NCBI GenBank assembly: GCA_032158295.1
Contig: CM063246.1
Coordinates: forward strand, 12,959,608 to 13,023,607
DNA length: 64,000 nucleotides
Direction: 5' to 3'
Source of the DNA: Pycnopodia helianthoides
Taxonomy: Eukaryota; Echinodermata; Asteroidea; Forcipulatida; Asteriidae
Shown: piece by piece, positions 1 to 64,000 of the stretch
How the letters are laid out: the number at the start of each line of letters is the position of its first letter
Numbering within the stretch: position 1 is the stretch's first letter
Notes under the pieces: generated by a model
Told to the model about the DNA's origin: nothing
The model's database searches: none
The model's input: only the letters and a program-made list of their open reading frames with translations
Program-made: the position numbers and the translations under genes

Positions 1-563
1 CTGGGTGGGGAGGGGGTTGGGAAGGGGAAGAGGGTAAATTTGGAATGTATAGCAGCTGGTACATTTTACAAAATGACCAGGAATCTTGTTTAAACAGAAA
101 ACAATGTACACATTATCAATCTCCCTGGGGAATGTGTCTGCATTACTTAAGCTGCTACCTCAATCTGTGAAGAAAATACCAATTGTTGACTTTTCAGTTT
201 TGTAAAGATGTGAACAAAACGTGTAAAACTTTACAACATAGAAATGAGGATGAAAAAATAGGAAGCACGCATTGAGATTATAATTTTGTCCACAGGTTTT
301 ATTTATCTTCAAAATAAGACAACCCCGATGGAATATTATGATGAAAACCCGGAGTGGATGTACCATCCTGTCTCTACTGCATCTCTATTAATGCTTAAAG
401 GTTTTATACAGGATTGGTCGAGCCGACAAAATAGTCACAGAGCAACCATACACGTCATGAAATAACAAACCTGTGAAAATTCTGGCTCATTTCGGTTTTT
501 TAAAGTTAGGGACCCAGCAAGTGAACAAATTGTCCTTAATTTTAGTTGTACCAACCAAAATCA

Positions 564-746
564 GGGCCCAATTTCATAGAGCTGCTAAATTTCCACGTGA
601 TTTTCAGGATAAGCAAACAACAGCTGAATACCAGTAACAAGCAATATGCAACACATGGAAATTTGGTTGGTAACCCTGTTTTTATCAAGGAAGAAATTTC
701 ATGCTAAGCAAATTGTTGTGCTTAGCAGCTCTATGAAATTGGGCCC
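564..746. mobile_element. MITE family E (GGGCCCAATTTCATAGAG ends)
   Basis: GGGCCCAATTTCATAGAGCT at the left is mirrored by AGCTCTATGAAATTGGGCCC at the right. About 180 bp, with GTTGGTAACC and GCTAAGCAAATT inside. The most frequent short element in the window. Confidence 0.85.
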
Positions 747-1211
747 AACTCTGAGAGACAGTTGTTTTGAATATGAGGGAAATATTTCACAGAAAAAAAA
801 GGTTCTAGTATGAACTTCATAATCAGAAATCAGTAAGCTTTCAGACTAAAATTAAACAATGATTTGTTTATAACCTTACCAAGTTAAACCTTTAAGGTTG
901 AAAGCCAAAAATAAACTTCCCTTGATTTGATTTGATTTTTTAGGGGGTGGGGGGGGGGTCCCTGCAGTAATGTCTGTGTGTTTATGCAGCTGCAGCTGCA
1001 GGAACAAGACTTTGCAATTTGTCTGTGTAGAAGGTAGTTTCCTGACTAAATTGAATATCTCAATTTTATTTTATCCGTTCATTATTATCTACATGTGTGG
1101 TCAGTTTGATATTTGTTCATTATAGTTACCTGATTATATGATTTAACTGCTCTTGATTTGCTCTGTGTAATTCCTTGTTGTCATGTTTTATATTGTTTAC
1201 CATTCTATTAG

Positions 1212-1604
1212 TTAAAGGAACATTACAGAATTGGTTTTTCTAACAAAACAGTTGCTGGCAGTGTAAACACTTTATGTAATCCACCATATACATAAACTGA
1301 CAAACCTGTACAAGTTTGAGATCGATCACCCCTCTGGGTCACGAGAAAATAGTGAAAAACCGATTACACATTTGCATGAAATCATATAGATTCAACAAAT
1401 GAATAAAACGCTCACTGAGCGATAAACTCCAATCGGAAAATTAGTTTATTCATTTCTCATCAAATATGGCATTTCAGACAGAAATATTTAAAGTGATGTT
1501 TTCTACTATCATCATCATTAGACTGTGTAAGTTTTATGTAAATCTGTGATCAAAAAGAATATTTTACAAGTTTTTTTCTTACCAATTCTGTAATGTTCCT
1601 TTAA
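1212..1604. mobile_element. MITE family B
   Basis: Terminal inverted repeats TTAAAGGAACATTACAGAAT at the left and the complement ATTCTGTAATGTTCCTTTAA at the right, TTAA at both borders. Interior about 350 bp, no ORF. Same family as 29101-29485 and 46399-46772. Confidence 0.88.
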
Positions 1605-3934
1605 GGTGGGATTAGAACGAGAGGTTTTATATTTCAAACTGCTTTCATTATTAAGTAGCTTAATGTATCCAACATCCTTTGATGTATCTACAAACAACAT
1701 CATCTAGCGGCTCTACACTCGACAAGCTGTGCTTTTAATGGGCCCCTTCCACTTCCCAGCTTTGTCAGAATTTTTTTTCTCTTCTTTTCCACTGCATTAT
1801 GTATTTAAATTTCCATTTTCTCTATGTACATAATGTTTACATTTCATTTGGATTTGAAAATAAAAATTGGTCAACGATAATAATTTTTGGTTGAACAAAG
1901 AAAAATTGGCTACAGCAGGTTTTGAACCAAAGACCTCCGAATTAATGTGCCGGCATTCTACCAACTGAGCCATCCAGCCCTATGTTGGCAGTTTCCCTAA
2001 TATTTGTCAATATCTTTGTTTAGTAATAATAAAGATAATGTGTAAGCAGGGGCTCCATCTGCCCTGTACTAACAGAAGATGATTTTCATAATGGATTAAT
2101 ATAACTTGATGTCTCTATGTATAGCAGACTAAAAGGAATTGAAAACTGGGCGGGAGAGTGAAGATCCCAGCTGCAAGATTCTCCAAGCCGCTGTAATCAG
2201 ATTTTAATTGAACACCAGTGGCTGTATTAGTACATGTAGTCACTGGAACATATTGACATTAGGCTGTATGTAAGCAATGCATGATAATGTAGCGTGTACA
2301 TTGCACCTAGACAATAATGTACCGTACCAGCACTGACTGTAAGGTATAAATTCACAAGTGAGTTACTTGTAAGAAACAACTGAAATATTCAGATATTGCA
2401 GTAACGAACGTAGGAAAATAAAAACATGCGGTTTCATCTTGAAGGATTATGTTTCGATGTCGTCGTGAACGCCACATTTAGTACATGATGCAAAATATTC
2501 GCCACTACTTTTTTAGTAGTCGTGGCGGCGAGGTTGACTGGGTAGTTGAAAAGCGGGCATTTGTTTTCTCCTGTACAAAGAGGGTCAGAAGATACTAGAA
2601 TCTGTACTTGTAACCTCCCTTTTTCCATGTAATCCCCGATTCCTGACCTTTGCCCTTTTGTTATACATACATTTTGTGGCTCATAGGGAAGATGTAAGTC
2701 TGTGCATTCCGAGATTCAAGCATGGCAGATTATTGGCCATGGCTTATACTGCCGAGGTTTTGCGATTCACAGCGAACGCATATTATCTCACAAGAGAGCA
2801 ACAAATCCTGGTGCTTATTATGAGAACCGTTGTTGTCTTTCCTTTGTCAAGTCGGGGTTTCGTTTTAAAATGATATTTTCAAAGGAAAATTTTTACTCAA
2901 GAAGAAGCTCCAAAAAGCTCTGAAACTAATACCATGCCAAGGCACAGAATTTTACTGACCCAAAATGGTTAACTATTTTTTGAGAACTGCCTGATTTTGG
3001 TGTGGGGCGTCACATATTCTACTAATAAATGTTGTTTTAGTTTTGTGTAGCAATTACAAAAAATGCGAGCAACAACATGATTACAAAACCAACAACAAAA
3101 ACAGAACATTCTGAGACCAGTTTGATATTCCAACAACTTTCTTGGCTAGTTTCTTCCCACTCGTGAATAAGTGTCTGTAAACTCAAACATAGACTACGCA
3201 TGGTTACTATAGAAACTTGATATCCATAGCAACCCCAATTTGGTGAGAGAATGTTATCTCAAGAAATAACAGAAATAATAAAAATCCCCAACCAGAAGGG
3301 ATGCAAACCTCTTTTTGATCAGATTATCGTTGGCAAATCAACATGCATACTTTCCGTCCTGTCAGCGTCAGTTTTCTACAGCCCAATGTGCATTAATAAA
3401 TGCTTGTAGGTGAGGAATAGCTCAGACCTTGAGTGAGTGTTTTTTCAATTTACCTGTTTACCGTTGCTCTGCACACATGGCAACTATGGGATCTTTCCCA
3501 GCATATATAACTCCTTTTACTTTACGTATCCAAACTTCAATTAAAAACGATCGACAGAATAAGTGATGTCTGCTCTATTTATGGAGTCTGATAGATTAGA
3601 GGTGGGTGCGCCTTGCAAATGTCTTACAAGCAAAACGCGGGTTTTTTCCTGAATTTAACTTGGATTAGCTCTGCAAGAAAATATTTGACCTGAAACTTTA
3701 ACACTTTTGTCATTTTCTTTTGAAAAAGATTAGCAAAAGGAATTTATTCTCTACAGTAAAGTAACAAAATAAAAGAAGAAAATACAGACATGCATGGAGC
3801 TTTTCCCAGATTAATACTTTTTTGCAATTGCAACAAATCATTCTGCAGATTCATCTAAAAATAATAGCAGACGGTATCTTAAAAGGACATCCACAACAAG
3901 GTTTTCATAAATATTTGGCTATGTCTTACTTAAA
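1605..3934. other. No gene seen
   Basis: AT-rich non-coding DNA apart from the SINE fragment at 1880-1990. Frames up to 73 residues (2658-2923) have no splice context or recognisable motif. GCTCATAGGGAAGATG and GATTCACAGCGAACGC near 2680-2780 resemble 31080-31130 (GATGTTTTGCTGTTCACAATGCGCG), so an old dispersed repeat may be present. Confidence 0.5.
1880..1990 (-). mobile_element. SINE family 1 fragment
   Basis: On the minus strand: GGGCTGGATGGCTCAGTTGG, then GTCTTTGGTTCAAAACCTGC and TTTTTCTTTGTTCAACC. Head and start of the body only. Confidence 0.75.
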
Positions 3935-4080
3935 TAACCTTAACACTAGCCTGGTGTCATTTTCTAGTAAACACCACTTCTCAACTTGCCCTGTGGGCTA
4001 CTAACAATTGTGCAACCTACTTGTTTAAAATACTCATATAAATTTCTTTCTTTTCAGATGTGAATAATAAACTAAATAAT
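3935..4080. repeat. Direct repeat, copy 1
   Basis: CTTAACACTAGCCTGG, AACACCACTTCTCAACTTGC and TGTGCAACCTACTTGTTTAA recur in the same order at 4247-4400, about 310 bp further on. Confidence 0.8.
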
Positions 4081-4246
4081 AAAAAATACAGTATGTTATT
4101 TTCTATTTTTGATAGTGTAAACTGGTTTTGACCACTACCATCAGAAAGATACATTGATGACAATAAATGTTCAAACTACATGCAAATGGCTGACTGTGCA
4201 AAGGGTGAATAGGATTCATCAATTTCAATGTATCATCTCAGGGCTC

Positions 4247-4605
4247 GCCCTTAACACTAGCCCGGCGTACATTGTCTAGTAAAAAATGCTATGGGCTAGT
4301 AAACACCACTTCTCAACTTGCCCTGTGGGCTACTAAAAACTGTGCAACCTACTTGTTTAAAATGCTAATTTCTTCCTTTTTCGAATGTGAATAATTAATG
4401 TATAAAATGTGTTAATCGTTATTGAGTGTGTGAATTTAACTTCATTTGATCATTACACTGTTAGTAAGTGATCGTAACATTAACACATCAAAACATTACA
4501 TTTATGGCAATTCCTGTGTAAAAATCTGGGCTACTTAAACTTCCTGGGGGCAAGTAAAATGCTAAGTTTACTGGCCCGGCGGGCTACTTTACAAAAAGGT
4601 TAGGC
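4247..4605. repeat. Direct repeat, copy 2, within a longer element
   Basis: The copy of 3935-4080 begins a longer piece that ends CTGGCCCGGCGGGCTACTTT. The left GCCCTTAACACTAGCCCGG and the right GGCGCAAGGC look like imperfect inverted ends, so copy 1 may be a truncated relative of this element. Confidence 0.65.
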
Positions 4606-5239
4606 GCAAGGCCTGCATCTTGAAAAGATGATAAACAGGTTGGGGCAAGCAGGATGTACATGTATGCATTGTGGTTTGCTTTACTTCCAATCAAATTCTC
4701 AACATCAATAGAACGGTGTGTTTTGTCTCCAGCCTTTTCAAAAGAATTACCGTTGACTAATGCATGAAGACCAGGGTTACAGACGCACACACCACAGTGC
4801 ATTAAGGCAATATTGCAAGGCGAGACTAAAGTGGGAAAAATTAATCAGTCGTACAAAAATGTGATGTCCTGTGATTTTTACACAAACAGAGTCGCCCGCC
4901 AAAAAACAATCAAGCGTGTAGTTCTTCAGCTAAAGGGAACCATATGTACATCATTGTTTTTTTTGGAAGAGCAAATGAATTCATGACTTCTAGTTTTTTT
5001 TAATCAACATACAACCGACCTGTGAACATTGGATCAAATTCAGTGGTCATAGTTTGACTGTCAAAATAACGGTTCATTGTTTTGTCAGGGATTTGTTGCA
5101 CGCTCGAACCGCAATCAAAACAAGCATTAGTGATTTTTTGTCTTGCTTATGTGTGGGATGACATGCTTCCGAGCAATCAGTAATTTAGTTTATATTTTTG
5201 TTGTCCCTGACCTGCATAGTATTGTAAAGATCTTTTTTT

Positions 5240-5535
5240 CGTTTTGTCTGGTAATTTTTGGGTGTCCTTCCCCAGATTGACTTCTCGTACTTGCATGCTC
5301 CCTTCGTACTCATTTTTCATTTCCCCCATGATAATAATTCTGCTATTCTCCATGGTCGTCTAGATGCCCTCCTATCATTATCTTGTTTGTACTTTGCTAT
5401 TCTGTATGTTTCTTGGGCTAGGCCATGTTTCTTGCTTTGGTGTTTCTGTTTTGGTGTGATAGTTCTTCGATTTGCCTTGTAATTTTGTGGATTGGTATTG
5501 TTGTGGTCGAATAAATAATAATAATATAAATAATA
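5240..5535 (+). mobile_element. Possible LINE 3' end with (AAT)n tail
   Basis: CTGGTAATTTTTGGGTGTCC through TGTGGTCGAATAAATAATAA. CTTGTTTGTACTTTGC and CATGTTTCTTGC resemble the corresponding part of 28105-28495 loosely. The 74- and 89-residue frames here are chance. Confidence 0.35.
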
Positions 5536-5794
5536 CAAATATTGAAAATGATAATAGTAGGGGTTCTTCAAATGCTGTCTTCTCAACTTTGACAGGAATT
5601 CAGACGGAGCTATTTCTCTGGATGATTAATGCCAGTATGAATTTCATAATCAGTGAGCTTTTAGTTTGAAACTTGAACAATTTTCTTTCCCTTTATATTT
5701 ACCGACCCTGCACTTTGTCTTTGAGTTGACGCATACCGTGTTTGACTGACCATTCACGCCTTACAGATGTTTTCATTTATACCGCACACACAGA

Positions 5795-5945
5795 TCCTGG
5801 TTATTTGATTAGTGGAACACACCACGTACATGTAAAGTGTCATTCATTATTTTGCCATGTATACTGTCCCGTCACTCCACATTTTAATATTGGAGTCCAA
5901 TATGGATAATTATTGGGCGCTTTGGAGCAGTAAATACCTATTTCA
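5795..5945. repeat. Family H dispersed repeat
   Basis: GTGGAACACACCACG, TTGCCATGTATACTG and ATATGGATAATTATTGGG match 15060-15215 and 40310-40450. Function unknown. Confidence 0.6.
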
Positions 5946-7053
5946 CATGGAGCTGTTTACTGGTCGAAACATTTTGTGAAAACTATCTGCCGTCTGTGAC
6001 ACGTATGACGCATTTTTCCCCCGTCATTGGACAATTTATTTTAATAATTTTTTTAACCATCTCAGCTCTCTGGGGAGTATACAACCCGTGCTGCTATTTA
6101 AGTACAATAGCGCACCAAGCTAAATCAATCACACTCTGCCCTCACAGGTGCCCATTTACTTCCAAGTTTAGAGAAGCAATTACAGTTAAGTGTCTGGTTC
6201 AAAACGAAAATGTAATGACTGGAATTCAAACCAACACCCTGATGAATTAACCACCAGAACTTGAGTCAGGTTCACTAGATCGCTTAGTTATAACAAGCTA
6301 AAAATTGTGAAACTGCTAAACATTGTTCGCTCTGCTGAGATAGTACAGAATTTCCTGTTGTAAATTATGATGTGAATTTGTTATTAGTTTTCACTATTAA
6401 TAAAAAAGCCAACAAAGAACAAAAACAATACATTGATTATTTGATGCTACAGTATGATTCGACTGTATTGATTAAATCCATTTTCAATGCAACTGCAGCA
6501 ATTCAACACTAAATTGATTGAACCCTGACCCCAACAATCAAATTTTGCCTGTAATTATGAGAAAAAGAAAAAGAAGAAAAAAGATTAAGAAATCTTTCAA
6601 ATTGTGTGGGGGGAAAGCCAGTGCAATGATAACAACCCATAGGTCTGCCGTATATATACGGCGGCAGCGCACGCAAAAGCTGTTATCAAACTGTAGCGAG
6701 CTGATAGCCTGGTAGCCACTCAATCACACACCGCGCGAGACAGCTCAAGTGGGCACTTCTCAACATTGCATTAAGAGGCTCTTTCCTCAATGTCTTCCCT
6801 GGTCCCAGTGCGAGGTCTTCTCTTGAAAAAACCCAGGGTAAACATCTGACTGGTGTTTACACATGGTGGCCAATTATGTGGGTACATTGTACTATAAAGA
6901 TGGTTAGGGGCCATTCAGAATAATCATTGTTTAAAAATGTCAATGTTTTGTAATAACTGTGGCTGGGTGGGTAAAAAATAAAAAATAAATAAATGATATA
7001 AATCCACTTTTCAATTCAAATAATAGAAGGGAACTGTGTGTGCGGTTCCGTTG
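5946..7053. other. No gene seen
   Basis: No exon-like segment with flanking splice sites was found. An A-rich purine run lies at 6558-6600 and a palindromic CCGTATATATACGG at 6648-6661. Confidence 0.5.
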
Positions 7054-7380
7054 TTAACACGTTGACTGCCGCCTACGAGTATATTCGTAGTAACAGGTGT
7101 AACGGATTCTGCCACTACGAGTATACTCGTAGAGAATGAAAGGCTTTTGTATAGTGAATTGAATACACTGGCATCACTGAGAACGCAACGTACACGCTTC
7201 TGGCAGTGGTGAGCACACATCGTTAAAATTTGTATGCTACAACATGTTGACAAAAAAAAAAGTACCTATTTGGTATGCACGCATGCGCACCACACTGGTA
7301 TGCACGCATGCGCACCACACTGGGATGCCTGGCAAATGGGAACGCCCCTTCAAATTTATGACCGGCAGTCAACGTGTTAA
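7054..7380. mobile_element. TTAA-flanked MITE, piggyBac-like ends
   Basis: Begins TTAACACGTTGACTGCCG and ends CGGCAGTCAACGTGTTAA, perfect 18-bp inverted ends including TTAA on both sides. Inside are two CTACGAGTATAYTCGTAG palindromes and a direct duplication of TATGCACGCATGCGCACC. A partial copy lies at 58768-58868. Confidence 0.85.
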
Positions 7381-7529
7381 TGGTCAACCTTGTTTCAAAA
7401 GTCGACCTCCGAGCCCGATGGTGGGGGGGGGGGGGAATGGTGAGGATTTTCTTTTTGGTTTCAATTAAAAAAGTTGCATGCTGAAAGCCAGGAAAAGCCA
7501 TTGAAAACTCAGCTGGGAGAACATTTGTT

Positions 7530-7843
7530 AAAAATATCTTATTGTTACAAAATGTATATGGTTAGAAAGATGTTTTAAAAGTACATGTAGAATACAATGA
7601 TCCACAAAATATGCCTCGAAATTGCGTGGTTTTCGTTTTACATCGTGTACTAACACAATCGGCCATTTTATGGAGTCAAACCTTTGACTCCACAAAATGG
7701 CCGACCGTGTAAGTTTGCAAAGTTCAAGGAAAACCACGCAATTTCGAGGCATATTTGTAAGGATCATTATATTCTACTTTTAAAACATCTTTCTAACCAT
7801 ATGCATTTTACAACAAACTGTAACAAACGCTATTTATAGACCA
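7530..7843. mobile_element. Foldback MITE, family A, with right end split by the minisatellite
   Basis: Two inverted arms meet at 7675-7685 (GGAGTCAAACC/TTTGACTCC). Left arm: ATATGGTTAGAAAGATGTTT to ATGCCTCGAAATTGCGTGG. Right arm: CCACGCAATTTCGAGGCAT to CATCTTTCTAACCATATGC. The full-length relative at 15599-15986 continues from TATAGACCAACTCG straight to ATCCAAGGCAACGCG; here those parts are separated by the whole tandem array. The outer left terminus expected near 7500 is not recognisable. Confidence 0.85.
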
Positions 7844-8711
7844 ACTTGTACACATACAAACTCGTACATATACAAACTCGTACACATACAATCTACAATA
7901 AACTGTCACATACAACTCGTACAATCAACTTGTACACAAAAACTTGTACACAACTCGTACACCAACTCGTACACCAACTCGACCAACCCCTACACGACTG
8001 TACACCAACTTGTACACATACAAACTCAGAAACCAACTCGTACACATACAAACTCAGAAACCAACTTGTACACCAACTCGTACACATACAAACTCGTACA
8101 CCGACTCGTACACCGACTCGTACACCAACTCGTACACCAACTCGTACACCAACTCGTACACCAACTCGTACACCAACTCGTACACATACAAACTCGTACA
8201 CCAACTCGTACACATACAAACTCGTACACCAATCTTTACACATACAAACTCGTACACCGACTCGTACACCAACTCGTACACCAACTTGTACACCAACTCA
8301 GATCACCAACTCGTACACCAACCCCTACACCAACTGGTACACCAACTCGTACACCAACTGGTACACCAACCCCTACACCAACTGGTACACCAACTCGTAC
8401 ACCAACTCGTAACACCAACCCCTACACCAACTCTTACACCAACTGTACACCAACTCGTACACCAACCCCTACACCAACTGGTACACCAACTCGTACACCA
8501 ACCCTACACCAACTCGTACACCAACTCTTACACCAACCCTACACCAACGGTACACCAACTCGTACACCAACTCGTACACCAACCGTACACCAACTCGGTA
8601 CACCAACCCTACACCAACTGGTACCCAACTGGTACACCAACTGTACACCAACCTCGTACACCAACTCGTACACCAACTCGTACACCAACCCCTACACCAA
8701 CTGGTACACCA
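7838..8711. repeat. 12-bp minisatellite array, segment 1
   Basis: Tandem copies of ACTCGTACACCA, mixed with a 16-bp variant ACTCGTACACATACAA and 12-bp variants carrying CCCCTACACCA or ACTGGTACACCA. It starts directly after the MITE arm sequence TTTATAGACCAACT. The unit has no stop codon in any of the six frames, so long ORFs rich in [20 protein letters not shown] or SWCT cover it; these are not genes. From about 8400 many units have single-base gains or losses. Confidence 0.97.
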
Positions 8712-8925
8712 ACTCGCTTCACTTCAACACATTACACATTACATTAACTCAACTAGGGATTCAGGTCAAATCAGTTTGTGATACCGATTATGCCAAACAG
8801 GCCCACTATGAAATGGTGAAAGTGGACAACATATTACAAACTCTTGTCTCATGATAAGGTGTTGATCAACAACTACACCAAAACACCAATGAACAATCAA
8901 CATTTGACAAGGGTTGTAAAACTCG
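8712..8925. repeat. Diverged, truncated copy of the array spacer
   Basis: It matches the inner part of the spacer at 11829-12036 (CTTCACTTCAACACATTACA, then GATACCGATTATGCCAAAC, then CCACTATGAAATGGTGAAAG) with many small differences. It lacks the first 200 bases of that spacer and is followed by GGGTTGTAAAACTCGTACAC, where the 12-bp array restarts exactly as it does at 12037. Confidence 0.85.
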
Positions 8926-11620
8926 TACACCGACCCCACAAAATGGTACACCAACTGTACACCCTTTTATACGCCAACCCTACACCAATGGTCACCAAAC
9001 AGTAAACAACCTACACAACTCTAACCACAAACTGTACACAATACACCAAGGTACCCAAATGGATACAACCAAGTCGTACTCCAATCTAAACCAACCTACA
9101 CCAATGGTTACACCAACTGGTACACCAACCCCTACACCAACTGGTACACCAACTCGTACACCAACCAACTCTACACCAACCCTACACCAACTCGTAAACC
9201 AACTTTACACCAACCCCTACACCAACTGGTACACCAACTCGTAAACCAACTCGTACACCAACTCGTACACCAACCCTACACCAACTCGTACACCAACTCG
9301 TACACCTACTCGTACACCAACTCGTACACCAACTTGTACACCAACCCGTACACCAACTCGATACACCAACTCGTACACCAACTCGTACACCAACTGGTAC
9401 AACTCATGTACACCAACCCTACACCAACTCGTACACAACTCGTACACCAACTCATACACCAACTCGTACACCAACTCGTACACCAACTGGTACACCAACC
9501 CGTACACCAACTCGTACACCAACGGTACCAACTCGTACACCATCTTGTACACCAACTCGTACACATACAAACCGTAAACCAACTTGACACAAACTCGTAC
9601 ACCAACCCTACACCAACTCAAACCAACTCGTACACCAACTCGTACACCAACTCGTACACCAACTTGTACACCAACTCTACACAACTCGTACACCAACTGG
9701 TACACCAACTCGTACACCAACCCCTACACCAACTCGTACACCAACTCGTACACCAACTCATACACCAACTCATACACCAACTCGTACACCAACTCGTACA
9801 CCAACTGGTACACCAACCCCTACACCAACTGGTACACCAACTGGTACCAACTGTGACACCAACTCGTACACAACAACTCGTAAACCAACTTGTACACCAA
9901 CTCGTACACCAACCCGTACACCAACCCCGTACACCAACCGTACACCAACTCGTACACCAACTCGTACACCAACTCGTACACCAACTCGTACACCAACTCG
10001 TACACCAACTCGTACACCAACTCGGACACCAACTCGTACACCAACTCGTACACCAACTCGTACACCAATGTACACCAACTTTGTTACACCAACTCGTACA
10101 CCAACTTGTACACATACAAACTCGTGTACAAACTCAGTACACCAATCTTTACACTACAAACTCGTACACTAACTCGTACACCAATACGTACACCAACTCG
10201 TACACCAACTCGTACACCAACTCGTACACCACACACTCGTACACCAACCTCGTACACCAACTCTTACACCAACTCGTACACCAAACTCGTACCACCAAAC
10301 TCGTACACCAACTCGTACACCAACCCTACACCAACTGGTACACCAACCATCCACCAATGGTACTTTTTCCAACTCAGTACCCCCTAATCAAACTAACCTT
10401 TCACCAACTGTACACACAACTATACACCATACATTTCACAATAGTACAGCAAATGGTACAACCCAATCGTACACCAACTGCTACTACCAACCCCTCACAC
10501 CATACTGTACATAACTTTACACCTACTCGGTCAACAATCTCGTACTACCATATTGTACACCAAGCCCTACCCAAAATGGAACACCAATGTACACAACTCG
10601 TTACACCAATAGGTATCAACCAACACATAACACCAAACTAGTCACCATTACTGGGTTACAAAGAACAACACAACCAAATCCTTCCTAACTGGTTCCAATT
10701 CGTTAATCCAACTTCTGTACACCAACTCGTTACATTACAATGTAAACCATTATTGACACAACCGTCACAACCCGTTCACCAATGAAACCAACTGTACAAT
10801 AATCTTACACCATTATGGTTACACCAATCTTACACCAACTCTTCATCAACTCTACTCTCAAACTGGTACACCAACTCGTACACCAACCCCTACACCAACT
10901 CGTACACCAACTCGTACACCAACTCATACACCAACTCATACACCAACTCGTACACCAACTCGTACACCAACTGGTACACCAACCCCTACACCAACTGGTA
11001 CACCAACTGGTACCAACTCGTACACCAACTCGTACACATACAAACTCGTAAACCAACTTGACACCAACTCGTACACCAACCCGTACACCAACCCGTACAC
11101 CAACTCGTACACCAACTCGTACACCAACTCGTACACCAACTCGTACACCAACTCGTACACCAACTCTTACACCAACTCGGACACCAACTCGTACACCAAC
11201 TCGTACACCAACTCGTACACCAACTCGTACACCAACTCGTACACCAACTCGTACACCAACTTGTACACATACAAACTCGTGTACAAACTCATACACCAAT
11301 CTTTACACATACAAACTCGTACACTAACTCGTACACCAACTCGTACACCAACTCGTACACCAACTCGTACACCAACTCGTACACCAACTCGTACACCAAC
11401 TCGTACACCAACTCGTACACCAACTCGTACACCAAATAGTACACCAACTCAGACACCAACTCGTACACCTACTCGTACACCATCTTGTACACCAACTCGT
11501 ACACAAACAAACTCGTACACCAACTCGTACACCAACTCGTACACATACAAACTCGTACACATACAAACTCGACACCAACTTGTACACATACAAACTCGTA
11601 CACCAACTCGTACACCAACT
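8926..11620. repeat. 12-bp minisatellite array, segment 2
   Basis: Same 12-bp family as segment 1. Units from 8926 to about 10380 carry frequent one-base indels. From about 10380 to 10860 the repeat is so decayed that only scattered TACACCAA words remain. From 10860 to 11620 the units are clean. Variant-unit order (CCCCTACACCA, ACTCATACACCA pairs, ACTGGTACCAACTCG, then the 16-bp type) recurs as higher-order blocks shared with segment 3. Confidence 0.95.
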
Positions 11621-12036
11621 CGATCCAAGGCAATGTGTACCTTTAATTGTCAAATGAAGAACCAAGCACAAAAAAACAAACTAACACATTTCACAAATTT
11701 ATTATTCACATCTAAAAAGGAGGAAATATGAGCATTTTTCAACAAGTAAGTTGAACAGAGAAGAAGTGTTTACTATAGCCCGTAGTGCAGTTTTCTACTA
11801 GACTGGCTAGTGTTAACACAGATTCCTGCCTTCACTTCAACACATTACACATGTACATGTAACTTTAAAGAGAGGCTTCAAGGTCAAATTCAGTTTGTGA
11901 TACCGATTATTGCAAACAGAGCCCACTATGAAATGGTGAAAGTAGACAAATATTACAAATCTCTTGCCTGGTGTAAGGTGTTTGATCAACAACAACAAAA
12001 CACCAAAATGAAGTCACATTTGAATAGGGTTGTAAA
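11621..12036. repeat. Array spacer, copy B (about 415 bp)
   Basis: Non-tandem DNA between array segments. It opens with CGATCCAAGGCAATGTGTAC, which matches the outer end of the MITE right arm (compare 15961-15984), and continues with flanking DNA of the original insertion. It is repeated almost exactly at 13692-14109, offset 2071 bp. It ends GGGTTGTAAA, directly followed by ACTCGTACACC. Confidence 0.93.
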
Positions 12037-13691
12037 ACTCGTACACCAACCCCTACACCAACTGGTACACCAACTCGTACACCAACTCGTACACCAACCC
12101 CTACACCAACTGGTACACCAACTCGTACACCAACCCCTACACCAACTCGTACACCAACTCGTACACCAACCCCTACACCAACTGGTACACCAACTGGTAC
12201 ACCAACTCGTACACCAACTCGTACACCAACCCCTACACCAACTGGTACACCAACTGGTACACCAACCCCTACACCAACTGGTACACCAACTCGTACACCA
12301 ACTCATACACCAACCCCTACACCAACTCGTACACCAACTCATACACCAACCCCTACACCAACTGGTACACCAACTGGTACACCAACTGGTACACCAACTC
12401 GTACACCAACCCCTACACCAACTGGTACACCAACTCGTACACCAACCCCTACACCAACTCGTACACCAACTCGTACACCAACCCCTACACCAACTGGTAC
12501 ACCAACTCGTACACCAACTCGTACACCAACTGGTACACCAACTGGTACACCAACCCCTACACCAACTCGTACACCAACTCGTACACCAACTCATACACCA
12601 ACTCGTACACCAACTCGTACACCAACTGGTACACCAACCCCTACACCAACTCGTACACCAACTGGTACCAACTCGTACACCAACTCGTACACATACAAAC
12701 TCGTAAACCAACTTGACACCAACTCGTACACCAACCCGTACACCAACTCGTAAACCAACTCGTACACCAACTCGTACACCAACTCGTACACCAACTCTTA
12801 CACCAACTCTTACACCAACTCGTACACCAACTGGTCGTCAACTCGTACACCAACCCCTACACCAACTCGTACACCAACTCGTACACCAACTCATACACCA
12901 ACTCATACACCAACTCGTACACCAACTCGTACACCAACTGGTACACCAACCCCTACACCAACTGGTACACCAACTGGTACCAACTCGTACACCAACTTGT
13001 ACACCAACTCGTACACATACAAACTCGTAAACCAACTTGACACCAACTCGTACACCAACCTGTACACCAACCCGTAAACCAACTCGTACACCAACTCGTA
13101 CACCAACTCGTACACCAACTCGTACACCAACTCGTACACCAACTCGGACACCAACTCGTACACCAACTCGTACACCAACTCGTACACCAACTCGTACACC
13201 AACTCGTACACCAACTCGTACACCAACTTGTACACATACAAACTCGTGTACAAACTCATACACCAATCTTTACACATACAAACTCGTACACTAACTCGTA
13301 CACCAACTCGTACACCAACTCGTACACCAACTCGTACACCAACTCGTACACCAACTCGTACACCAACTCGTACACCAACTTGTACACATACAAACTCGTG
13401 TACAAACTCATACACCAATCTTTACACATACAAACTCGTAAACTAACTCGTACACCAACTCGTACACCAACTCGTACACCAACTCGTACACCAACTCGTA
13501 CACCAACTCGTACACCAACTCGTACACCAAATAGTACACCAACTCGTACACCTACTCGTACACCATCTTGTACACCAACTCGTACACAAACAAACTCGTA
13601 CTCCAACTCGTACACATACAAACTCGTACACATACAAACTCGACACCAACTTGTACACATACAAACTCGTACACCAACTCGTACACCAACT
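12037..13691. repeat. 12-bp minisatellite array, segment 3
   Basis: The cleanest array segment. Its first 600 bp alternate units with CCCC, CTGG and CTCG cores, giving 24-bp and 36-bp patterns. At 13235-13450 a block of about 152 bp containing CTCGTGTACAAACTCATAC is directly duplicated. Its last 160 bp match the end of segment 2 at 11434-11620, including the odd units CACCAAATAGTACACC and CACCATCTTGTACACC. Confidence 0.96.
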
Positions 13692-14109
13692 CGATCCAAG
13701 GCAATGTGTACCTTTAATTGTCAAATGAAGAACCAAGCACTAAAAAACAAACTAACACATTTCACAAATTTATTATTCACATCTAAAAAGGAGGAAATAT
13801 GAGCATTTTTCAACAAGTAAGTTGAACAGAGAAGAAGTGTTTACTATAGCCCGTAGTGCAGTTTTCTACTAGACTGGCTAGTGTTAACACAGATTCCTGC
13901 CTTCACTTCAACACATTACACATGTACATGTAACTTTAAAGAGAGGCTTCAAGGTCAAATTCAGTTTGTGATACCGATTATTGCAAACAGAGCCCACTAT
14001 GAAATGGTGAAAGTGGACAAATATTACAAATCTCTTGCCTCTCATTGATAAGGTGTTTGATCAACAACAACAAAACACCAAAATTAAGTCACATTTGAAT
14101 AGGGTTGTA
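13692..14109. repeat. Array spacer, copy C, joining the unique flank
   Basis: Near-identical copy of 11621-12036. It differs at its end: after GGGTTGTAAA the sequence runs into ATTTTGTATAAG instead of the 12-bp array. This copy therefore looks like the ancestral right flank, and copies A and B like duplicates. Confidence 0.93.
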
Positions 14110-14651
14110 AATTTTGTATAAGTTTAAAAAAAATCCATTCCTGAATTTGTATGTTCTATTTTTATATCAAAACCACATTTCCCTTGACCAACACAAATTT
14201 CCTGTGTTGAATGTACATGTACAGACTCATTTTTTTATTGACAGTGAAGCCATGTTTCAAATTTCACACTGAAAGAATATCGATTACAAATAAATTTAAA
14301 ACCATTTATGATGAGGTTAGAGACTGCAATAATGTTTACACTTTAATTTTTATTATCTATCAGAAAATGAGTGCATAACAAAACAACATTTGACCTTAGA
14401 GTCCCCCTTTAGAGCAAGTCAAATTCTTAACAAGGATAAAACAAAAAATAAACATTTTGTTCTTGGAAGAGTGAAGTCGTTTCCTTCATTTTGTTTTCAA
14501 CAAACAAGCCTTCCAACCATTCCATGAATATTTCACATCAAGGTTTACGTCTGTTTCTGTTTATGTGTATGACAGACCACAATGTACATGAAGGGGAATG
14601 TTATTTTGATTGGAGTAAATCGTGACTTTTGTAATATAATTCAGATGGTGT
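14110..14651. other. No feature seen
   Basis: Unique AT-rich flank to the right of the tandem array. No ORF above 60 codons and no inverted ends were noticed. Confidence 0.6.
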
Positions 14652-15035
14652 TTAAAGGCAGGGTAAACTTTGAGTTAATTGTCAAAGACCAGTATCCACG
14701 CTTGGTGTACATGTATGCCTAGCGGAACAAACCTGTAAAAAGTTGGGCTCAGTTGGTCATTGAAGTTGCAAGAAAATAATGACAGAAAAGAAAACACCCT
14801 TGTTGCATAGAATTGTTTACTTTCAGATGCCTGAGAAAGCCTCATGCCTGAAGCCTTTCTCAGATTTGAAGGTTTGGGTGAAAAATTATTTCTTTCTCTA
14901 AAACTACATTACTTCAAGGAGGGATGTTTCTAATAACACTTTAAAATATCAACAGCTCTCCAGTGCTCTTTACCAAGTAAGTTTTTATAGTCGTTAACTT
15001 ATGGAGTAATAACCAAAAGTATACCCTGCCTTTAA
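14652..15035. mobile_element. MITE family D
   Basis: Ends TTAAAGGCAGGGTAAACTTT and AAAGTATACCCTGCCTTTAA, TTAA borders, no ORF. The interior includes GAAGCCTTTCTCAGATTTG. Relatives at 31455-31813 and 28494-28874. Confidence 0.84.
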
Positions 15036-15059
15036 GAGCCTCAGGGTGGATCAGCTTGA

Positions 15060-15215
15060 GGCGCTCATTAAATCTAATTATTTACCACACACACAACTTG
15101 TTTGGTGGAACATGCGTTATTTTGCCATGTATACTGCCGCGATGCTTCAAATTTAATATAGGAGTCCCGTATGGATAAATATAGGATGCTTTGAACGCCT
15201 CACAGCTTCCATTGG
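15060..15215. repeat. Family H dispersed repeat
   Basis: GTGGAACATGCGTTATTTTG, CCATGTATACTGCCGCGATG and GTATGGATAAATATAGG match the other two copies. It begins just after the family D MITE. Confidence 0.6.
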
Positions 15216-15598
15216 GTCAACCATATTGTTAGAAATAATCTTGTTTCAGAGCGTGGGGTGGTCGAGTTTCTGTGTCTATGTTGTGTTTTATGTGGACAAA
15301 TTCAAATGATAAAGGTATAAAACAAATATTGAAATTCACATCAAGTTGTCCTGCTGGATTGTTCAGTGTTGAAAACCATCAATAATTCTTAAAATACGGG
15401 AAAATTGAAAAAGTTAATTGGACTCGAAATGACAAGGAACAGAGCAAACTGGTACTGCTGGCCAGTCACTAAAATCATTAAGGGCAAACCCTGCTATTGT
15501 CTATAGACTTCCCTAATGATGTCAGAGTAATAAAAATAATCACCCTCATTATTGTTTGTGGAATATTGGCTCATTAATTATAACACAGGGGATAGAGC

Positions 15599-15986
15599 TT
15601 AAAGGTACACGTTGCCTTGAATCGGCCGAGTTGGTCTATAAAAAGCGTTTGTAAACCGTTTGTTATAAAATGCATATGGTTAGAGAGGTGTTTTAAAAGT
15701 AGAATACAATGATCCATACAAATATGCCTCGAAATTGCGTGGTTTTCCTTTAACATCGTGAACTAACACAGTCGGCCATTTTATGGAGTCAAACTTTTGA
15801 CTCCACAAAATGGTCGACCGTGTTAGTTCGCAAAGTTCACGGAAAACCACGCAATTTTGAGGCATATTTGTGTGGATCGTTGTATTCTACTTTTAAAACA
15901 TCTTTCTAACCATGCATTTTATAACAACAATTACAAACGCTTTTTATAGACCAACTCGACCGATCCAAGGCAACGCGTACCTTTAA
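15599..15986. mobile_element. Foldback MITE, family A, complete copy
   Basis: Starts TTAAAGGTACACGTTGCC and ends GGCAACGCGTACCTTTAA. Arms of about 180 bp are inverted copies meeting near 15793. Both ends carry TTAA followed by AGG, consistent with a TTAA target duplication (piggyBac- or Kolobok-type transposases). No coding capacity. Confidence 0.88.
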
Positions 15987-16282
15987 AACCCCAAAACAAC
16001 AATTAATCAATTTGTTTGCTCTTGCTTTACCTTGTACACTTACTGACAGTACTTGTAGTATTAGTACATGCAGTAAGTACGACGGTACATGTAGTACAAT
16101 CAATAAAACCAAAATAGCACCCTTGTTTTCTTTTAAATAGGCCTACTGTGATGTTTCAAATCTATTCATATTTTGAGGATGTGCAGTGGTCCACATCCCA
16201 TTGAGTGGGATGTGGAATAAGGTTACACAAATTAACCCACTCCATCCTGCTGCAATAGTATTGCTTTAACAATTTCTGCTAT

Positions 16283-16417
16283 TTAGCGCCAATAAGCAGG
16301 ATACCAGTCAAAGATGTTAGGTAGTATTTTGGTTGGTAACCTTATGTCTGGTAAGCTTAGTTTTGACATGCTTAGCTACATTGTGTGCTTAAAAGCAGCT
16401 CTATGAAATCAGGCCCA
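16283..16417. mobile_element. MITE family E, left-truncated
   Basis: Retains AAGCAGGATACCAGTC, GGTTGGTAACCTTAT and the right end AGCTCTATGAAATCAGGCCC; the left inverted end is missing. Confidence 0.75.
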
Positions 16418-16719
16418 GGTCTACAATACTTCCTGTGCAGTGCAACTGGGAGAAATGAGACTGTGTTCTAAAACAATCTTCCCATCGGATGACAGTTTTT
16501 CAGTGAATGTGATCAGTATGTACTATATAGTTTCTATGTACACATCCTGAAGTCAAGGAAAAAACATAAAAGGGCAGTTGCATGGTGTCTTGCGCTACAT
16601 CTACATCAGATGTCAGGTTTTCTAAATGAAGTTTGTTACTTGCAATAGCAACATATCAAGTCAATTCTAAAAAAACAGCTCTCAGATACTGTACCTGTGG
16701 CCAACGTAAAGCAACTCAA

Positions 16720-17112
16720 CATGGAATCACCCATTCACCCATGGATTTACCTATGGAATTACCCATAGAATCACCAATGGAATCACCACAGCCCCTTGAT
16801 CACCCATGGAATAACCCATGGCCCCTCGTTCACCCACGGAATCACCCATGGAATCACCAATGGAATCACCCATGGCCCCTTGATCACCCATTGAATAACC
16901 CATGGAATAACCCATTGATTCACCTACGGAATCACCCATGGAATCACCGCGGTCCCTTGATCACCCATCGTGCCCATGGAATCACCACAGCCCCTTGATC
17001 ACCCATGGGATAACCCTTGGCCCCTCGTTCACCCATGGAATCACCAATGGAATCACCCATGGCCCCTTGATCACCTATGGCCCCTAGATCACCCATGGAA
17101 TCACCCATATGC
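16720..17112. repeat. Second 12-bp minisatellite (GGAATCACCCAT)
   Basis: Tandem GGAATCACCCAT units with variants (GAATAACCCAT, GGAATCACCAAT) interrupted at intervals by an 18-bp unit GGCCCCTTGATCACCCAT, giving a longer repeated pattern. Open frames here (rich in HPWN or MGDS) are repeat artefacts. Confidence 0.9.
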
Positions 17113-19051
17113 TATTTGATAACGTTCGTCAAATAATCTCGTCACCCGAGCTGCCAGCATTGGTATTTTGCAATCAGGGAGATGTTTTAAATAGAAGTGT
17201 TAAAGTAGTCCACAGAATCTGAAATACCATCAATACATCATGTTGATATGTAGATCAGGCTTTTCCAATGTCCCGATGTGAAAACGATCTGATGTGCCAC
17301 AATACAATACTTCATTGTTTTGTCCCCTACTCTTCACAGAGATATCGTCACTGCAGAATGCGTAACATTGTCCCCTGCTTGATCTCATTAAATGTACATA
17401 GCCATTCAGCGTGATATTCTTCTTTGTATTTCTGATAGTATTCCTTAGTCTTCGTTGCCATTTTTCATTGTTAGTTTTCATATATAATTTGGTTAAAATC
17501 TCCTTCTGCCATGTCTGTACATCCACTTGGCAAACGTTTGATGATCTCCTTGCGTGCAGTGTACAGCGTACGATACGTGTACATCTGTACTAGTCCTAGA
17601 GCATGACTAGTGAAGGGATTGCTGGATGTCCACACACACTTCTCAAATTCAAATCCTTATCCAAAGTTTTCCGTTAACCCTTTCAGTGACTAGCCAGTGG
17701 GACCCGTTACATGTAGCTTGTCATTTCACAGGTCCCGCCTGCCTTTTATAACTTTTTCCACATTTCATAAAAATAGGTACATGCTTTTCAACACTGGACT
17801 AGCCAGCAGGACCAATTGGAGAGAATTTGGACCTTAGGCTCCAGGTGTTTTTACAAGCATTTAGCCACTGTTCCTGGAAAACATTGTCATCAGGCCTGGA
17901 GTTACGTGTACATGGAAGCGATGGCCTCTGTTGCCCTTTTCTCTTGGCCTTGGTGCCCTTTGCAAAACGAAAATGGCCTTTCCCTTTCAACGATGAAATT
18001 CCAGAATTGCAACATTATCCACACAAGAATGTGACACTAAAATATGTGTACGTTGTGGACTAGATATCGCAATGTGATTTTAGTCAACAATAGTTCCATT
18101 AAAAAAACTATAGTCAATGTCTTTGTGGTGTTTGCAAAGAGAAAGGTTAAATTCAATGCAGAGTAATAATTCATGAAGTGTGTCCGACCTAATACATAAA
18201 TAAAAATAACCAGGCCCTACCAGGAAAAAACCCCATATCAGCATTGAAATTACATTCAATGGATGTTGATATTGCTTTCAAAGCAATAAACTGTACACAA
18301 CACTGAGGCGTGTACATGGAATGTGGTTTGATTACTTACAAAGACAGGATACAAAATAATTAAAATGGTCGAAGGTGAGGACTGGGTTTACCCTTGATCT
18401 TTCTTTCACAAACCAATCAGAAAATAAAGGGAGCCTTTCCAAGAGTCTGCTAGCAATTCACTCGAACATGTGTTTTATCTTAAAGAGGTTTTTTTAGTAG
18501 GGGAGGGAAGGAGGTCACGGTTATGAGTTAATAACTTTAACAAGAAATAGGTCTCTCCTCAGGCAAACAAATTTGACATTATTATTTATACATAATAATA
18601 AAGGTGAGACATTAATTTTAAGGGCAGATTTTAAAAAACAAATGTAGATTGAACAGGCATGATATTTGGCCCACGAAAAAAGTAGTAAAATTGTATAGAG
18701 TACTTAAGGGCAGACCTACATACATGTACTGTACGTATGATAGGCTTTTATAGGCTGTTAGTGTTAAGGCTATTTAAATTTTTAAAATCTGATTCTTCTG
18801 ACAGGCAAACAAATCGCAAATCAGATTTAAAGTAGGAAGAATAATGCCTGAGTGACTTACATGGGAATCTGCTCTGTGCCTACATTTACATGTAGTTGTA
18901 CAGGCCATTCTCAAAACCCATACATGTAGCTTCAGCTCTAGCCTGTTTTAAAAGACCTTACCAGACGAAGCCCAAGTCAGAGCCTAAGGCCAAGTTGTGG
19001 TTTCAAAAAAAGAACCATGTACAAAGTATGAAGCACTTTACTAGTCAACTA
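17113..19051. other. Mostly featureless; possible 3' part of the coiled-coil gene
   Basis: A minus-strand frame at 17526-17230 (starting DVQTWQKEILTKL) and an overlapping frame (KEYYQKYKEEYHAEW) look faintly protein-like but lack clear splice borders. Remaining exons of the coiled-coil gene, if on this contig, would have to lie here or further left; none could be proved. Confidence 0.3.
17895..18005. repeat. Family F short repeat, partial
   Basis: AGGCCTGGAGTTACGTG, GATGGCCTCTGTTGCCC and GCCCTTTGCAAAACGAAAAT match the two other family F copies. The open frames across it are by chance. Confidence 0.6.
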
Positions 19052-19240
19052 GGCCCAATTTCATAGAGCTGTTTGAACAGCACATATTGCTTAACAGTTT
19101 TCTGCTAAGCAAAAATAAGCAGGATACAGGTCAAAGATGATACATGTGGAATGGTATTTTGGCTGGTTACCTTATTCTGGTAAGCATAATTTTGTTGCAC
19201 TAAAACTCCTTTGTTAAGCAGCTCTATGAAATTGGGCCCT
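19052..19240. mobile_element. MITE family E
   Basis: Ends GGCCCAATTTCATAGAGCTG and CAGCTCTATGAAATTGGGCC with the usual AAGCAGGATAC and GGTTACCTTATTCTGGTAAG interior. Confidence 0.85.
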
Positions 19241-19251
19241 GGTACTGAACT

Positions 19252-19460
19252 GGGCCCAACTTTATTGATGGTCTGCTTAAGCACAAAAATGAGCTCAGCA
19301 CAAAATAGTTGTTACTAATCAGAATTGGGTTACCAGAGAAAATACCATTCTACATGTACCAGCTGTGGCTGCCTGGCTGGTATCCCGCAAATATTTGCTT
19401 AGCAGAAGATTTTGTAAGGCGATATTTCCTGCTTAAGCAGCACTATGAAATTGGACCCTG
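19252..19460. mobile_element. MITE family E, inverted and diverged, adjacent to the previous copy
   Basis: GGGCCCAACTTTATTGATGG at the left, CAGCACTATGAAATTGGACC at the right. The two copies are separated by about 12 bp and lie in opposite orientation. Confidence 0.7.
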
Positions 19461-19779
19461 GTTGTCAATTTACCAAAGGGACACCAGGACCGGCAAAGAC
19501 TATTTTTGCCCTCCCAGCCTCAGTTTGAGAACACTGATGTAACACTGTATAACTATGTCGGCAAAAGTTTGCCATAAAACATTCCGTTTAGTTTATCTTC
19601 ATTTATGAAGAATGCATACAGTATGTTTTGTTTTGGGTTGTTCAATTAATTTATCAGTGATGTTAGTAACATTATAGCTCTTTTCTTAGATGGTAAATTA
19701 TTCACGGTTGTGATTTGCAAATGAAATTTCCTTACACAGTATTCCAGGTTAGACAAGGGTAGGGGGGGTTCATACTCAC

Positions 19780-22700
19780 TTCCCATTTGCCTGTCGCCCT
19801 CGCTTGACTCATCATTCCAATCAGGATATTCAGGTCGTGGTTCATGTCATTGTTTTCGTCCCGCAACGCTTCGCTTTCCTCTGTCTGCCGATCAAAACGA
19901 TGCTGTACATCCTGAGATGACATTACAAAACAACAGATGGAAGAAGATATGGTTTTAAAGTGATGTTTGAAGCTTTGCATGGTGTGTTTTGACCCCATTA
20001 CAAAATACAGAACGCGTCTCCGAACAATGTGCGTCTACCATTTCCACAACTTTGGGAGTTAATCTCTCTGTTTAAATTTTGTCTACTTAAAATAATGGTA
20101 GACAGGATGGGAGTGTGTAAGTGCACTGCGCATGGGATCAGTAATAAGATGTAATTAATACAAACAAAACTTAAGGTTTTTGAATAATACCAAAACTTGT
20201 CTTTAATTTAAAAATTATGTTCAAATGTTGACTTAGTGTCTGATAAATACTCACAAAGTACGAGTAAAAATATTTTTCAGACCCTCAACAAAAAAAACCT
20301 ACAAAACTCTGGGACCTGGGGCAAATTTTACAATGAGCTAAAATTGATCTTAATTGTGTATCAATCTTAATAGCTAAGCAAAGTGTGATGCCACAACACA
20401 AATCACTTGGCAATATTGACATCTTAACATCTTTTAAATGAATCTAAGTGCTTTGTGAAACCCAGCCCAGATCCCCCTCCGAGTTAAATGGAATGGTCCA
20501 GTATTGGAAATCAAAGACTTTTACTCCCCCAGGGAATTGCACTTCGGAGAAAACAGTGAAATAAACAAAATGTGCCATGGTTTACAACTCTGAACACTAA
20601 AGGGCTTCAAGGGTCAAATTAAGTTACTGTGATCTCCTCATTTGAAATGTGACATCATCAAACGATTTTTGGATTTTGTCAAAAATTGCACAAAAAGGGT
20701 ATCAAACACAGTGGCATTTTACACCATTTTAACGGGAGTTTGGAGAAAATGTTCATTTTTTCCCCTTCTTTCATGAGGACTCTCTCTATTGGAAAATGAG
20801 TGCATCACAAAGCTGAATTTGACCTTGAAGACCATCTGTAATGTAATTTGTTGATTTTGCATCCTGTTAATCCATTACGAGATGCAAAAACAAAACACAC
20901 ACAACAGGAGTAACAGACAGCTGAAAGAATAAGTCTGTGCCTTAATGCCAGAATTCTTAAACATTTCATGTTTTGATGTCAAGGAATTTGTTCATGCCAG
21001 GCTTGCATGTATTTTGATTTTGGCAATCCAAACAAGCAACAGTAATTTTGCGGGTCTTCAAATTTTATTTTCTTGACTTTGACTGAACTTCCTACAGAAA
21101 CGTTTTAAAGGGAAACATTGTCTTATGAAATTAATATGGTTGGAAAGAAGTTTTAAAGGTAGGATACAAAGATTCACAACAACGTCCCTCAAAAATGTGT
21201 GGTTTTCCTTTGACTTTGCGAACTAACACAGTCTTCCATTTTTTACTCCACAAAATTACTGTGTTAGTTCAGGAAGTAAAAAGGAAAACCACAACATTTC
21301 GAGGGATACTTTTAAAACATCTTTCCAACCATATCAATTTCATAACAAATGCTTTTTTAGCCCAAAGCGCCCAATCCGAAGTCAATGTGTCCCTTTAACT
21401 GAACCTGATTTTTTATAACAATCCAGTTTTTGTCTTTTCAAAAACATTGCAAATTATACTTACATGGAGGGTTTGCTCTGTGTTCTGCTTCTGTATCGTT
21501 ACCAGTCGCAGCTCGTGTTCGACGTCTCTGCATTTGATAGTAATGTCCTGGAAAATTCAAAAAGAATTAGAAAAAACGATTAGCAAAATTCTTTTCAAAT
21601 TTTTTGGCCTGTCCTTGTTGGTGCTTTTGAACGCTTCTATTCTGCTCTGAAATTGAATACAGGCCTGGGGTCAATTTCACAAAACTCTTCCTAACTTAGG
21701 ACTAGTCCTAGACAATGCTAACAGATAGGACTAGTCCTAAGTTAGGACCAGTACTTAGGACTAGTCCTATCTCTTAGCATTGCCTAGGACTAGTCCTAAG
21801 TTAGGAAGAGTTTTGTAAAATTGACCCCCGGTACTTCACGGGGCCAATGTAGGCGATTGCCCCTGAACATTGCCTTAGTGCCCTTTGAAATTTGTCCTCA
21901 GAAATGTTAATTTCACAAGCACTGAGGTACCCTTTACTGAGAACCTGCCTTACACTTTGAATGAATGAACTTTCAGGCCTTTGAAAGTATAGACCTTTCC
22001 ATTGCAATGTCACAGCCTGAAATTTTGCCAACCAAGGTTGGACATTAGTTATGGGAAGCCATAAATGCAAAGCAAAAATAGATAGCTACCCTACGGCTAT
22101 TATTTTACACAAGTATTCCAAAATACTAGGCCTATTGAATTTGTTAGAAACACAGCAACTAATCATGGGATGTATTCTTTTGATTAAAAGTTTGCAGAAA
22201 TGTTAAATTTGGTCACAACATCTGTCAACATGATTGAATGTTTTCCTAACCTTCGGCTGTCCATGCCAACCAGCGCAGTTTGTTTATCGACAATGGAAAG
22301 GTCTATCATTTTCAGAAAATAGGAATTAATGTAGTCTTAAAATAAAAGAAGTAAAAATGTGTATTTTTGTTTGTGGAATAAGGCGGGTAATAAAACATAT
22401 TGCAATACAGTAATCTAGACAGTAAGCTCAATGGAAGAGATAGTGGTATTTATCTGCCTATTGAAGTGGTCACCATGTTGACTTGTGTTGTGGTCAGTAA
22501 TTGGCAGGGAGACCATTCCATGTATTATCATGGTTGATACATAAAGTAGCTTGTCTGGGACATGGGCTCCCTAACATTATAGAGCAAAGAACAGACAACA
22601 AGCTTGGATGGGACGGGTACAAAATGAAGGTCCTGTGCATTGTGCAAGCATGTGAAACACCCAGGAGTCGATGTTCCTTGCTCCGTGATTTCACAAAGCA

Positions 22701-25700
22701 CTAAACATTCATCTTTAAAAGATGAGTTGTCAGTAATACATGTACCGTGGTAATGCGTTGTGACATCACACTTCGCTTAGCGATTAAGATTTATTTGCAC
22801 TATAGAGCAATCTCAGCTCTTTGGTGAAATCGAGCCCAGTGAAAGAGAAGAGTCTTGCCCCTGTGTTTCTGGATCGACTGCATTTATAATGTGCCCTCTC
22901 GCAGCATGTTTGAAGTTCAGCTTATGTGATGTGTAGGCCCCCTATTGGAACATTTTGATAATGTATGAAATTTAATGTAAACTCATGATGAAATCAATGA
23001 AGTACAGACACTTTTTTTTGTACTGACAGTACAATCTGTGTGCTTACACATGTACGTAAAGATCTCTAGACTGATTCAGTAATTCCACATGTGCATCATG
23101 CATGATAATGTGCAATACAAACACAAAAACCTTGATAACTGTTCCCCGATACAAGATTAATCCAGGGTGTACACTGTGCAAAGCCTGCACACAATAGTAC
23201 ACAACAAGTCTGTTATAGAATCCATTAAAAGTCTGTGCCATCATCACGCTTTGGTTTCATCTGATTTGAATTGGTTGACTGGTTTTGAAGTCAACAACTT
23301 ATCAACTCCGTAACTGCAACTGCAACATCTGAAAATTCAACACCTGATCAGGAAATGTTGAAGGATTCTGATTATATAAAAAAATAATCCTAAAGGGTAG
23401 GCCTACATTTTATCCCTTTGCTCCAGTTTGCAATAATATCAATCATAGTAATAGCCAGTTCTTATGAAGTGCTTTAAAACAGTGCCTTGCATCAAAGAAG
23501 TCACAAGCCCAAATCTGTGTCCTCACTGAGGTCAATGACAACCTCTGGGGTCCTTTCTCTATGCATTGGCTTAGACTTTAAAACATGTACAATCATGCAC
23601 CTTTCCATTGACCTCAGCTACATATGGCAGCCAATGCAAGGGGTCTCATGAATGTAGATCACAGCACTGTCACACAGGCATCAAACCTCATCGGATATCA
23701 TTCCAAAAAACTGATGATCTAAGATCAATTCAAACAAGACTACTACAAAGTTAAATTATAAGGGCAGGTCATTCATTCCAAACTCAGGGAGCTGCTTTCT
23801 GCTTGTTCTCACCCATACACTATCGCTGTGCTGAGATGCAGAACAAATTTCCATTCCAACAGCTTTATTCCATGTACTGCATCTCTTTGAAACTCCTTGC
23901 CAGGTGCATGTTTCCCTCCATCCTACAATCTAGACTGTTTTAAGCTCCTCTGAATTACTTCAATTTTAGATGTTTTCTTCTTGTAGCCCGTAACCAAAAG
24001 TGGCTTTTAGCCTTATTGGGGAAGGATTTGCATTAAAAAACCCAAAGAACAATAAAAAAAAGTATTAGTGAAAGCTTCAAGTCTCCAGCAGAAATTACAG
24101 TCACGATTATCAAGAACAGGTACAGTCATAGCCAGAGTGTATAGTCGTCCAGGTTTGTATTGATGTAGGTAGCTAGGACTTGCTCCATGAAAACACTTGA
24201 AAGCATTTAGTTCATTTTTAATTAAAAGGGAGGGCTAGTAGTTACATGTGTAGTAGTTGGCGAACGTCTGTTTCAGACGACAATGTCATGAATGTTTTTA
24301 AGACAGATCCACCAAGGACATTTTGCTCTCCTCATCTTGTTGTCAGTTTGTTGGTGATTGTGTTTCATTCCATAATGCAGCATAGACCAGAGGGCCATGC
24401 TAACTGTTAAATCATCATAGCTAAATACAGATGAACTCCTCACTCGGGCTACTTTGCAGGCTTGATGGAAAAACTGAATGATTTTGTTGGATTCCGGCGA
24501 CGTGCAATCCTAGCCGCTGATAATAGTCCTAGTAAAGGAAGGGTCTACCGTCTTGCACACGGTAATTTTGTTCTTAACAGGGGCATGAAGGGAGAGTCAA
24601 GTGAGGGAAGCTTTGCACAATCTGCAATTTGTACATTTAGTAGTTGTTGGACAGTAATGGACACTGGCTCCACATGCTGTATCGAAAACCTTGAAAAAAA
24701 GTAGCAACTACTAGAAAAATAGTAGCATCATTCAAGCAGATACGCATAGTATTTTAGTTCTATTTATCAGAGGAACAACATAAATAGTTTTTACCTCAAA
24801 GTTGAATGATTGATGATTAATAGTGTGTGTGTTGTGGACTGCTGTAGTTGTTGAACAAATTTCAATTGGCAAAGTCTTAAAATACATGTAGGCCTATTTG
24901 ATTGAATTTAAAGTGAATTACTGTCTGTGTTTGAGCATTTTTGAGCTATTTTAAACCAACACTGTACTAGGACCGTTACTTTTATTGTAATTTTGGGGCA
25001 AGATAATTGCTGTAAGTAAATAGGGCCTTCATCAATTCAAGGGGCACCAAGGCGAATGACCAGCTGGCATGTTTCTGTTGCCTTCGTGCCTGCTGTGAAA
25101 CCTACATGTACAATGTGCTTCCGTAACTACTGGGCTCGATTTCACAAAGATTTCAGATTGATCTTAACAGCAAATAAATCTTAAAAGCAAAGTGTGATAC
25201 TAAGGTAATACTGAGTACTTTGTGAGATTGACCCCAGGCCTACCAACCTTGACTGTTGTCTGAGCTTGCTGTAGTTTTCCTTCCAGTAATGAGACGCGAT
25301 CGTTAGCTTCCCTCTCCAAATCCTCTACTGTCCTGAGAAGAACGTCGTTCTGCTCTGTCAGATCACTGATGTACGACTGTAAGATACGCAGCTTCTTCTG
25401 TTTATGAGGGAGAATTGTGACAAGGAAAACAAAAGTTATTGGTGCCATTATAAAAACAGACATCGTGTCAACACTTGATGCTTTTTACAATACGATTTAC
25501 AAATGTTATGTTTACATCTATATTATTTTCATTGAAAGCCATTTTATGGAGATCTCTTGATAGCAAATTATTTCAATGTTTCTAAAGCTTGTTGGTTTTT
25601 AAATGAACACTAATGAATAAATCTGAATTATAGGCACAAATGCTTTGTATTTTTTCAGTATGAAATATATGATTGACTTTTAAAGGATTGTATTTTAGAA

Positions 25701-27156
25701 CTACATATTGATGTAATTGGTCTGCTCAAATATTAAGTTAAAAATTTATGTTTGTGATTTTTTTTTGCGACCTCCAGGTTAACGTACTGCTCTACCAACT
25801 GAGCTAACTATAGCCCAACATATCTTGGCTGCGGCAATCTTGCTTCCCAGATTGTAGGTCTACCGTAAACTGGGCATGATATTGCTAACGGTTGTATGAC
25901 TTCTGTTGACTGGTACCCCGAAAGATAGACAAAATAGGAAGACTGCCAACACAAGTTACTATAGTTAGCTCAGTTGGTATTAGAGCACTACATGTAAACC
26001 TGGCAGTGGCAAGTTCAAATCTGTGGTAAATTATTCTTTGGCGGGTTCTACTGGTTGTAGTTCCCAGAGGCAAATTTATATTTTTGTAATCACTACTCAC
26101 TAATTACAACACACTGTTTTGTAGATGTCTTTAAGTTCATAAACAACTCTAGTCTTAAGGGACAAGCAGCAATCCCTAACAGAATAATTTTACAAGATTT
26201 CAAGGCAATGTGCCCCTTAATGAAATACATACATGTAAGGTGAGAATAATTGTATGTCAATGATAAAATCTGTAAGATCTGTATGTCATCTTCCAAAACC
26301 AATATTTTCCCTAAAGAATAAACGCATTTCTTTTTTAACCGAATGACCCATACATGTACATACTCCTAGAATTATGAGGTTCGATTCGCTATCGGCTCCA
26401 TGAAGCCGATAGCGGATCGAACCTCCTAATTCTAGGAGTGACCCGTATAGATCTCCGAAATAGATTACAAACTATATCAAGCTACCATTATGATTTAAAT
26501 AGAAAACATTAAACTTGTCATTGAACATACAATAGCCAGAGATAGATAGATCAGCTGACAGTTGTAAGACTAATTAGTAATAAGTAATTTTAAGTGTAAA
26601 ATTGTTTTAACGCAAATTTTCAGTGTGACTGAAAATTTGAAACGTTGGTGTAAAATTGGTATTCATTTTAAATGCAAGCTGTCCTTTCCTTCTGCAATTG
26701 TAAACGTTAGTCTACTGAAAAACACTGAGTTCTGATGATAATAAAACAATCAAGCTAGTCAAGTAAACATTATGATTTAACAGCCACTACACTAGTATTT
26801 GCTGAACAATCTTGAATCTTGCAAACATATGTGCATCTTTTTCAAAACCCAAGTTTCACCTTTGCTGTTTCTTCATGCCCACTGTCCTCTGCTTCCAGTT
26901 TTTCCATGCGACTCAAGTAAAGCTCACGAAACTCATTCATCAATCCCTGCATAGATTCGCTGCCAGCACCGCTGACGTTACTGGCACAGGAAGTCCCACC
27001 GCCAGCGGCCCCATGCAGACCCCGTCCCACCGGGCTCGCGGCACGGACAGCCGGGGTGGATGCGCTGTATTTCACGCTCAAGCTCGAGTCCATGAACGGT
27101 CTCTCGGCCCGTGTCCGCAGCGGACTGCTACTTCGCCCATGTCCGTATTCTGCCAT
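19780..27156 (-). CDS. Coiled-coil protein, N-terminal 221 residues (4 exons, 3' end not found)
   Basis: Coding exons in transcription order are 27156-26860, 25397-25248, 21547-21464 and 19911-19780. All junctions are phase 0 with AG/GT borders (donors gtgaaa, gttggt, gtaagt, gtgagt), giving 99, 50, 28 and 44 residues. Residues 1-60 are Ser/Ala/Gly-rich, probably disordered, starting MAEYGHGRSSSP. From about residue 70 the sequence is heptad-rich and charged (LMNEFRELYLSRMEKLEAE, then SYISDLTEQNDVLLRTVEDL, then DVQHRFDRQTEESEALRDEN), as in a long parallel coiled coil. The exon-1 ATG lies in a GC-rich patch at 26980-27156 and is the first ATG of the frame. No stop was found: exon 4 ends at a good donor, so further exons should lie below 19780, but none could be identified. 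Helical proteins of this type are often cytoskeletal, centrosomal or ciliary, but no family was recognised and no function is claimed. Introns hold MITEs and short repeats. Confidence 0.8.
20327..20470. repeat. Family G palindromic-ended repeat
   Basis: Shares the pattern CACAAAG..CTAAGATT / AATCTTA..CTTTGTGAA with 22690-22842, 25130-25236 and 61445-61586. Probably a MITE family of about 110-150 bp; this copy is the most diverged. Confidence 0.5.
21105..21398. mobile_element. Foldback MITE related to family A
   Basis: Begins TTAAAGGGAAACATTGTC and ends GTCAATGTGTCCCTTTAA. Inner arms (GTGTGGTTTTCCTTTGACTT against AAGTAAAAAGGAAAACCAC, and CTAACACAG against CTGTGTTAG) resemble family A but are diverged. 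It lies 66 bp downstream of exon 3 of the coiled-coil gene, in intron 3. Confidence 0.8.
21663..21833. mobile_element. Palindromic element built on GGACTAGTCC
   Basis: GGGGTCAATTTCACAAAACT at the left mirrors AGTTTTGTAAAATTGACCCC at the right. The interior holds several TTAGGACTAGTCCTA palindromes, so nearly the whole element can fold on itself. It lies in intron 2 of the coiled-coil gene, 116 bp upstream of exon 3. Confidence 0.8.
22690..22842. mobile_element. Family G MITE, in the coiled-coil gene intron 2
   Basis: TTTCACAAAGCACTAAACAT at the left and CTCAGCTCTTTGGTGAAATC at the right; the interior has CGCTTAGCGATTAAGATT. Confidence 0.65.
22843..25129. other. Intron 2 of the coiled-coil gene, no element identified
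   Basis: Two kilobases of moderately AT-rich DNA. A frame at 24462-24704 on the plus strand lacks motif or splice support. No strong inverted ends seen. Confidence 0.5.
25130..25236. mobile_element. Family G MITE next to coiled-coil exon 2
   Basis: GGGCTCGATTTCACAAAG at the left and CTTTGTGAGATTGACCCC at the right. It ends 12 bp from the exon 2 donor, so it nearly abuts coding sequence. Confidence 0.68.
25960..26045 (+). mobile_element. tRNA-like SINE head, in the coiled-coil gene intron 1
   Basis: TTAGCTCAGTTGGTATTAGA then GGCAAGTTCAAATCTGTGG resemble A- and B-boxes. An inverted head (GCTCTACCAACTGAGCTAAC) lies at 25790-25810, so two opposed copies may be present. Not a functional tRNA: no closed acceptor stem. 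Confidence 0.6.
26361..26439. repeat. Short palindrome sharing ends with the 47.5-kb palindrome
   Basis: TACTCCTAGAATTATGAGGT and the right end CCTCCTAATTCTAGGAGT enclose GCTATCGGCTCCATGAAGCC folding on itself. The first 22 bases match the outer end of the large element at 47467-48120, so it looks like a core-less relative. Confidence 0.75.
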
Positions 27157-27640
27157 TGTCAGGTGTTAATGCCAAATGATATACATCCTTGGAAGTTTAT
27201 CGAACAATAATCAAGACTTACAGTTCTTGATTAACGATGAAAACACAAATTGCCGGTAATATTTTAAACGGCTGCCATGTATTCATTGATCGAATACTAC
27301 AGTCGTCTCGCATGTAGAGATCGTGACACCTCAAACAAATACACGCTCCGTTCAGCTCGTTGATTGGTCTAGCCGTATGTATATGACGGCTGTTTACTGT
27401 TATTTTAGACTGAACACCCTGGATGTAAATAAACGGCTGTTTGTTGTTAGATAACGGTCTACCCCCAGGCCAGTAGATCTATAACAATTAAAACTTGACT
27501 TTGACAATGCGACTTGTTTCTAGGGGACACATTGAAGCCATGAAATCTGTTTGTTTATAGGAAGGTATGTAGAAGGTATGTAGAATTCTGCAGTAAGCAG
27601 AGCCCCCAACCTACCCCAGCACTTTAAGGCAGTGTTTTTT
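27157..27640. promoter_or_regulatory. Upstream region of the coiled-coil gene
   Basis: Immediately 5' of the minus-strand ATG. Moderately CpG-containing (GTCGTCTCGCATG, CGCTCCGTTCAGCTCG) to about 27370, so the promoter probably lies here. No TATA box or named operator was recognised. It contains a tandem AGGTATGTAGAAGGTATGTAG at 27562-27582. Confidence 0.35.
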
Positions 27641-28082
27641 TCCTTTTTAACTCCTGTGCAATTTTTATTTATTTATCTATTTAATTATTTATCCTTTTAT
27701 TTATTTGTTTAGTTAGTTAGTTACTTATATGTTTATTTATTTATTTATTTAATTATTTTTTATCCTTCTTTTCTTTCTTCTTTATTTATTTATTTCTTTT
27801 TAGTTATTTATCTATTAATTTATTCGCTTGGTTATTTTTTTATTTTATTAATTTATTATTTTTTCATTAACTTTTTTTCATTTTGTTCTTCATTAATTTT
27901 TTCATTTATTTTAATTTTATTTTCAATTTCCATTGTTTATTTATATTCAGATATTTATTTAGTCCGTTGGGTTTTGTATTGGGCTTTGGGCTATGTGGAC
28001 TTGTCGCAGGTTTTTTAAAACTTGTTATTTATTAATTAATTAATTTATTTATTTATTTATTTATTTATTTATTTTTTTTCAT
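27640..28082. repeat. TTTA/ATTT-rich low-complexity region
   Basis: Imperfect TTTA tetranucleotide tracts, purest at 28030-28070, interrupted by GTCCGTTGGGTTTTGTATTG near 27962. T-rich on the plus strand. Confidence 0.9.
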
Positions 28083-28104
28083 GCTTTTTATCATTGTACA
28101 CATA

Positions 28105-28495
28105 CTCGTACTCCAGACCTGGTACTTGATCAGCAATTTCACGTTTTCCTTTTCTTATTAGCATTACGGTAATTTTTGGTGTCCATTGTGAAGTTTTACC
28201 TTGCCTGATGCTTCTGTTTTTATCCCTTTTATTCCCTGTGCAATTTTTACTAAATTATTTCAATTTTTCTATTGTACATAAAATATTTATTTTTAGTAAC
28301 ACTATGTTATGTAATAGCCAGTAGCATTGGAAACGAAGGCCCTCGGGCCACAGTTATTAGGTTAACTTTTTCTCTTCCTGGCATGTGCTGCTGGCTCTAT
28401 TGTATGTTCCTTTGTCATTTTATTCATTGTCTTCACTGTTTGTTTTATTGTATTGTGAATTATGCCGAATAAATAATAATAATAATAATAATAGT
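28105..28495 (+). mobile_element. Possible LINE 3' end with (TAA)n tail
   Basis: Non-coding sequence ending GAATTATGCCGAATAAATAATAA... Similar ends (GAATAAA followed by (TAA)n) are seen at 5240-5535 and 42960-43125. Poly(A)-like signal plus microsatellite tail is typical of LINE 3' termini, but no reverse transcriptase frame is present. Confidence 0.4.
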
Positions 28496-28874
28496 GGACA
28501 CTATTGGTAACTACTCAAAAATAATTATTAGCATAAAACCTTACTTGGTAACGAGTAATGGGGAGAGGTTTGACAGTATAAAACATTGTGAGAAACGGCT
28601 CCCTCTGAAGTGACATAGTTTTCGAGAAAGAAGTAATTTTCCACGAATTTGATTTTGAGACCTCAGAATTAGAATTTGAGGTCTCGAAATCAACCACCTA
28701 AAAGCACACAACTTCGTGCGACAAGGGTGTTTTTTTCTTTCATAGTTATCTCGCAACTTTGACGACCAATTGAGCTCAAGTTTTTACAGGTTTGTTATTT
28801 TATCCATAATGTTGAGATACACCAAGTGAGAAGACTGGTCTTTGACAATTACCAAAGGTGTCCAGTGTCTTTAA
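28494..28874. mobile_element. MITE related to family D
   Basis: Left part AGTGGACACTATTGGTAAC and right part TTACCAAAGGTGTCCAGTGT are imperfect inverted repeats; the interior includes GAGACCTCAGAATTAG and its complement-like GAGGTCTCGAAATC. It ends CTTTAA; the left TTAA is absent. Confidence 0.7.
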
Positions 28875-28875
28875 A

Positions 28876-29010
28876 TGTTTCCTGTGAAAAAAGTCCACAG
28901 GCGTATTACTTGGGTTGGATTCGACCCCACAACTCCCTGCATTCTAGAGCAGCTTATGGCAAGGGTCATGGTTTCAAATCCCAACTGAGGTTTGTTTTTT
29001 TCTTCTTACA
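28876..29010. repeat. SINE family 3 fragment
   Basis: TGTGAAAAAAGTCCACAGGC, GGTTGGATTCGACCCCACAA and CATTCTAGAGCAGCTTATGG match 43735-43882. The head is diverged. Confidence 0.55.
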
Positions 29011-29100
29011 GGGACTCAGGGGAAAGTATCGAGTGTACAGATTGGTGTAGGGGTAAAACACAAACAGTATTCTTTTTCCCTGATGCAAATCTAACAACTA

Positions 29101-29485
29101 TTAAAGGAACATTACAGAATTGGTATTTGTAAAATATACTTTTTGATCACAGATTTACATAAAACTTACACGGTCTAATCATGATGATAGTAGAAAACAT
29201 CCCTTGAAATATTTCTGTCTGAAATGCCATATTTGATGAGAAATGAATAAACTAATTTTCCGATTGGAGTTTATCGCTCAGTGAGCGTTTTATTCATTTG
29301 TTGAACCTATATGATTTCATGCAAATGTGTAATCAGTTTTTCACTATTTTCTCGTGGCCCAGATGGCCGATCGATCTCAAACTTCCACAGGTTTGTCAGT
29401 TAATGTATATGGTGGATTGCATAAAGTGATTACACTGCCAGCAACTGCTTTGTCAGCAAAAACCAATTCTGTAATGATCCTTTAA
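29101..29485. mobile_element. MITE family B, opposite orientation
   Basis: Starts TTAAAGGAACATTACAGAAT and ends CCAATTCTGTAATGATCC with TTTAA. Its interior is the reverse complement of 1212-1604 (for example GATTGGAGTTTATCGCTCAG). Confidence 0.88.
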
Positions 29486-30492
29486 ACAGGTTTTTTTGTC
29501 ATGCTTTCCACAATGAAAATTTAGTATGAGTTTGGAATGAGAAATACTGAGTTAATGAAAACACTTCAGACAAACATTCGTTAGTAGTAAAAGCATTTAA
29601 AGAGTTTATTTTTACATGACAGCAATGATTTAAACATGATTAGTTAAATAATAATAACAACAACAATAAATACAATAATAATCAGCATTCAAAGACACTC
29701 CACTCAGTAAACTGAATCACAGTGCTTACACATTAATAAACAAGTAAAGAGAATAAATGAAATAATTGATAGGCAAAACAAAAGCTTCAAGCAAATTAAT
29801 CTTACTAGGAAAAGTTCCTTTAGCTGCAGCTTTTGGCAGTTTTTCATCATTGTTGTTATAGGCAGTTTCACGTAAAAGTTGTTTGAATAGAGCCATAGCC
29901 AAAGTTGCTCAATATTCCATTAATCCTAACATCCTCAACAGCGCCCTCTTTCTGTTCTGTCAATCAAACTTACTGAACAAAAGTTTATTTCAGATAATCT
30001 TCCCAAAAAGCGAACTTGGCAAAGCTCTCACAACTCTCAAAGCTCTTGTAAAGGTCAAGCTGGCAGCAGCCAATCTCTCACATACAAACATTCGTTTAAT
30101 GTCTATTATTATGACAATTGCACAAATCAATAAACTGTGATTCAGTAACTAGACAACAATACTTATTCTGGTCATTGTGAAATCAGCGGTTAGCTTGGCC
30201 AGAGTCAAACTCACAACCTTTATGATGTCTATAGTGCCACCAGATGATTAGGTGTTACCAATCAAAGCCAATTTTTCTTTACATTTAACATATTTTTTTA
30301 CAATTATTATTATTAAAACAAAATTCCACATGAATATTTGCATACAAAAGTATGCTGTGTATTAAATCTGTGTAATACCATGTATTTTAAGCTGCAATTA
30401 CATCTTCTTTTTTATTGCAAATCAATTTTTCAGAAACAATGATTGCAGTCAGAGCTGATGCGCTCAACTTTTTTTTTTGCACAGAGGACATT
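29486..30492. other. Intergenic, no gene seen
   Basis: AT-rich. An 85-residue plus-strand frame at 29883-30140 has no recognisable domain. Possibly distal PEPD 3' untranslated or downstream sequence; several TTTATT words could be minus-strand poly(A) signals, none decisive. Confidence 0.4.
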
Positions 30493-30851
30493 TTAAAGGT
30501 AGGGTCTTAGATTGGTTTTGTCCACGTAATGCTGATTTATAGGCAAAACTACAAGTTTCACTTGAATACAGTGTCTACTTGCTGAGAAAGTAGTACAAAA
30601 CTCTATCCACGTTCAGCAAGGTGACAGCAGATACCAATCGCAGCTCTAGCCGCAGCATTCGCGAACGGAATCCAACCCTCACAAATCCGAGAAATGATTA
30701 ATACATGATTCGCTTTTCAGATTCAAATCATTTTGGGTGAAGAATTTCCACCCTTTCTCAAACTAGTTGATACTGTCAACAGCTGCAGTGCTTCTCACTC
30801 AGTTTTTATGGTTAATTGGAGTATTAACTAATCTATGACCCTACCTTTTAA
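30493..30851. mobile_element. MITE family C
   Basis: Ends TTAAAGGTAGGGTCTTAGAT and AATCTATGACCCTACCTTTT with TTAA borders. Interior contains GCTGATTTATAGGCAAAAC and ACAGCTGCAGTGCTTCTCAC. Related copies lie at 40977-41567 and 55619-56007. Confidence 0.85.
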
Positions 30852-31454
30852 GGTCAGGTGGTGTGTTGTGGCCAATAGGATCAACACATGGTCCTGACAA
30901 ATGAGACGATTTAATCAACCACGGACACTGCAAGGGTTAAAAGTTCTACTTTCTCTTCGGAATGACCACAATTAGGAATAGCATTTGTGATTAAAATAAA
31001 CATAGTAAGACAAAAATATTTCAGCAATTACTATCAGGAAGGGAATAAAATACTAGTATAAACCAACTGGGTTGACCCATTGACAGCCGGGTCTCACTGC
31101 CGATGTTTTGCTGTTCACAATGCGCGAATATGGTATTTTCTCGAAAGAGAAACAACAAACCGTGGTGCTTTACAAAGCATCTGTGTTCTGTTAGCATTGT
31201 TCAGTCATTGTTTCTTTGTGCCAGCAGTACTCTCAAAGAAAAAAATTCAGGCAATTCCACTAAAATAATCCCATCAGGCTGAAGGGAAAAAATGGAAGAT
31301 CTCCAGCGGTAACTGGTTAAAAAGTGGTTTTCTTGATACAAAGCAAACACATTTAAAAAAATTGTGTTTTATGGCAGCTCTATAAAATTAGACAAGCAAC
31401 AAACTTTCATAAAGCTTTTAACATACTTAAAAAAAGAAAAAAGAACAATCTTGT

Positions 31455-31813
31455 TTAAAGGAAGGGTATACCTTTGGTCATTACTCCAAAAATTAGTGAC
31501 CACAAAAGCAATACTTGGTAAGAAGTACTGCAGCTATTGATAATGTATAACATTTTGAGAAAAGATTCCCTTCTAAGAAATGTGGTTTTAGAGAAAGAAA
31601 TTTTTTTTAAAGTCAATCTGAAAAATGTTTCATGCATGAAACAGTTCTCAAATTGTGTGGACATAACGGCTCCAGATTTTCGGGGATATCTCAAAAACAC
31701 TATCACCTTTTGAAATTAAATTTTCACAGGTTAGTTTTATTGTGTATATGTACATTTATATAGGATTAAACAATCAAACGCTTCCAAAGACCAAAGGTAT
31801 ACTTTGCCTTCAA
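31455..31813. mobile_element. MITE family D, just past the PEPD stop
   Basis: Starts TTAAAGGAAGGGTATACCTT and ends AAAGGTATACTTTGCCTTCA. It lies about 150 bp beyond the PEPD stop codon, so it is either inside or immediately after the PEPD 3' untranslated region. A TTTTATT at 31734 (AATAAAA on the minus strand) inside it could act as the poly(A) signal; that is speculative. Confidence 0.8.
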
Positions 31814-31965
31814 CAGAAAATCATTACCAGAGCCCAAATCTTAAGTTGATTTAATGCAGCATGCTATCGGATTGGTTCCTTGTATATAAAATTGGTAAAC
31901 AAATGTTAAAAGCTTAGCAGGTTTAAGTCCAAACTGGTCCTTTGATGTTGGGTGGTCTTGGTTGA

Positions 31966-34900
31966 TCACAAGGCTCTGTCCTCTAAACGTCCTTCAGCCA
32001 TCAGGGCCTCTATCTCGTCTACTTCTCTGGGAACGCCAGAGGAAAGAACCTCAGCGCCATCCTGTGTCACCAAAACATCATCCTCGATGCGGACCTTAAA
32101 ATGTATGGAGTGAAAAAAGTATTCATTGATTAGCAGATTATGAACCTTTGCATGATGGAGGTACGATTGCTAATATTATGTACCGTACATAAAAAATGAT
32201 CTCTCTGTGGGTTGTGGTGGTTCTGGAAAGAACCGCTGGTGTAACAATTCAATGTTTCGATCACTGTGGTCTGACCGTCTTCAGGAGAACACTGGACTCT
32301 GATGTTGCAGGCCCAGCTGCTCCAGTACTTAACTACTTTGGATCTGATGTGAAGTGGTTAAACAGCCTGCAGCATCAGAGTCCAGCTTTCTCCTGAAGGC
32401 AAATTGCAGCATACTGATCAAAACATTGAGTTGTTTACACCACCGCTTCTTTTCAGAACCACCACAACTCAAGTGGAGAGATTTCATGTACATTGTGTTT
32501 CCACAAACCTTACTAGATGTCCTTTGGGATTATTACAGTAGTAAAAACAATCCAGCCAAACAATAAAGTGCGCATCTGTTGTTTGATTGAATGAAAATCA
32601 GTTTGAAACTCACCCCTCCAAAGTTCTTGAATCTCTCCAAGACATCTGGGCACAGGAATGGCATCATGTCAGGGTTCTTCAAGGCTGGCTCCAGGGTCTA
32701 CAAGAAATCAATTTGACAGCCAATAATAAATCAGACTGAACTCCATAATTTTTGGTAAATAAACTTGGGTTGAGGACTCATAGTACCTTCACTATTTGCA
32801 TCCACCCAGCCCAGAATAGTGGTGGGTTAATTTTGCTTTCATGAATTTTTTTTTTCTAAAGAGTAAACCAAAAGCTCTCAGCATTGATACCACGGTTTGT
32901 GGTTTTGAAGGATAGATTAAACTATGCAACCTGCAGTATGATACCATGTGGTGAATGTCTCTATGCAGTACACACATGTAAACCATCAGGTTTGTGCACA
33001 GTTGTGTCACCACACACAACCCATTCGACCGAATCGTTTGAAATGGTTGGTCAACTCACTGCTAACTGTTACCACTCAGAAATGTGCACATAACTAAAAT
33101 GGCATACAAGTTGATCTTGACACCTTAATAATATTAATACTGGGCTCTTATGAAGTGCTTTATCACAACCCTAGGGGCGTATGAAAAGCACTCATTATTT
33201 GTTTTTCAAACGGATAAGCAGAGCTATGTTTTGAATTATGAGACTCATTTATGTAGCACCTTCTAATGGTGGTTTACAAGGTGCTGCAGCATAATATAGC
33301 CACTGCCAGCACACTGGGGCAAACCCCTTCTCTTCGCGATAACTGTGACTGGGTTCTTTTACGTGCACTACACAACACACGGGACCAACGGCTTTACGTC
33401 CCATCTGAAGGACAAAGCAATAATGGTTAAGTGTCTTGCTTAAGGACACAGTGTCAAGACGGGGACTCACACCCACACTCTGCTGATCAGAAACACCTCA
33501 GCTTGGGTCCAGTGTGCTTGACCGCTCGGCCAGGACACGCCTGGCTGACATTATGAGACCGGAATTGTAGAGAGAAATGTGGAGCCAGAAACTTACTGCC
33601 GCAATGAAGTAGCATCCAGGTTCCACTGTAATAACCATACCAGCTTGCAGGACACGAGCCGTGCGCAGGTTACGAATACCTGGTCTCTGGATACGATCAA
33701 CACCCTGAAAATATGGCAGGAATGGTCAAGTACTCAACGTAAATTGTCATATCTTTGGCCGATGCAAATGAAAACAACAAATACCACATAAGCTTTGGCT
33801 GGATTGCCACACTGGCTGGACACAGCATTCTTTGCATTCTATTTCAATGATGTAAATCTGTAAATCAAACTGAGGAATTTTCTGGCCCTTTGAATAAAAC
33901 ACTCCTACATTTGTAACTAATACAGAAAACTAAAATCTGCTTCTGTTTTTGCGCAGGAGTACAGTGCTTAATCACACATCGTGTAAGGATAAAACCAAAA
34001 ATATGTTCTTTATCGCTGATGCAATTATTACATACTGTTATACTATTAAATGATAAAGGTTTGTTCAAGCATTTTGAGTTCGATTTACCTTCGGGTATCC
34101 ACCGACATCATGGGTGTCACAACCCATGAAGTGGCCCAGGCCGTGTGGCATGAAGACTGCCCCCAGGTACACCTTCATCATCTCATCCACGTCACCTTTG
34201 AGCAAGCCATGACGGGTGAGCTCTTCAAGGAGAGTACGCTCTGCCAGACGGTGCATATCCGGCCAGAGAACACCTGGTTTCAAGATTCAAGATTCAAGAT
34301 TCAAAATATTGCCGACATACTGAGTTCATGCACAGAAAGGAAAATGGCCATCAACCTCAGCATTCTCCTGGATCTACTCCAATCTGGAAGACACATCCAA
34401 CAAAGCTACCATTATTTGTATCTTGCAATCAGGAAGATTTGTACAACTACATTAGTTCGGCACGTTAATTCGGAATTCGCATGTTCAAGTCCCACTCTAG
34501 TGAATTTTTCTTTGTTCAACCCAAAATTAATAACAAATTATGATAGAGCTACCTGGTTTCATGGTTTTGAAGACTGCCCTGTTGGCCTTCAGTACAGCCT
34601 CATAGATCATACGCTGATCAGCGGTGAACTTGCCATTGGCTGGGAAGGCACATGTGATGTCCGATGCATAGCAGTAGTACTCCCCTCCCATGTCAAATGA
34701 GCTGGTTAACACAAAACCCAGATACAACAATTACTACCTTTAGTGATATTTAAAGCTTTGCATGGTGTGGATAGAAGGGAGCCACTATTACAGGTAAACT
34801 TACGGGTTCAACCTGTTGTGGTCTCAGCATTTCTCCTGCGAGCAGAGTATACTGTTCGAAACGTCGAGAACACACCGGCTCTTCTCAGAACCAACACTCC

Positions 34901-37900
34901 TCCCAAAAGAGATTTACACATGTTGTACCCGCAAGTTTACTAGTAATAGTTACTTCCTACTTCCTATACTGTTTGGAGGATTTTAAACTTCGCGTGGTGG
35001 AGATCCAATCTAGTACATGTAGAAAGGTTTACGGTAACACCATCTACATGAAAATAATCTTTCAATGAGATGTTGTGATTCTGAAAAGAACCCTCGGTGT
35101 AACTCCGTGTTTGCATTTGGCTGTTGTCAAAGACCAACATCGACACTAGCCCACATAAAACAACAAACCTGTAAAAGTTTAAGCTACATTGGTCGCCAGA
35201 GTCACAACCAAAAATTAAAAAAAATAACAAAATAAAGCAAAATTCAATGCTTTACTTTTGTCAAACATCAGGTTTTAGTCTCGCGAGATCAAAACAACTT
35301 GTTTTACTAATTTCTCTAAAACTAAAGTATTTAAAGCAGAAATCGTTCATGGAAGTTTTCCGCCATGACCATCTATACACCATGTAACTTCTCTACAAAT
35401 CCAGAACACTTACATTTGGGTCTTCTCAATGTTACTCTCCTCAGTACAAGCCAGTTTCATAATTTATTCATTTTTTAGCACTTACATTGGGTCTTCTCAA
35501 TGTTACTTCCTCAGTACAAGCCATATCATGATTTATTCATTTTTTAGCCTGGTTAGAGTAGACATAAAATAACTTGAATGGCTTCTGACTGGCACCGAAC
35601 AAAGATATTGACGAACAAGATATGACAAACTAGGGAGACCGCCAACATTAGAGCTGGATAGCTCAGTTGGTAGAGCGCCAGCAAGTTGGTTTGGAGGTCG
35701 CAGGTTCAAATCCGCTCTTGTCAATTATTCCTTGTTCAACCCAAAATTATTTTAAAAAATTCACCCAGGCAGTTTCCCTTGTGGCTTATTACTTAATATA
35801 AAATAACTTGAAATGATCAATTTGAAGGCAAATTACCAAATGTCTCCATCCAGGATCTGGCGGTTATTTGGAGCTCCAGCATGGCCATAGTGAAGCACTG
35901 ATGCATTGATACCACTGGAAAGAAAATTTGACAAGAAAACACACAAAAAACACAATAATAATCACTCATTTAATTTATAACTAGTTTGGGCGTTCAGGTT
36001 GGCAGAGTGGTTTCTTTCCCTGCCTTTCACCTCTGTGGACCCAAGTTCGAATCCTGCCCTGACCGAAGCCTTACATGGGGATTGGGTTTTTCAGTACTTA
36101 ACCAATCATGTGGGCTTTTTCCAGTTTAGTTTTTCCTTCCACATGTAAAAATAGGATATCTTCCCCAGGTAACTTTAGGCCTATGGGTTACAATGCTGGG
36201 TTTCTTAACAATATTTCTGATAAACTAGTTATACAGATTTCAAAGTTGTTATTGAGCTTGTATTGTTATCATGTTAAATTTTGATTTTGTTTTATTTGTA
36301 AAAAAAATAATAATAAATTCTAACTCATGTAACATTTGATCAGGGATAAAGAATATTATTTTTGTTTTACCCATGTTCTTATGCATGCTAAGCGCTTTTC
36401 CCCCGAGTGCTGTACAAAAGAATCCAACAAGCTACTTGGGTGGGATTCAAACCTACAGTGTTTTCTGGGGGACTTAGAAAACACAGAATATACTGTGCTT
36501 ACCACATATCAGTGTAAAGGTATAACAAGAGTGTCAAATTCTTTTAGGGTAACCGCCAAAGATTGAATTTGTCTTACCTTGCACAGATACAGGTGTAAGC
36601 CACTCTGCGACATCCTCCATGGTAGTACACATGATGTTGGAATGTACTATAAAAAGAAAATACACAATAACCATTTATTACGGCTTGTTAATAAATTCAA
36701 CAACCGGCCGTCTGTCAACTGTTTGTAGTAAGTTCAACCAAACAAGAAGACAACGTCCGCTGCTCAGCTTAAAGATCGGGAAGGCAAGAAAAAGCTAGTT
36801 GTCTGATTCTTATGAAGGGCCTATAACAATTTGTTTTATGTATGACATTGCATAGGGCTTCTAATTGTACTTTTGGGACTTAATATAGTTTCAGCTTAAC
36901 GTTAATTTAGTGTTTATTTTGTTTAATATTTAGAACTTAAGAAACAGGAGAGTTGCTACCCATGACCCTACATTTATTTGAGAGAGTGACATTTGCATTC
37001 TGCTAAGCAGGAAATCATTGGCTCTACACGTTCATTTTGGAAGGGAAACTTCTTCACAAGAACATCTTGAAACGGCACTAGCACCATGAACGGTGACAAT
37101 GGCAATGACCTTGTTTGTCAAATCAAAACACTGTGGGAGACCTCACCGGGTAATTTTCTATTTTTTTTACGCAGGTCTGAGCATGCGCACAATTCAGAGA
37201 ACAATGTCTTTAACTATTGTATTAAATCTGCTGCCAGTAGCTTCCCTGACAGTTTCCTACATGTTCGGTAGTCAGCGAATCAGGAAAAGGAACCAGCTAA
37301 TCACCTCTCTAGCTGGTACTCCTGCATGCCCGGCCTGACCTTCTTCATGACCTCTTTGTGTGCCTCACAGCTGACCAGACAGACATAGCGCAAAATCTCA
37401 AGCTCACCTGGACTCTTGAAGACTCGACTGAAATGAAACAGGAGCAACAAAAAACAATATCAGTTAAGGATTTACATTGTATTTACGGGGTGTGTAATAC
37501 CTATGATATTTGATCTGATGAAAGACTGGGATGGCAGAAAACTTTCAGACAAGTAACTCTTCCTCTTTTACAGAAAGTTATTTAGGTTAAAATATTGGAC
37601 TCAAGTGTGAAATCCAATCATCATAGTTGCTTCTAGGTACGAGCCTTTTGTTGATGAGACAAAAATTTAGTCCCAAGTCATCAAAACCGTGCCTTGAGTC
37701 AAATTTAAGTTTACTGATGCTGTTGCTACTGGTCTTGGCCTTGCTGCCCCTTCAAGATATTCCAACAGACTAAGAATTTCTGATGAAAGGCCTTGTCTCC
37801 TTCCAAGATGAATTTCTAGACCAGACTTATTTCTTGATAATAAAAGGAAAAAGCATGGATCACATCAGGACAGCCTGATTTATTTATTAATGTTCCTTTT

Positions 37901-40900
37901 TACCAACTGCTTTCTCGTATGGTTTATTATCCATTTGTAATGGGATGAAAATGTAGGCCCCCTTTTTTTTGTAAACCAATCCTAGTTTACCTAGTCCACC
38001 TCAGACTAGGGCGAGTCTAGTAGTAGGTGGTTGCCTGGTGGTGTGATGAGTGGGTGATTGGTAGCAGCCTATGCAACCAATCACGGCGCATTGAGGAAGA
38101 GATGTCCAGAGGTCAGTGACCATCCCCAAGAAAGTGTTTGGACACTTGGCCACTGGACTCCGACAGAGGAAAGTTGTAAGATTTAACCCTCCAAGTTTCT
38201 TCAGTTTGTACACTTTGCCTCTGTCGGATATCTGCATTGGATTGCGCCAGCCCAGCTTAACATCACAATAATCATTATATTCATCCCTGTCCTGCTCTAG
38301 GTAAGTTTGATCTTACTTTTATCTTTCTTGTGAGCTTAGGCTTAAAAGTTAAAGTAAAGATCAGAGTGTCATATTAACATTAAGTTTGAACAGTCACTGC
38401 TTATTTTCTATTGTGTAAGGAAAGTGTTTTAGGATTTGATTATTGAAGTTCCCTTTTTAAATGCTCTTATTTTGAAATGATAATTGTTGACTTGTTGTTT
38501 TCCATGCTCTTTTAACTTTTGAAGTACAAAATGTAAATTACATTTTGTCTCAGTATTGCTTTGAACTTGATTTATTTAATGTTGCTTTGGTACTCTGCAT
38601 TTTTCATTATATTGTATTGTGAGAAAGAATACAGTACCCTTTTATTTCATGGTTTAAACTCCATTCAAAGTTGCTACTTTCCCAATAGTACTTGTTGAAA
38701 GCTTTCATGAGCAAGAGACAGAGACTAGTTTTCATTGATTTTAGTTTTTTGCATTCATTTTTCTTTTGGTTTAATGAAACTAAACTTTTCAGTTTCATAG
38801 TTTTGCTCTATGATGTTGATATATCTTTGATTTTTACTTTCTTGTTTGCTTTTAATCTTTGGCATTCACTTTTATTTTAGACTTCTTGAAAGTCTTTCAG
38901 AATCACTTTTGTATATAATTGTAGCTTAAATCCTTGTGTTTTTCATTGTTTATTGTAACATCCTGATTTCATGGAGCAATGAGTCATTATTCCATGAAAT
39001 GTCCTACCACAAACTATGCAAGGAGTGTTCTTTAATTGGCTTTAATCCTTGACTGTCCATCATTCAGCCTTAGGCACTGGTCTGGGAAGAAGGTGTTCAA
39101 TTTCACACCCATTAAGAGACTTCACTGACCAGTGCAATAAACATTCCCACAGTCATTGATTCACACTTACTTTATTTTAAAGATAAGTGGTTTCTTGTTA
39201 AAAGAATTATTTAGGTTTTAGTATTAAGTATTTAATTTTAGTGTATTTTATAGTTTTGAATGGCATATCGGATAAATTTTACACTTGGCCACTGGACTCC
39301 GACAGAGGAAAGTTGTAAGATTTAACCCTCCAAGTTTCTTCAGTTTGTACACTTTGCCTCTGTCGGATATCTGCATTGGATTGCGCCAGCCCAGCTTAAC
39401 ATCACAATAATCATTATATTCATCCCTGTCCTGCTCTAGGCGGATTCAAAATACCAGAGAGCCAGCAGGACAGCGAAATATCAACTCATCACTTGTTCAA
39501 CTTCACCATTGTTACTGATTGCAACGAAAACAGTAATCCTGTCCCCTGATCAAGGACAAGGAACTGTTTTCGCACCACTTCTTCAAGTCCCCCATCATCG
39601 ACTTCAGCGCCCCCTTGTATCATCTTATCATCGTCTTGTCATCATCTTCAAAGTATCGACTAGCTATTCTTCATTTTTGCCGGGTGCGCCCAGTCACGTC
39701 CACAACTAAACAGATAGGCCATTCAATCGTTTCTTATATTTGCATTGTTTAATTGTATTATTTTGTAAAATTGTCCTTTTATATTTTATTGTCGAGACCC
39801 GCCAGGTTTTCTATTACTCTTCTTTTATTTGAGATATGTTTTAACTTTCTCATATGATGATAATACAGCGTTTAAATCGCCCTTCCCTTCATTTGTAGCC
39901 GGAATAAACCAACCTTTCATTTTTTACAAGCAAATACCAGCGTATCCCTTGTAAAATTCATTATGTCTCATTATAGAGTGCGCTAGCCGCATTCGAACCT
40001 GTTACACATTTATTTAAAGACATTGAACAAACTCTTTCAACATCATTCTAATTCATGATTGAAGACAAATTTTAAAAGATTTAGAGCATATTTAAAAATC
40101 ATTCTGAATGCTTCACATTTGAAGTACAAAACTTACCACTCGGAAATTTCTGGATGGAGAATAGAATTTTCCACAGTGAACCTAAAATAAAAATACAAAA
40201 AAAAAACCAGGACAGAAAGGTCTTAGAAATTTAACACACATTTTGCATATTAAAAAAAAAAAATGCTTTGCGTAATAAAATTTAATGATAACTATATACC
40301 ACTCAAACAGATTCTTGTAGTTCGATTGGTGGAACATGCGTCACATGTCATCCATTACCTTGCCATGTATTTACTGCTGCAACGCTTCAAAAATTTCAAA
40401 CTGGGGTCAATTATGGATAATTATTGTATGCTTTGCAGCATCGTTTCCAAAATAATCGTTCCCCGCCCGTTTATCCAAATGAGGCACGGTCATGTCACGG
40501 CGGACAAGGATGGTGTCTACATGGAGTTATCCTGCTGTTTAGAAGGTTTTTTGGAAAGAATTTTCAAAGTATGGGTGAATGAGTTTCCCCATCTATTTTA
40601 CGTTTATTGTGAACATTTTCCCGTCGACAAGGATCTTTGTGCGAGTTATATCAGCCAAATATTGAATGCATCTTGTTCATGCATTGTCGCAGAATATAAT
40701 CACTCGATGAAATCGGCTTCGCCATGCGACATGGAATAGTCCAGATTTGACCGTGTGATTATGTTTTGTGACAATGCACTAATATGCATCCACTGTTTGT
40801 ACAATGGGTCCTGGAGAACAAATGTTATGTCTGGAACAATGGAGTGTGACTCATTGTTTACATTCATACCAGCTGTGACCTTCCTGTTTCATATCATTTC

Positions 40901-43900
40901 CTGCACAGTTCATAATGGGATTTCCTTACTTGAATTGTAATATAGTTACATCCAAATGAGAATGTACAAAGACAACTTAAAGGCAGGGTCATAGATTAGT
41001 AACTACTCAAAAAACATAATGACCATAAAAACTATTTTGAGAAAGGAGTCCCTTTGAATGTGGTTTGGAAATTTTCTCACCCAAAACATCTGAATCTGAG
41101 AAACAATTCACGCATGAACAATTTCTCAGATTTATGAGGGTTCGTGTCCGTTTATGAATGCTGCGGCTCGAGATGTGATTGGTACCAGCTGTCATTTCAT
41201 TAAAAGTGGATGGATTCAACGCTTTTGTGATAATAAATAGTTCCCAGTAGACGCCATCTTTACGGGCAAATTGCATTTTGGCTTGCAGGTGCGTCAAACG
41301 CTCAACTTATTAACGCAGCCGCGTTGTTCACTGACCAATCCTGCAATGAGTTTTGTGAAATGCGCGCGTGTTGCACGCCGTTCTCACACGAAACGCCCGA
41401 CTGTTTGTTCTAAACTGCCCGTAAAGATGGCCGATTTACGTCATACTGCAACCTATCTATAACGTGACAGTTTTTGCTGTTTTCTCAGCAAGTACACTGC
41501 ATTCAGCTGAAACTTTCACAAATCAGCATTTACGTTGACAAAAACCAATCTATGACCCTACCTTTAAAGGGAATGGACATCATCGCGTTTTGGAACATCA
41601 CATTAATTCTCAACCTCTAGCTTTCAATAAACACACTCTACAACTACAGGGGCGACAGTTAATGCTGACAAAAAAAGGTCTGAAACTAGGATCCAAATTT
41701 GTTGAGGTATGTTGAAATGATGGCATTTCCATCTTTTGGTAACCCCCGAGTTATACTGATTGCAAAATCTTCTTGGAACAGTATCCGCAGTGCTAGAGAA
41801 AACATCCAAGATCATACTTTCTTTATATATGAAGAAAATAACAGCTTGTCTGTTCCCCAGGCAGACATAAAAAGTTCTGAATTCAGATAAAAGTCTGGCA
41901 TTTAATACTAAAAGTCGTTCAAAAACAGCATACAAAATATAAGCAATATAGACTTGTAGACGAGTCGTTGAATGTTTGTCGCAATGATAGAGTAACAGCT
42001 CTCCTGCAACTCTTTCGCTACTGTCTAAGGAGACTGCTCTCGCGAGACTACTGCCCTCAGGTGAGGCTGCTTGGCTTCCAACTAATAAGGCCGTAGTTGC
42101 GAGAGCAGTAGTCTCGTGGGAGCCAGCAGTCTCACGAGAACATATCCAGTGTCGCGAGATTCACGGAGGGAGTCGGTACGCTATCACCGCAACAAGCATG
42201 ACAAGTCAAAATCAGAAAGTGTGTCTCACTTGTCAATGCTGTCAAACGTGGCCTCATGTGATGTCAATCCACTGTCAGTATTTACACCTTTCTGTAGGGA
42301 AGTAACTTTTCATTATTAGTAGGGTTTGGGATGCAACATAAATACACAGGTGAAACACATGTTTTTTGAAAGATGCACACCATATTCTTTACATGTATAT
42401 TCACTCCAAAACTGGCAGACCATGGGCAGACTGTAGCTGCATGTACAATGTCACTGTCAGGGTTAGGGTTATAGTACTGCTCTTCTTCTGAAGAATCCAT
42501 CTACATCTCCTCGCCAATTTTGTATATAATCTTTCCAGTGAAAATAGCCATTGACTGTATGATAACTTGGAAACAATCAAACTTGTTGTTCCAGAACAAG
42601 AATGGCGATACTTTTACGCTGGTACACTGATGTAATGGCCATCCAGTCCCCCTCGCAATTGACTCTCAGCAAACAACGTCTGGTGCAAGACCTTCTCATT
42701 TTAATTTGCCAGAAAATGGGGTTGGGGTTGGCTTCAAATTCCCAAGGACTTTCCTGGGTATTGACTCTGTAGTGTGAAAAGGGTTAAAGAGGAAGGGCAA
42801 CAAAGTTCCAGGCAACTCCAGAGATAATTATATGCACGACTTACCAATGTAAGAAGAGTGCTTGGATGCATGGCTCTCAACACTTCTGCTATCTGTAGGA
42901 AAGACAAACAAGATGTTATTGATAATAATTATTTAACTGTTTAAAAACAAAATTATTTTACATCGCCCGTGTTCCTTGTGTTTCAAGGTTGTTTTGGTCT
43001 AAGTAACTTTTTAATTGCCTTCTGTGTATTGTTGTTTTTTACCTACTGTAACCACTGTGCAATTCAGCCTCCGGGCTGCAATATGGTGTGAATAAACCAA
43101 TAATAATAATAATAATAACCTCCATGTATTACTTTACTCTTCACTTAGCACAGCCCTTATGAACTTGGTCTAACAATTACATTGTGGTTCAAAAGTAGCC
43201 TTTTTCTTTCAATTTGTTTGTTTGGTAATCTATGTTTCGTCAGATACCAAGGTTTACAAAAACTTTGGCCCTTGGCATACAAAAAGTTGTGGTGTGACTA
43301 ACATGATAATTAATAGAACCACCCTCTTCTGGTACAATTGTTGTAAATAAATTTAAATACTTTATTGTCAAATGAAGTTTCATTAATGTTAATCATTCAA
43401 AACCAGTGATACAAGTACCTGAGTAACCAACTTTTGTCATTATGCCATGTTTCCAATGCAAATCAGGGCTTCTGATTTGCTTTTTCAAAAAGGGGACCGA
43501 CTGTTTGTTCCCGTCAAGCCTCAGATTGGTTACAATACAATCATTTGAAATGGGGAAAGCACAGTATTGTTAAAATCTATTAAAGTTACCTCCTCAACAT
43601 AATGCACTTCATCAACTGCGTAACGCTCTTTCAAATCATCATTCGACATCAACCTGAAAATGAAAAGTTACAAATTGTTGCTTCAAAATCACCTGGCATT
43701 AGCTATTATTATTAATTGGTTTTACCCACACACTGATGTGTGTAAAGCACTGCATACTTAATACTTTCCCGAGTCCTGTGAAAAAAATCCACAGGCGTTT
43801 TACTCAGGTTGGATTCCAACCCACGACCTTTGCCATTCTAGAGCAGACGTCTTACCACTAGACCACCAATCTTGTCCAATTCCAAGCACACAACGAAAAT

Positions 43901-46900
43901 GGGGAATCACCATGGCCCAATTTCATTGAGCTGCTTAAGCAGCAAATATTGCTTAACAAGTGTCTGCTAAGCAGAAATGATCAGGATACCAGTCACAAAT
44001 TGTACACGTGACATGGTAGTTTGACTGGTAACCTTACTCTGGTAAGCATAATTTGGTTGTGCTTAGCTACTTTTTGTGCTTAAGCAGCTCTATGAAATTG
44101 GGCCCATGCCCCATATTGAGCACCAAATGCAGGTTGGAAACAGTTTGCATCAAGTAAGCTGTCAAAACAAATCAACAACTCATTTTTCCAATGATAAGTT
44201 GTACCATGGAGGAAGGTTGTACTTACTTGCCAACATACACGATGTATGCCTCAGGAATCTTGGGGGCAAACAAAACCGTCTTGCCTGTATCAACAGAGAT
44301 TGCACCAAAGAACCCAGACAACTCTACACCAAATGTCCACATGAAAAAGGACTCCTACAAAAACACAACATAAATACACCAATCGTTAAGAGTAATTTCC
44401 TAATGGAACTAAAGTGAATGTTGCATTTGTTACTATTTGCATTTGAATTCTTTTGGATTTTTCTATTCTAACGACTAGAAAAACACTTTCCATGTCTTCA
44501 TGATGAATAAATAAATCTAGATTAATCTAGCCATCGAAGTTGGGGAAAAAATCCTCAGACATTCAGTTCACCTACAAAAAAGGGAGGGGGGGGGGGCAGG
44601 AGTGCAATCCAAACTTATCAAACTGAGAGATACTGTAATGCAACTAAAGTAGGACTTGAAACTTTGCATGGTGGGAATACAATCTAGTGAGAGATTTTCG
44701 GAGACGATGTAGTAAATGAACTCTGTCTATGAGCTGTGGTGGTTACCAACGGTTCTTCTCAGAAACACCACAGCTTGTAGAGAGAGTTCATAGTACATGG
44801 AGTCTCCGCAAACCTCTAGATTGTAATGCAACTTGCTGGGGATGGCACATGGGGGGGGGGCAACCAGTACATGTGTGGCACAGTGCCAACTTTTCATGCT
44901 CACAGCCAATGAAAAGTTGGCACGGTGCCACACATGAGCACAATGCAAGCAGTAAGTTGTTCTCTTGGTAGCCGTGATGGTAAAACTGAAGCATACATGT
45001 ATGCTTGTGAGTTTCGTACCAGAGCAGTTAATTTATTGTATGTTTGAAGAAATGTGTCAAAGTTGTTTGGAGTTAATTAAACCGTTAGAACTATGTTTCT
45101 TGAATTGATTTGGTATTGCCCTTTTTAAAAATAATTTGGGGTTGAACAAAGAAAAATTGACAAGGGTGGGAATCGAACCTACGACCTCCGGATTAATGTG
45201 CCCTAATGTTGGTGGTCTCAACTTTAAAAAAAAATCTTTGTTCAGGGTGCCAGTTAGAAGCCATTCAACCTGTAACTGCCCTGTAGCCAGGGATCACACC
45301 CAAGTTTATGATACAACATGGGAAGCCACAGCAGAGGGTTCACCTTACCTTAAGGGGATGCAACTTTTAATTTCAAATATCAAGTAATAAACCTCAAGGG
45401 AAACTGACTTTTTATGTATACTTCAGTATTTTCTTTTAGGGTCAAACCCTCTATTCCCAATCAAACGGTAATACTCTGCTTTTACACTCTACTGATGTTT
45501 TTCCTGAATTTGGTCGAGCTGCTTGGACTTTGAGGGTAAACCGACACAATACTGTTACTTTAAATGAAACCTCTTCTTCGCAAATAGCTCCCTTTGGGTG
45601 AATGTGACATTTTTTGGCTTTCAGTAGACCCCTTGCATTGGCCTATTGCTGAGGTCAAACAATGGAAATGTGCATGCCTGTACTCGCTACTCTCAGCCAA
45701 TGATAGGTCTTCATTGACCTCATTGAGGGAGCTGTTTTGGGATTGTGATGTCGTACGCAAGGGATCTACATGTATATAGGCTATAGAGACACTTCACTAC
45801 TTACCTGTCGAAACACCAGCTCTATATCTGTGCAGTATTGGTTGATATCCTTCCCTCCTTCAAGGAGAACCACAGCCCCAGAGGGTACATCCTTGTTGCC
45901 TCGCAGGCGATTCAGTAAACGCCCTCTATTGTCTGAATGCAGCTTAGCAGGGACAGGAAAGGTTTTACCGCCCAGGGAAAAAATTGGACTGAGGAGAGAA
46001 AGAAATACCGTTTTTTTTTAACCTATGAAATTAATAAATGAAAATGCCATGAACAAATACAGTGCAAAAGTAGATGTAATGTAAAAATTCAATTTTGCCA
46101 GATTGATCTGGTGAATTTGATATGACCAATAAAATGTTTTTGTTCAATAATAGTTAGTGTCTTAATTACCGTGGTCTCAATTTATCCCCTAGAAAAGATT
46201 CTGCAAGTTTCGCACATATTCCAACTTTTGAAGACCAAGTTGGCCCCTACCATATTAAGTTTCACATGTGTAGGCCTACAATTCTGTTTCTTCAATTAAT
46301 ACTTTAGTTTTAAATTAAATGTAGTTTATGGCTATTCAAATTATACCATATTGATGGGAAAGTAAAACTAAGCCATAAACTATTGAAAGTAACATAAATT
46401 TAAAGGAACGTTACAGAAGTGGTAAGTAAAATTTTCTTGAAGATCACAGATTTACATAAAACTTAAACGGTCTAATGATGATGATAGTAGAAAACATCCC
46501 TAGAAATATTTCTGTCTGAAGCCATATTTGATAAGAAATAAATCAAACTAATTTCCGATTGGAGTTTATCGCTCATGAGCGTTTTATTCATGCATTGTAT
46601 AACACATGCAAATTTGTAATCGGTTTTGCACTATTTTCTTGTGACCCAGATGGCCGATCGATCTCAAACTTCTACAGGTTTGTCAGTTTATGTTAATGGT
46701 GGATTATATAAAGTGCTTACACTGCCAGCAACTGTTTTGTTAGCAAAAACCAATTCTGTAATGTTCCTTTAACAAAGAAAATCTGAGAATAAAACTTGGC
46801 CTCTGTTTCCTGTTACTTGTAAATAATTATAAATTTTGCCCAACTGGCATTCAATCCGTTCATGTAATCAATACATCTATGTCATGGTCGCATGAATTCG

Positions 46901-48611
46901 GGTGTGAAAATTGGCAAATGGGGTTTCTATTTCTAAAAAATAAGCATCCTCGTCACAAGTTTGAGTTCTGCTTCAATGTTAATTTTAACAAATACAAATT
47001 GATTAGAACAAATTGTTGTGGGTAATTCTTTTTCAAAGAATTTTGTGTAAATAGAATTTAAAGAGTAAGAACTGAATTCAGAAAAAAATATAGTCTCCGC
47101 CCAATCAAAATAATCAATTTGTCTTTGTTCAACCCCAAGTTGTTTAAAATCTACCCAGTCAGATTCCCTTGTGGTTTACAACTTGATAATTTAAACAACC
47201 TCAGCACTCTGTGGAAGCAAAGAGAAAACCTCAGACCCACCACCAGTAGGGGATGCGCCCCAATAGAAGCTGCACAATTGAATGGGCTGGCAGTGTGGCT
47301 AAGGCAAGGGTTCACATGTTCACCACATTAGCCCTCCTACTGTCAGTGACTCTTGGCAAAATTTTCTAGTGAGTTGACCAACCATTTGAAACCATTCGAC
47401 TGCCAAGGTTGTGTACGGTGGCACAACTGTGCACAGAACTAACTGTGTACTGTGTACATGCATTCCTACTCCTAGAATTATGAGGTTCCATGAACCTCAT
47501 AGAGGTCCATGTACAAACTACAATACAAAACTTTTTTTCATTTACGTTTCTGCACCTGGAGTTCTCATTTGAAATCGGATCTCGCCAAAATTAGGCTCTA
47601 CGTGTTCCTTTGAATCTCATTGAGCGTTGCATTGGTCAAGAAAATCCACTCCGCAAATTTAAAATTGTTAAAAAGCAATAAATTCTTACCGTCATTCCCA
47701 GTCCTCTTCAAACAGTGTGAGTGTTATAACAAATATGGCGCTTGCTGCGCTCGCAAAGGTCTACCGAACAAACTGGTACTCCGCGCGCAGCAACGCTGGT
47801 CCCGGCAACTGTAGGTTGGTTTTGTACACACATCATGTGACTCCAGCGCCATATTTGTTATAACACTCACACTGTTTGAAGAGGACTGGGAATGACCGGA
47901 AGAATTTATTGCTTTTTAACAATTTTAAATTTGCGGAGTGGATTTTCTTGACCCATGCAACGCTCAATGAGATTCCAAGGAACACGTAGAGCCTAATTTT
48001 GGCGAGATCCGATTTCAAATGAGAACTCCAGGTGCAGAAACGTAAATGAAAAAAAGTTTTGTATTGTAGTTTGTACATGGACCTCTATGAGGTTCATGGA
48101 ACCTCGTAATTCTAGGAGTAATGCATTCCCTCATGGTATCATATTTCAGACTGACATAGTTGATTTATCATTCAAAACCACTTGAATGGTATTGAATGGT
48201 CAGACAACAAGAGGGTTAATGGGGCTAAAAGGGGTAGCTACCATAGCGAAACATTTTAGAACATTATTTCATTGTTTTATCTAAATCAAATAAAGGACTA
48301 AAGGAGTACAGCGTCCAAGTTATTTGGTCTACTTTACGCAGGACGTCAGCAGTGCAAGGGAGACTGACGTCCTACCAAGTATCACTACAGTACAGGGCTA
48401 AGTGGGGCTAGGTTTTTTGACAGTCTAGCCATAGCTGACACACTGACACAGTGGCAGAATGTCAAAAACCGTGTGTTTTAAAACACAACAACTCAACTTT
48501 CAAGACAAAGCGGCATGTTGTTATTGTTAGAACTTTAAGAATGACATTGGATTTGGAGCATGGATGGACTAATGGAGGGAGGAATTTTAAACACGTTACT
48601 TACGGAGGCAT
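31966..48611 (-). CDS. PEPD: Xaa-Pro dipeptidase (prolidase), complete, 15 exons, 487 aa
   Basis: Prolidase is a cytosolic metallopeptidase that splits dipeptides with C-terminal proline or hydroxyproline, as in collagen turnover. Exons: 48611-48604, 45988-45805, 44354-44227, 43653-43590, 42892-42845, 42291-42230, 40181-40137, 37427-37305, 36646-36578, 35914-35837, 34701-34553, 34273-34089, 33704-33597, 32697-32614, 32094-31966 (TGA at 31968-31966). They sum to 1464 nt with every phase matching; human PEPD has 493 residues. Residues 1-170 form the N-terminal creatinase-like domain; the rest is the pita-bread M24 fold. All five ligands (human D276, D287, H370, E412, E452) are seen in [35 protein letters not shown] and GGVRIEDD. 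Exon 1 encodes only MPP (eight bases plus one from exon 2); its ATG is inferred from the phase match and the strong donor gtaagt, so the start is the least certain part. Introns carry a solo LTR, SINEs and MITEs. Confidence 0.97.
32196..32485. mobile_element. Palindromic element, in PEPD intron 14
   Basis: GTTGTGGTGGTTCTGGAAAG at the left mirrors CTTTTCAGAACCACCACAAC at the right; CACTGGACTCTGATG pairs with CATCAGAGTCCAGC. The left arm on the minus strand carries CTGAAGA followed by a short pairing segment and GAAACATT, similar to a hammerhead core (see findings). Confidence 0.75.
33236..33545 (-). mobile_element. SINE with tRNA-Leu/Ser-type head, in PEPD intron 13
   Basis: Read on the minus strand it begins GGCGTGTCCTGGCCGAGCGG, contains GTGTGAGTCCCCGTC as a B-box, and continues with a body including ACGTAAAAGAACCC. 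The extra bases between anticodon region and T-arm fit a long-variable-arm tRNA. It starts about 50 bp from exon 13. Confidence 0.75.
34440..34545 (+). mobile_element. SINE family 1 fragment, in PEPD intron 11
   Basis: TCGGAATTCGCATGTTCAAG with TCCCACTCTAGTGAATTTTT and CTTTGTTCAACCCAAAATTA match the T-arm and body of family 1. The head is damaged. It ends just before exon 11. Confidence 0.6.
34775..34905. repeat. Repeat with hammerhead-like core, in PEPD intron 10
   Basis: Contains GGTTCAACCTGTTGTGGTC and TTTCTCCTGCGAGCAGAG followed by TACTGTTCGAAACGTCGAG, then AGAACCAACACTCC. It is related in layout to 32196-32485. No ORF of its own. Confidence 0.55.
35633..35803 (+). mobile_element. tRNA-derived SINE, family 1
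   Basis: Head GAGCTGGATAGCTCAGTTGG with TAGAGCGCC is a tRNA D-arm/A-box; GCAGGTTCAAATCCGCTC is the T-arm/B-box. The body is CCTTGTTCAACCCAAAATTA, then GCAGTTTCCCTTGTGGC and TTACTTAATAT. Stems are too damaged for a working tRNA. In PEPD intron 10, about 30 bp upstream of it the sequence reaches exon 10. Confidence 0.82.
36345..36500. repeat. SINE family 3-like fragment, in PEPD intron 9
   Basis: TTTTACCCATGTTCTTATGC, GCTACTTGGGTGGGATTC and CTTAGAAAACAC resemble the body and T-arm of family 3. Strongly diverged. Confidence 0.4.
37936..40006. mobile_element. Solo LTR (2,071 bp) in PEPD intron 7
   Basis: Starts TGTAATGGGATG and ends CTGTTACA, flanked on both sides by CATT (37932-37935 and 40007-40010), a 4-bp target duplication typical of Ty3/gypsy-type elements. 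A poly(A) signal AATAAA sits at about 39903. No gag, pol or protease frame is present, so only the LTR remains. It contains two identical 160-bp direct repeats (38142-38301, 39281-39440) around 979 bp of T-rich sequence. Element family not identified; orientation would be plus by the poly(A) signal. Confidence 0.72.
40310..40450. repeat. Family H dispersed repeat, in PEPD intron 6
   Basis: GTGGAACATGCGTCACATG, TTGCCATGTATTTACTGCTG and TATGGATAATTATTGTATGC match the other copies. A 158-residue plus-strand frame (40263-40739) starts here; it has no recognised domain and is taken as chance. Confidence 0.55.
40977..41567. mobile_element. MITE family C, about 590 bp, upstream of PEPD exon 7 in intron 6
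   Basis: Ends TTAAAGGCAGGGTCATAGAT and CAATCTATGACCCTACCTTT, TTAA borders. The interior differs from the other two copies and contains a CpG-rich patch near 41300-41440 (ACGCAGCCGCG, GCGCGCGTGTTGC), so it may be a composite or a distinct subfamily. Confidence 0.78.
42960..43125 (+). mobile_element. Possible LINE 3' end, in PEPD intron 4
   Basis: CAATTCAGCCTCCGGGCTGC and GTGTGAATAAACC followed by (AAT)n. It shares only the end structure with the other two. Confidence 0.35.
43735..43882 (-). mobile_element. SINE family 3, in PEPD intron 3
   Basis: On the minus strand the head GGTGGTCTAGTGGTAAGACG and GGTCGTGGGTTGGAATCC are A- and B-box-like; the body includes GCCTGTGGATTTTTTTCACA. Parts of the same family occur at 28876-29010, 36345-36500 and 63560-63680. 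Confidence 0.68.
43914..44105. mobile_element. MITE family E, in PEPD intron 3
   Basis: GGCCCAATTTCATTGAGCTG to AGCTCTATGAAATTGGGCCC; interior as in the other copies. It lies about 120 bp from the low-coordinate end of PEPD exon 3. Confidence 0.84.
44685..44820. repeat. Short palindromic repeat, in PEPD intron 2
   Basis: GATTTTCGGAGACGATGTAG with CTATGAGCTGTGGTGGTT on the left mirrors ACCACAGCTTGTAGAG and GTCTCCGCAAACCTC on the right. About 130 bp. Confidence 0.65.
45125..45270 (-). mobile_element. SINE family 1 copy, in PEPD intron 2
   Basis: On the minus strand it has GGAGGTCGTAGGTTCGATTC and CAATTTTTCTTTGTTCAACC; on the plus strand the order is GGTTGAACAAAGAAAAATTG, GAACCTACGACCTCCGG. 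The A-box part is deleted and replaced by ACTTTAAAAAAAAATC. Confidence 0.7.
46399..46772. mobile_element. MITE family B, in PEPD intron 1
   Basis: Ends TTAAAGGAACGTTACAGAAG and CAATTCTGTAATGTTCCTTT, TTAA borders. Same interior and orientation as 29101-29485, with a few small deletions. Confidence 0.87.
47467..48120. mobile_element. Near-perfect 654-bp palindrome with 9-bp target duplication
   Basis: Arms 47467-47742 and 47845-48120 are about 276 bp each and differ at only about five positions; the 102-bp loop is CpG-rich. Both flanks carry ATGCATTCC (47458-47466 and 48121-48129), a clear 9-bp target site duplication. Long inverted arms with 9-bp duplications suggest a Mutator-like foldback element. 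Located in PEPD intron 1, about 480 bp from exon 1. Confidence 0.92.
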
Positions 48612-50384
48612 TTTGATTTTGTTTTCGCTGATCAAAAATCTCCTGAAGAACCACACAAGGCAGCGGGCACCAATTCAACTCCAACACCCCGCAGTGGCGA
48701 ACTAGATCTGTCCTATTGTGATTCTCTGCAGCAGCACACCTTACTCTATGAGCACACGTACACATACACACACACACAGTACACACGGGCGACGACCAAA
48801 TAAAAACCCAACAGCACGTCACATGTATATCATGTGATTAATCTCATGTTCACGAGATCGATTGATATCGCGTTGACGCGATCTAGGGGGGAGGTCACAC
48901 ACGTACACGTAGACGGTGGACGTACGGGTCACGAAGGGTCGTCGTCGGTGGTTGTACCAGGTGAATATTTTGCCGATTGTTCTCGTTTTGTTTTCTTTCA
49001 TGCACAGCGCTATTCTCCCGTAAAGCTATGTTGATAAACCACTTAAATTATAAATGGTGCAGTAAATTGTCTTCCAGGGAATTTACAAGTTCCAACGTCA
49101 CCGGCTACCGCTAAACTGCTGGGTGCTGCTAGTAAAAAATGAAAAAGTAGTACTCTGTCCTTTAAATAACCTAATGCTAGAACACCATGGAGCTATTAAA
49201 CTTAAAGTAAACAACGACTAAGAAAAAATGTCGTATCCAACTGCGATCCCTGCCCGATCCTAGGTCAAATTCTATCCTTACCTGTCGAGAAAGGTTAAAT
49301 TGATACAGCCAGGAACAGGCAATTTGGACCCGCAAAAAATCTTTATTAGTGGTTCAAGATTCAGTTTAAGTTCTCAAACTCATGCTGTTACACTTCAGCA
49401 TCTGGTTTTGAAAAGAGCAGTGTCCAAGTACTACTGTCATGACTGTACTACAGTACTACTAGTAGTACAAGCAAGGTTGAAAAAAGTGTTTTTGTTACTC
49501 CAGGCCAGGAACCACACGGAGGCCAAGGCCTCTGTTGCCCCTGGTCTAGGCATTGGTGCCCCTTCCAGGGCCCAATTTCATAGAGCTGCTTTTAAAAGCA
49601 GAAAATATTGCTGAACAATTGCCTGCTAAGCAGAAATGAGCAGGATACCAGTCACAAATTGTACATGTGGTATGGTAGTTTGGCTGGTAACCTTATTCTG
49701 GTAAGCGTAATTTTTGTTGTGCTTAGCTACTTCTTGTGCTTAAGCAGCTCTATGAAATTGGGCTCAGAGTTTAACATGACCCATGGATTTCCAATAGAAC
49801 TGCCCTTTGCAAAATGAAAACGGCATTGCCCTCTCAAAGGAGAAATTCCAGGCCTGTAGTGTTTTAAAATAGACCCCACTTACAACATTAATAAGAGTTC
49901 TTAACAAGGTCATATAAATAAGGGTCATTCAATGCCAAATCACCTAAAAGTCTGAAAAGTATATCTTATCTCCGTTTGTAGATATTTGTAAGCCTCTAAA
50001 AATGGCCCCCAAACACAAAAAAACAATTTGAATTGAAGGGGCGGGGCTTAATTTTTTAGGGGTTATATATCTTAGAAATGTTAAGGAGTAGGACTCTAAA
50101 AATGTTGTGTTATAATGGCATCCAGGGATTGTTTTGTTTTTTCAAATTTGCAAAATCTGATATGGAGCCTACCAAACTTTTCAGAATTTTTGGTGATTTG
50201 GCATGGAATGACCCCTATGTTGCAACTATTTTAAATTTATGTAATTTTCTTAGTTTTCTATGATATTTGTTATTAAAACACTGCACACTTTACTTAGCTA
50301 GGATTATTGAGTTGACATGTAATTGCACTTGGTTTCTTCTACTTTCCAGTGATTACTAGCAAGCTGTGACCTTTGTTGGGAACC
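48612..50384. promoter_or_regulatory. Divergent PEPD-MAO intergenic region with CpG-rich core
   Basis: This 1.77-kb interval separates the two divergent start codons. From about 48830 to 48960 it is much richer in CpG than its surroundings (GATCGATTG, CGCGTTGACGCGATC, GTCGTCGTCGG), as expected of an unmethylated animal promoter. A possible donor CAG/gtgaat near 48960 and the acceptor at 50349 could define a 5' non-coding MAO exon. No convincing TATA box was seen. The interval 49494-49857 is transposon sequence. Promoter activity is inference from base composition and position. Confidence 0.45.
49494..49857. mobile_element. Family F element interrupted by a family E MITE
   Basis: The outer element (GAGGCCAAGGCCTCTGTTGC ... 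GCCCTTTGCAAAATGAAAAC) is also found uninterrupted at 62890-63045 and in part at 17895-18005. Here it is split by a complete family E element at 49567-49765. The nesting shows that family F arrived first. Confidence 0.75.
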
Positions 50385-53300
50385 ATGTCTAACGGGAGGC
50401 GTGATGTCATTGTCATTGGAGGGGGAATCAGCGGTGAGACCAGATACTACACATCTATCAACTTCACTCATTTCTGTAGATATTACATTTAATCACTGGT
50501 AAAACAGGTCAAAAAATCATGGCGAAATGGGATTCTAATTTGTGTGACTGTAAACTGAATATAAATTGATACAGGCCCACCATGCCTCAAAACCCATTCA
50601 CATGTTAATTTCCACATAAGTAAAACTTATGCTGTGCTCCTGATGTGTTCCTTTTGCATGCAGTGTAGTTGGTTGCCTCCAAGTTGCCTGTAAAAATTGC
50701 CCTGTGTGACGAGGCCTTTAAGTTTGCTCAAGTTGTGATGTGCCAGAGGCTGACAGGACTTGAATTTAAAGGAATCTTCCACTAGGCTACAGGTTTTATC
50801 ACTCAGGACACTCACTAGACAAGAAGTTTGTAAAAGACAATTTTGTCTCTATATTTGCTGAGTTTTTAGGAGGAGGTTTGGATTGAAGTACACATTTTTA
50901 AATCTGCCCAACTTATAGGACAGTTTACCAAAGATGGACCATGAAATTTCCCAGTTTACTGTAAGGAGAATTAGTTCTCATCTTTCTAATGGAGGCTCCA
51001 AATCATAAACTGTTTTCAATATTTGCCTTCAAAAAGGTCTATCTGCTGCCAAACTACTCCAGGAGCAAGGCCAAAATGTCCTGGTTTTGGAGGCTAGGGA
51101 CAGGGTGGGAGGTCGGACTTTCACCTTAAGGGTAAGGAACAGTGTATTATGAGGTTTTCATGTTTCCATTTCGGGGTAACAAGTAGTCTTGGCTTCAAGA
51201 CCGTGATGTTTTCACGTACACACAACCAACATTCAACAGATTATGTACAATGTATGTAATGAATAAACCATAGAGGGCGCTGTGACTTGTGTTTGGGGGA
51301 TTATGTAGACTCGTTGATTGAGGTGCATGCTGGTTTAGTTAATGACCAAAGTTTGCCACTATCTAGACCAGCTAGCACCTCATTCCACTTTCTCAAACCT
51401 CCTTGAGCATTCAAATTTTCTTGATAGAAGTAAAGCAGTCTTTAAAAGGAGAGAGTAGTTTTGTCTTTCTGGTGATGCACTGAGTCTGTCAACCTCCTGA
51501 ATTGTAACATCCGGGAGTTTCCGGGTCTAGGGGAAACCCAGGCCAGCTAGCAATTTTTTTCGGAAATTCTCACAAACGTCAAATCTCATCCCTGAATAGT
51601 GCAATGAAATAATTTTTCAGTTGAATGAATACTATTTCCTTAAAAAAAAAAGATATTTCAAATGTTATTTCTACAAATGAAACCTGATTGTTGTGCCTTT
51701 TCCTTGAGTTTCCTTGACTAATTTGATTTGTAGGACCCTGCCTTTGAGTATTTGGATGTTGGTGGAACGTACATCGGACCCACTCAGAACAGGATTATCC
51801 GTCTGGCCAAGGAATACGGAATTCAAAACCAGATAGTGAACGAGAAGGAAAGAACAGTGGAAATCAGAAATGTAAGTCATGCAATATACAAATATAACAT
51901 GGTTTGAGGGTGAACAGTCGATATTAGCTCCCCGAGGTATTGGAAGTTGACAAACTAGTTCCCGAGGTGAAGCCGAGGGTACTAGTTTGTCAACTTACAA
52001 TACCGAGGGAGCTATTATCGACTGATCAACCGAAATAAACCATGTTATATTTTTTTACTATACCTCATACATATTCAGTCACCGGTACAATATTAGGACC
52101 AAGGGGAAAATGACGACTGTGAAATGATAAATTGCATCCAGGATAAGTTTTTCACGTGTTGGGTGTCGCTAGAGCGATGTTCGCGCATGCGGACAACACC
52201 CGGTGAACAGTTCCACGATCGTAAAGCGCATGACAAGTAGACTGTCGCCCGGGCTGTCCGGGCGACAGTCTACTTGTCATGCGCATTTACCATGTACGTG
52301 AATACTCGCGTGCGCGCTTGGTAAACAGCAAATATAGCGTCTGGCACGTGATGTTGAATGGACCAGTGAGAATTCGACTCTCGGTCATGAATATGTATGA
52401 GGTATAGTAAAAGCGACTATAGACCAATTGAGTTGAGATAAGTCAATCCCTTTGAACTGTTCTCAAGCAGGTTATTATAAGAATGACCATTAATAAGCTT
52501 TTGTGGGAATAGTAAAGATGTTTCCGCCCTTTTTTAATATTTAAAAAGCAAAATAAGACCAGATTAAAGTACTTTTTATTTTGGAAGCGATGGTGGCTTT
52601 GTCTGAAACTAAGGCACTGCTCTTATCTTTATCTTCCACTTATGATAGTGCAAGACGCTTTGAGGAGCCTACTTGACTTGAAAAGGCATACAAAAAGTAC
52701 TATTTCATTTCATTTCCTCTCACTGAAAAAGGATCTACAAGAACAAATAGTAATATTTTTAAAAGAAGAGTACAAACATGTAACAAGATTTAGCAATATG
52801 GGTTTTGAGGCATTGCATGGTGAGGTATCAGTATATATTCGGTTTGCGGTAACACCATGTGTAAAAAATATCTACTTGCTGTGTAGATTTGTTCTTTAGA
52901 GAACTTGTCTTGCTATTTATTCTACTACCGCGGAGTAGGTTTTTCGGAATTCGGGAGACTTCTCAGTTCTGAAAAGATTTAGCAAAGTACAGAGCAACCC
53001 GGCTGGGCTGGCAGATACTATGCATGGACAACCTCCAGTGGGTTAGTGCACCGAAACAATAGAAACAAAACAACAAACAAAAGAGCCCTGGCAGGGAAAG
53101 CCAATAGTGACCAAAAGTCACTTTTAAAATGGCTTACCATTTGGTTCTCAAAACCACTTTGACAATAAAAGACCAAACAAACCCTCCCCCAGGAGGAATG
53201 TGCATTAATCACCATCAAGCCCAGCCGGGCAACTCAGAAAAAAAAGTACAATAAATATTACAAAAATTCAAGTTGAAGTTAAAAACAAAATACTAGTTAA

Positions 53301-56300
53301 ATCTGGACCTGCCAGCTGATTTTCTCAAAATGCTTTTTGGTTCTTCTTACAAAACTAGGGAGGCTTATTAAAAGTTGAGGCTTATCTGTTAGTTATCACA
53401 CAAGCACGAGTATTGACAGTTATCTTCCAGTACGCGCTAATCCTCCAATCAGATGCTCGAACCGGAGTGTGATATCAGACGATAACCTACTCCCATTTTT
53501 TATATTGCACTCTGCGTATTGTGAGTGTCAATGCGTCACGCTCCGCATACGGTCAGTGCACAAATTACATTCTAAACTTTGCGCGTGGAAAACCAAAAAC
53601 AAAAACATAACCTAACCTCATTGACTTAATGAGGCTGGAAGATAAATTCGTTATCACACTCGCGCTCGTGGAATACGGAAAAATATAGCGCATCTGCGTC
53701 CCATATCCAACTCGGCCTTCGGCCTCGTTGGATATGGGACGCAGAAGCGCTATATTTTTTCGTATTCCACTCGCGCTTGTGTGATAACTTATAATATATT
53801 GTTTCTGCCGCCCATACCCTGAAGGCTGAGTTGGATATGGGCACAGACACATTATATTTTTCTATATTCCACGAGCACAAGTGTGATAAAGAATTTATCT
53901 TCAAGTAACCTTGCTGCGTACCTTAAAAAAGCGCAATACACGGAGTTAGAACAGTGTGTTATAGAACAGGGTTTGTTATGTCCTGTGCAATATAGGTTTA
54001 TATCGCATGCTTGTTGCTATGGATCGACCAATCAGAATTGAGGAAGATAAAGGTTATTATTATTATTTATTACTTGCAGGGGAAGTCGCATCCTTTTAGG
54101 GGAGCCATTCCAGCGTTTCCCAATTTCTTGTCTATGCTGGATCTGAACCACGCCTTGAGGCTCGTTGACTCGTATGGAGAGACGGTAAGCATCTATCCTT
54201 TTTTTTAAGATGCTGTCATGAAGATAGTCTTGGGTACTTGTAAAGAATGCATGGGCTATGGATTATTATTATCGTTACTGACAGGGCTTAAATCATTAAG
54301 ACCGCCCTTGGGCTTGCAGCTCAAAATGTTTACTGGACCAGCGGTTTTTTTTCACAGTGAGAAAAACTTTCTACACAGTTTAACATATAAGCTGTTTTTA
54401 TTTTAATTCATCAATGGCATCAAGTTAAAATATTTTTTCAATTGATATGCTAGAAGTTTAGTTTTGATAAGAACGAGTATCAACATATCAATAAGTCTCG
54501 AAAATCAAACGGAAAACAAAACTTCTAATTATGTATGCCCCTTCAAAAGTTGTCCATAGTTTTTTAAGGTTTCCAAAGGAAGTGCATAATGAAAATGACC
54601 TCACCCTCTTTGGGCAAAACCGACCCTGCCCGTGTGGCCCCTGAGAAGAGGTGTTGGTTCAGTACACATCAAGATAAAACAGAGAAATTGCCCATACTTA
54701 GATTCCAGCTGCTGCACCTTGGGACTCGCCGAGGGCAGTAGAGTGGGACAGCATGACCGTCAAGACGTGGAGCGACGCAAACTGCTGGTGCCAATTCAGC
54801 AAGAGCTCCATCGATCTTATTGCGAGGGCGGCATTCGCCACTGAGTCCTGCAATCTGTCTTTCCTGTTCTTCCTCTGGTACATCAAAGTTGGTGGAGGTA
54901 GGCAACGTTAAGAAACCCAGAACACTTATCGTGGAAGAGTAGGGATTAACCCTGGTGTTGTGTTTTTGGTTCACATTGCATGCACCCTTGTATACAGGTT
55001 TCCTCAGGCTTGCAAGCTATAGTGATTAAGTTCACTTATGAGGCATTCTTAAGCAAAGAATGGTGATCGCAAGCGCAGAATTTGGCGGTAAGCAGAGCCA
55101 TTTAAGTTAGGCCCTGATGTTTCCCTTAGAAAGTAAAACTTGTCATTGAAATTGTCCTTTTGTCAGCATGCACAAATTAGCTTTGACTTGATCCACATTG
55201 TCAGGTTTTGATACATAGGAGAGGTAGTATTACAAAAACCTGCATTTGTCCAGATTTTGCTCTGACACTTCTTACAAGGTGCAGATCACTTTTCCAGACA
55301 AAATTTTAATAGTTTGGGTTTAACAAAGAAAGTTTGACTAGAGCAGGATTTGAACCAACAATCTCTGGGTCAATGAGCTGGCGCTCTACCAGGCGCTGTC
55401 TCTACTTGGTTCAAATCCTGTTGTTGCTCCTTGGTTCAGTTGGACAATACATTTCATGTTGTTTTATTGTTTCATATGCTATAGGTGTCCTTCGATTTAT
55501 GAGTACCACGGATGGTGGTCAGGTTAGTTACAACTTTTCTAACTTCCCCAAATGTTTTAGTCCCCCCATGTATGCATTGTTCACCTGTTCTACTCCCTAC
55601 AAAGAAGATTGCATTCTCCATAAAGGTAGGGTCAAAGATTGGTTTTGTCAGCCTATGCTGATTTATAGGAAAAATTATAAGGAAAGATACAATAAAAGTC
55701 ACATGTAAAAGTTTCAGCTGAATACAGTGTCTATTTGCTGAGAAAACATCAAAAAGCTGACACGGTATTTTCACTGGTTTAGCGAAGTGACAGCGGTTAC
55801 CAGCCGCATCTCTGGCAGCAGCATTCGTGAACGAACACCAATCCTCAGAAATCTGAGAAAATTCACGATTGGGTGAAAAATTATCCAAACTATTATTACT
55901 CAATGGAATCCTTTATATAGTCATACTATAACAGCTGCAGTGCTTCTCACGAGAAGTTTACGGTCTTAATTTTTGGAGTACTTACCAATCTATGACCCTA
56001 CCTTTAAATGAAATGACAATAATTTGTATTCCTTGTGCTACCTCCTTCAAGGACAATAATTGTATGTTTCTTTTTACGAGTAGGAAAGGAAATTTGTTGG
56101 TGGTTCGATGCAAGTGAGTGAGCGCATTGCTCAACAGCTTGGTGAAGGTGAGCTGTTTCTCATGTAACTTTGTTATCTCGTTGTACATACCAGGGCCCAA
56201 TTTCATTCAGCTGCTTAAGCAGCAAATATTGCTTAGCAATTTTCTGCCTTAGCATAAATGAGCAGGATACCAGTCATAAAGTCGTACAAGTGGAATGGTA

Positions 56301-59300
56301 GTTTGGCTGGTTTCCTTATTCTTGCAAGGATAATTTTGTGCTTAAGTGGCTCTATGAAATCGGACCCAGTTCTTGACAAACATGGCCTCTGTGTGAAGTG
56401 TCTGCAACCTGTTTTATGTAAACTGCATCAGATTAATTTATTGTGTGAGCCAGAATAAGTCAAATCCAATTTTATTTTTATCAATTCAATTCAATTTGAC
56501 ATCTAAGTCCATATTGTTTGGAAGCAATCGTCTAATAATATTTGTGATCACCCATTCCTTCCGCAGATAATGTCCTCCTAAACCATGTAGTAGCAAGTGT
56601 GGAACAAACCAACGATGGTGTTAAAGTGACAACTAGAGATGGTTCCGTATTTGAGGTAGAGTATTAAGATGTTGACAATTTAAAAACCTGTGTGAGTTTG
56701 ACAAATCAATTCTCTGCAGTTTTTCAAGACAAGAGGGTCAAAATGGTGATATGTTAAAGGGTGTGTCCTAGTAGATGTTTTTTGCGGCTATGGCTAGATC
56801 GCTGTCTCAGCCAATACTGAATCATGGAGTTAAAGCCAAAATCCACAGCCATTGGCAAGTCACTTAGTTTAGACACAGCTGTAATCATTGGTGGCCATAG
56901 TTGATACTTGTCATTGTGTTGTAGATGTTTTTGACTACATTGGTTACCCATTCAGAAACACATTGTCTTCAAAACAGCCGTGAATATGTACAAAGCACTT
57001 TCAAACACATACCCAAAATACATAACAGACCCACTTGATGTCAGCATGACCAATGAAAGTAGCCTCTGCTTGGAGCGTTATTAAAAAAATACACTCGCAC
57101 ATTCAACCATGCAGACCTGTGACAAGGCCTTCTCATTAGCTGGACCCAGAGGCAGGAACTGGCTTCTTGAACTCTTAACATTCCTACTTGCAACTCCATT
57201 CATCTATTCAAGCATAAACTCAATTCTTACCTATTTTCATCTTAAGGTTCCTGTTCAATACAATGTTCTTCTCTGGAGTTTCTGCCCTCGGCACATTTCA
57301 ACCATCGGAAAAATGCGCTTTATAAATGCTTGTATTTATTTTGTGTGTTATCTTAACAGGCTGCGTACATAATAAGTGCAATGCCAATGGCACTTCTTGG
57401 ACGGATCATTTTTCAACCACCCCTTCCTTGTTTGAAGAGTCAGGTAATGTTCAAAAATTCATTACAAATATTGGGAAAATCCACCTTCTAACAAACCGAA
57501 ATACTATTGTTATTGTTGTTATTTTATTATTATATATTTCTGGTAATAAAAATGCAAGCATTACGATGATCACCTCCATATTTTGTCTTTTTAAAAAATT
57601 TTTCCCCCTTCATATTTCAACGGTATCTTTTATTTTTGCCACAAATCCTCACGTGTTCCTTGCACTTTGATTTGTGTGTGATCACAGTTGATTCAGCATA
57701 TGCCAATGGGCTCTGTTATCAAGACCTTTGTGTTTTACAAGACAAGTTTTTGGAGGAACTTAGGTAAATATATTAAAAACATGTTATTGTAAAACTGTCT
57801 GATACATTATAATACTCATGCTTCTTATAGATGATTTGACTTTTGATAGACATTTACAAAAGAAGCCAGTAGGTGAAAGATTAACTCATATCTGCCTAAC
57901 TACGTGTTTTTCGTAGAACACACAAACGCTGCAAGTGCCTTACTATGGGAAAACTTGAGATGAACAAGAAGTTAATGTCTTTCTATATACTCGCCTTACT
58001 AGTGGTTTGACTGGGAAACATGGCAAAATGTATATCACATTAAAGAGAATTGTGTACTTTTTCCAACAGTATACAGTTTGTTGGGGTGTGTTTATTTGCA
58101 AGGCAGTGGATAGTAAATGTTTATTGTAATGTACCAATAAGCATTACATGGGCTTAGGCAGGAACAGTGTTTTTGTACTGTTACCAGTCAAGCGGGTATA
58201 GGTTAATAGGTAAAAGAAAGTACATAGTCTTTAGAAATATCAAGTAATAAACCACAAGGGAAATTGACTGGGTAAATTTGAAATATTTTGGGGTTGAACA
58301 AAGAAAAGTTGACCTGAGAGGGCTGACTTAGTATTGTGTTGGACTAAACCATTAGCGCCAATTTAAGCAACTTGGGTTGTAAAATGTATGCTCCCCAGGG
58401 AGTTGAGAAAGTTAGAGAAATGGTCTGAAAGTATGGCTGATGAACAGGGATAATAATGTTGTAAAGCTCCTTTTATTATGTATCGTTTGGAAGTATGGTA
58501 ATAAATGTGAGTTTGAATTGAACTGATTTTAAGTTTTTCTCTTTGTTAAAATAATATTTTCCTCTTTGTATTTTGATGTCTAGATTTCAATGGAATAGTT
58601 CTTGGTACTGAAGGTCCTATAAGTGGTACATTTGAAGAGATTAAACCTGATGGTTCTCATCCAGCAATCACGGGGTATGTTTTTGTTTAAAGACATTCAA
58701 TTTATAAAAACTTGGTATAGAGTAGTTATTATCGTTACAAGATATTGTTGCTTTTTTTGCCCTTAACAACACGTTGACTGCCGGTCATTATATTCGTAGT
58801 GCGTTCCCATTTGCCAAGTGCGGTACACATAAGTACGATGCGCATGAGTGCATACCAAATAGGTACTATACCAAAAAAAAAAAATTTACATGCACATTCT
58901 AAGGTCGATGTCCGTGAATTGCTGTTTTGAGGAAATTCATGTTAGAATCTGCTTGTATTTAAATTGCTTCCTTTTTTGTAACCCTCCTACTATATGACCA
59001 TCTGATATAATCCATTTGGTTTTAAGTGATAGATAAACTACAACATATCAGCCTTCAATATGATAATGGAAAACGAATCATCACAGTACATGTGTACAAA
59101 GTTAGTTCTGTGCGTAGCTGTGCCACCATACACAACACTTGCAGTTGAATAGTATCACTGGAATGTGATATCAAGATAATAAGAGGGTAAAATAAAAATC
59201 CTGTACAAAAAAAAATAAAACAATACATAAAAATCATGTAAAAACATTTAAAAACTTGAGACCATTTGAAACTTGTGTCAGTTTTTAATTTTTGGACATG

Positions 59301-62300
59301 TATCAAGACATTAGTTTTAAGATATGGTGTTCCAAGACATTCGTTTAAGATATGCTTTTCCAAAAGACAATGATGTACTTTCCCCTCGATTATTATTACT
59401 AACAGAGTGATTTTACTGTCGCAGGTTTGTCAATGGGGAAATGGCAAGAAAATACTGTTTACTGACAAAAGATGAAAGGTATGATTAGTTTAATAACTCC
59501 AGTCCAGTAGAATATTTGTAAACTAGGCCTGGAATTTCACAGTGGTCACACTAGTAACAATAATAGTGTGTACTCAAGCCAAGTAGGCCACTTAAAGGGC
59601 TTTACTACCATTACCCCTGTTCATCGGACCCTTAGCATTTCCTAAAACCATCTCAACTCCTCAGGAGTATATAGTGCCAAATAGGTGCACAGGTTGCTAA
59701 TCATTCACATCAACAATCTCTACCCTCGTAGGTACCTGTTTACTCTTAGGTGATGAGAAGCATATTATAATTAAGTGTGACTCGACCACCAGAAATTGAG
59801 TAGACCACTCGTTCATGACACGCCACAAAGGCAGGCAATAGTCTCCAGTGTCCCTAGTCTTAGGCTTAGTTTCCTCTACAACTTGTCCCAAAGATGTTAT
59901 GACTTCTCAATAGAAGTACCCTTTTATAAGAAAAATTGCCCTCAAACTTTTAATGTTGAGGTCAGATTCCTTCTTGACCTCAAAACAGTGTGTCTATAGC
60001 CTACTCAGGGCTCTAAATTTGGAGGGGGGAAGACCAAAGGGCTTGTAGCTCAAAATGTTTTACTGGACCAAAATTCATTTTAAAAGCCCAGAATTGAAAT
60101 GAAAAGAAAAAAATATATACCTACACAGTTTAACATTTGAACTGTTTTAATTTGAACAAGTATGAAGAGAAGATTTACCTTGTTTGTATTATGGGTAGGA
60201 ATTCTTCAATACTCAACAGAACTGAAAGAGATTTATCAGACTGAAAGTCAACATTTGAAAAAATAATTTACAAGACTGCTGGACTTTTCCAGTCGTTAGT
60301 TTACTGGCCTTGTGCGGTCCAGTGTAAATTTCAAGCCCTGCATGGGTACTGCATGATGACTGTATCTGAACACTTGTTTGAATCCAGGAAACAAGCCATC
60401 TGTGAGTACTATGCAAAAGCATTTGGATCAGAAGAAGCATTGCATGTAAGTGCCTTTATTACCAAGGGAATAAAAGAGTAGGCGACAAGGTCTTATATGG
60501 CCATGGGATAAATAAGCTCAGTCCTTTATCATATGGCCACAAGCCTGCGAATTTTAAACGGCCTTTTAAAACTGAGTTACCACTCTTAATTCCATTCATA
60601 AATACCTTTCCATTAAAAGCATCCAAACACCTTTAACAGTTGAGAACAAACCTGACTGTTTAGCCTCTGCTCTCATTGACTCTGCTTTAAATTTCTATTC
60701 ATATTGAGCTTTAAGTAGCTCCTTGCTTGAAACTTGCGCACTTAAGTTTCAAACTATCGCACGCAAGTTTCAAGCTTGAGCGAGCCAAATATGTGACCTA
60801 CCAACATAAATTGGGCTGTGAAATTTGCGCTCTCTGCCTATCATCTGATAATGCCCTCTCTTGACTCAATTTCCTCAGGCCATGTTTAAACACTCCTTAC
60901 CATGGTTATATTGCATTTTTAAATATGGCCCGAGATCTCCTCTCGACCAATCAGAGTTGATAAACTTTCACAGGTGTTTATAAGGGAGCATTAGTTTTGT
61001 AATACAAAAAAATATCAAAAAAGGTACTTGCTACTTTTTGGAAGTCATTTGATGTGATCTGCTCAAAAGAAATGAAGTGTGAAGTTAGATTCATCCAAAC
61101 TAAGCTCATTTCATCAGGTGTGTAGCAACCAGTGGGTTGAAGGGAGGGGGGGGGGGGGTGGTGGTAACGCGTTATGCTCTCAGTCTACATGGCAAATGAA
61201 GCACTTAATTAAGAGCGGTGAAATGCGGATGACCTACTGATGCATCCCTTCTGTACAGTGCTGTCGTTGTCTCATTGCAGCCTATTAACTATGTAGAACA
61301 GAACTGGATGGAGGAGGAGTTCTCTGGAGGATGCTACATGTCCTCAATGGCACCCGGCGTCTTCACCCAATTTGGCAGGTAAAGGCCAATGTCATCAGGG
61401 ACATATTCTGGAGCTGTTAAGCAGAAAATGCTGCTTAGCATTATTATTAGACAGGGCTCAGTTTCATAAAGCACTAAGATTCATCTTGAGATAAGTTGTC
61501 AGTATGCCATAGTGATTTTGCTTAGCAGTTAAGATTCATACACAGTTAAGATCAATCTTAGCTCTTTGTGAAATCAGCCCCAGGGAAGCAAGGATATGTA
61601 ACCAGTTGCAATCAATGTGTATACAATTTATTGGGTAAACCTGCATTTGCTAAGCACGATTTTCTATGCTAAGCAAATTTCTGTGCTTAATAGCTTAATG
61701 AAACCTGACCACTGAATCGGATTTACATTTTATTAGTTGGCTGTATTGTGTTTTTATTTAAAGCTAGTGAATGGGAATAAGTTACTCTTTTCCCCAAAAC
61801 AATGGTAAATTTTTCTGTTAATTTTTTATTTAATGTCGGTAGCAATTCTGTTTGGATCTTACTCTTTGTCTTCACTTGTTAATTAGATGTTGGTTTCATT
61901 AATAACCCTTTAGAGACCATAGTGGCCGGAAACGGCTTGTACCAAAATGCCCATAGCGGCCGCAACTGGCTGCATGATCCGACCTACTTCCACTCAACCA
62001 CAAAGGTCAAAGTAAAGGTCATGACCTGAATTGAAACTTTCCAATGTTTCCAGTGTATATAGAATCTATGTTTATAAAATCATTTTCTGTGTTAAGTAAT
62101 TTTTTTCAGGCACCTTTGTTTAAAAAAATCAACAATAAAAAAATGTTTGGGGTTATGATGATGATTGTACAGAAATAAATGGTCTCTAATCAGTTAAATT
62201 TCACAAATGGGTCTCATGATGTGACTGTTTGATATTTAAGAACTGTATCATTGTTTTTTCTTTGAGGGTACTCCGTGAGCCTTTTGGGAATGTTTACTTT

Positions 62301-63243
62301 GCTGGGACAGAGACAGCCAACTGGTGGGCAGGTTATATGGAAGGAGGTGTGCAAGCTGGAGAGAGGGCAGCCAGAGAGGTGTGTAGCTCACCTGGCATTC
62401 ATACTTCGCAATATCCAGGGACGAGAAAATTAAGACTTTTATCTGAATTCAGACTATTTTATGTCTGCTTCCTGAAAAACAGTAGCTGTTATTTTCTTTG
62501 GAATCAATGCTCATTGATCTACTTCTCTAGTGCTGAGGATACTGTTTCTAAAAGCTCTTTGAAATCTATAACTCCAGGGGGTTACCAAAAGGTGGAAATT
62601 CTATTAATTTACATACCTCCTAAATTTTTAAATTAGTTTCAGATCTTTTTGTCAGCAATGACTCTCACCCCTGAGTATCAAACAAGTTGCCGTTTGTTAA
62701 TACAGGGTTTCCCATCCAGGAGACCCTGCCAGTTTACAATCAGTGGATAATAGTGCAAAGCTGGCAACAGCCTTGGCCTTTTTCAAATTCAATGTTCTCA
62801 TTGGCCGAGTTATAACACAAACGTGTGCCTGTACATGTAGGCTCATGTAAATCTTTGAAAATGTATCATTTTGAAGATAATATTCGTGCCACTGAGGCCA
62901 TGGCCTCTGTTGCCCCTTGTCTTGGCCTTGGTGCTCCTTGAAAAGTTTCCCATAGACTTTAACATTTTCCAATGTAAGTGCCCTTTGCAAAATAAAAATG
63001 GCCTTGCCCTCTCTAAGATGAAATTTCTGACCTGGTATTCGCTTTAAAAACTATCAAATGCCCATTGAAGAGCCCAAGCACAAGGTCAAAATTGTATATA
63101 TCTGTCAATCGCTGGTAGTTCCGTGATGATCTGGAAGGCCAGTATTAATCAACAAATTATTTATCAATTCTTTTTTAAAGGTACTGCACCAGAAAGGACT
63201 TATCCCAAAAGAAGAAATATGGCAAGAGGAACCTGAATCATTG
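50385..63243 (+). CDS. MAO: Flavin-containing monoamine oxidase, C-terminal exon outside window
   Basis: The enzyme oxidatively deaminates amines with FAD, normally on the mitochondrial outer membrane. Exons: 50385-50433, 51037-51131, 51734-51871, 54080-54184, 54702-54897, 55485-55522, 56084-56147, 56567-56655, 57360-57443, 57688-57763, 58584-58674, 59425-59478, 60388-60445, 61281-61378, 62267-62378, 63181-63243. They give 470 codons in continuous phase; human MAO-A and MAO-B have 527 and 520. Features: Rossmann dinucleotide motif [17 protein letters not shown] at residues 9-25, [33 protein letters not shown] containing the cysteine that binds FAD covalently (MAO-B C397), and [20 protein letters not shown]. 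Active-site counterparts of MAO-B K296, Y398, Y435, Y60 and Q206 are kept, whereas I199 and Y326 are changed (see findings). Exon 16 ends at donor gtaaat after EEPESL, just before the region that becomes the membrane anchor in vertebrates. The ATG follows a polypyrimidine tract and TTTCCAG at 50343-50349, so a 5' non-coding exon is likely. Confidence 0.97.
51893..52051. mobile_element. Palindromic element, in MAO intron 3
   Basis: TATAACATGGTTT at the left mirrors AAACCATGTTATA at the right. Inner arms AGTTGACAAACTAGT and ACTAGTTTGTCAACTT flank a short loop. It is directly followed by a second palindrome. Confidence 0.8.
52056..52412. mobile_element. Second palindromic element, in MAO intron 3
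   Basis: Outer ends TTACTATACCTCATACATAT and ATATGTATGAGGTATAGTAA are inverted repeats. At the centre, about 52226-52286 is a perfect palindrome with roughly 28-bp arms (GCATGACAAGTAGACTGTCG ... ), a strong cruciform candidate. Confidence 0.83.
53625..53905. mobile_element. Nested palindromic element, in MAO intron 3
   Basis: GAAGATAAATTCGTTATCAC at the left mirrors GTGATAAAGAATTTATCTTC at the right. Internally CCCATATCCAACTCGGCC pairs with GTTGGATATGGGACGCAG, and a diverged repetition (CCCATACCC ... GGATATGGG) follows. No ORF. Confidence 0.8.
54280..54425. repeat. Dispersed repeat copy 1, in MAO intron 4
   Basis: CAGGGCTTAAATCATTAAGA, GCAGCTCAAAATGTTTACTG and CACAGTTTAACATATAAGC recur at 60008-60160 in MAO intron 12. 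Confidence 0.6.
55316..55405 (-). mobile_element. SINE family 1 fragment, in MAO intron 5
   Basis: On the minus strand: TGGTAGAGCGCCAGCTCATT, GATTGTTGGTTCAAATCCTG, TCTTTGTTAAACCC. It begins 80 bp before exon 6. Confidence 0.7.
55619..56007. mobile_element. MITE family C, in MAO intron 6
   Basis: Starts AAAGGTAGGGTCAAAGATTG and ends CCAATCTATGACCCTACCTT. It shares ATGCTGATTTATAGG, GAATACAGTGTCTA and ACAGCTGCAGTGCTTCTCAC with 30493-30851. The left TTAA is mutated. Confidence 0.84.
56193..56367. mobile_element. MITE family E, in MAO intron 7
   Basis: GGGCCCAATTTCATTCAGCT to GGCTCTATGAAATCGGACCC; typical AGCAGGATACCAGTC interior. It starts 46 bp after the exon 7 donor. Confidence 0.82.
58768..58868. 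mobile_element. Partial copy of the piggyBac-like MITE
   Basis: ACACGTTGACTGCCGGTCAT followed by GCGTTCCCATTTGCCAAGTG and GTGCATACCAAATAGGTAC matches the right end of 7054-7380 in inverse orientation. The opposite end is missing. It lies in MAO intron 11. Confidence 0.75.
60008..60342. repeat. Dispersed repeat copy 2, in MAO intron 12
   Basis: AGGGCTCTAAATTTGGAGG and GTAGCTCAAAATGTTTTACTG match 54280-54425. The far end GTCCAGTGTAAATTTCAAGC with CCT mirrors the start, suggesting a complete element of about 330 bp of which copy 1 keeps only one end. Confidence 0.6.
61445..61586. mobile_element. Family G MITE, in MAO intron 14
   Basis: GGGCTCAGTTTCATAAAGCA at the left, TTAGCTCTTTGTGAAATCAG at the right. 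It sits inside a longer, diverged family E-like element (61392-61712). Confidence 0.65.
62890..63045. repeat. Family F short repeat, in MAO intron 15
   Basis: GAGGCCATGGCCTCTGTTGC, CTTGGCCTTGGTGCTCC and GCCCTTTGCAAAATAAAAAT match 49494-49857 and 17895-18005. Origin unknown; no coding capacity. Confidence 0.65.
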
Positions 63244-63330
63244 GTAAATACCCCCCCCCCTCCCCCAAAAAGAAGAAGAAGAAGATATATATAATAATAA
63301 CAATAATAAATAATTATAAGTATTGTTTTC
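63244..63330. repeat. Homopolymer C tract, (GAA)n and (TAA)n
   Basis: Directly after the MAO exon 16 donor comes CCCCCCCCCCTCCCCC, then AAGAAGAAGAAG and AATAATAACAATAATAA. The C tract would act as an unusually placed polypyrimidine run right after a donor. Confidence 0.9.
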
Positions 63331-63689
63331 TTATTTCACATTCTTGGTTGTGTTGGTGTGTGTCTTGAAAACAAGGGTTATCATTCAAAAGATAAATTGG
63401 GAGAGCAGATTTGTCATCATTCACAAATACTAACGGTAAATTGGGAGAGCAGTAATTGGTCAACAAGTAATAATGTAAAAAGAAAACGTTGAAAGTGATC
63501 CAATTTGTTAGTTGAAATAGCTTTTCATGAATTACTTTAACAGATGATAAATTTGCATCAGGGATTAAAAATGTGTTTGTATTTTACCCATAAACCAAAT
63601 AGTACACCAACGTGTGTAAATCTCTGTAAAATCTGTACTTTCCTCAGAATCCTGTGAAAAAAAACACACAAAAATAAAAAGCAAAAAAT

Positions 63690-63740
63690 TAGTTAGTGGC
63701 CTGACGTTTCGACCCTAGCAGAGTCTTTCTCGAAGGCTAA
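63690..63740 (-). repeat. Retroelement-like motif with GTCGAAACGTC
   Basis: On the minus strand: GAGAAAGACTCTGCTAGG followed by GTCGAAACGTCAGGCC. I remember this phrase as a very common motif in animal retroelements (possibly Penelope-type), but did not verify it. Downstream to 64000 the sequence is purine-rich with no gene. Confidence 0.35.
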
Positions 63741-64000
63741 ATGACAAGACAACACACATACATGCATACAAGGGGGACAAAAGCAGTCAAGTGGAAAAAC
63801 ATGAATAGAGAGAGTGGAGAGAGAAAAGCAAGAAGCATTCAGAAAAAGCAGGGGGTAAGCAGGGATTATGAAGACAAAGGGGGGGGGGTTGGAGGGAAGG
63901 GGATGGCTAGACCACAAAGAAGTTGGAAACACAAAGGACAAAATGGAAGGTTGGAAGAAAAGTAAATAATTAGTTAATAGGGCAGACTAGAAATATGGAT

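Follow-up and report, generated by a model that had tools for sequence, protein, structure and literature searches.

We argue that the best explanation of the 12-bp minisatellite found in the 64-kb stretch of Pycnopodia helianthoides DNA analysed here (hereafter the window) is that it was seeded inside the right terminal inverted repeat (TIR) of a foldback MITE, and we consider this origin probable. The array begins against the right arm of one copy of the element and ends against a right tip. We favor seeding in the TIR because both borders are adjoining pieces of one TIR, standing in their original order and sharing a single unit phase. An intact TIR of the same family lies within about 8 kb of the split one, and the two form a readable before-and-after pair, which makes it possible to describe the putative seeding to the base: 4 bp lost and a 12-bp unit gained.

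The reference for the unsplit TIR is a copy at 15599-15986 that carries no array (this and all other features of the array and of the element family, here called family A, are on the forward strand). Its 388 bp align with their reverse complement at 88% identity, in 391 columns (blastn), and it is predicted to fold at -171.5 kcal/mol (z -35.8, 100 shuffles) into a near-perfect single long hairpin with the TIR at its base. Its end order is TATAG-ACCAACTCG-ACCG-ATCCAAGG and onward, with the right end reading TATAG-ACCAACTCG-ACCG-ATCCAAGGCAACGCGTACCTTTAA in its longer form, and the outermost bases (TTAAAGG...CCTTTAA) are compatible with a TTAA target site, though the TIR itself may hold the TTAA. 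An older, diverged copy at 21113-21398, recognized from 67-68% identity (blastn) and from reading the sequence, is likewise free of an array. With the copy at 7542-7842 the window thus holds three members of family A, one with an array and two without, and the family has the properties by which MITEs are defined, being short and non-coding, with terminal inverted repeats and several copies (three in the window). Neither a MITE core pattern nor a TIR pattern had a match in a collection of viral contigs, and the TIR pattern also had none in a collection of genome contigs, collections in which sea stars would not be expected; four strings of MITE or unit sequence that were sought in print were not found in the literature searched.

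In the array-bearing copy the TIR is split at one point, and the 4-bp spacer ACCG is the sole loss. On the left, TATAG-ACCAACTTG (from 7835) runs into 12-bp units; on the right, ATCCAAGGCAATGTGTACCTTTAA comes after the last unit, ACCAACTCG, and the array-bearing end as a whole reads TATAG-ACCAACTTG-(12-bp units)-ACCAACTCG-ATCCAAGG and onward. The unit is in phase with the TIR on both sides, with one mismatch (T for C) at the left border. A preliminary description had taken the left border for the right arm of a foldback MITE, and we agree: TATAGACCAACTTG starts at 7835 and closes the right arm of the element at 7542-7842, which matches the intact copy at 86% and 89% identity in two blastn rows and gives a hairpin fold with z -23.6 (100 shuffles). 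Its observation that the two border pieces are contiguous in the intact relative at 15599-15986 is also borne out by reading the sequence. The final border described there, ACCAACTCGATCCAAGG, is present as well, but it occurs twice, starting at 11614 and again at 13685, rather than once.

The unit itself points to the same place in the element, as nine of its 12 bp are identical to the TIR at the breakpoint and in phase; ACCAACTCGTAC and ACCAACTCGACC, the element's own sequence, differ at two positions, just as had been stated before. For the unit's TAC, the intact TIR offers no match at this position, and a derivation from GTAC, which occurs close to the TIR tip, was rejected, 4-5 bp being too little for a claim. 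A 9-bp match somewhere in the element is weak evidence and by itself not striking: when exact matches to any rotation of the unit were sought anywhere in the 388-bp element, matches of at least 9 bp occurred in 72 of 2000 resampled elements, and elsewhere in the window, away from array and MITEs, matches to the unit reach up to 10 bp. What is striking is that the word stands at the breakpoint and in phase, the chance of the 9-bp word at one fixed place being about 3e-6 (from base frequencies, and reckoned after the fact). The array shows two features of a TIR-born satellite, namely a unit apparently derived from the TIR of the element, with one mismatch in the first unit on the left, and a long array between parts of the element, with about 5.2 kb between MITE arm and MITE tip, a length that is unreliable for the reasons given below.

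Tandem Repeats Finder reports a period of 12 over 7913-13693 with 473.6 copies, 74% matches and 11% indels, spacers included. Sequence reading and alignment to the unit resolve this span into three blocks, separated by copies of the DNA that lies to the right of the element. The first block (block A, 7843-8712; delimited by reading, Tandem Repeats Finder and a unit profile) contains 12-bp and 16-bp units and has a degenerate left edge, its first bases, ACCAACTTG (7840-7848), being common to the block and the MITE arm. The second (block B, 8921-11613; unit profile, collinear with the third) includes noisy stretches at about 8921-9140 and 10343-10850, and the third (block C, 12036-13684; unit profile) is the cleanest, differing from the unit over 12043-12642 by 44 substitutions and no indels. 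Together the blocks amount to about 5.2 kb (5230 bp with slightly wider ends) or about 436 units, a figure obtained as 5230 bp / 12 and not by direct count; 271 units fit strict patterns. The preliminary description had placed a 5.5-kb array at 7530..14109 and put its expansion at 450-fold. The array is real, but it consists of three blocks, and 14109 is approximately the end of the last flank copy; neither figure should be relied on, since the noisy stretches make the length doubtful.

The commonest unit, ACCAACTCGTAC, is present in 151 exact copies in the array; ACCAACCCCTAC and ACCAACTGGTAC are frequent variants, a 16-bp form, ACATACAAACTCGTAC, also occurs, and CCCCT and CTGGT variants are mixed in. 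It had been asked whether the satellite is found at sites without a family A end; within the 64-kb window, to which this search was confined, no unit was seen outside the array (ACCAACTCGTAC, 0 copies; on the other strand, GTACGAGTTGG and GTGTACGAGTTG, 0 each). A search of the viral contig collection with two array units retrieved one stretch (L001), which is a short GTTGGTGTA-type repeat within other sequence and was judged by eye to be a coincidence. The array was also considered as coding sequence and rejected: stop-free frames reach 538 codons because the 12-bp unit has no stops, and one frame of 241 codons is without a Pfam match. As to secondary structure, the minus strand of 12040-12240, the stretch that was folded, is not unusually structured, being equalled or surpassed by 196 of 200 shuffles. 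Most likely, then, the array is without function. A second minisatellite, at 16720-17105 and about 730 bp to the right of the intact MITE, is also built on a 12-bp repeat (CATGGAATCACC) and shows longer periods as well, from 18 to 54 bp; its unit looks unrelated to that of the array at 7843-13684.

The DNA separating the blocks bears on how the array grew. The MITE right tip, ACCAACTCG-ATCCAAGGCAATGTGTACCTTTAA, occurs at 11614-11646 and a second time at 13685-13717, and behind each tip lies a flank copy of about 400 bp: f2 at 11647-12035, which in part belongs to an unrelated dispersed repeat, homologous to 4340-4455 and to 4009-4071, and f3 at 13718-14112, which continues into the sequence to the right of the array (blastn). 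These two are 97.9% identical, with 5 mismatches and 2 gap openings (blastn). A third copy, f1 (8717-8920), is partial, indel-rich and without a MITE tip, and is about 85% identical to both f2 and f3. Because the tip is present twice with the same flank behind each, array, tip and flank appear to have been duplicated as a unit of about 2.07 kb. The right end of f2 joins the array directly, at a junction that lies in clean sequence (about 12028-12040), and this clean junction together with the near identity of f2 and f3 makes it probable that at least one such duplication is real, unless f2 and f3, which diverge by about 2% and may be paralogues or alleles, are the latter. Two exact repeats, one of 273 bp (offset 2071) and one of 246 bp (offset 1967), fit this duplication of array, tip and flank, and the repeats found at offsets of 1967-2119 and 3122-3133 would agree with growth by unequal exchange or replication slippage. 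Expansion of the unit, as previously proposed, does not by itself account for a segment of about 2.07 kb, with a MITE tip and some 400 bp of foreign flank, that is present twice.

Homology of the flank to the dispersed repeat reaches the TTTAA of the MITE tip, so that the right MITE end appears to mark a genuine insertion into it; two partial copies of a dispersed repeat related to this host are present at 4009-4640. The left side is different. The outer 60 bp or so of the left TIR of the array-bearing copy at 7542-7842, a feature defined by blastn and hairpin fold, are undetectable: a degenerate left TIR at about 7455-7545 is tempting by eye, but the best alignment of the intact left tip is equalled by 168 of 1000 shuffles, and three alternative versions of the left end there are equalled by 722, 294 and 473 of 1000. 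A continuation of the host repeat into the left flank was likewise rejected, 60 of 500 shuffles being as good, and the best blastn match of 6900-7560 to the host repeat has E 0.14 among the matches listed. With the left tip undetectable and the left flank not continuing the host repeat, the two MITE halves could stem from two elements rather than from a single insertion. Loss of DNA on that side would explain both observations, and so would two elements. One may imagine that family A inserted here twice, independently, or that a rearrangement brought two of its copies together, and that an unrelated minisatellite arose between the two or was captured there. Such a history leaves the in-phase repetition of 9 bp at the TIR split unexplained, however, and requires extra events, and we think it quite unlikely. 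The earlier proposal of seeding in a transposon end fits the borders better than the rivals tested, and supposes that a single insertion supplied both halves. Farther to the left, a short element at 7054-7380 has perfect 18-bp inverted ends (TTAACACGTTGACTGCCG) and holds a 25-bp tandem duplication at 7271-7328.

The length of the array is a separate matter, for parts of it may be a product of the assembly. Alignment places 8717-10345 collinear with 11830-13481, and 10343-11640 collinear with 12262-13711. Measured in steps of 100 bases as matches over columns, identity in the first pair is 88, 82, 79 and 78%, then 83-100% until the last full step, which falls to 75% at 10217, leaving a noisy right end. 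In the second pair, whose first step was omitted for its end gap, identity is 77, 73, 60 and 80%, then 88-100% bar two steps of 69 and 61%, in which gaps make up 44 and 60 columns and mismatches 1 and 3. Base-level noise therefore peaks where the left-hand members start, and the later differences are mainly gaps of whole units; around 8717-9140 and 10343-10850 one finds, with many indels, sequence that recurs in cleaner form farther to the right. The contrast is plain when each is compared with the unit, as 10343-10842 shows 80 substitutions and 67 indels vs the 44 and 0 of the clean part of block C.

The partial flank copy f1 shows the same excess of indels, its alignment with f2 having 14 mismatches and 15 gap openings and that with f3 having 15 and 14 (blastn). 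In six chosen rows between dispersed copies in the window the corresponding counts are 262:52 (Fisher p 4.5e-5 for f2 and 1.9e-4 for f3); left out of these six were most inverted matches, the reverse duplicates, the tip rows, the f2/f3 rows, four famB rows and the rows for 4071 and 20851. If self matches and rows with f1 are set aside, the remaining 30 rows together give 780:134 (p 5.2e-6 and 2.8e-5), and 14 non-redundant rows, one per pair of places, give 443:77 (p 8.4e-6 and 4.3e-5), with the proviso for all of these tests that neither alignment rows nor columns are independent. The noisy stretches resemble poorly corrected long reads or contig ends placed side by side, and poor polishing or misjoined haplotypes are likely to lie behind them. 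That the several blocks and much of their length arose because haplotypes of differing array length, or poorly polished contig ends, were set in tandem, such that the real array is shorter, seems to us about as likely as not. The two collinear pairs, with mismatches densest at their left starts, the indel excess of f1 and the noise at 10343-10842 are what such a product would leave behind; the clean junction between flank and array and the few differences between f2 and f3 are not, and there is no simple left-end pattern, given that gaps the size of a unit set the later parts apart as well and that noise also marks the right end of the first stretch. An assembly product would in any case be compatible with the other explanations, as it bears on length and leaves the TIR borders unaffected; what the noisy, doubtful stretches do mean is that array length and copy number are unreliable.

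With this in mind, seeding in the TIR would have proceeded as follows, the order of events being our reconstruction. First, a foldback MITE of family A would have landed in an older dispersed repeat of the sea-star genome. Slippage or template switching within its right TIR would then have duplicated ACCAACTCG, with the copy plus three bases (TAC) taking the place of the 4-bp spacer ACCG, yielding in essence TATAG-ACCAACTCG-(TACACCAACTCG)n-ATCCAAGG. Long hairpin structures can stall replication, and the long hairpin of the element perhaps helped with this first duplication. The array would subsequently have grown by unequal exchange, and on at least one occasion array, MITE tip and about 400 bp of flank would have been duplicated together as the unit of about 2.07 kb, moving the array beyond the element; this last step supposes that the two tip copies are not alleles. 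Seeding in the TIR gains support from the lack of units elsewhere in the window and from the two array-less copies among three, a comparison based on three family A copies that all lie within the window. Counted against it are the undetectable left tip, the first left unit, ACCAACTTG, which is one base off, and the unmatched TAC.

The array might instead have been born elsewhere, in a MITE subfamily that already carried it in its TIR, and have jumped in with its bearer. Foldback elements with tandem repeats in their TIRs do exist (Tetris and Galileo), and the right end resembles a true insertion end. On the other hand, the other two copies in the window have no array, the array is present at one end only, the left tip is undetectable and a long insert in one TIR is expected to hinder transposition, all of which renders a mobile array-bearing subfamily unlikely. 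If seeding in the TIR is accepted, one may go further and suppose that a satellite has been caught at birth at a single site, where the terminal repeat of a MITE gave rise to a 12-bp array that then absorbed the tip and about 400 bp of flank as a higher-order unit of 2.07 kb. We put this forward tentatively and consider it doubtful rather than probable. Were it true, neighboring unrelated DNA would have been drafted into satellite DNA; and if the larger blocks are real, an array can leave its parent element and pull flanking DNA into a higher-order repeat. Otherwise, the locus would stand as a further example, from a sea star, of a known satellite route and as a caution on array lengths in assemblies.

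Foldback (TU) elements of sea urchins contain short tandem repeats in their inverted repeats, and the sea-star element is likened to them as an echinoderm foldback by description, not by sequence. Satellites born from TIRs are already known from Tetris in flies and Xstir in frogs, and by analogy the sea-star array would be another case. The earlier view that seeding in the TIR followed by expansion to kilobases is unusual was accordingly overstated, since TIR tandem repeats reaching long satellite arrays appear in published work (PMC4079207, PMC12628747, PMC9659126). Tetris, or TIR-220, of Drosophila virilis and D. americana is described there as a non-autonomous foldback-type element with a tandem repeat in its TIRs, in which a 37-bp stretch is common with the outer TIR and may be its duplicate; it forms satellite-like arrays, for which unequal crossing-over was suggested, with units of about 220 bp, 610 repeats on 69 contigs and arrays of at most 66 copies (PMC4079207, which also mentions sea-urchin foldbacks). 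The sea-star locus resembles it in being a foldback element with a TIR-borne tandem repeat grown long, and differs in that its unit is 12 bp and was seen at one locus and one end only, whereas Tetris units of about 220 bp occur in many places.

Xstir, a set of tandem repeats grown from a MITE in Xenopus, is similar in that respect and differs in unit and host animals. The literature names as its source either the TIR, in a table (PMC9659126), or internal MITE sequence (PMC12628747, PMC2872659); a stem-loop mechanism during replication has been proposed for it, and TIRs are among the satellite sources listed (both PMC12628747). Galileo of Drosophila also has tandem repeats inside a TIR, which expand and contract independently in the two TIRs; its repeats are about 210 bp and number two or three copies, compared with our 12-bp array, and its family includes transposase-coding relatives (PMC3573991). 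For echinoderms, including sea stars, no TIR-born satellite was found in a literature search among the matches listed, which covered few subscription papers.

The remainder of the window is animal DNA with 38.7% G+C. A second foldback-type element, at 14652-15035, has inverted ends of 26 bp (88%); relatives of it that have diverged lie at 28493-28875 and 31455-31650, and weaker ones elsewhere in the window. A monoamine oxidase gene is located at about 50376-63243 on the forward strand. A partial query stitched from its exons matches Asterias rubens best, at 69% identity across 64% of its length, followed by Patiria miniata and Acanthaster planci among the best 120 of 2190 matches. In turn, 15 stretches of the window can be aligned with the Asterias protein, most of them (13) at 75-94% identity and the other two at 53% and 63%. 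This single gene thus marks the genome as that of a sea star closer to Asterias than to Patiria, and the identities make it probable that the species is not A. rubens, unless the matched protein is a paralogue. Finally, a tRNA-like match at 35652-35723 lies barely over the Rfam threshold (30.4 vs 29 bits).
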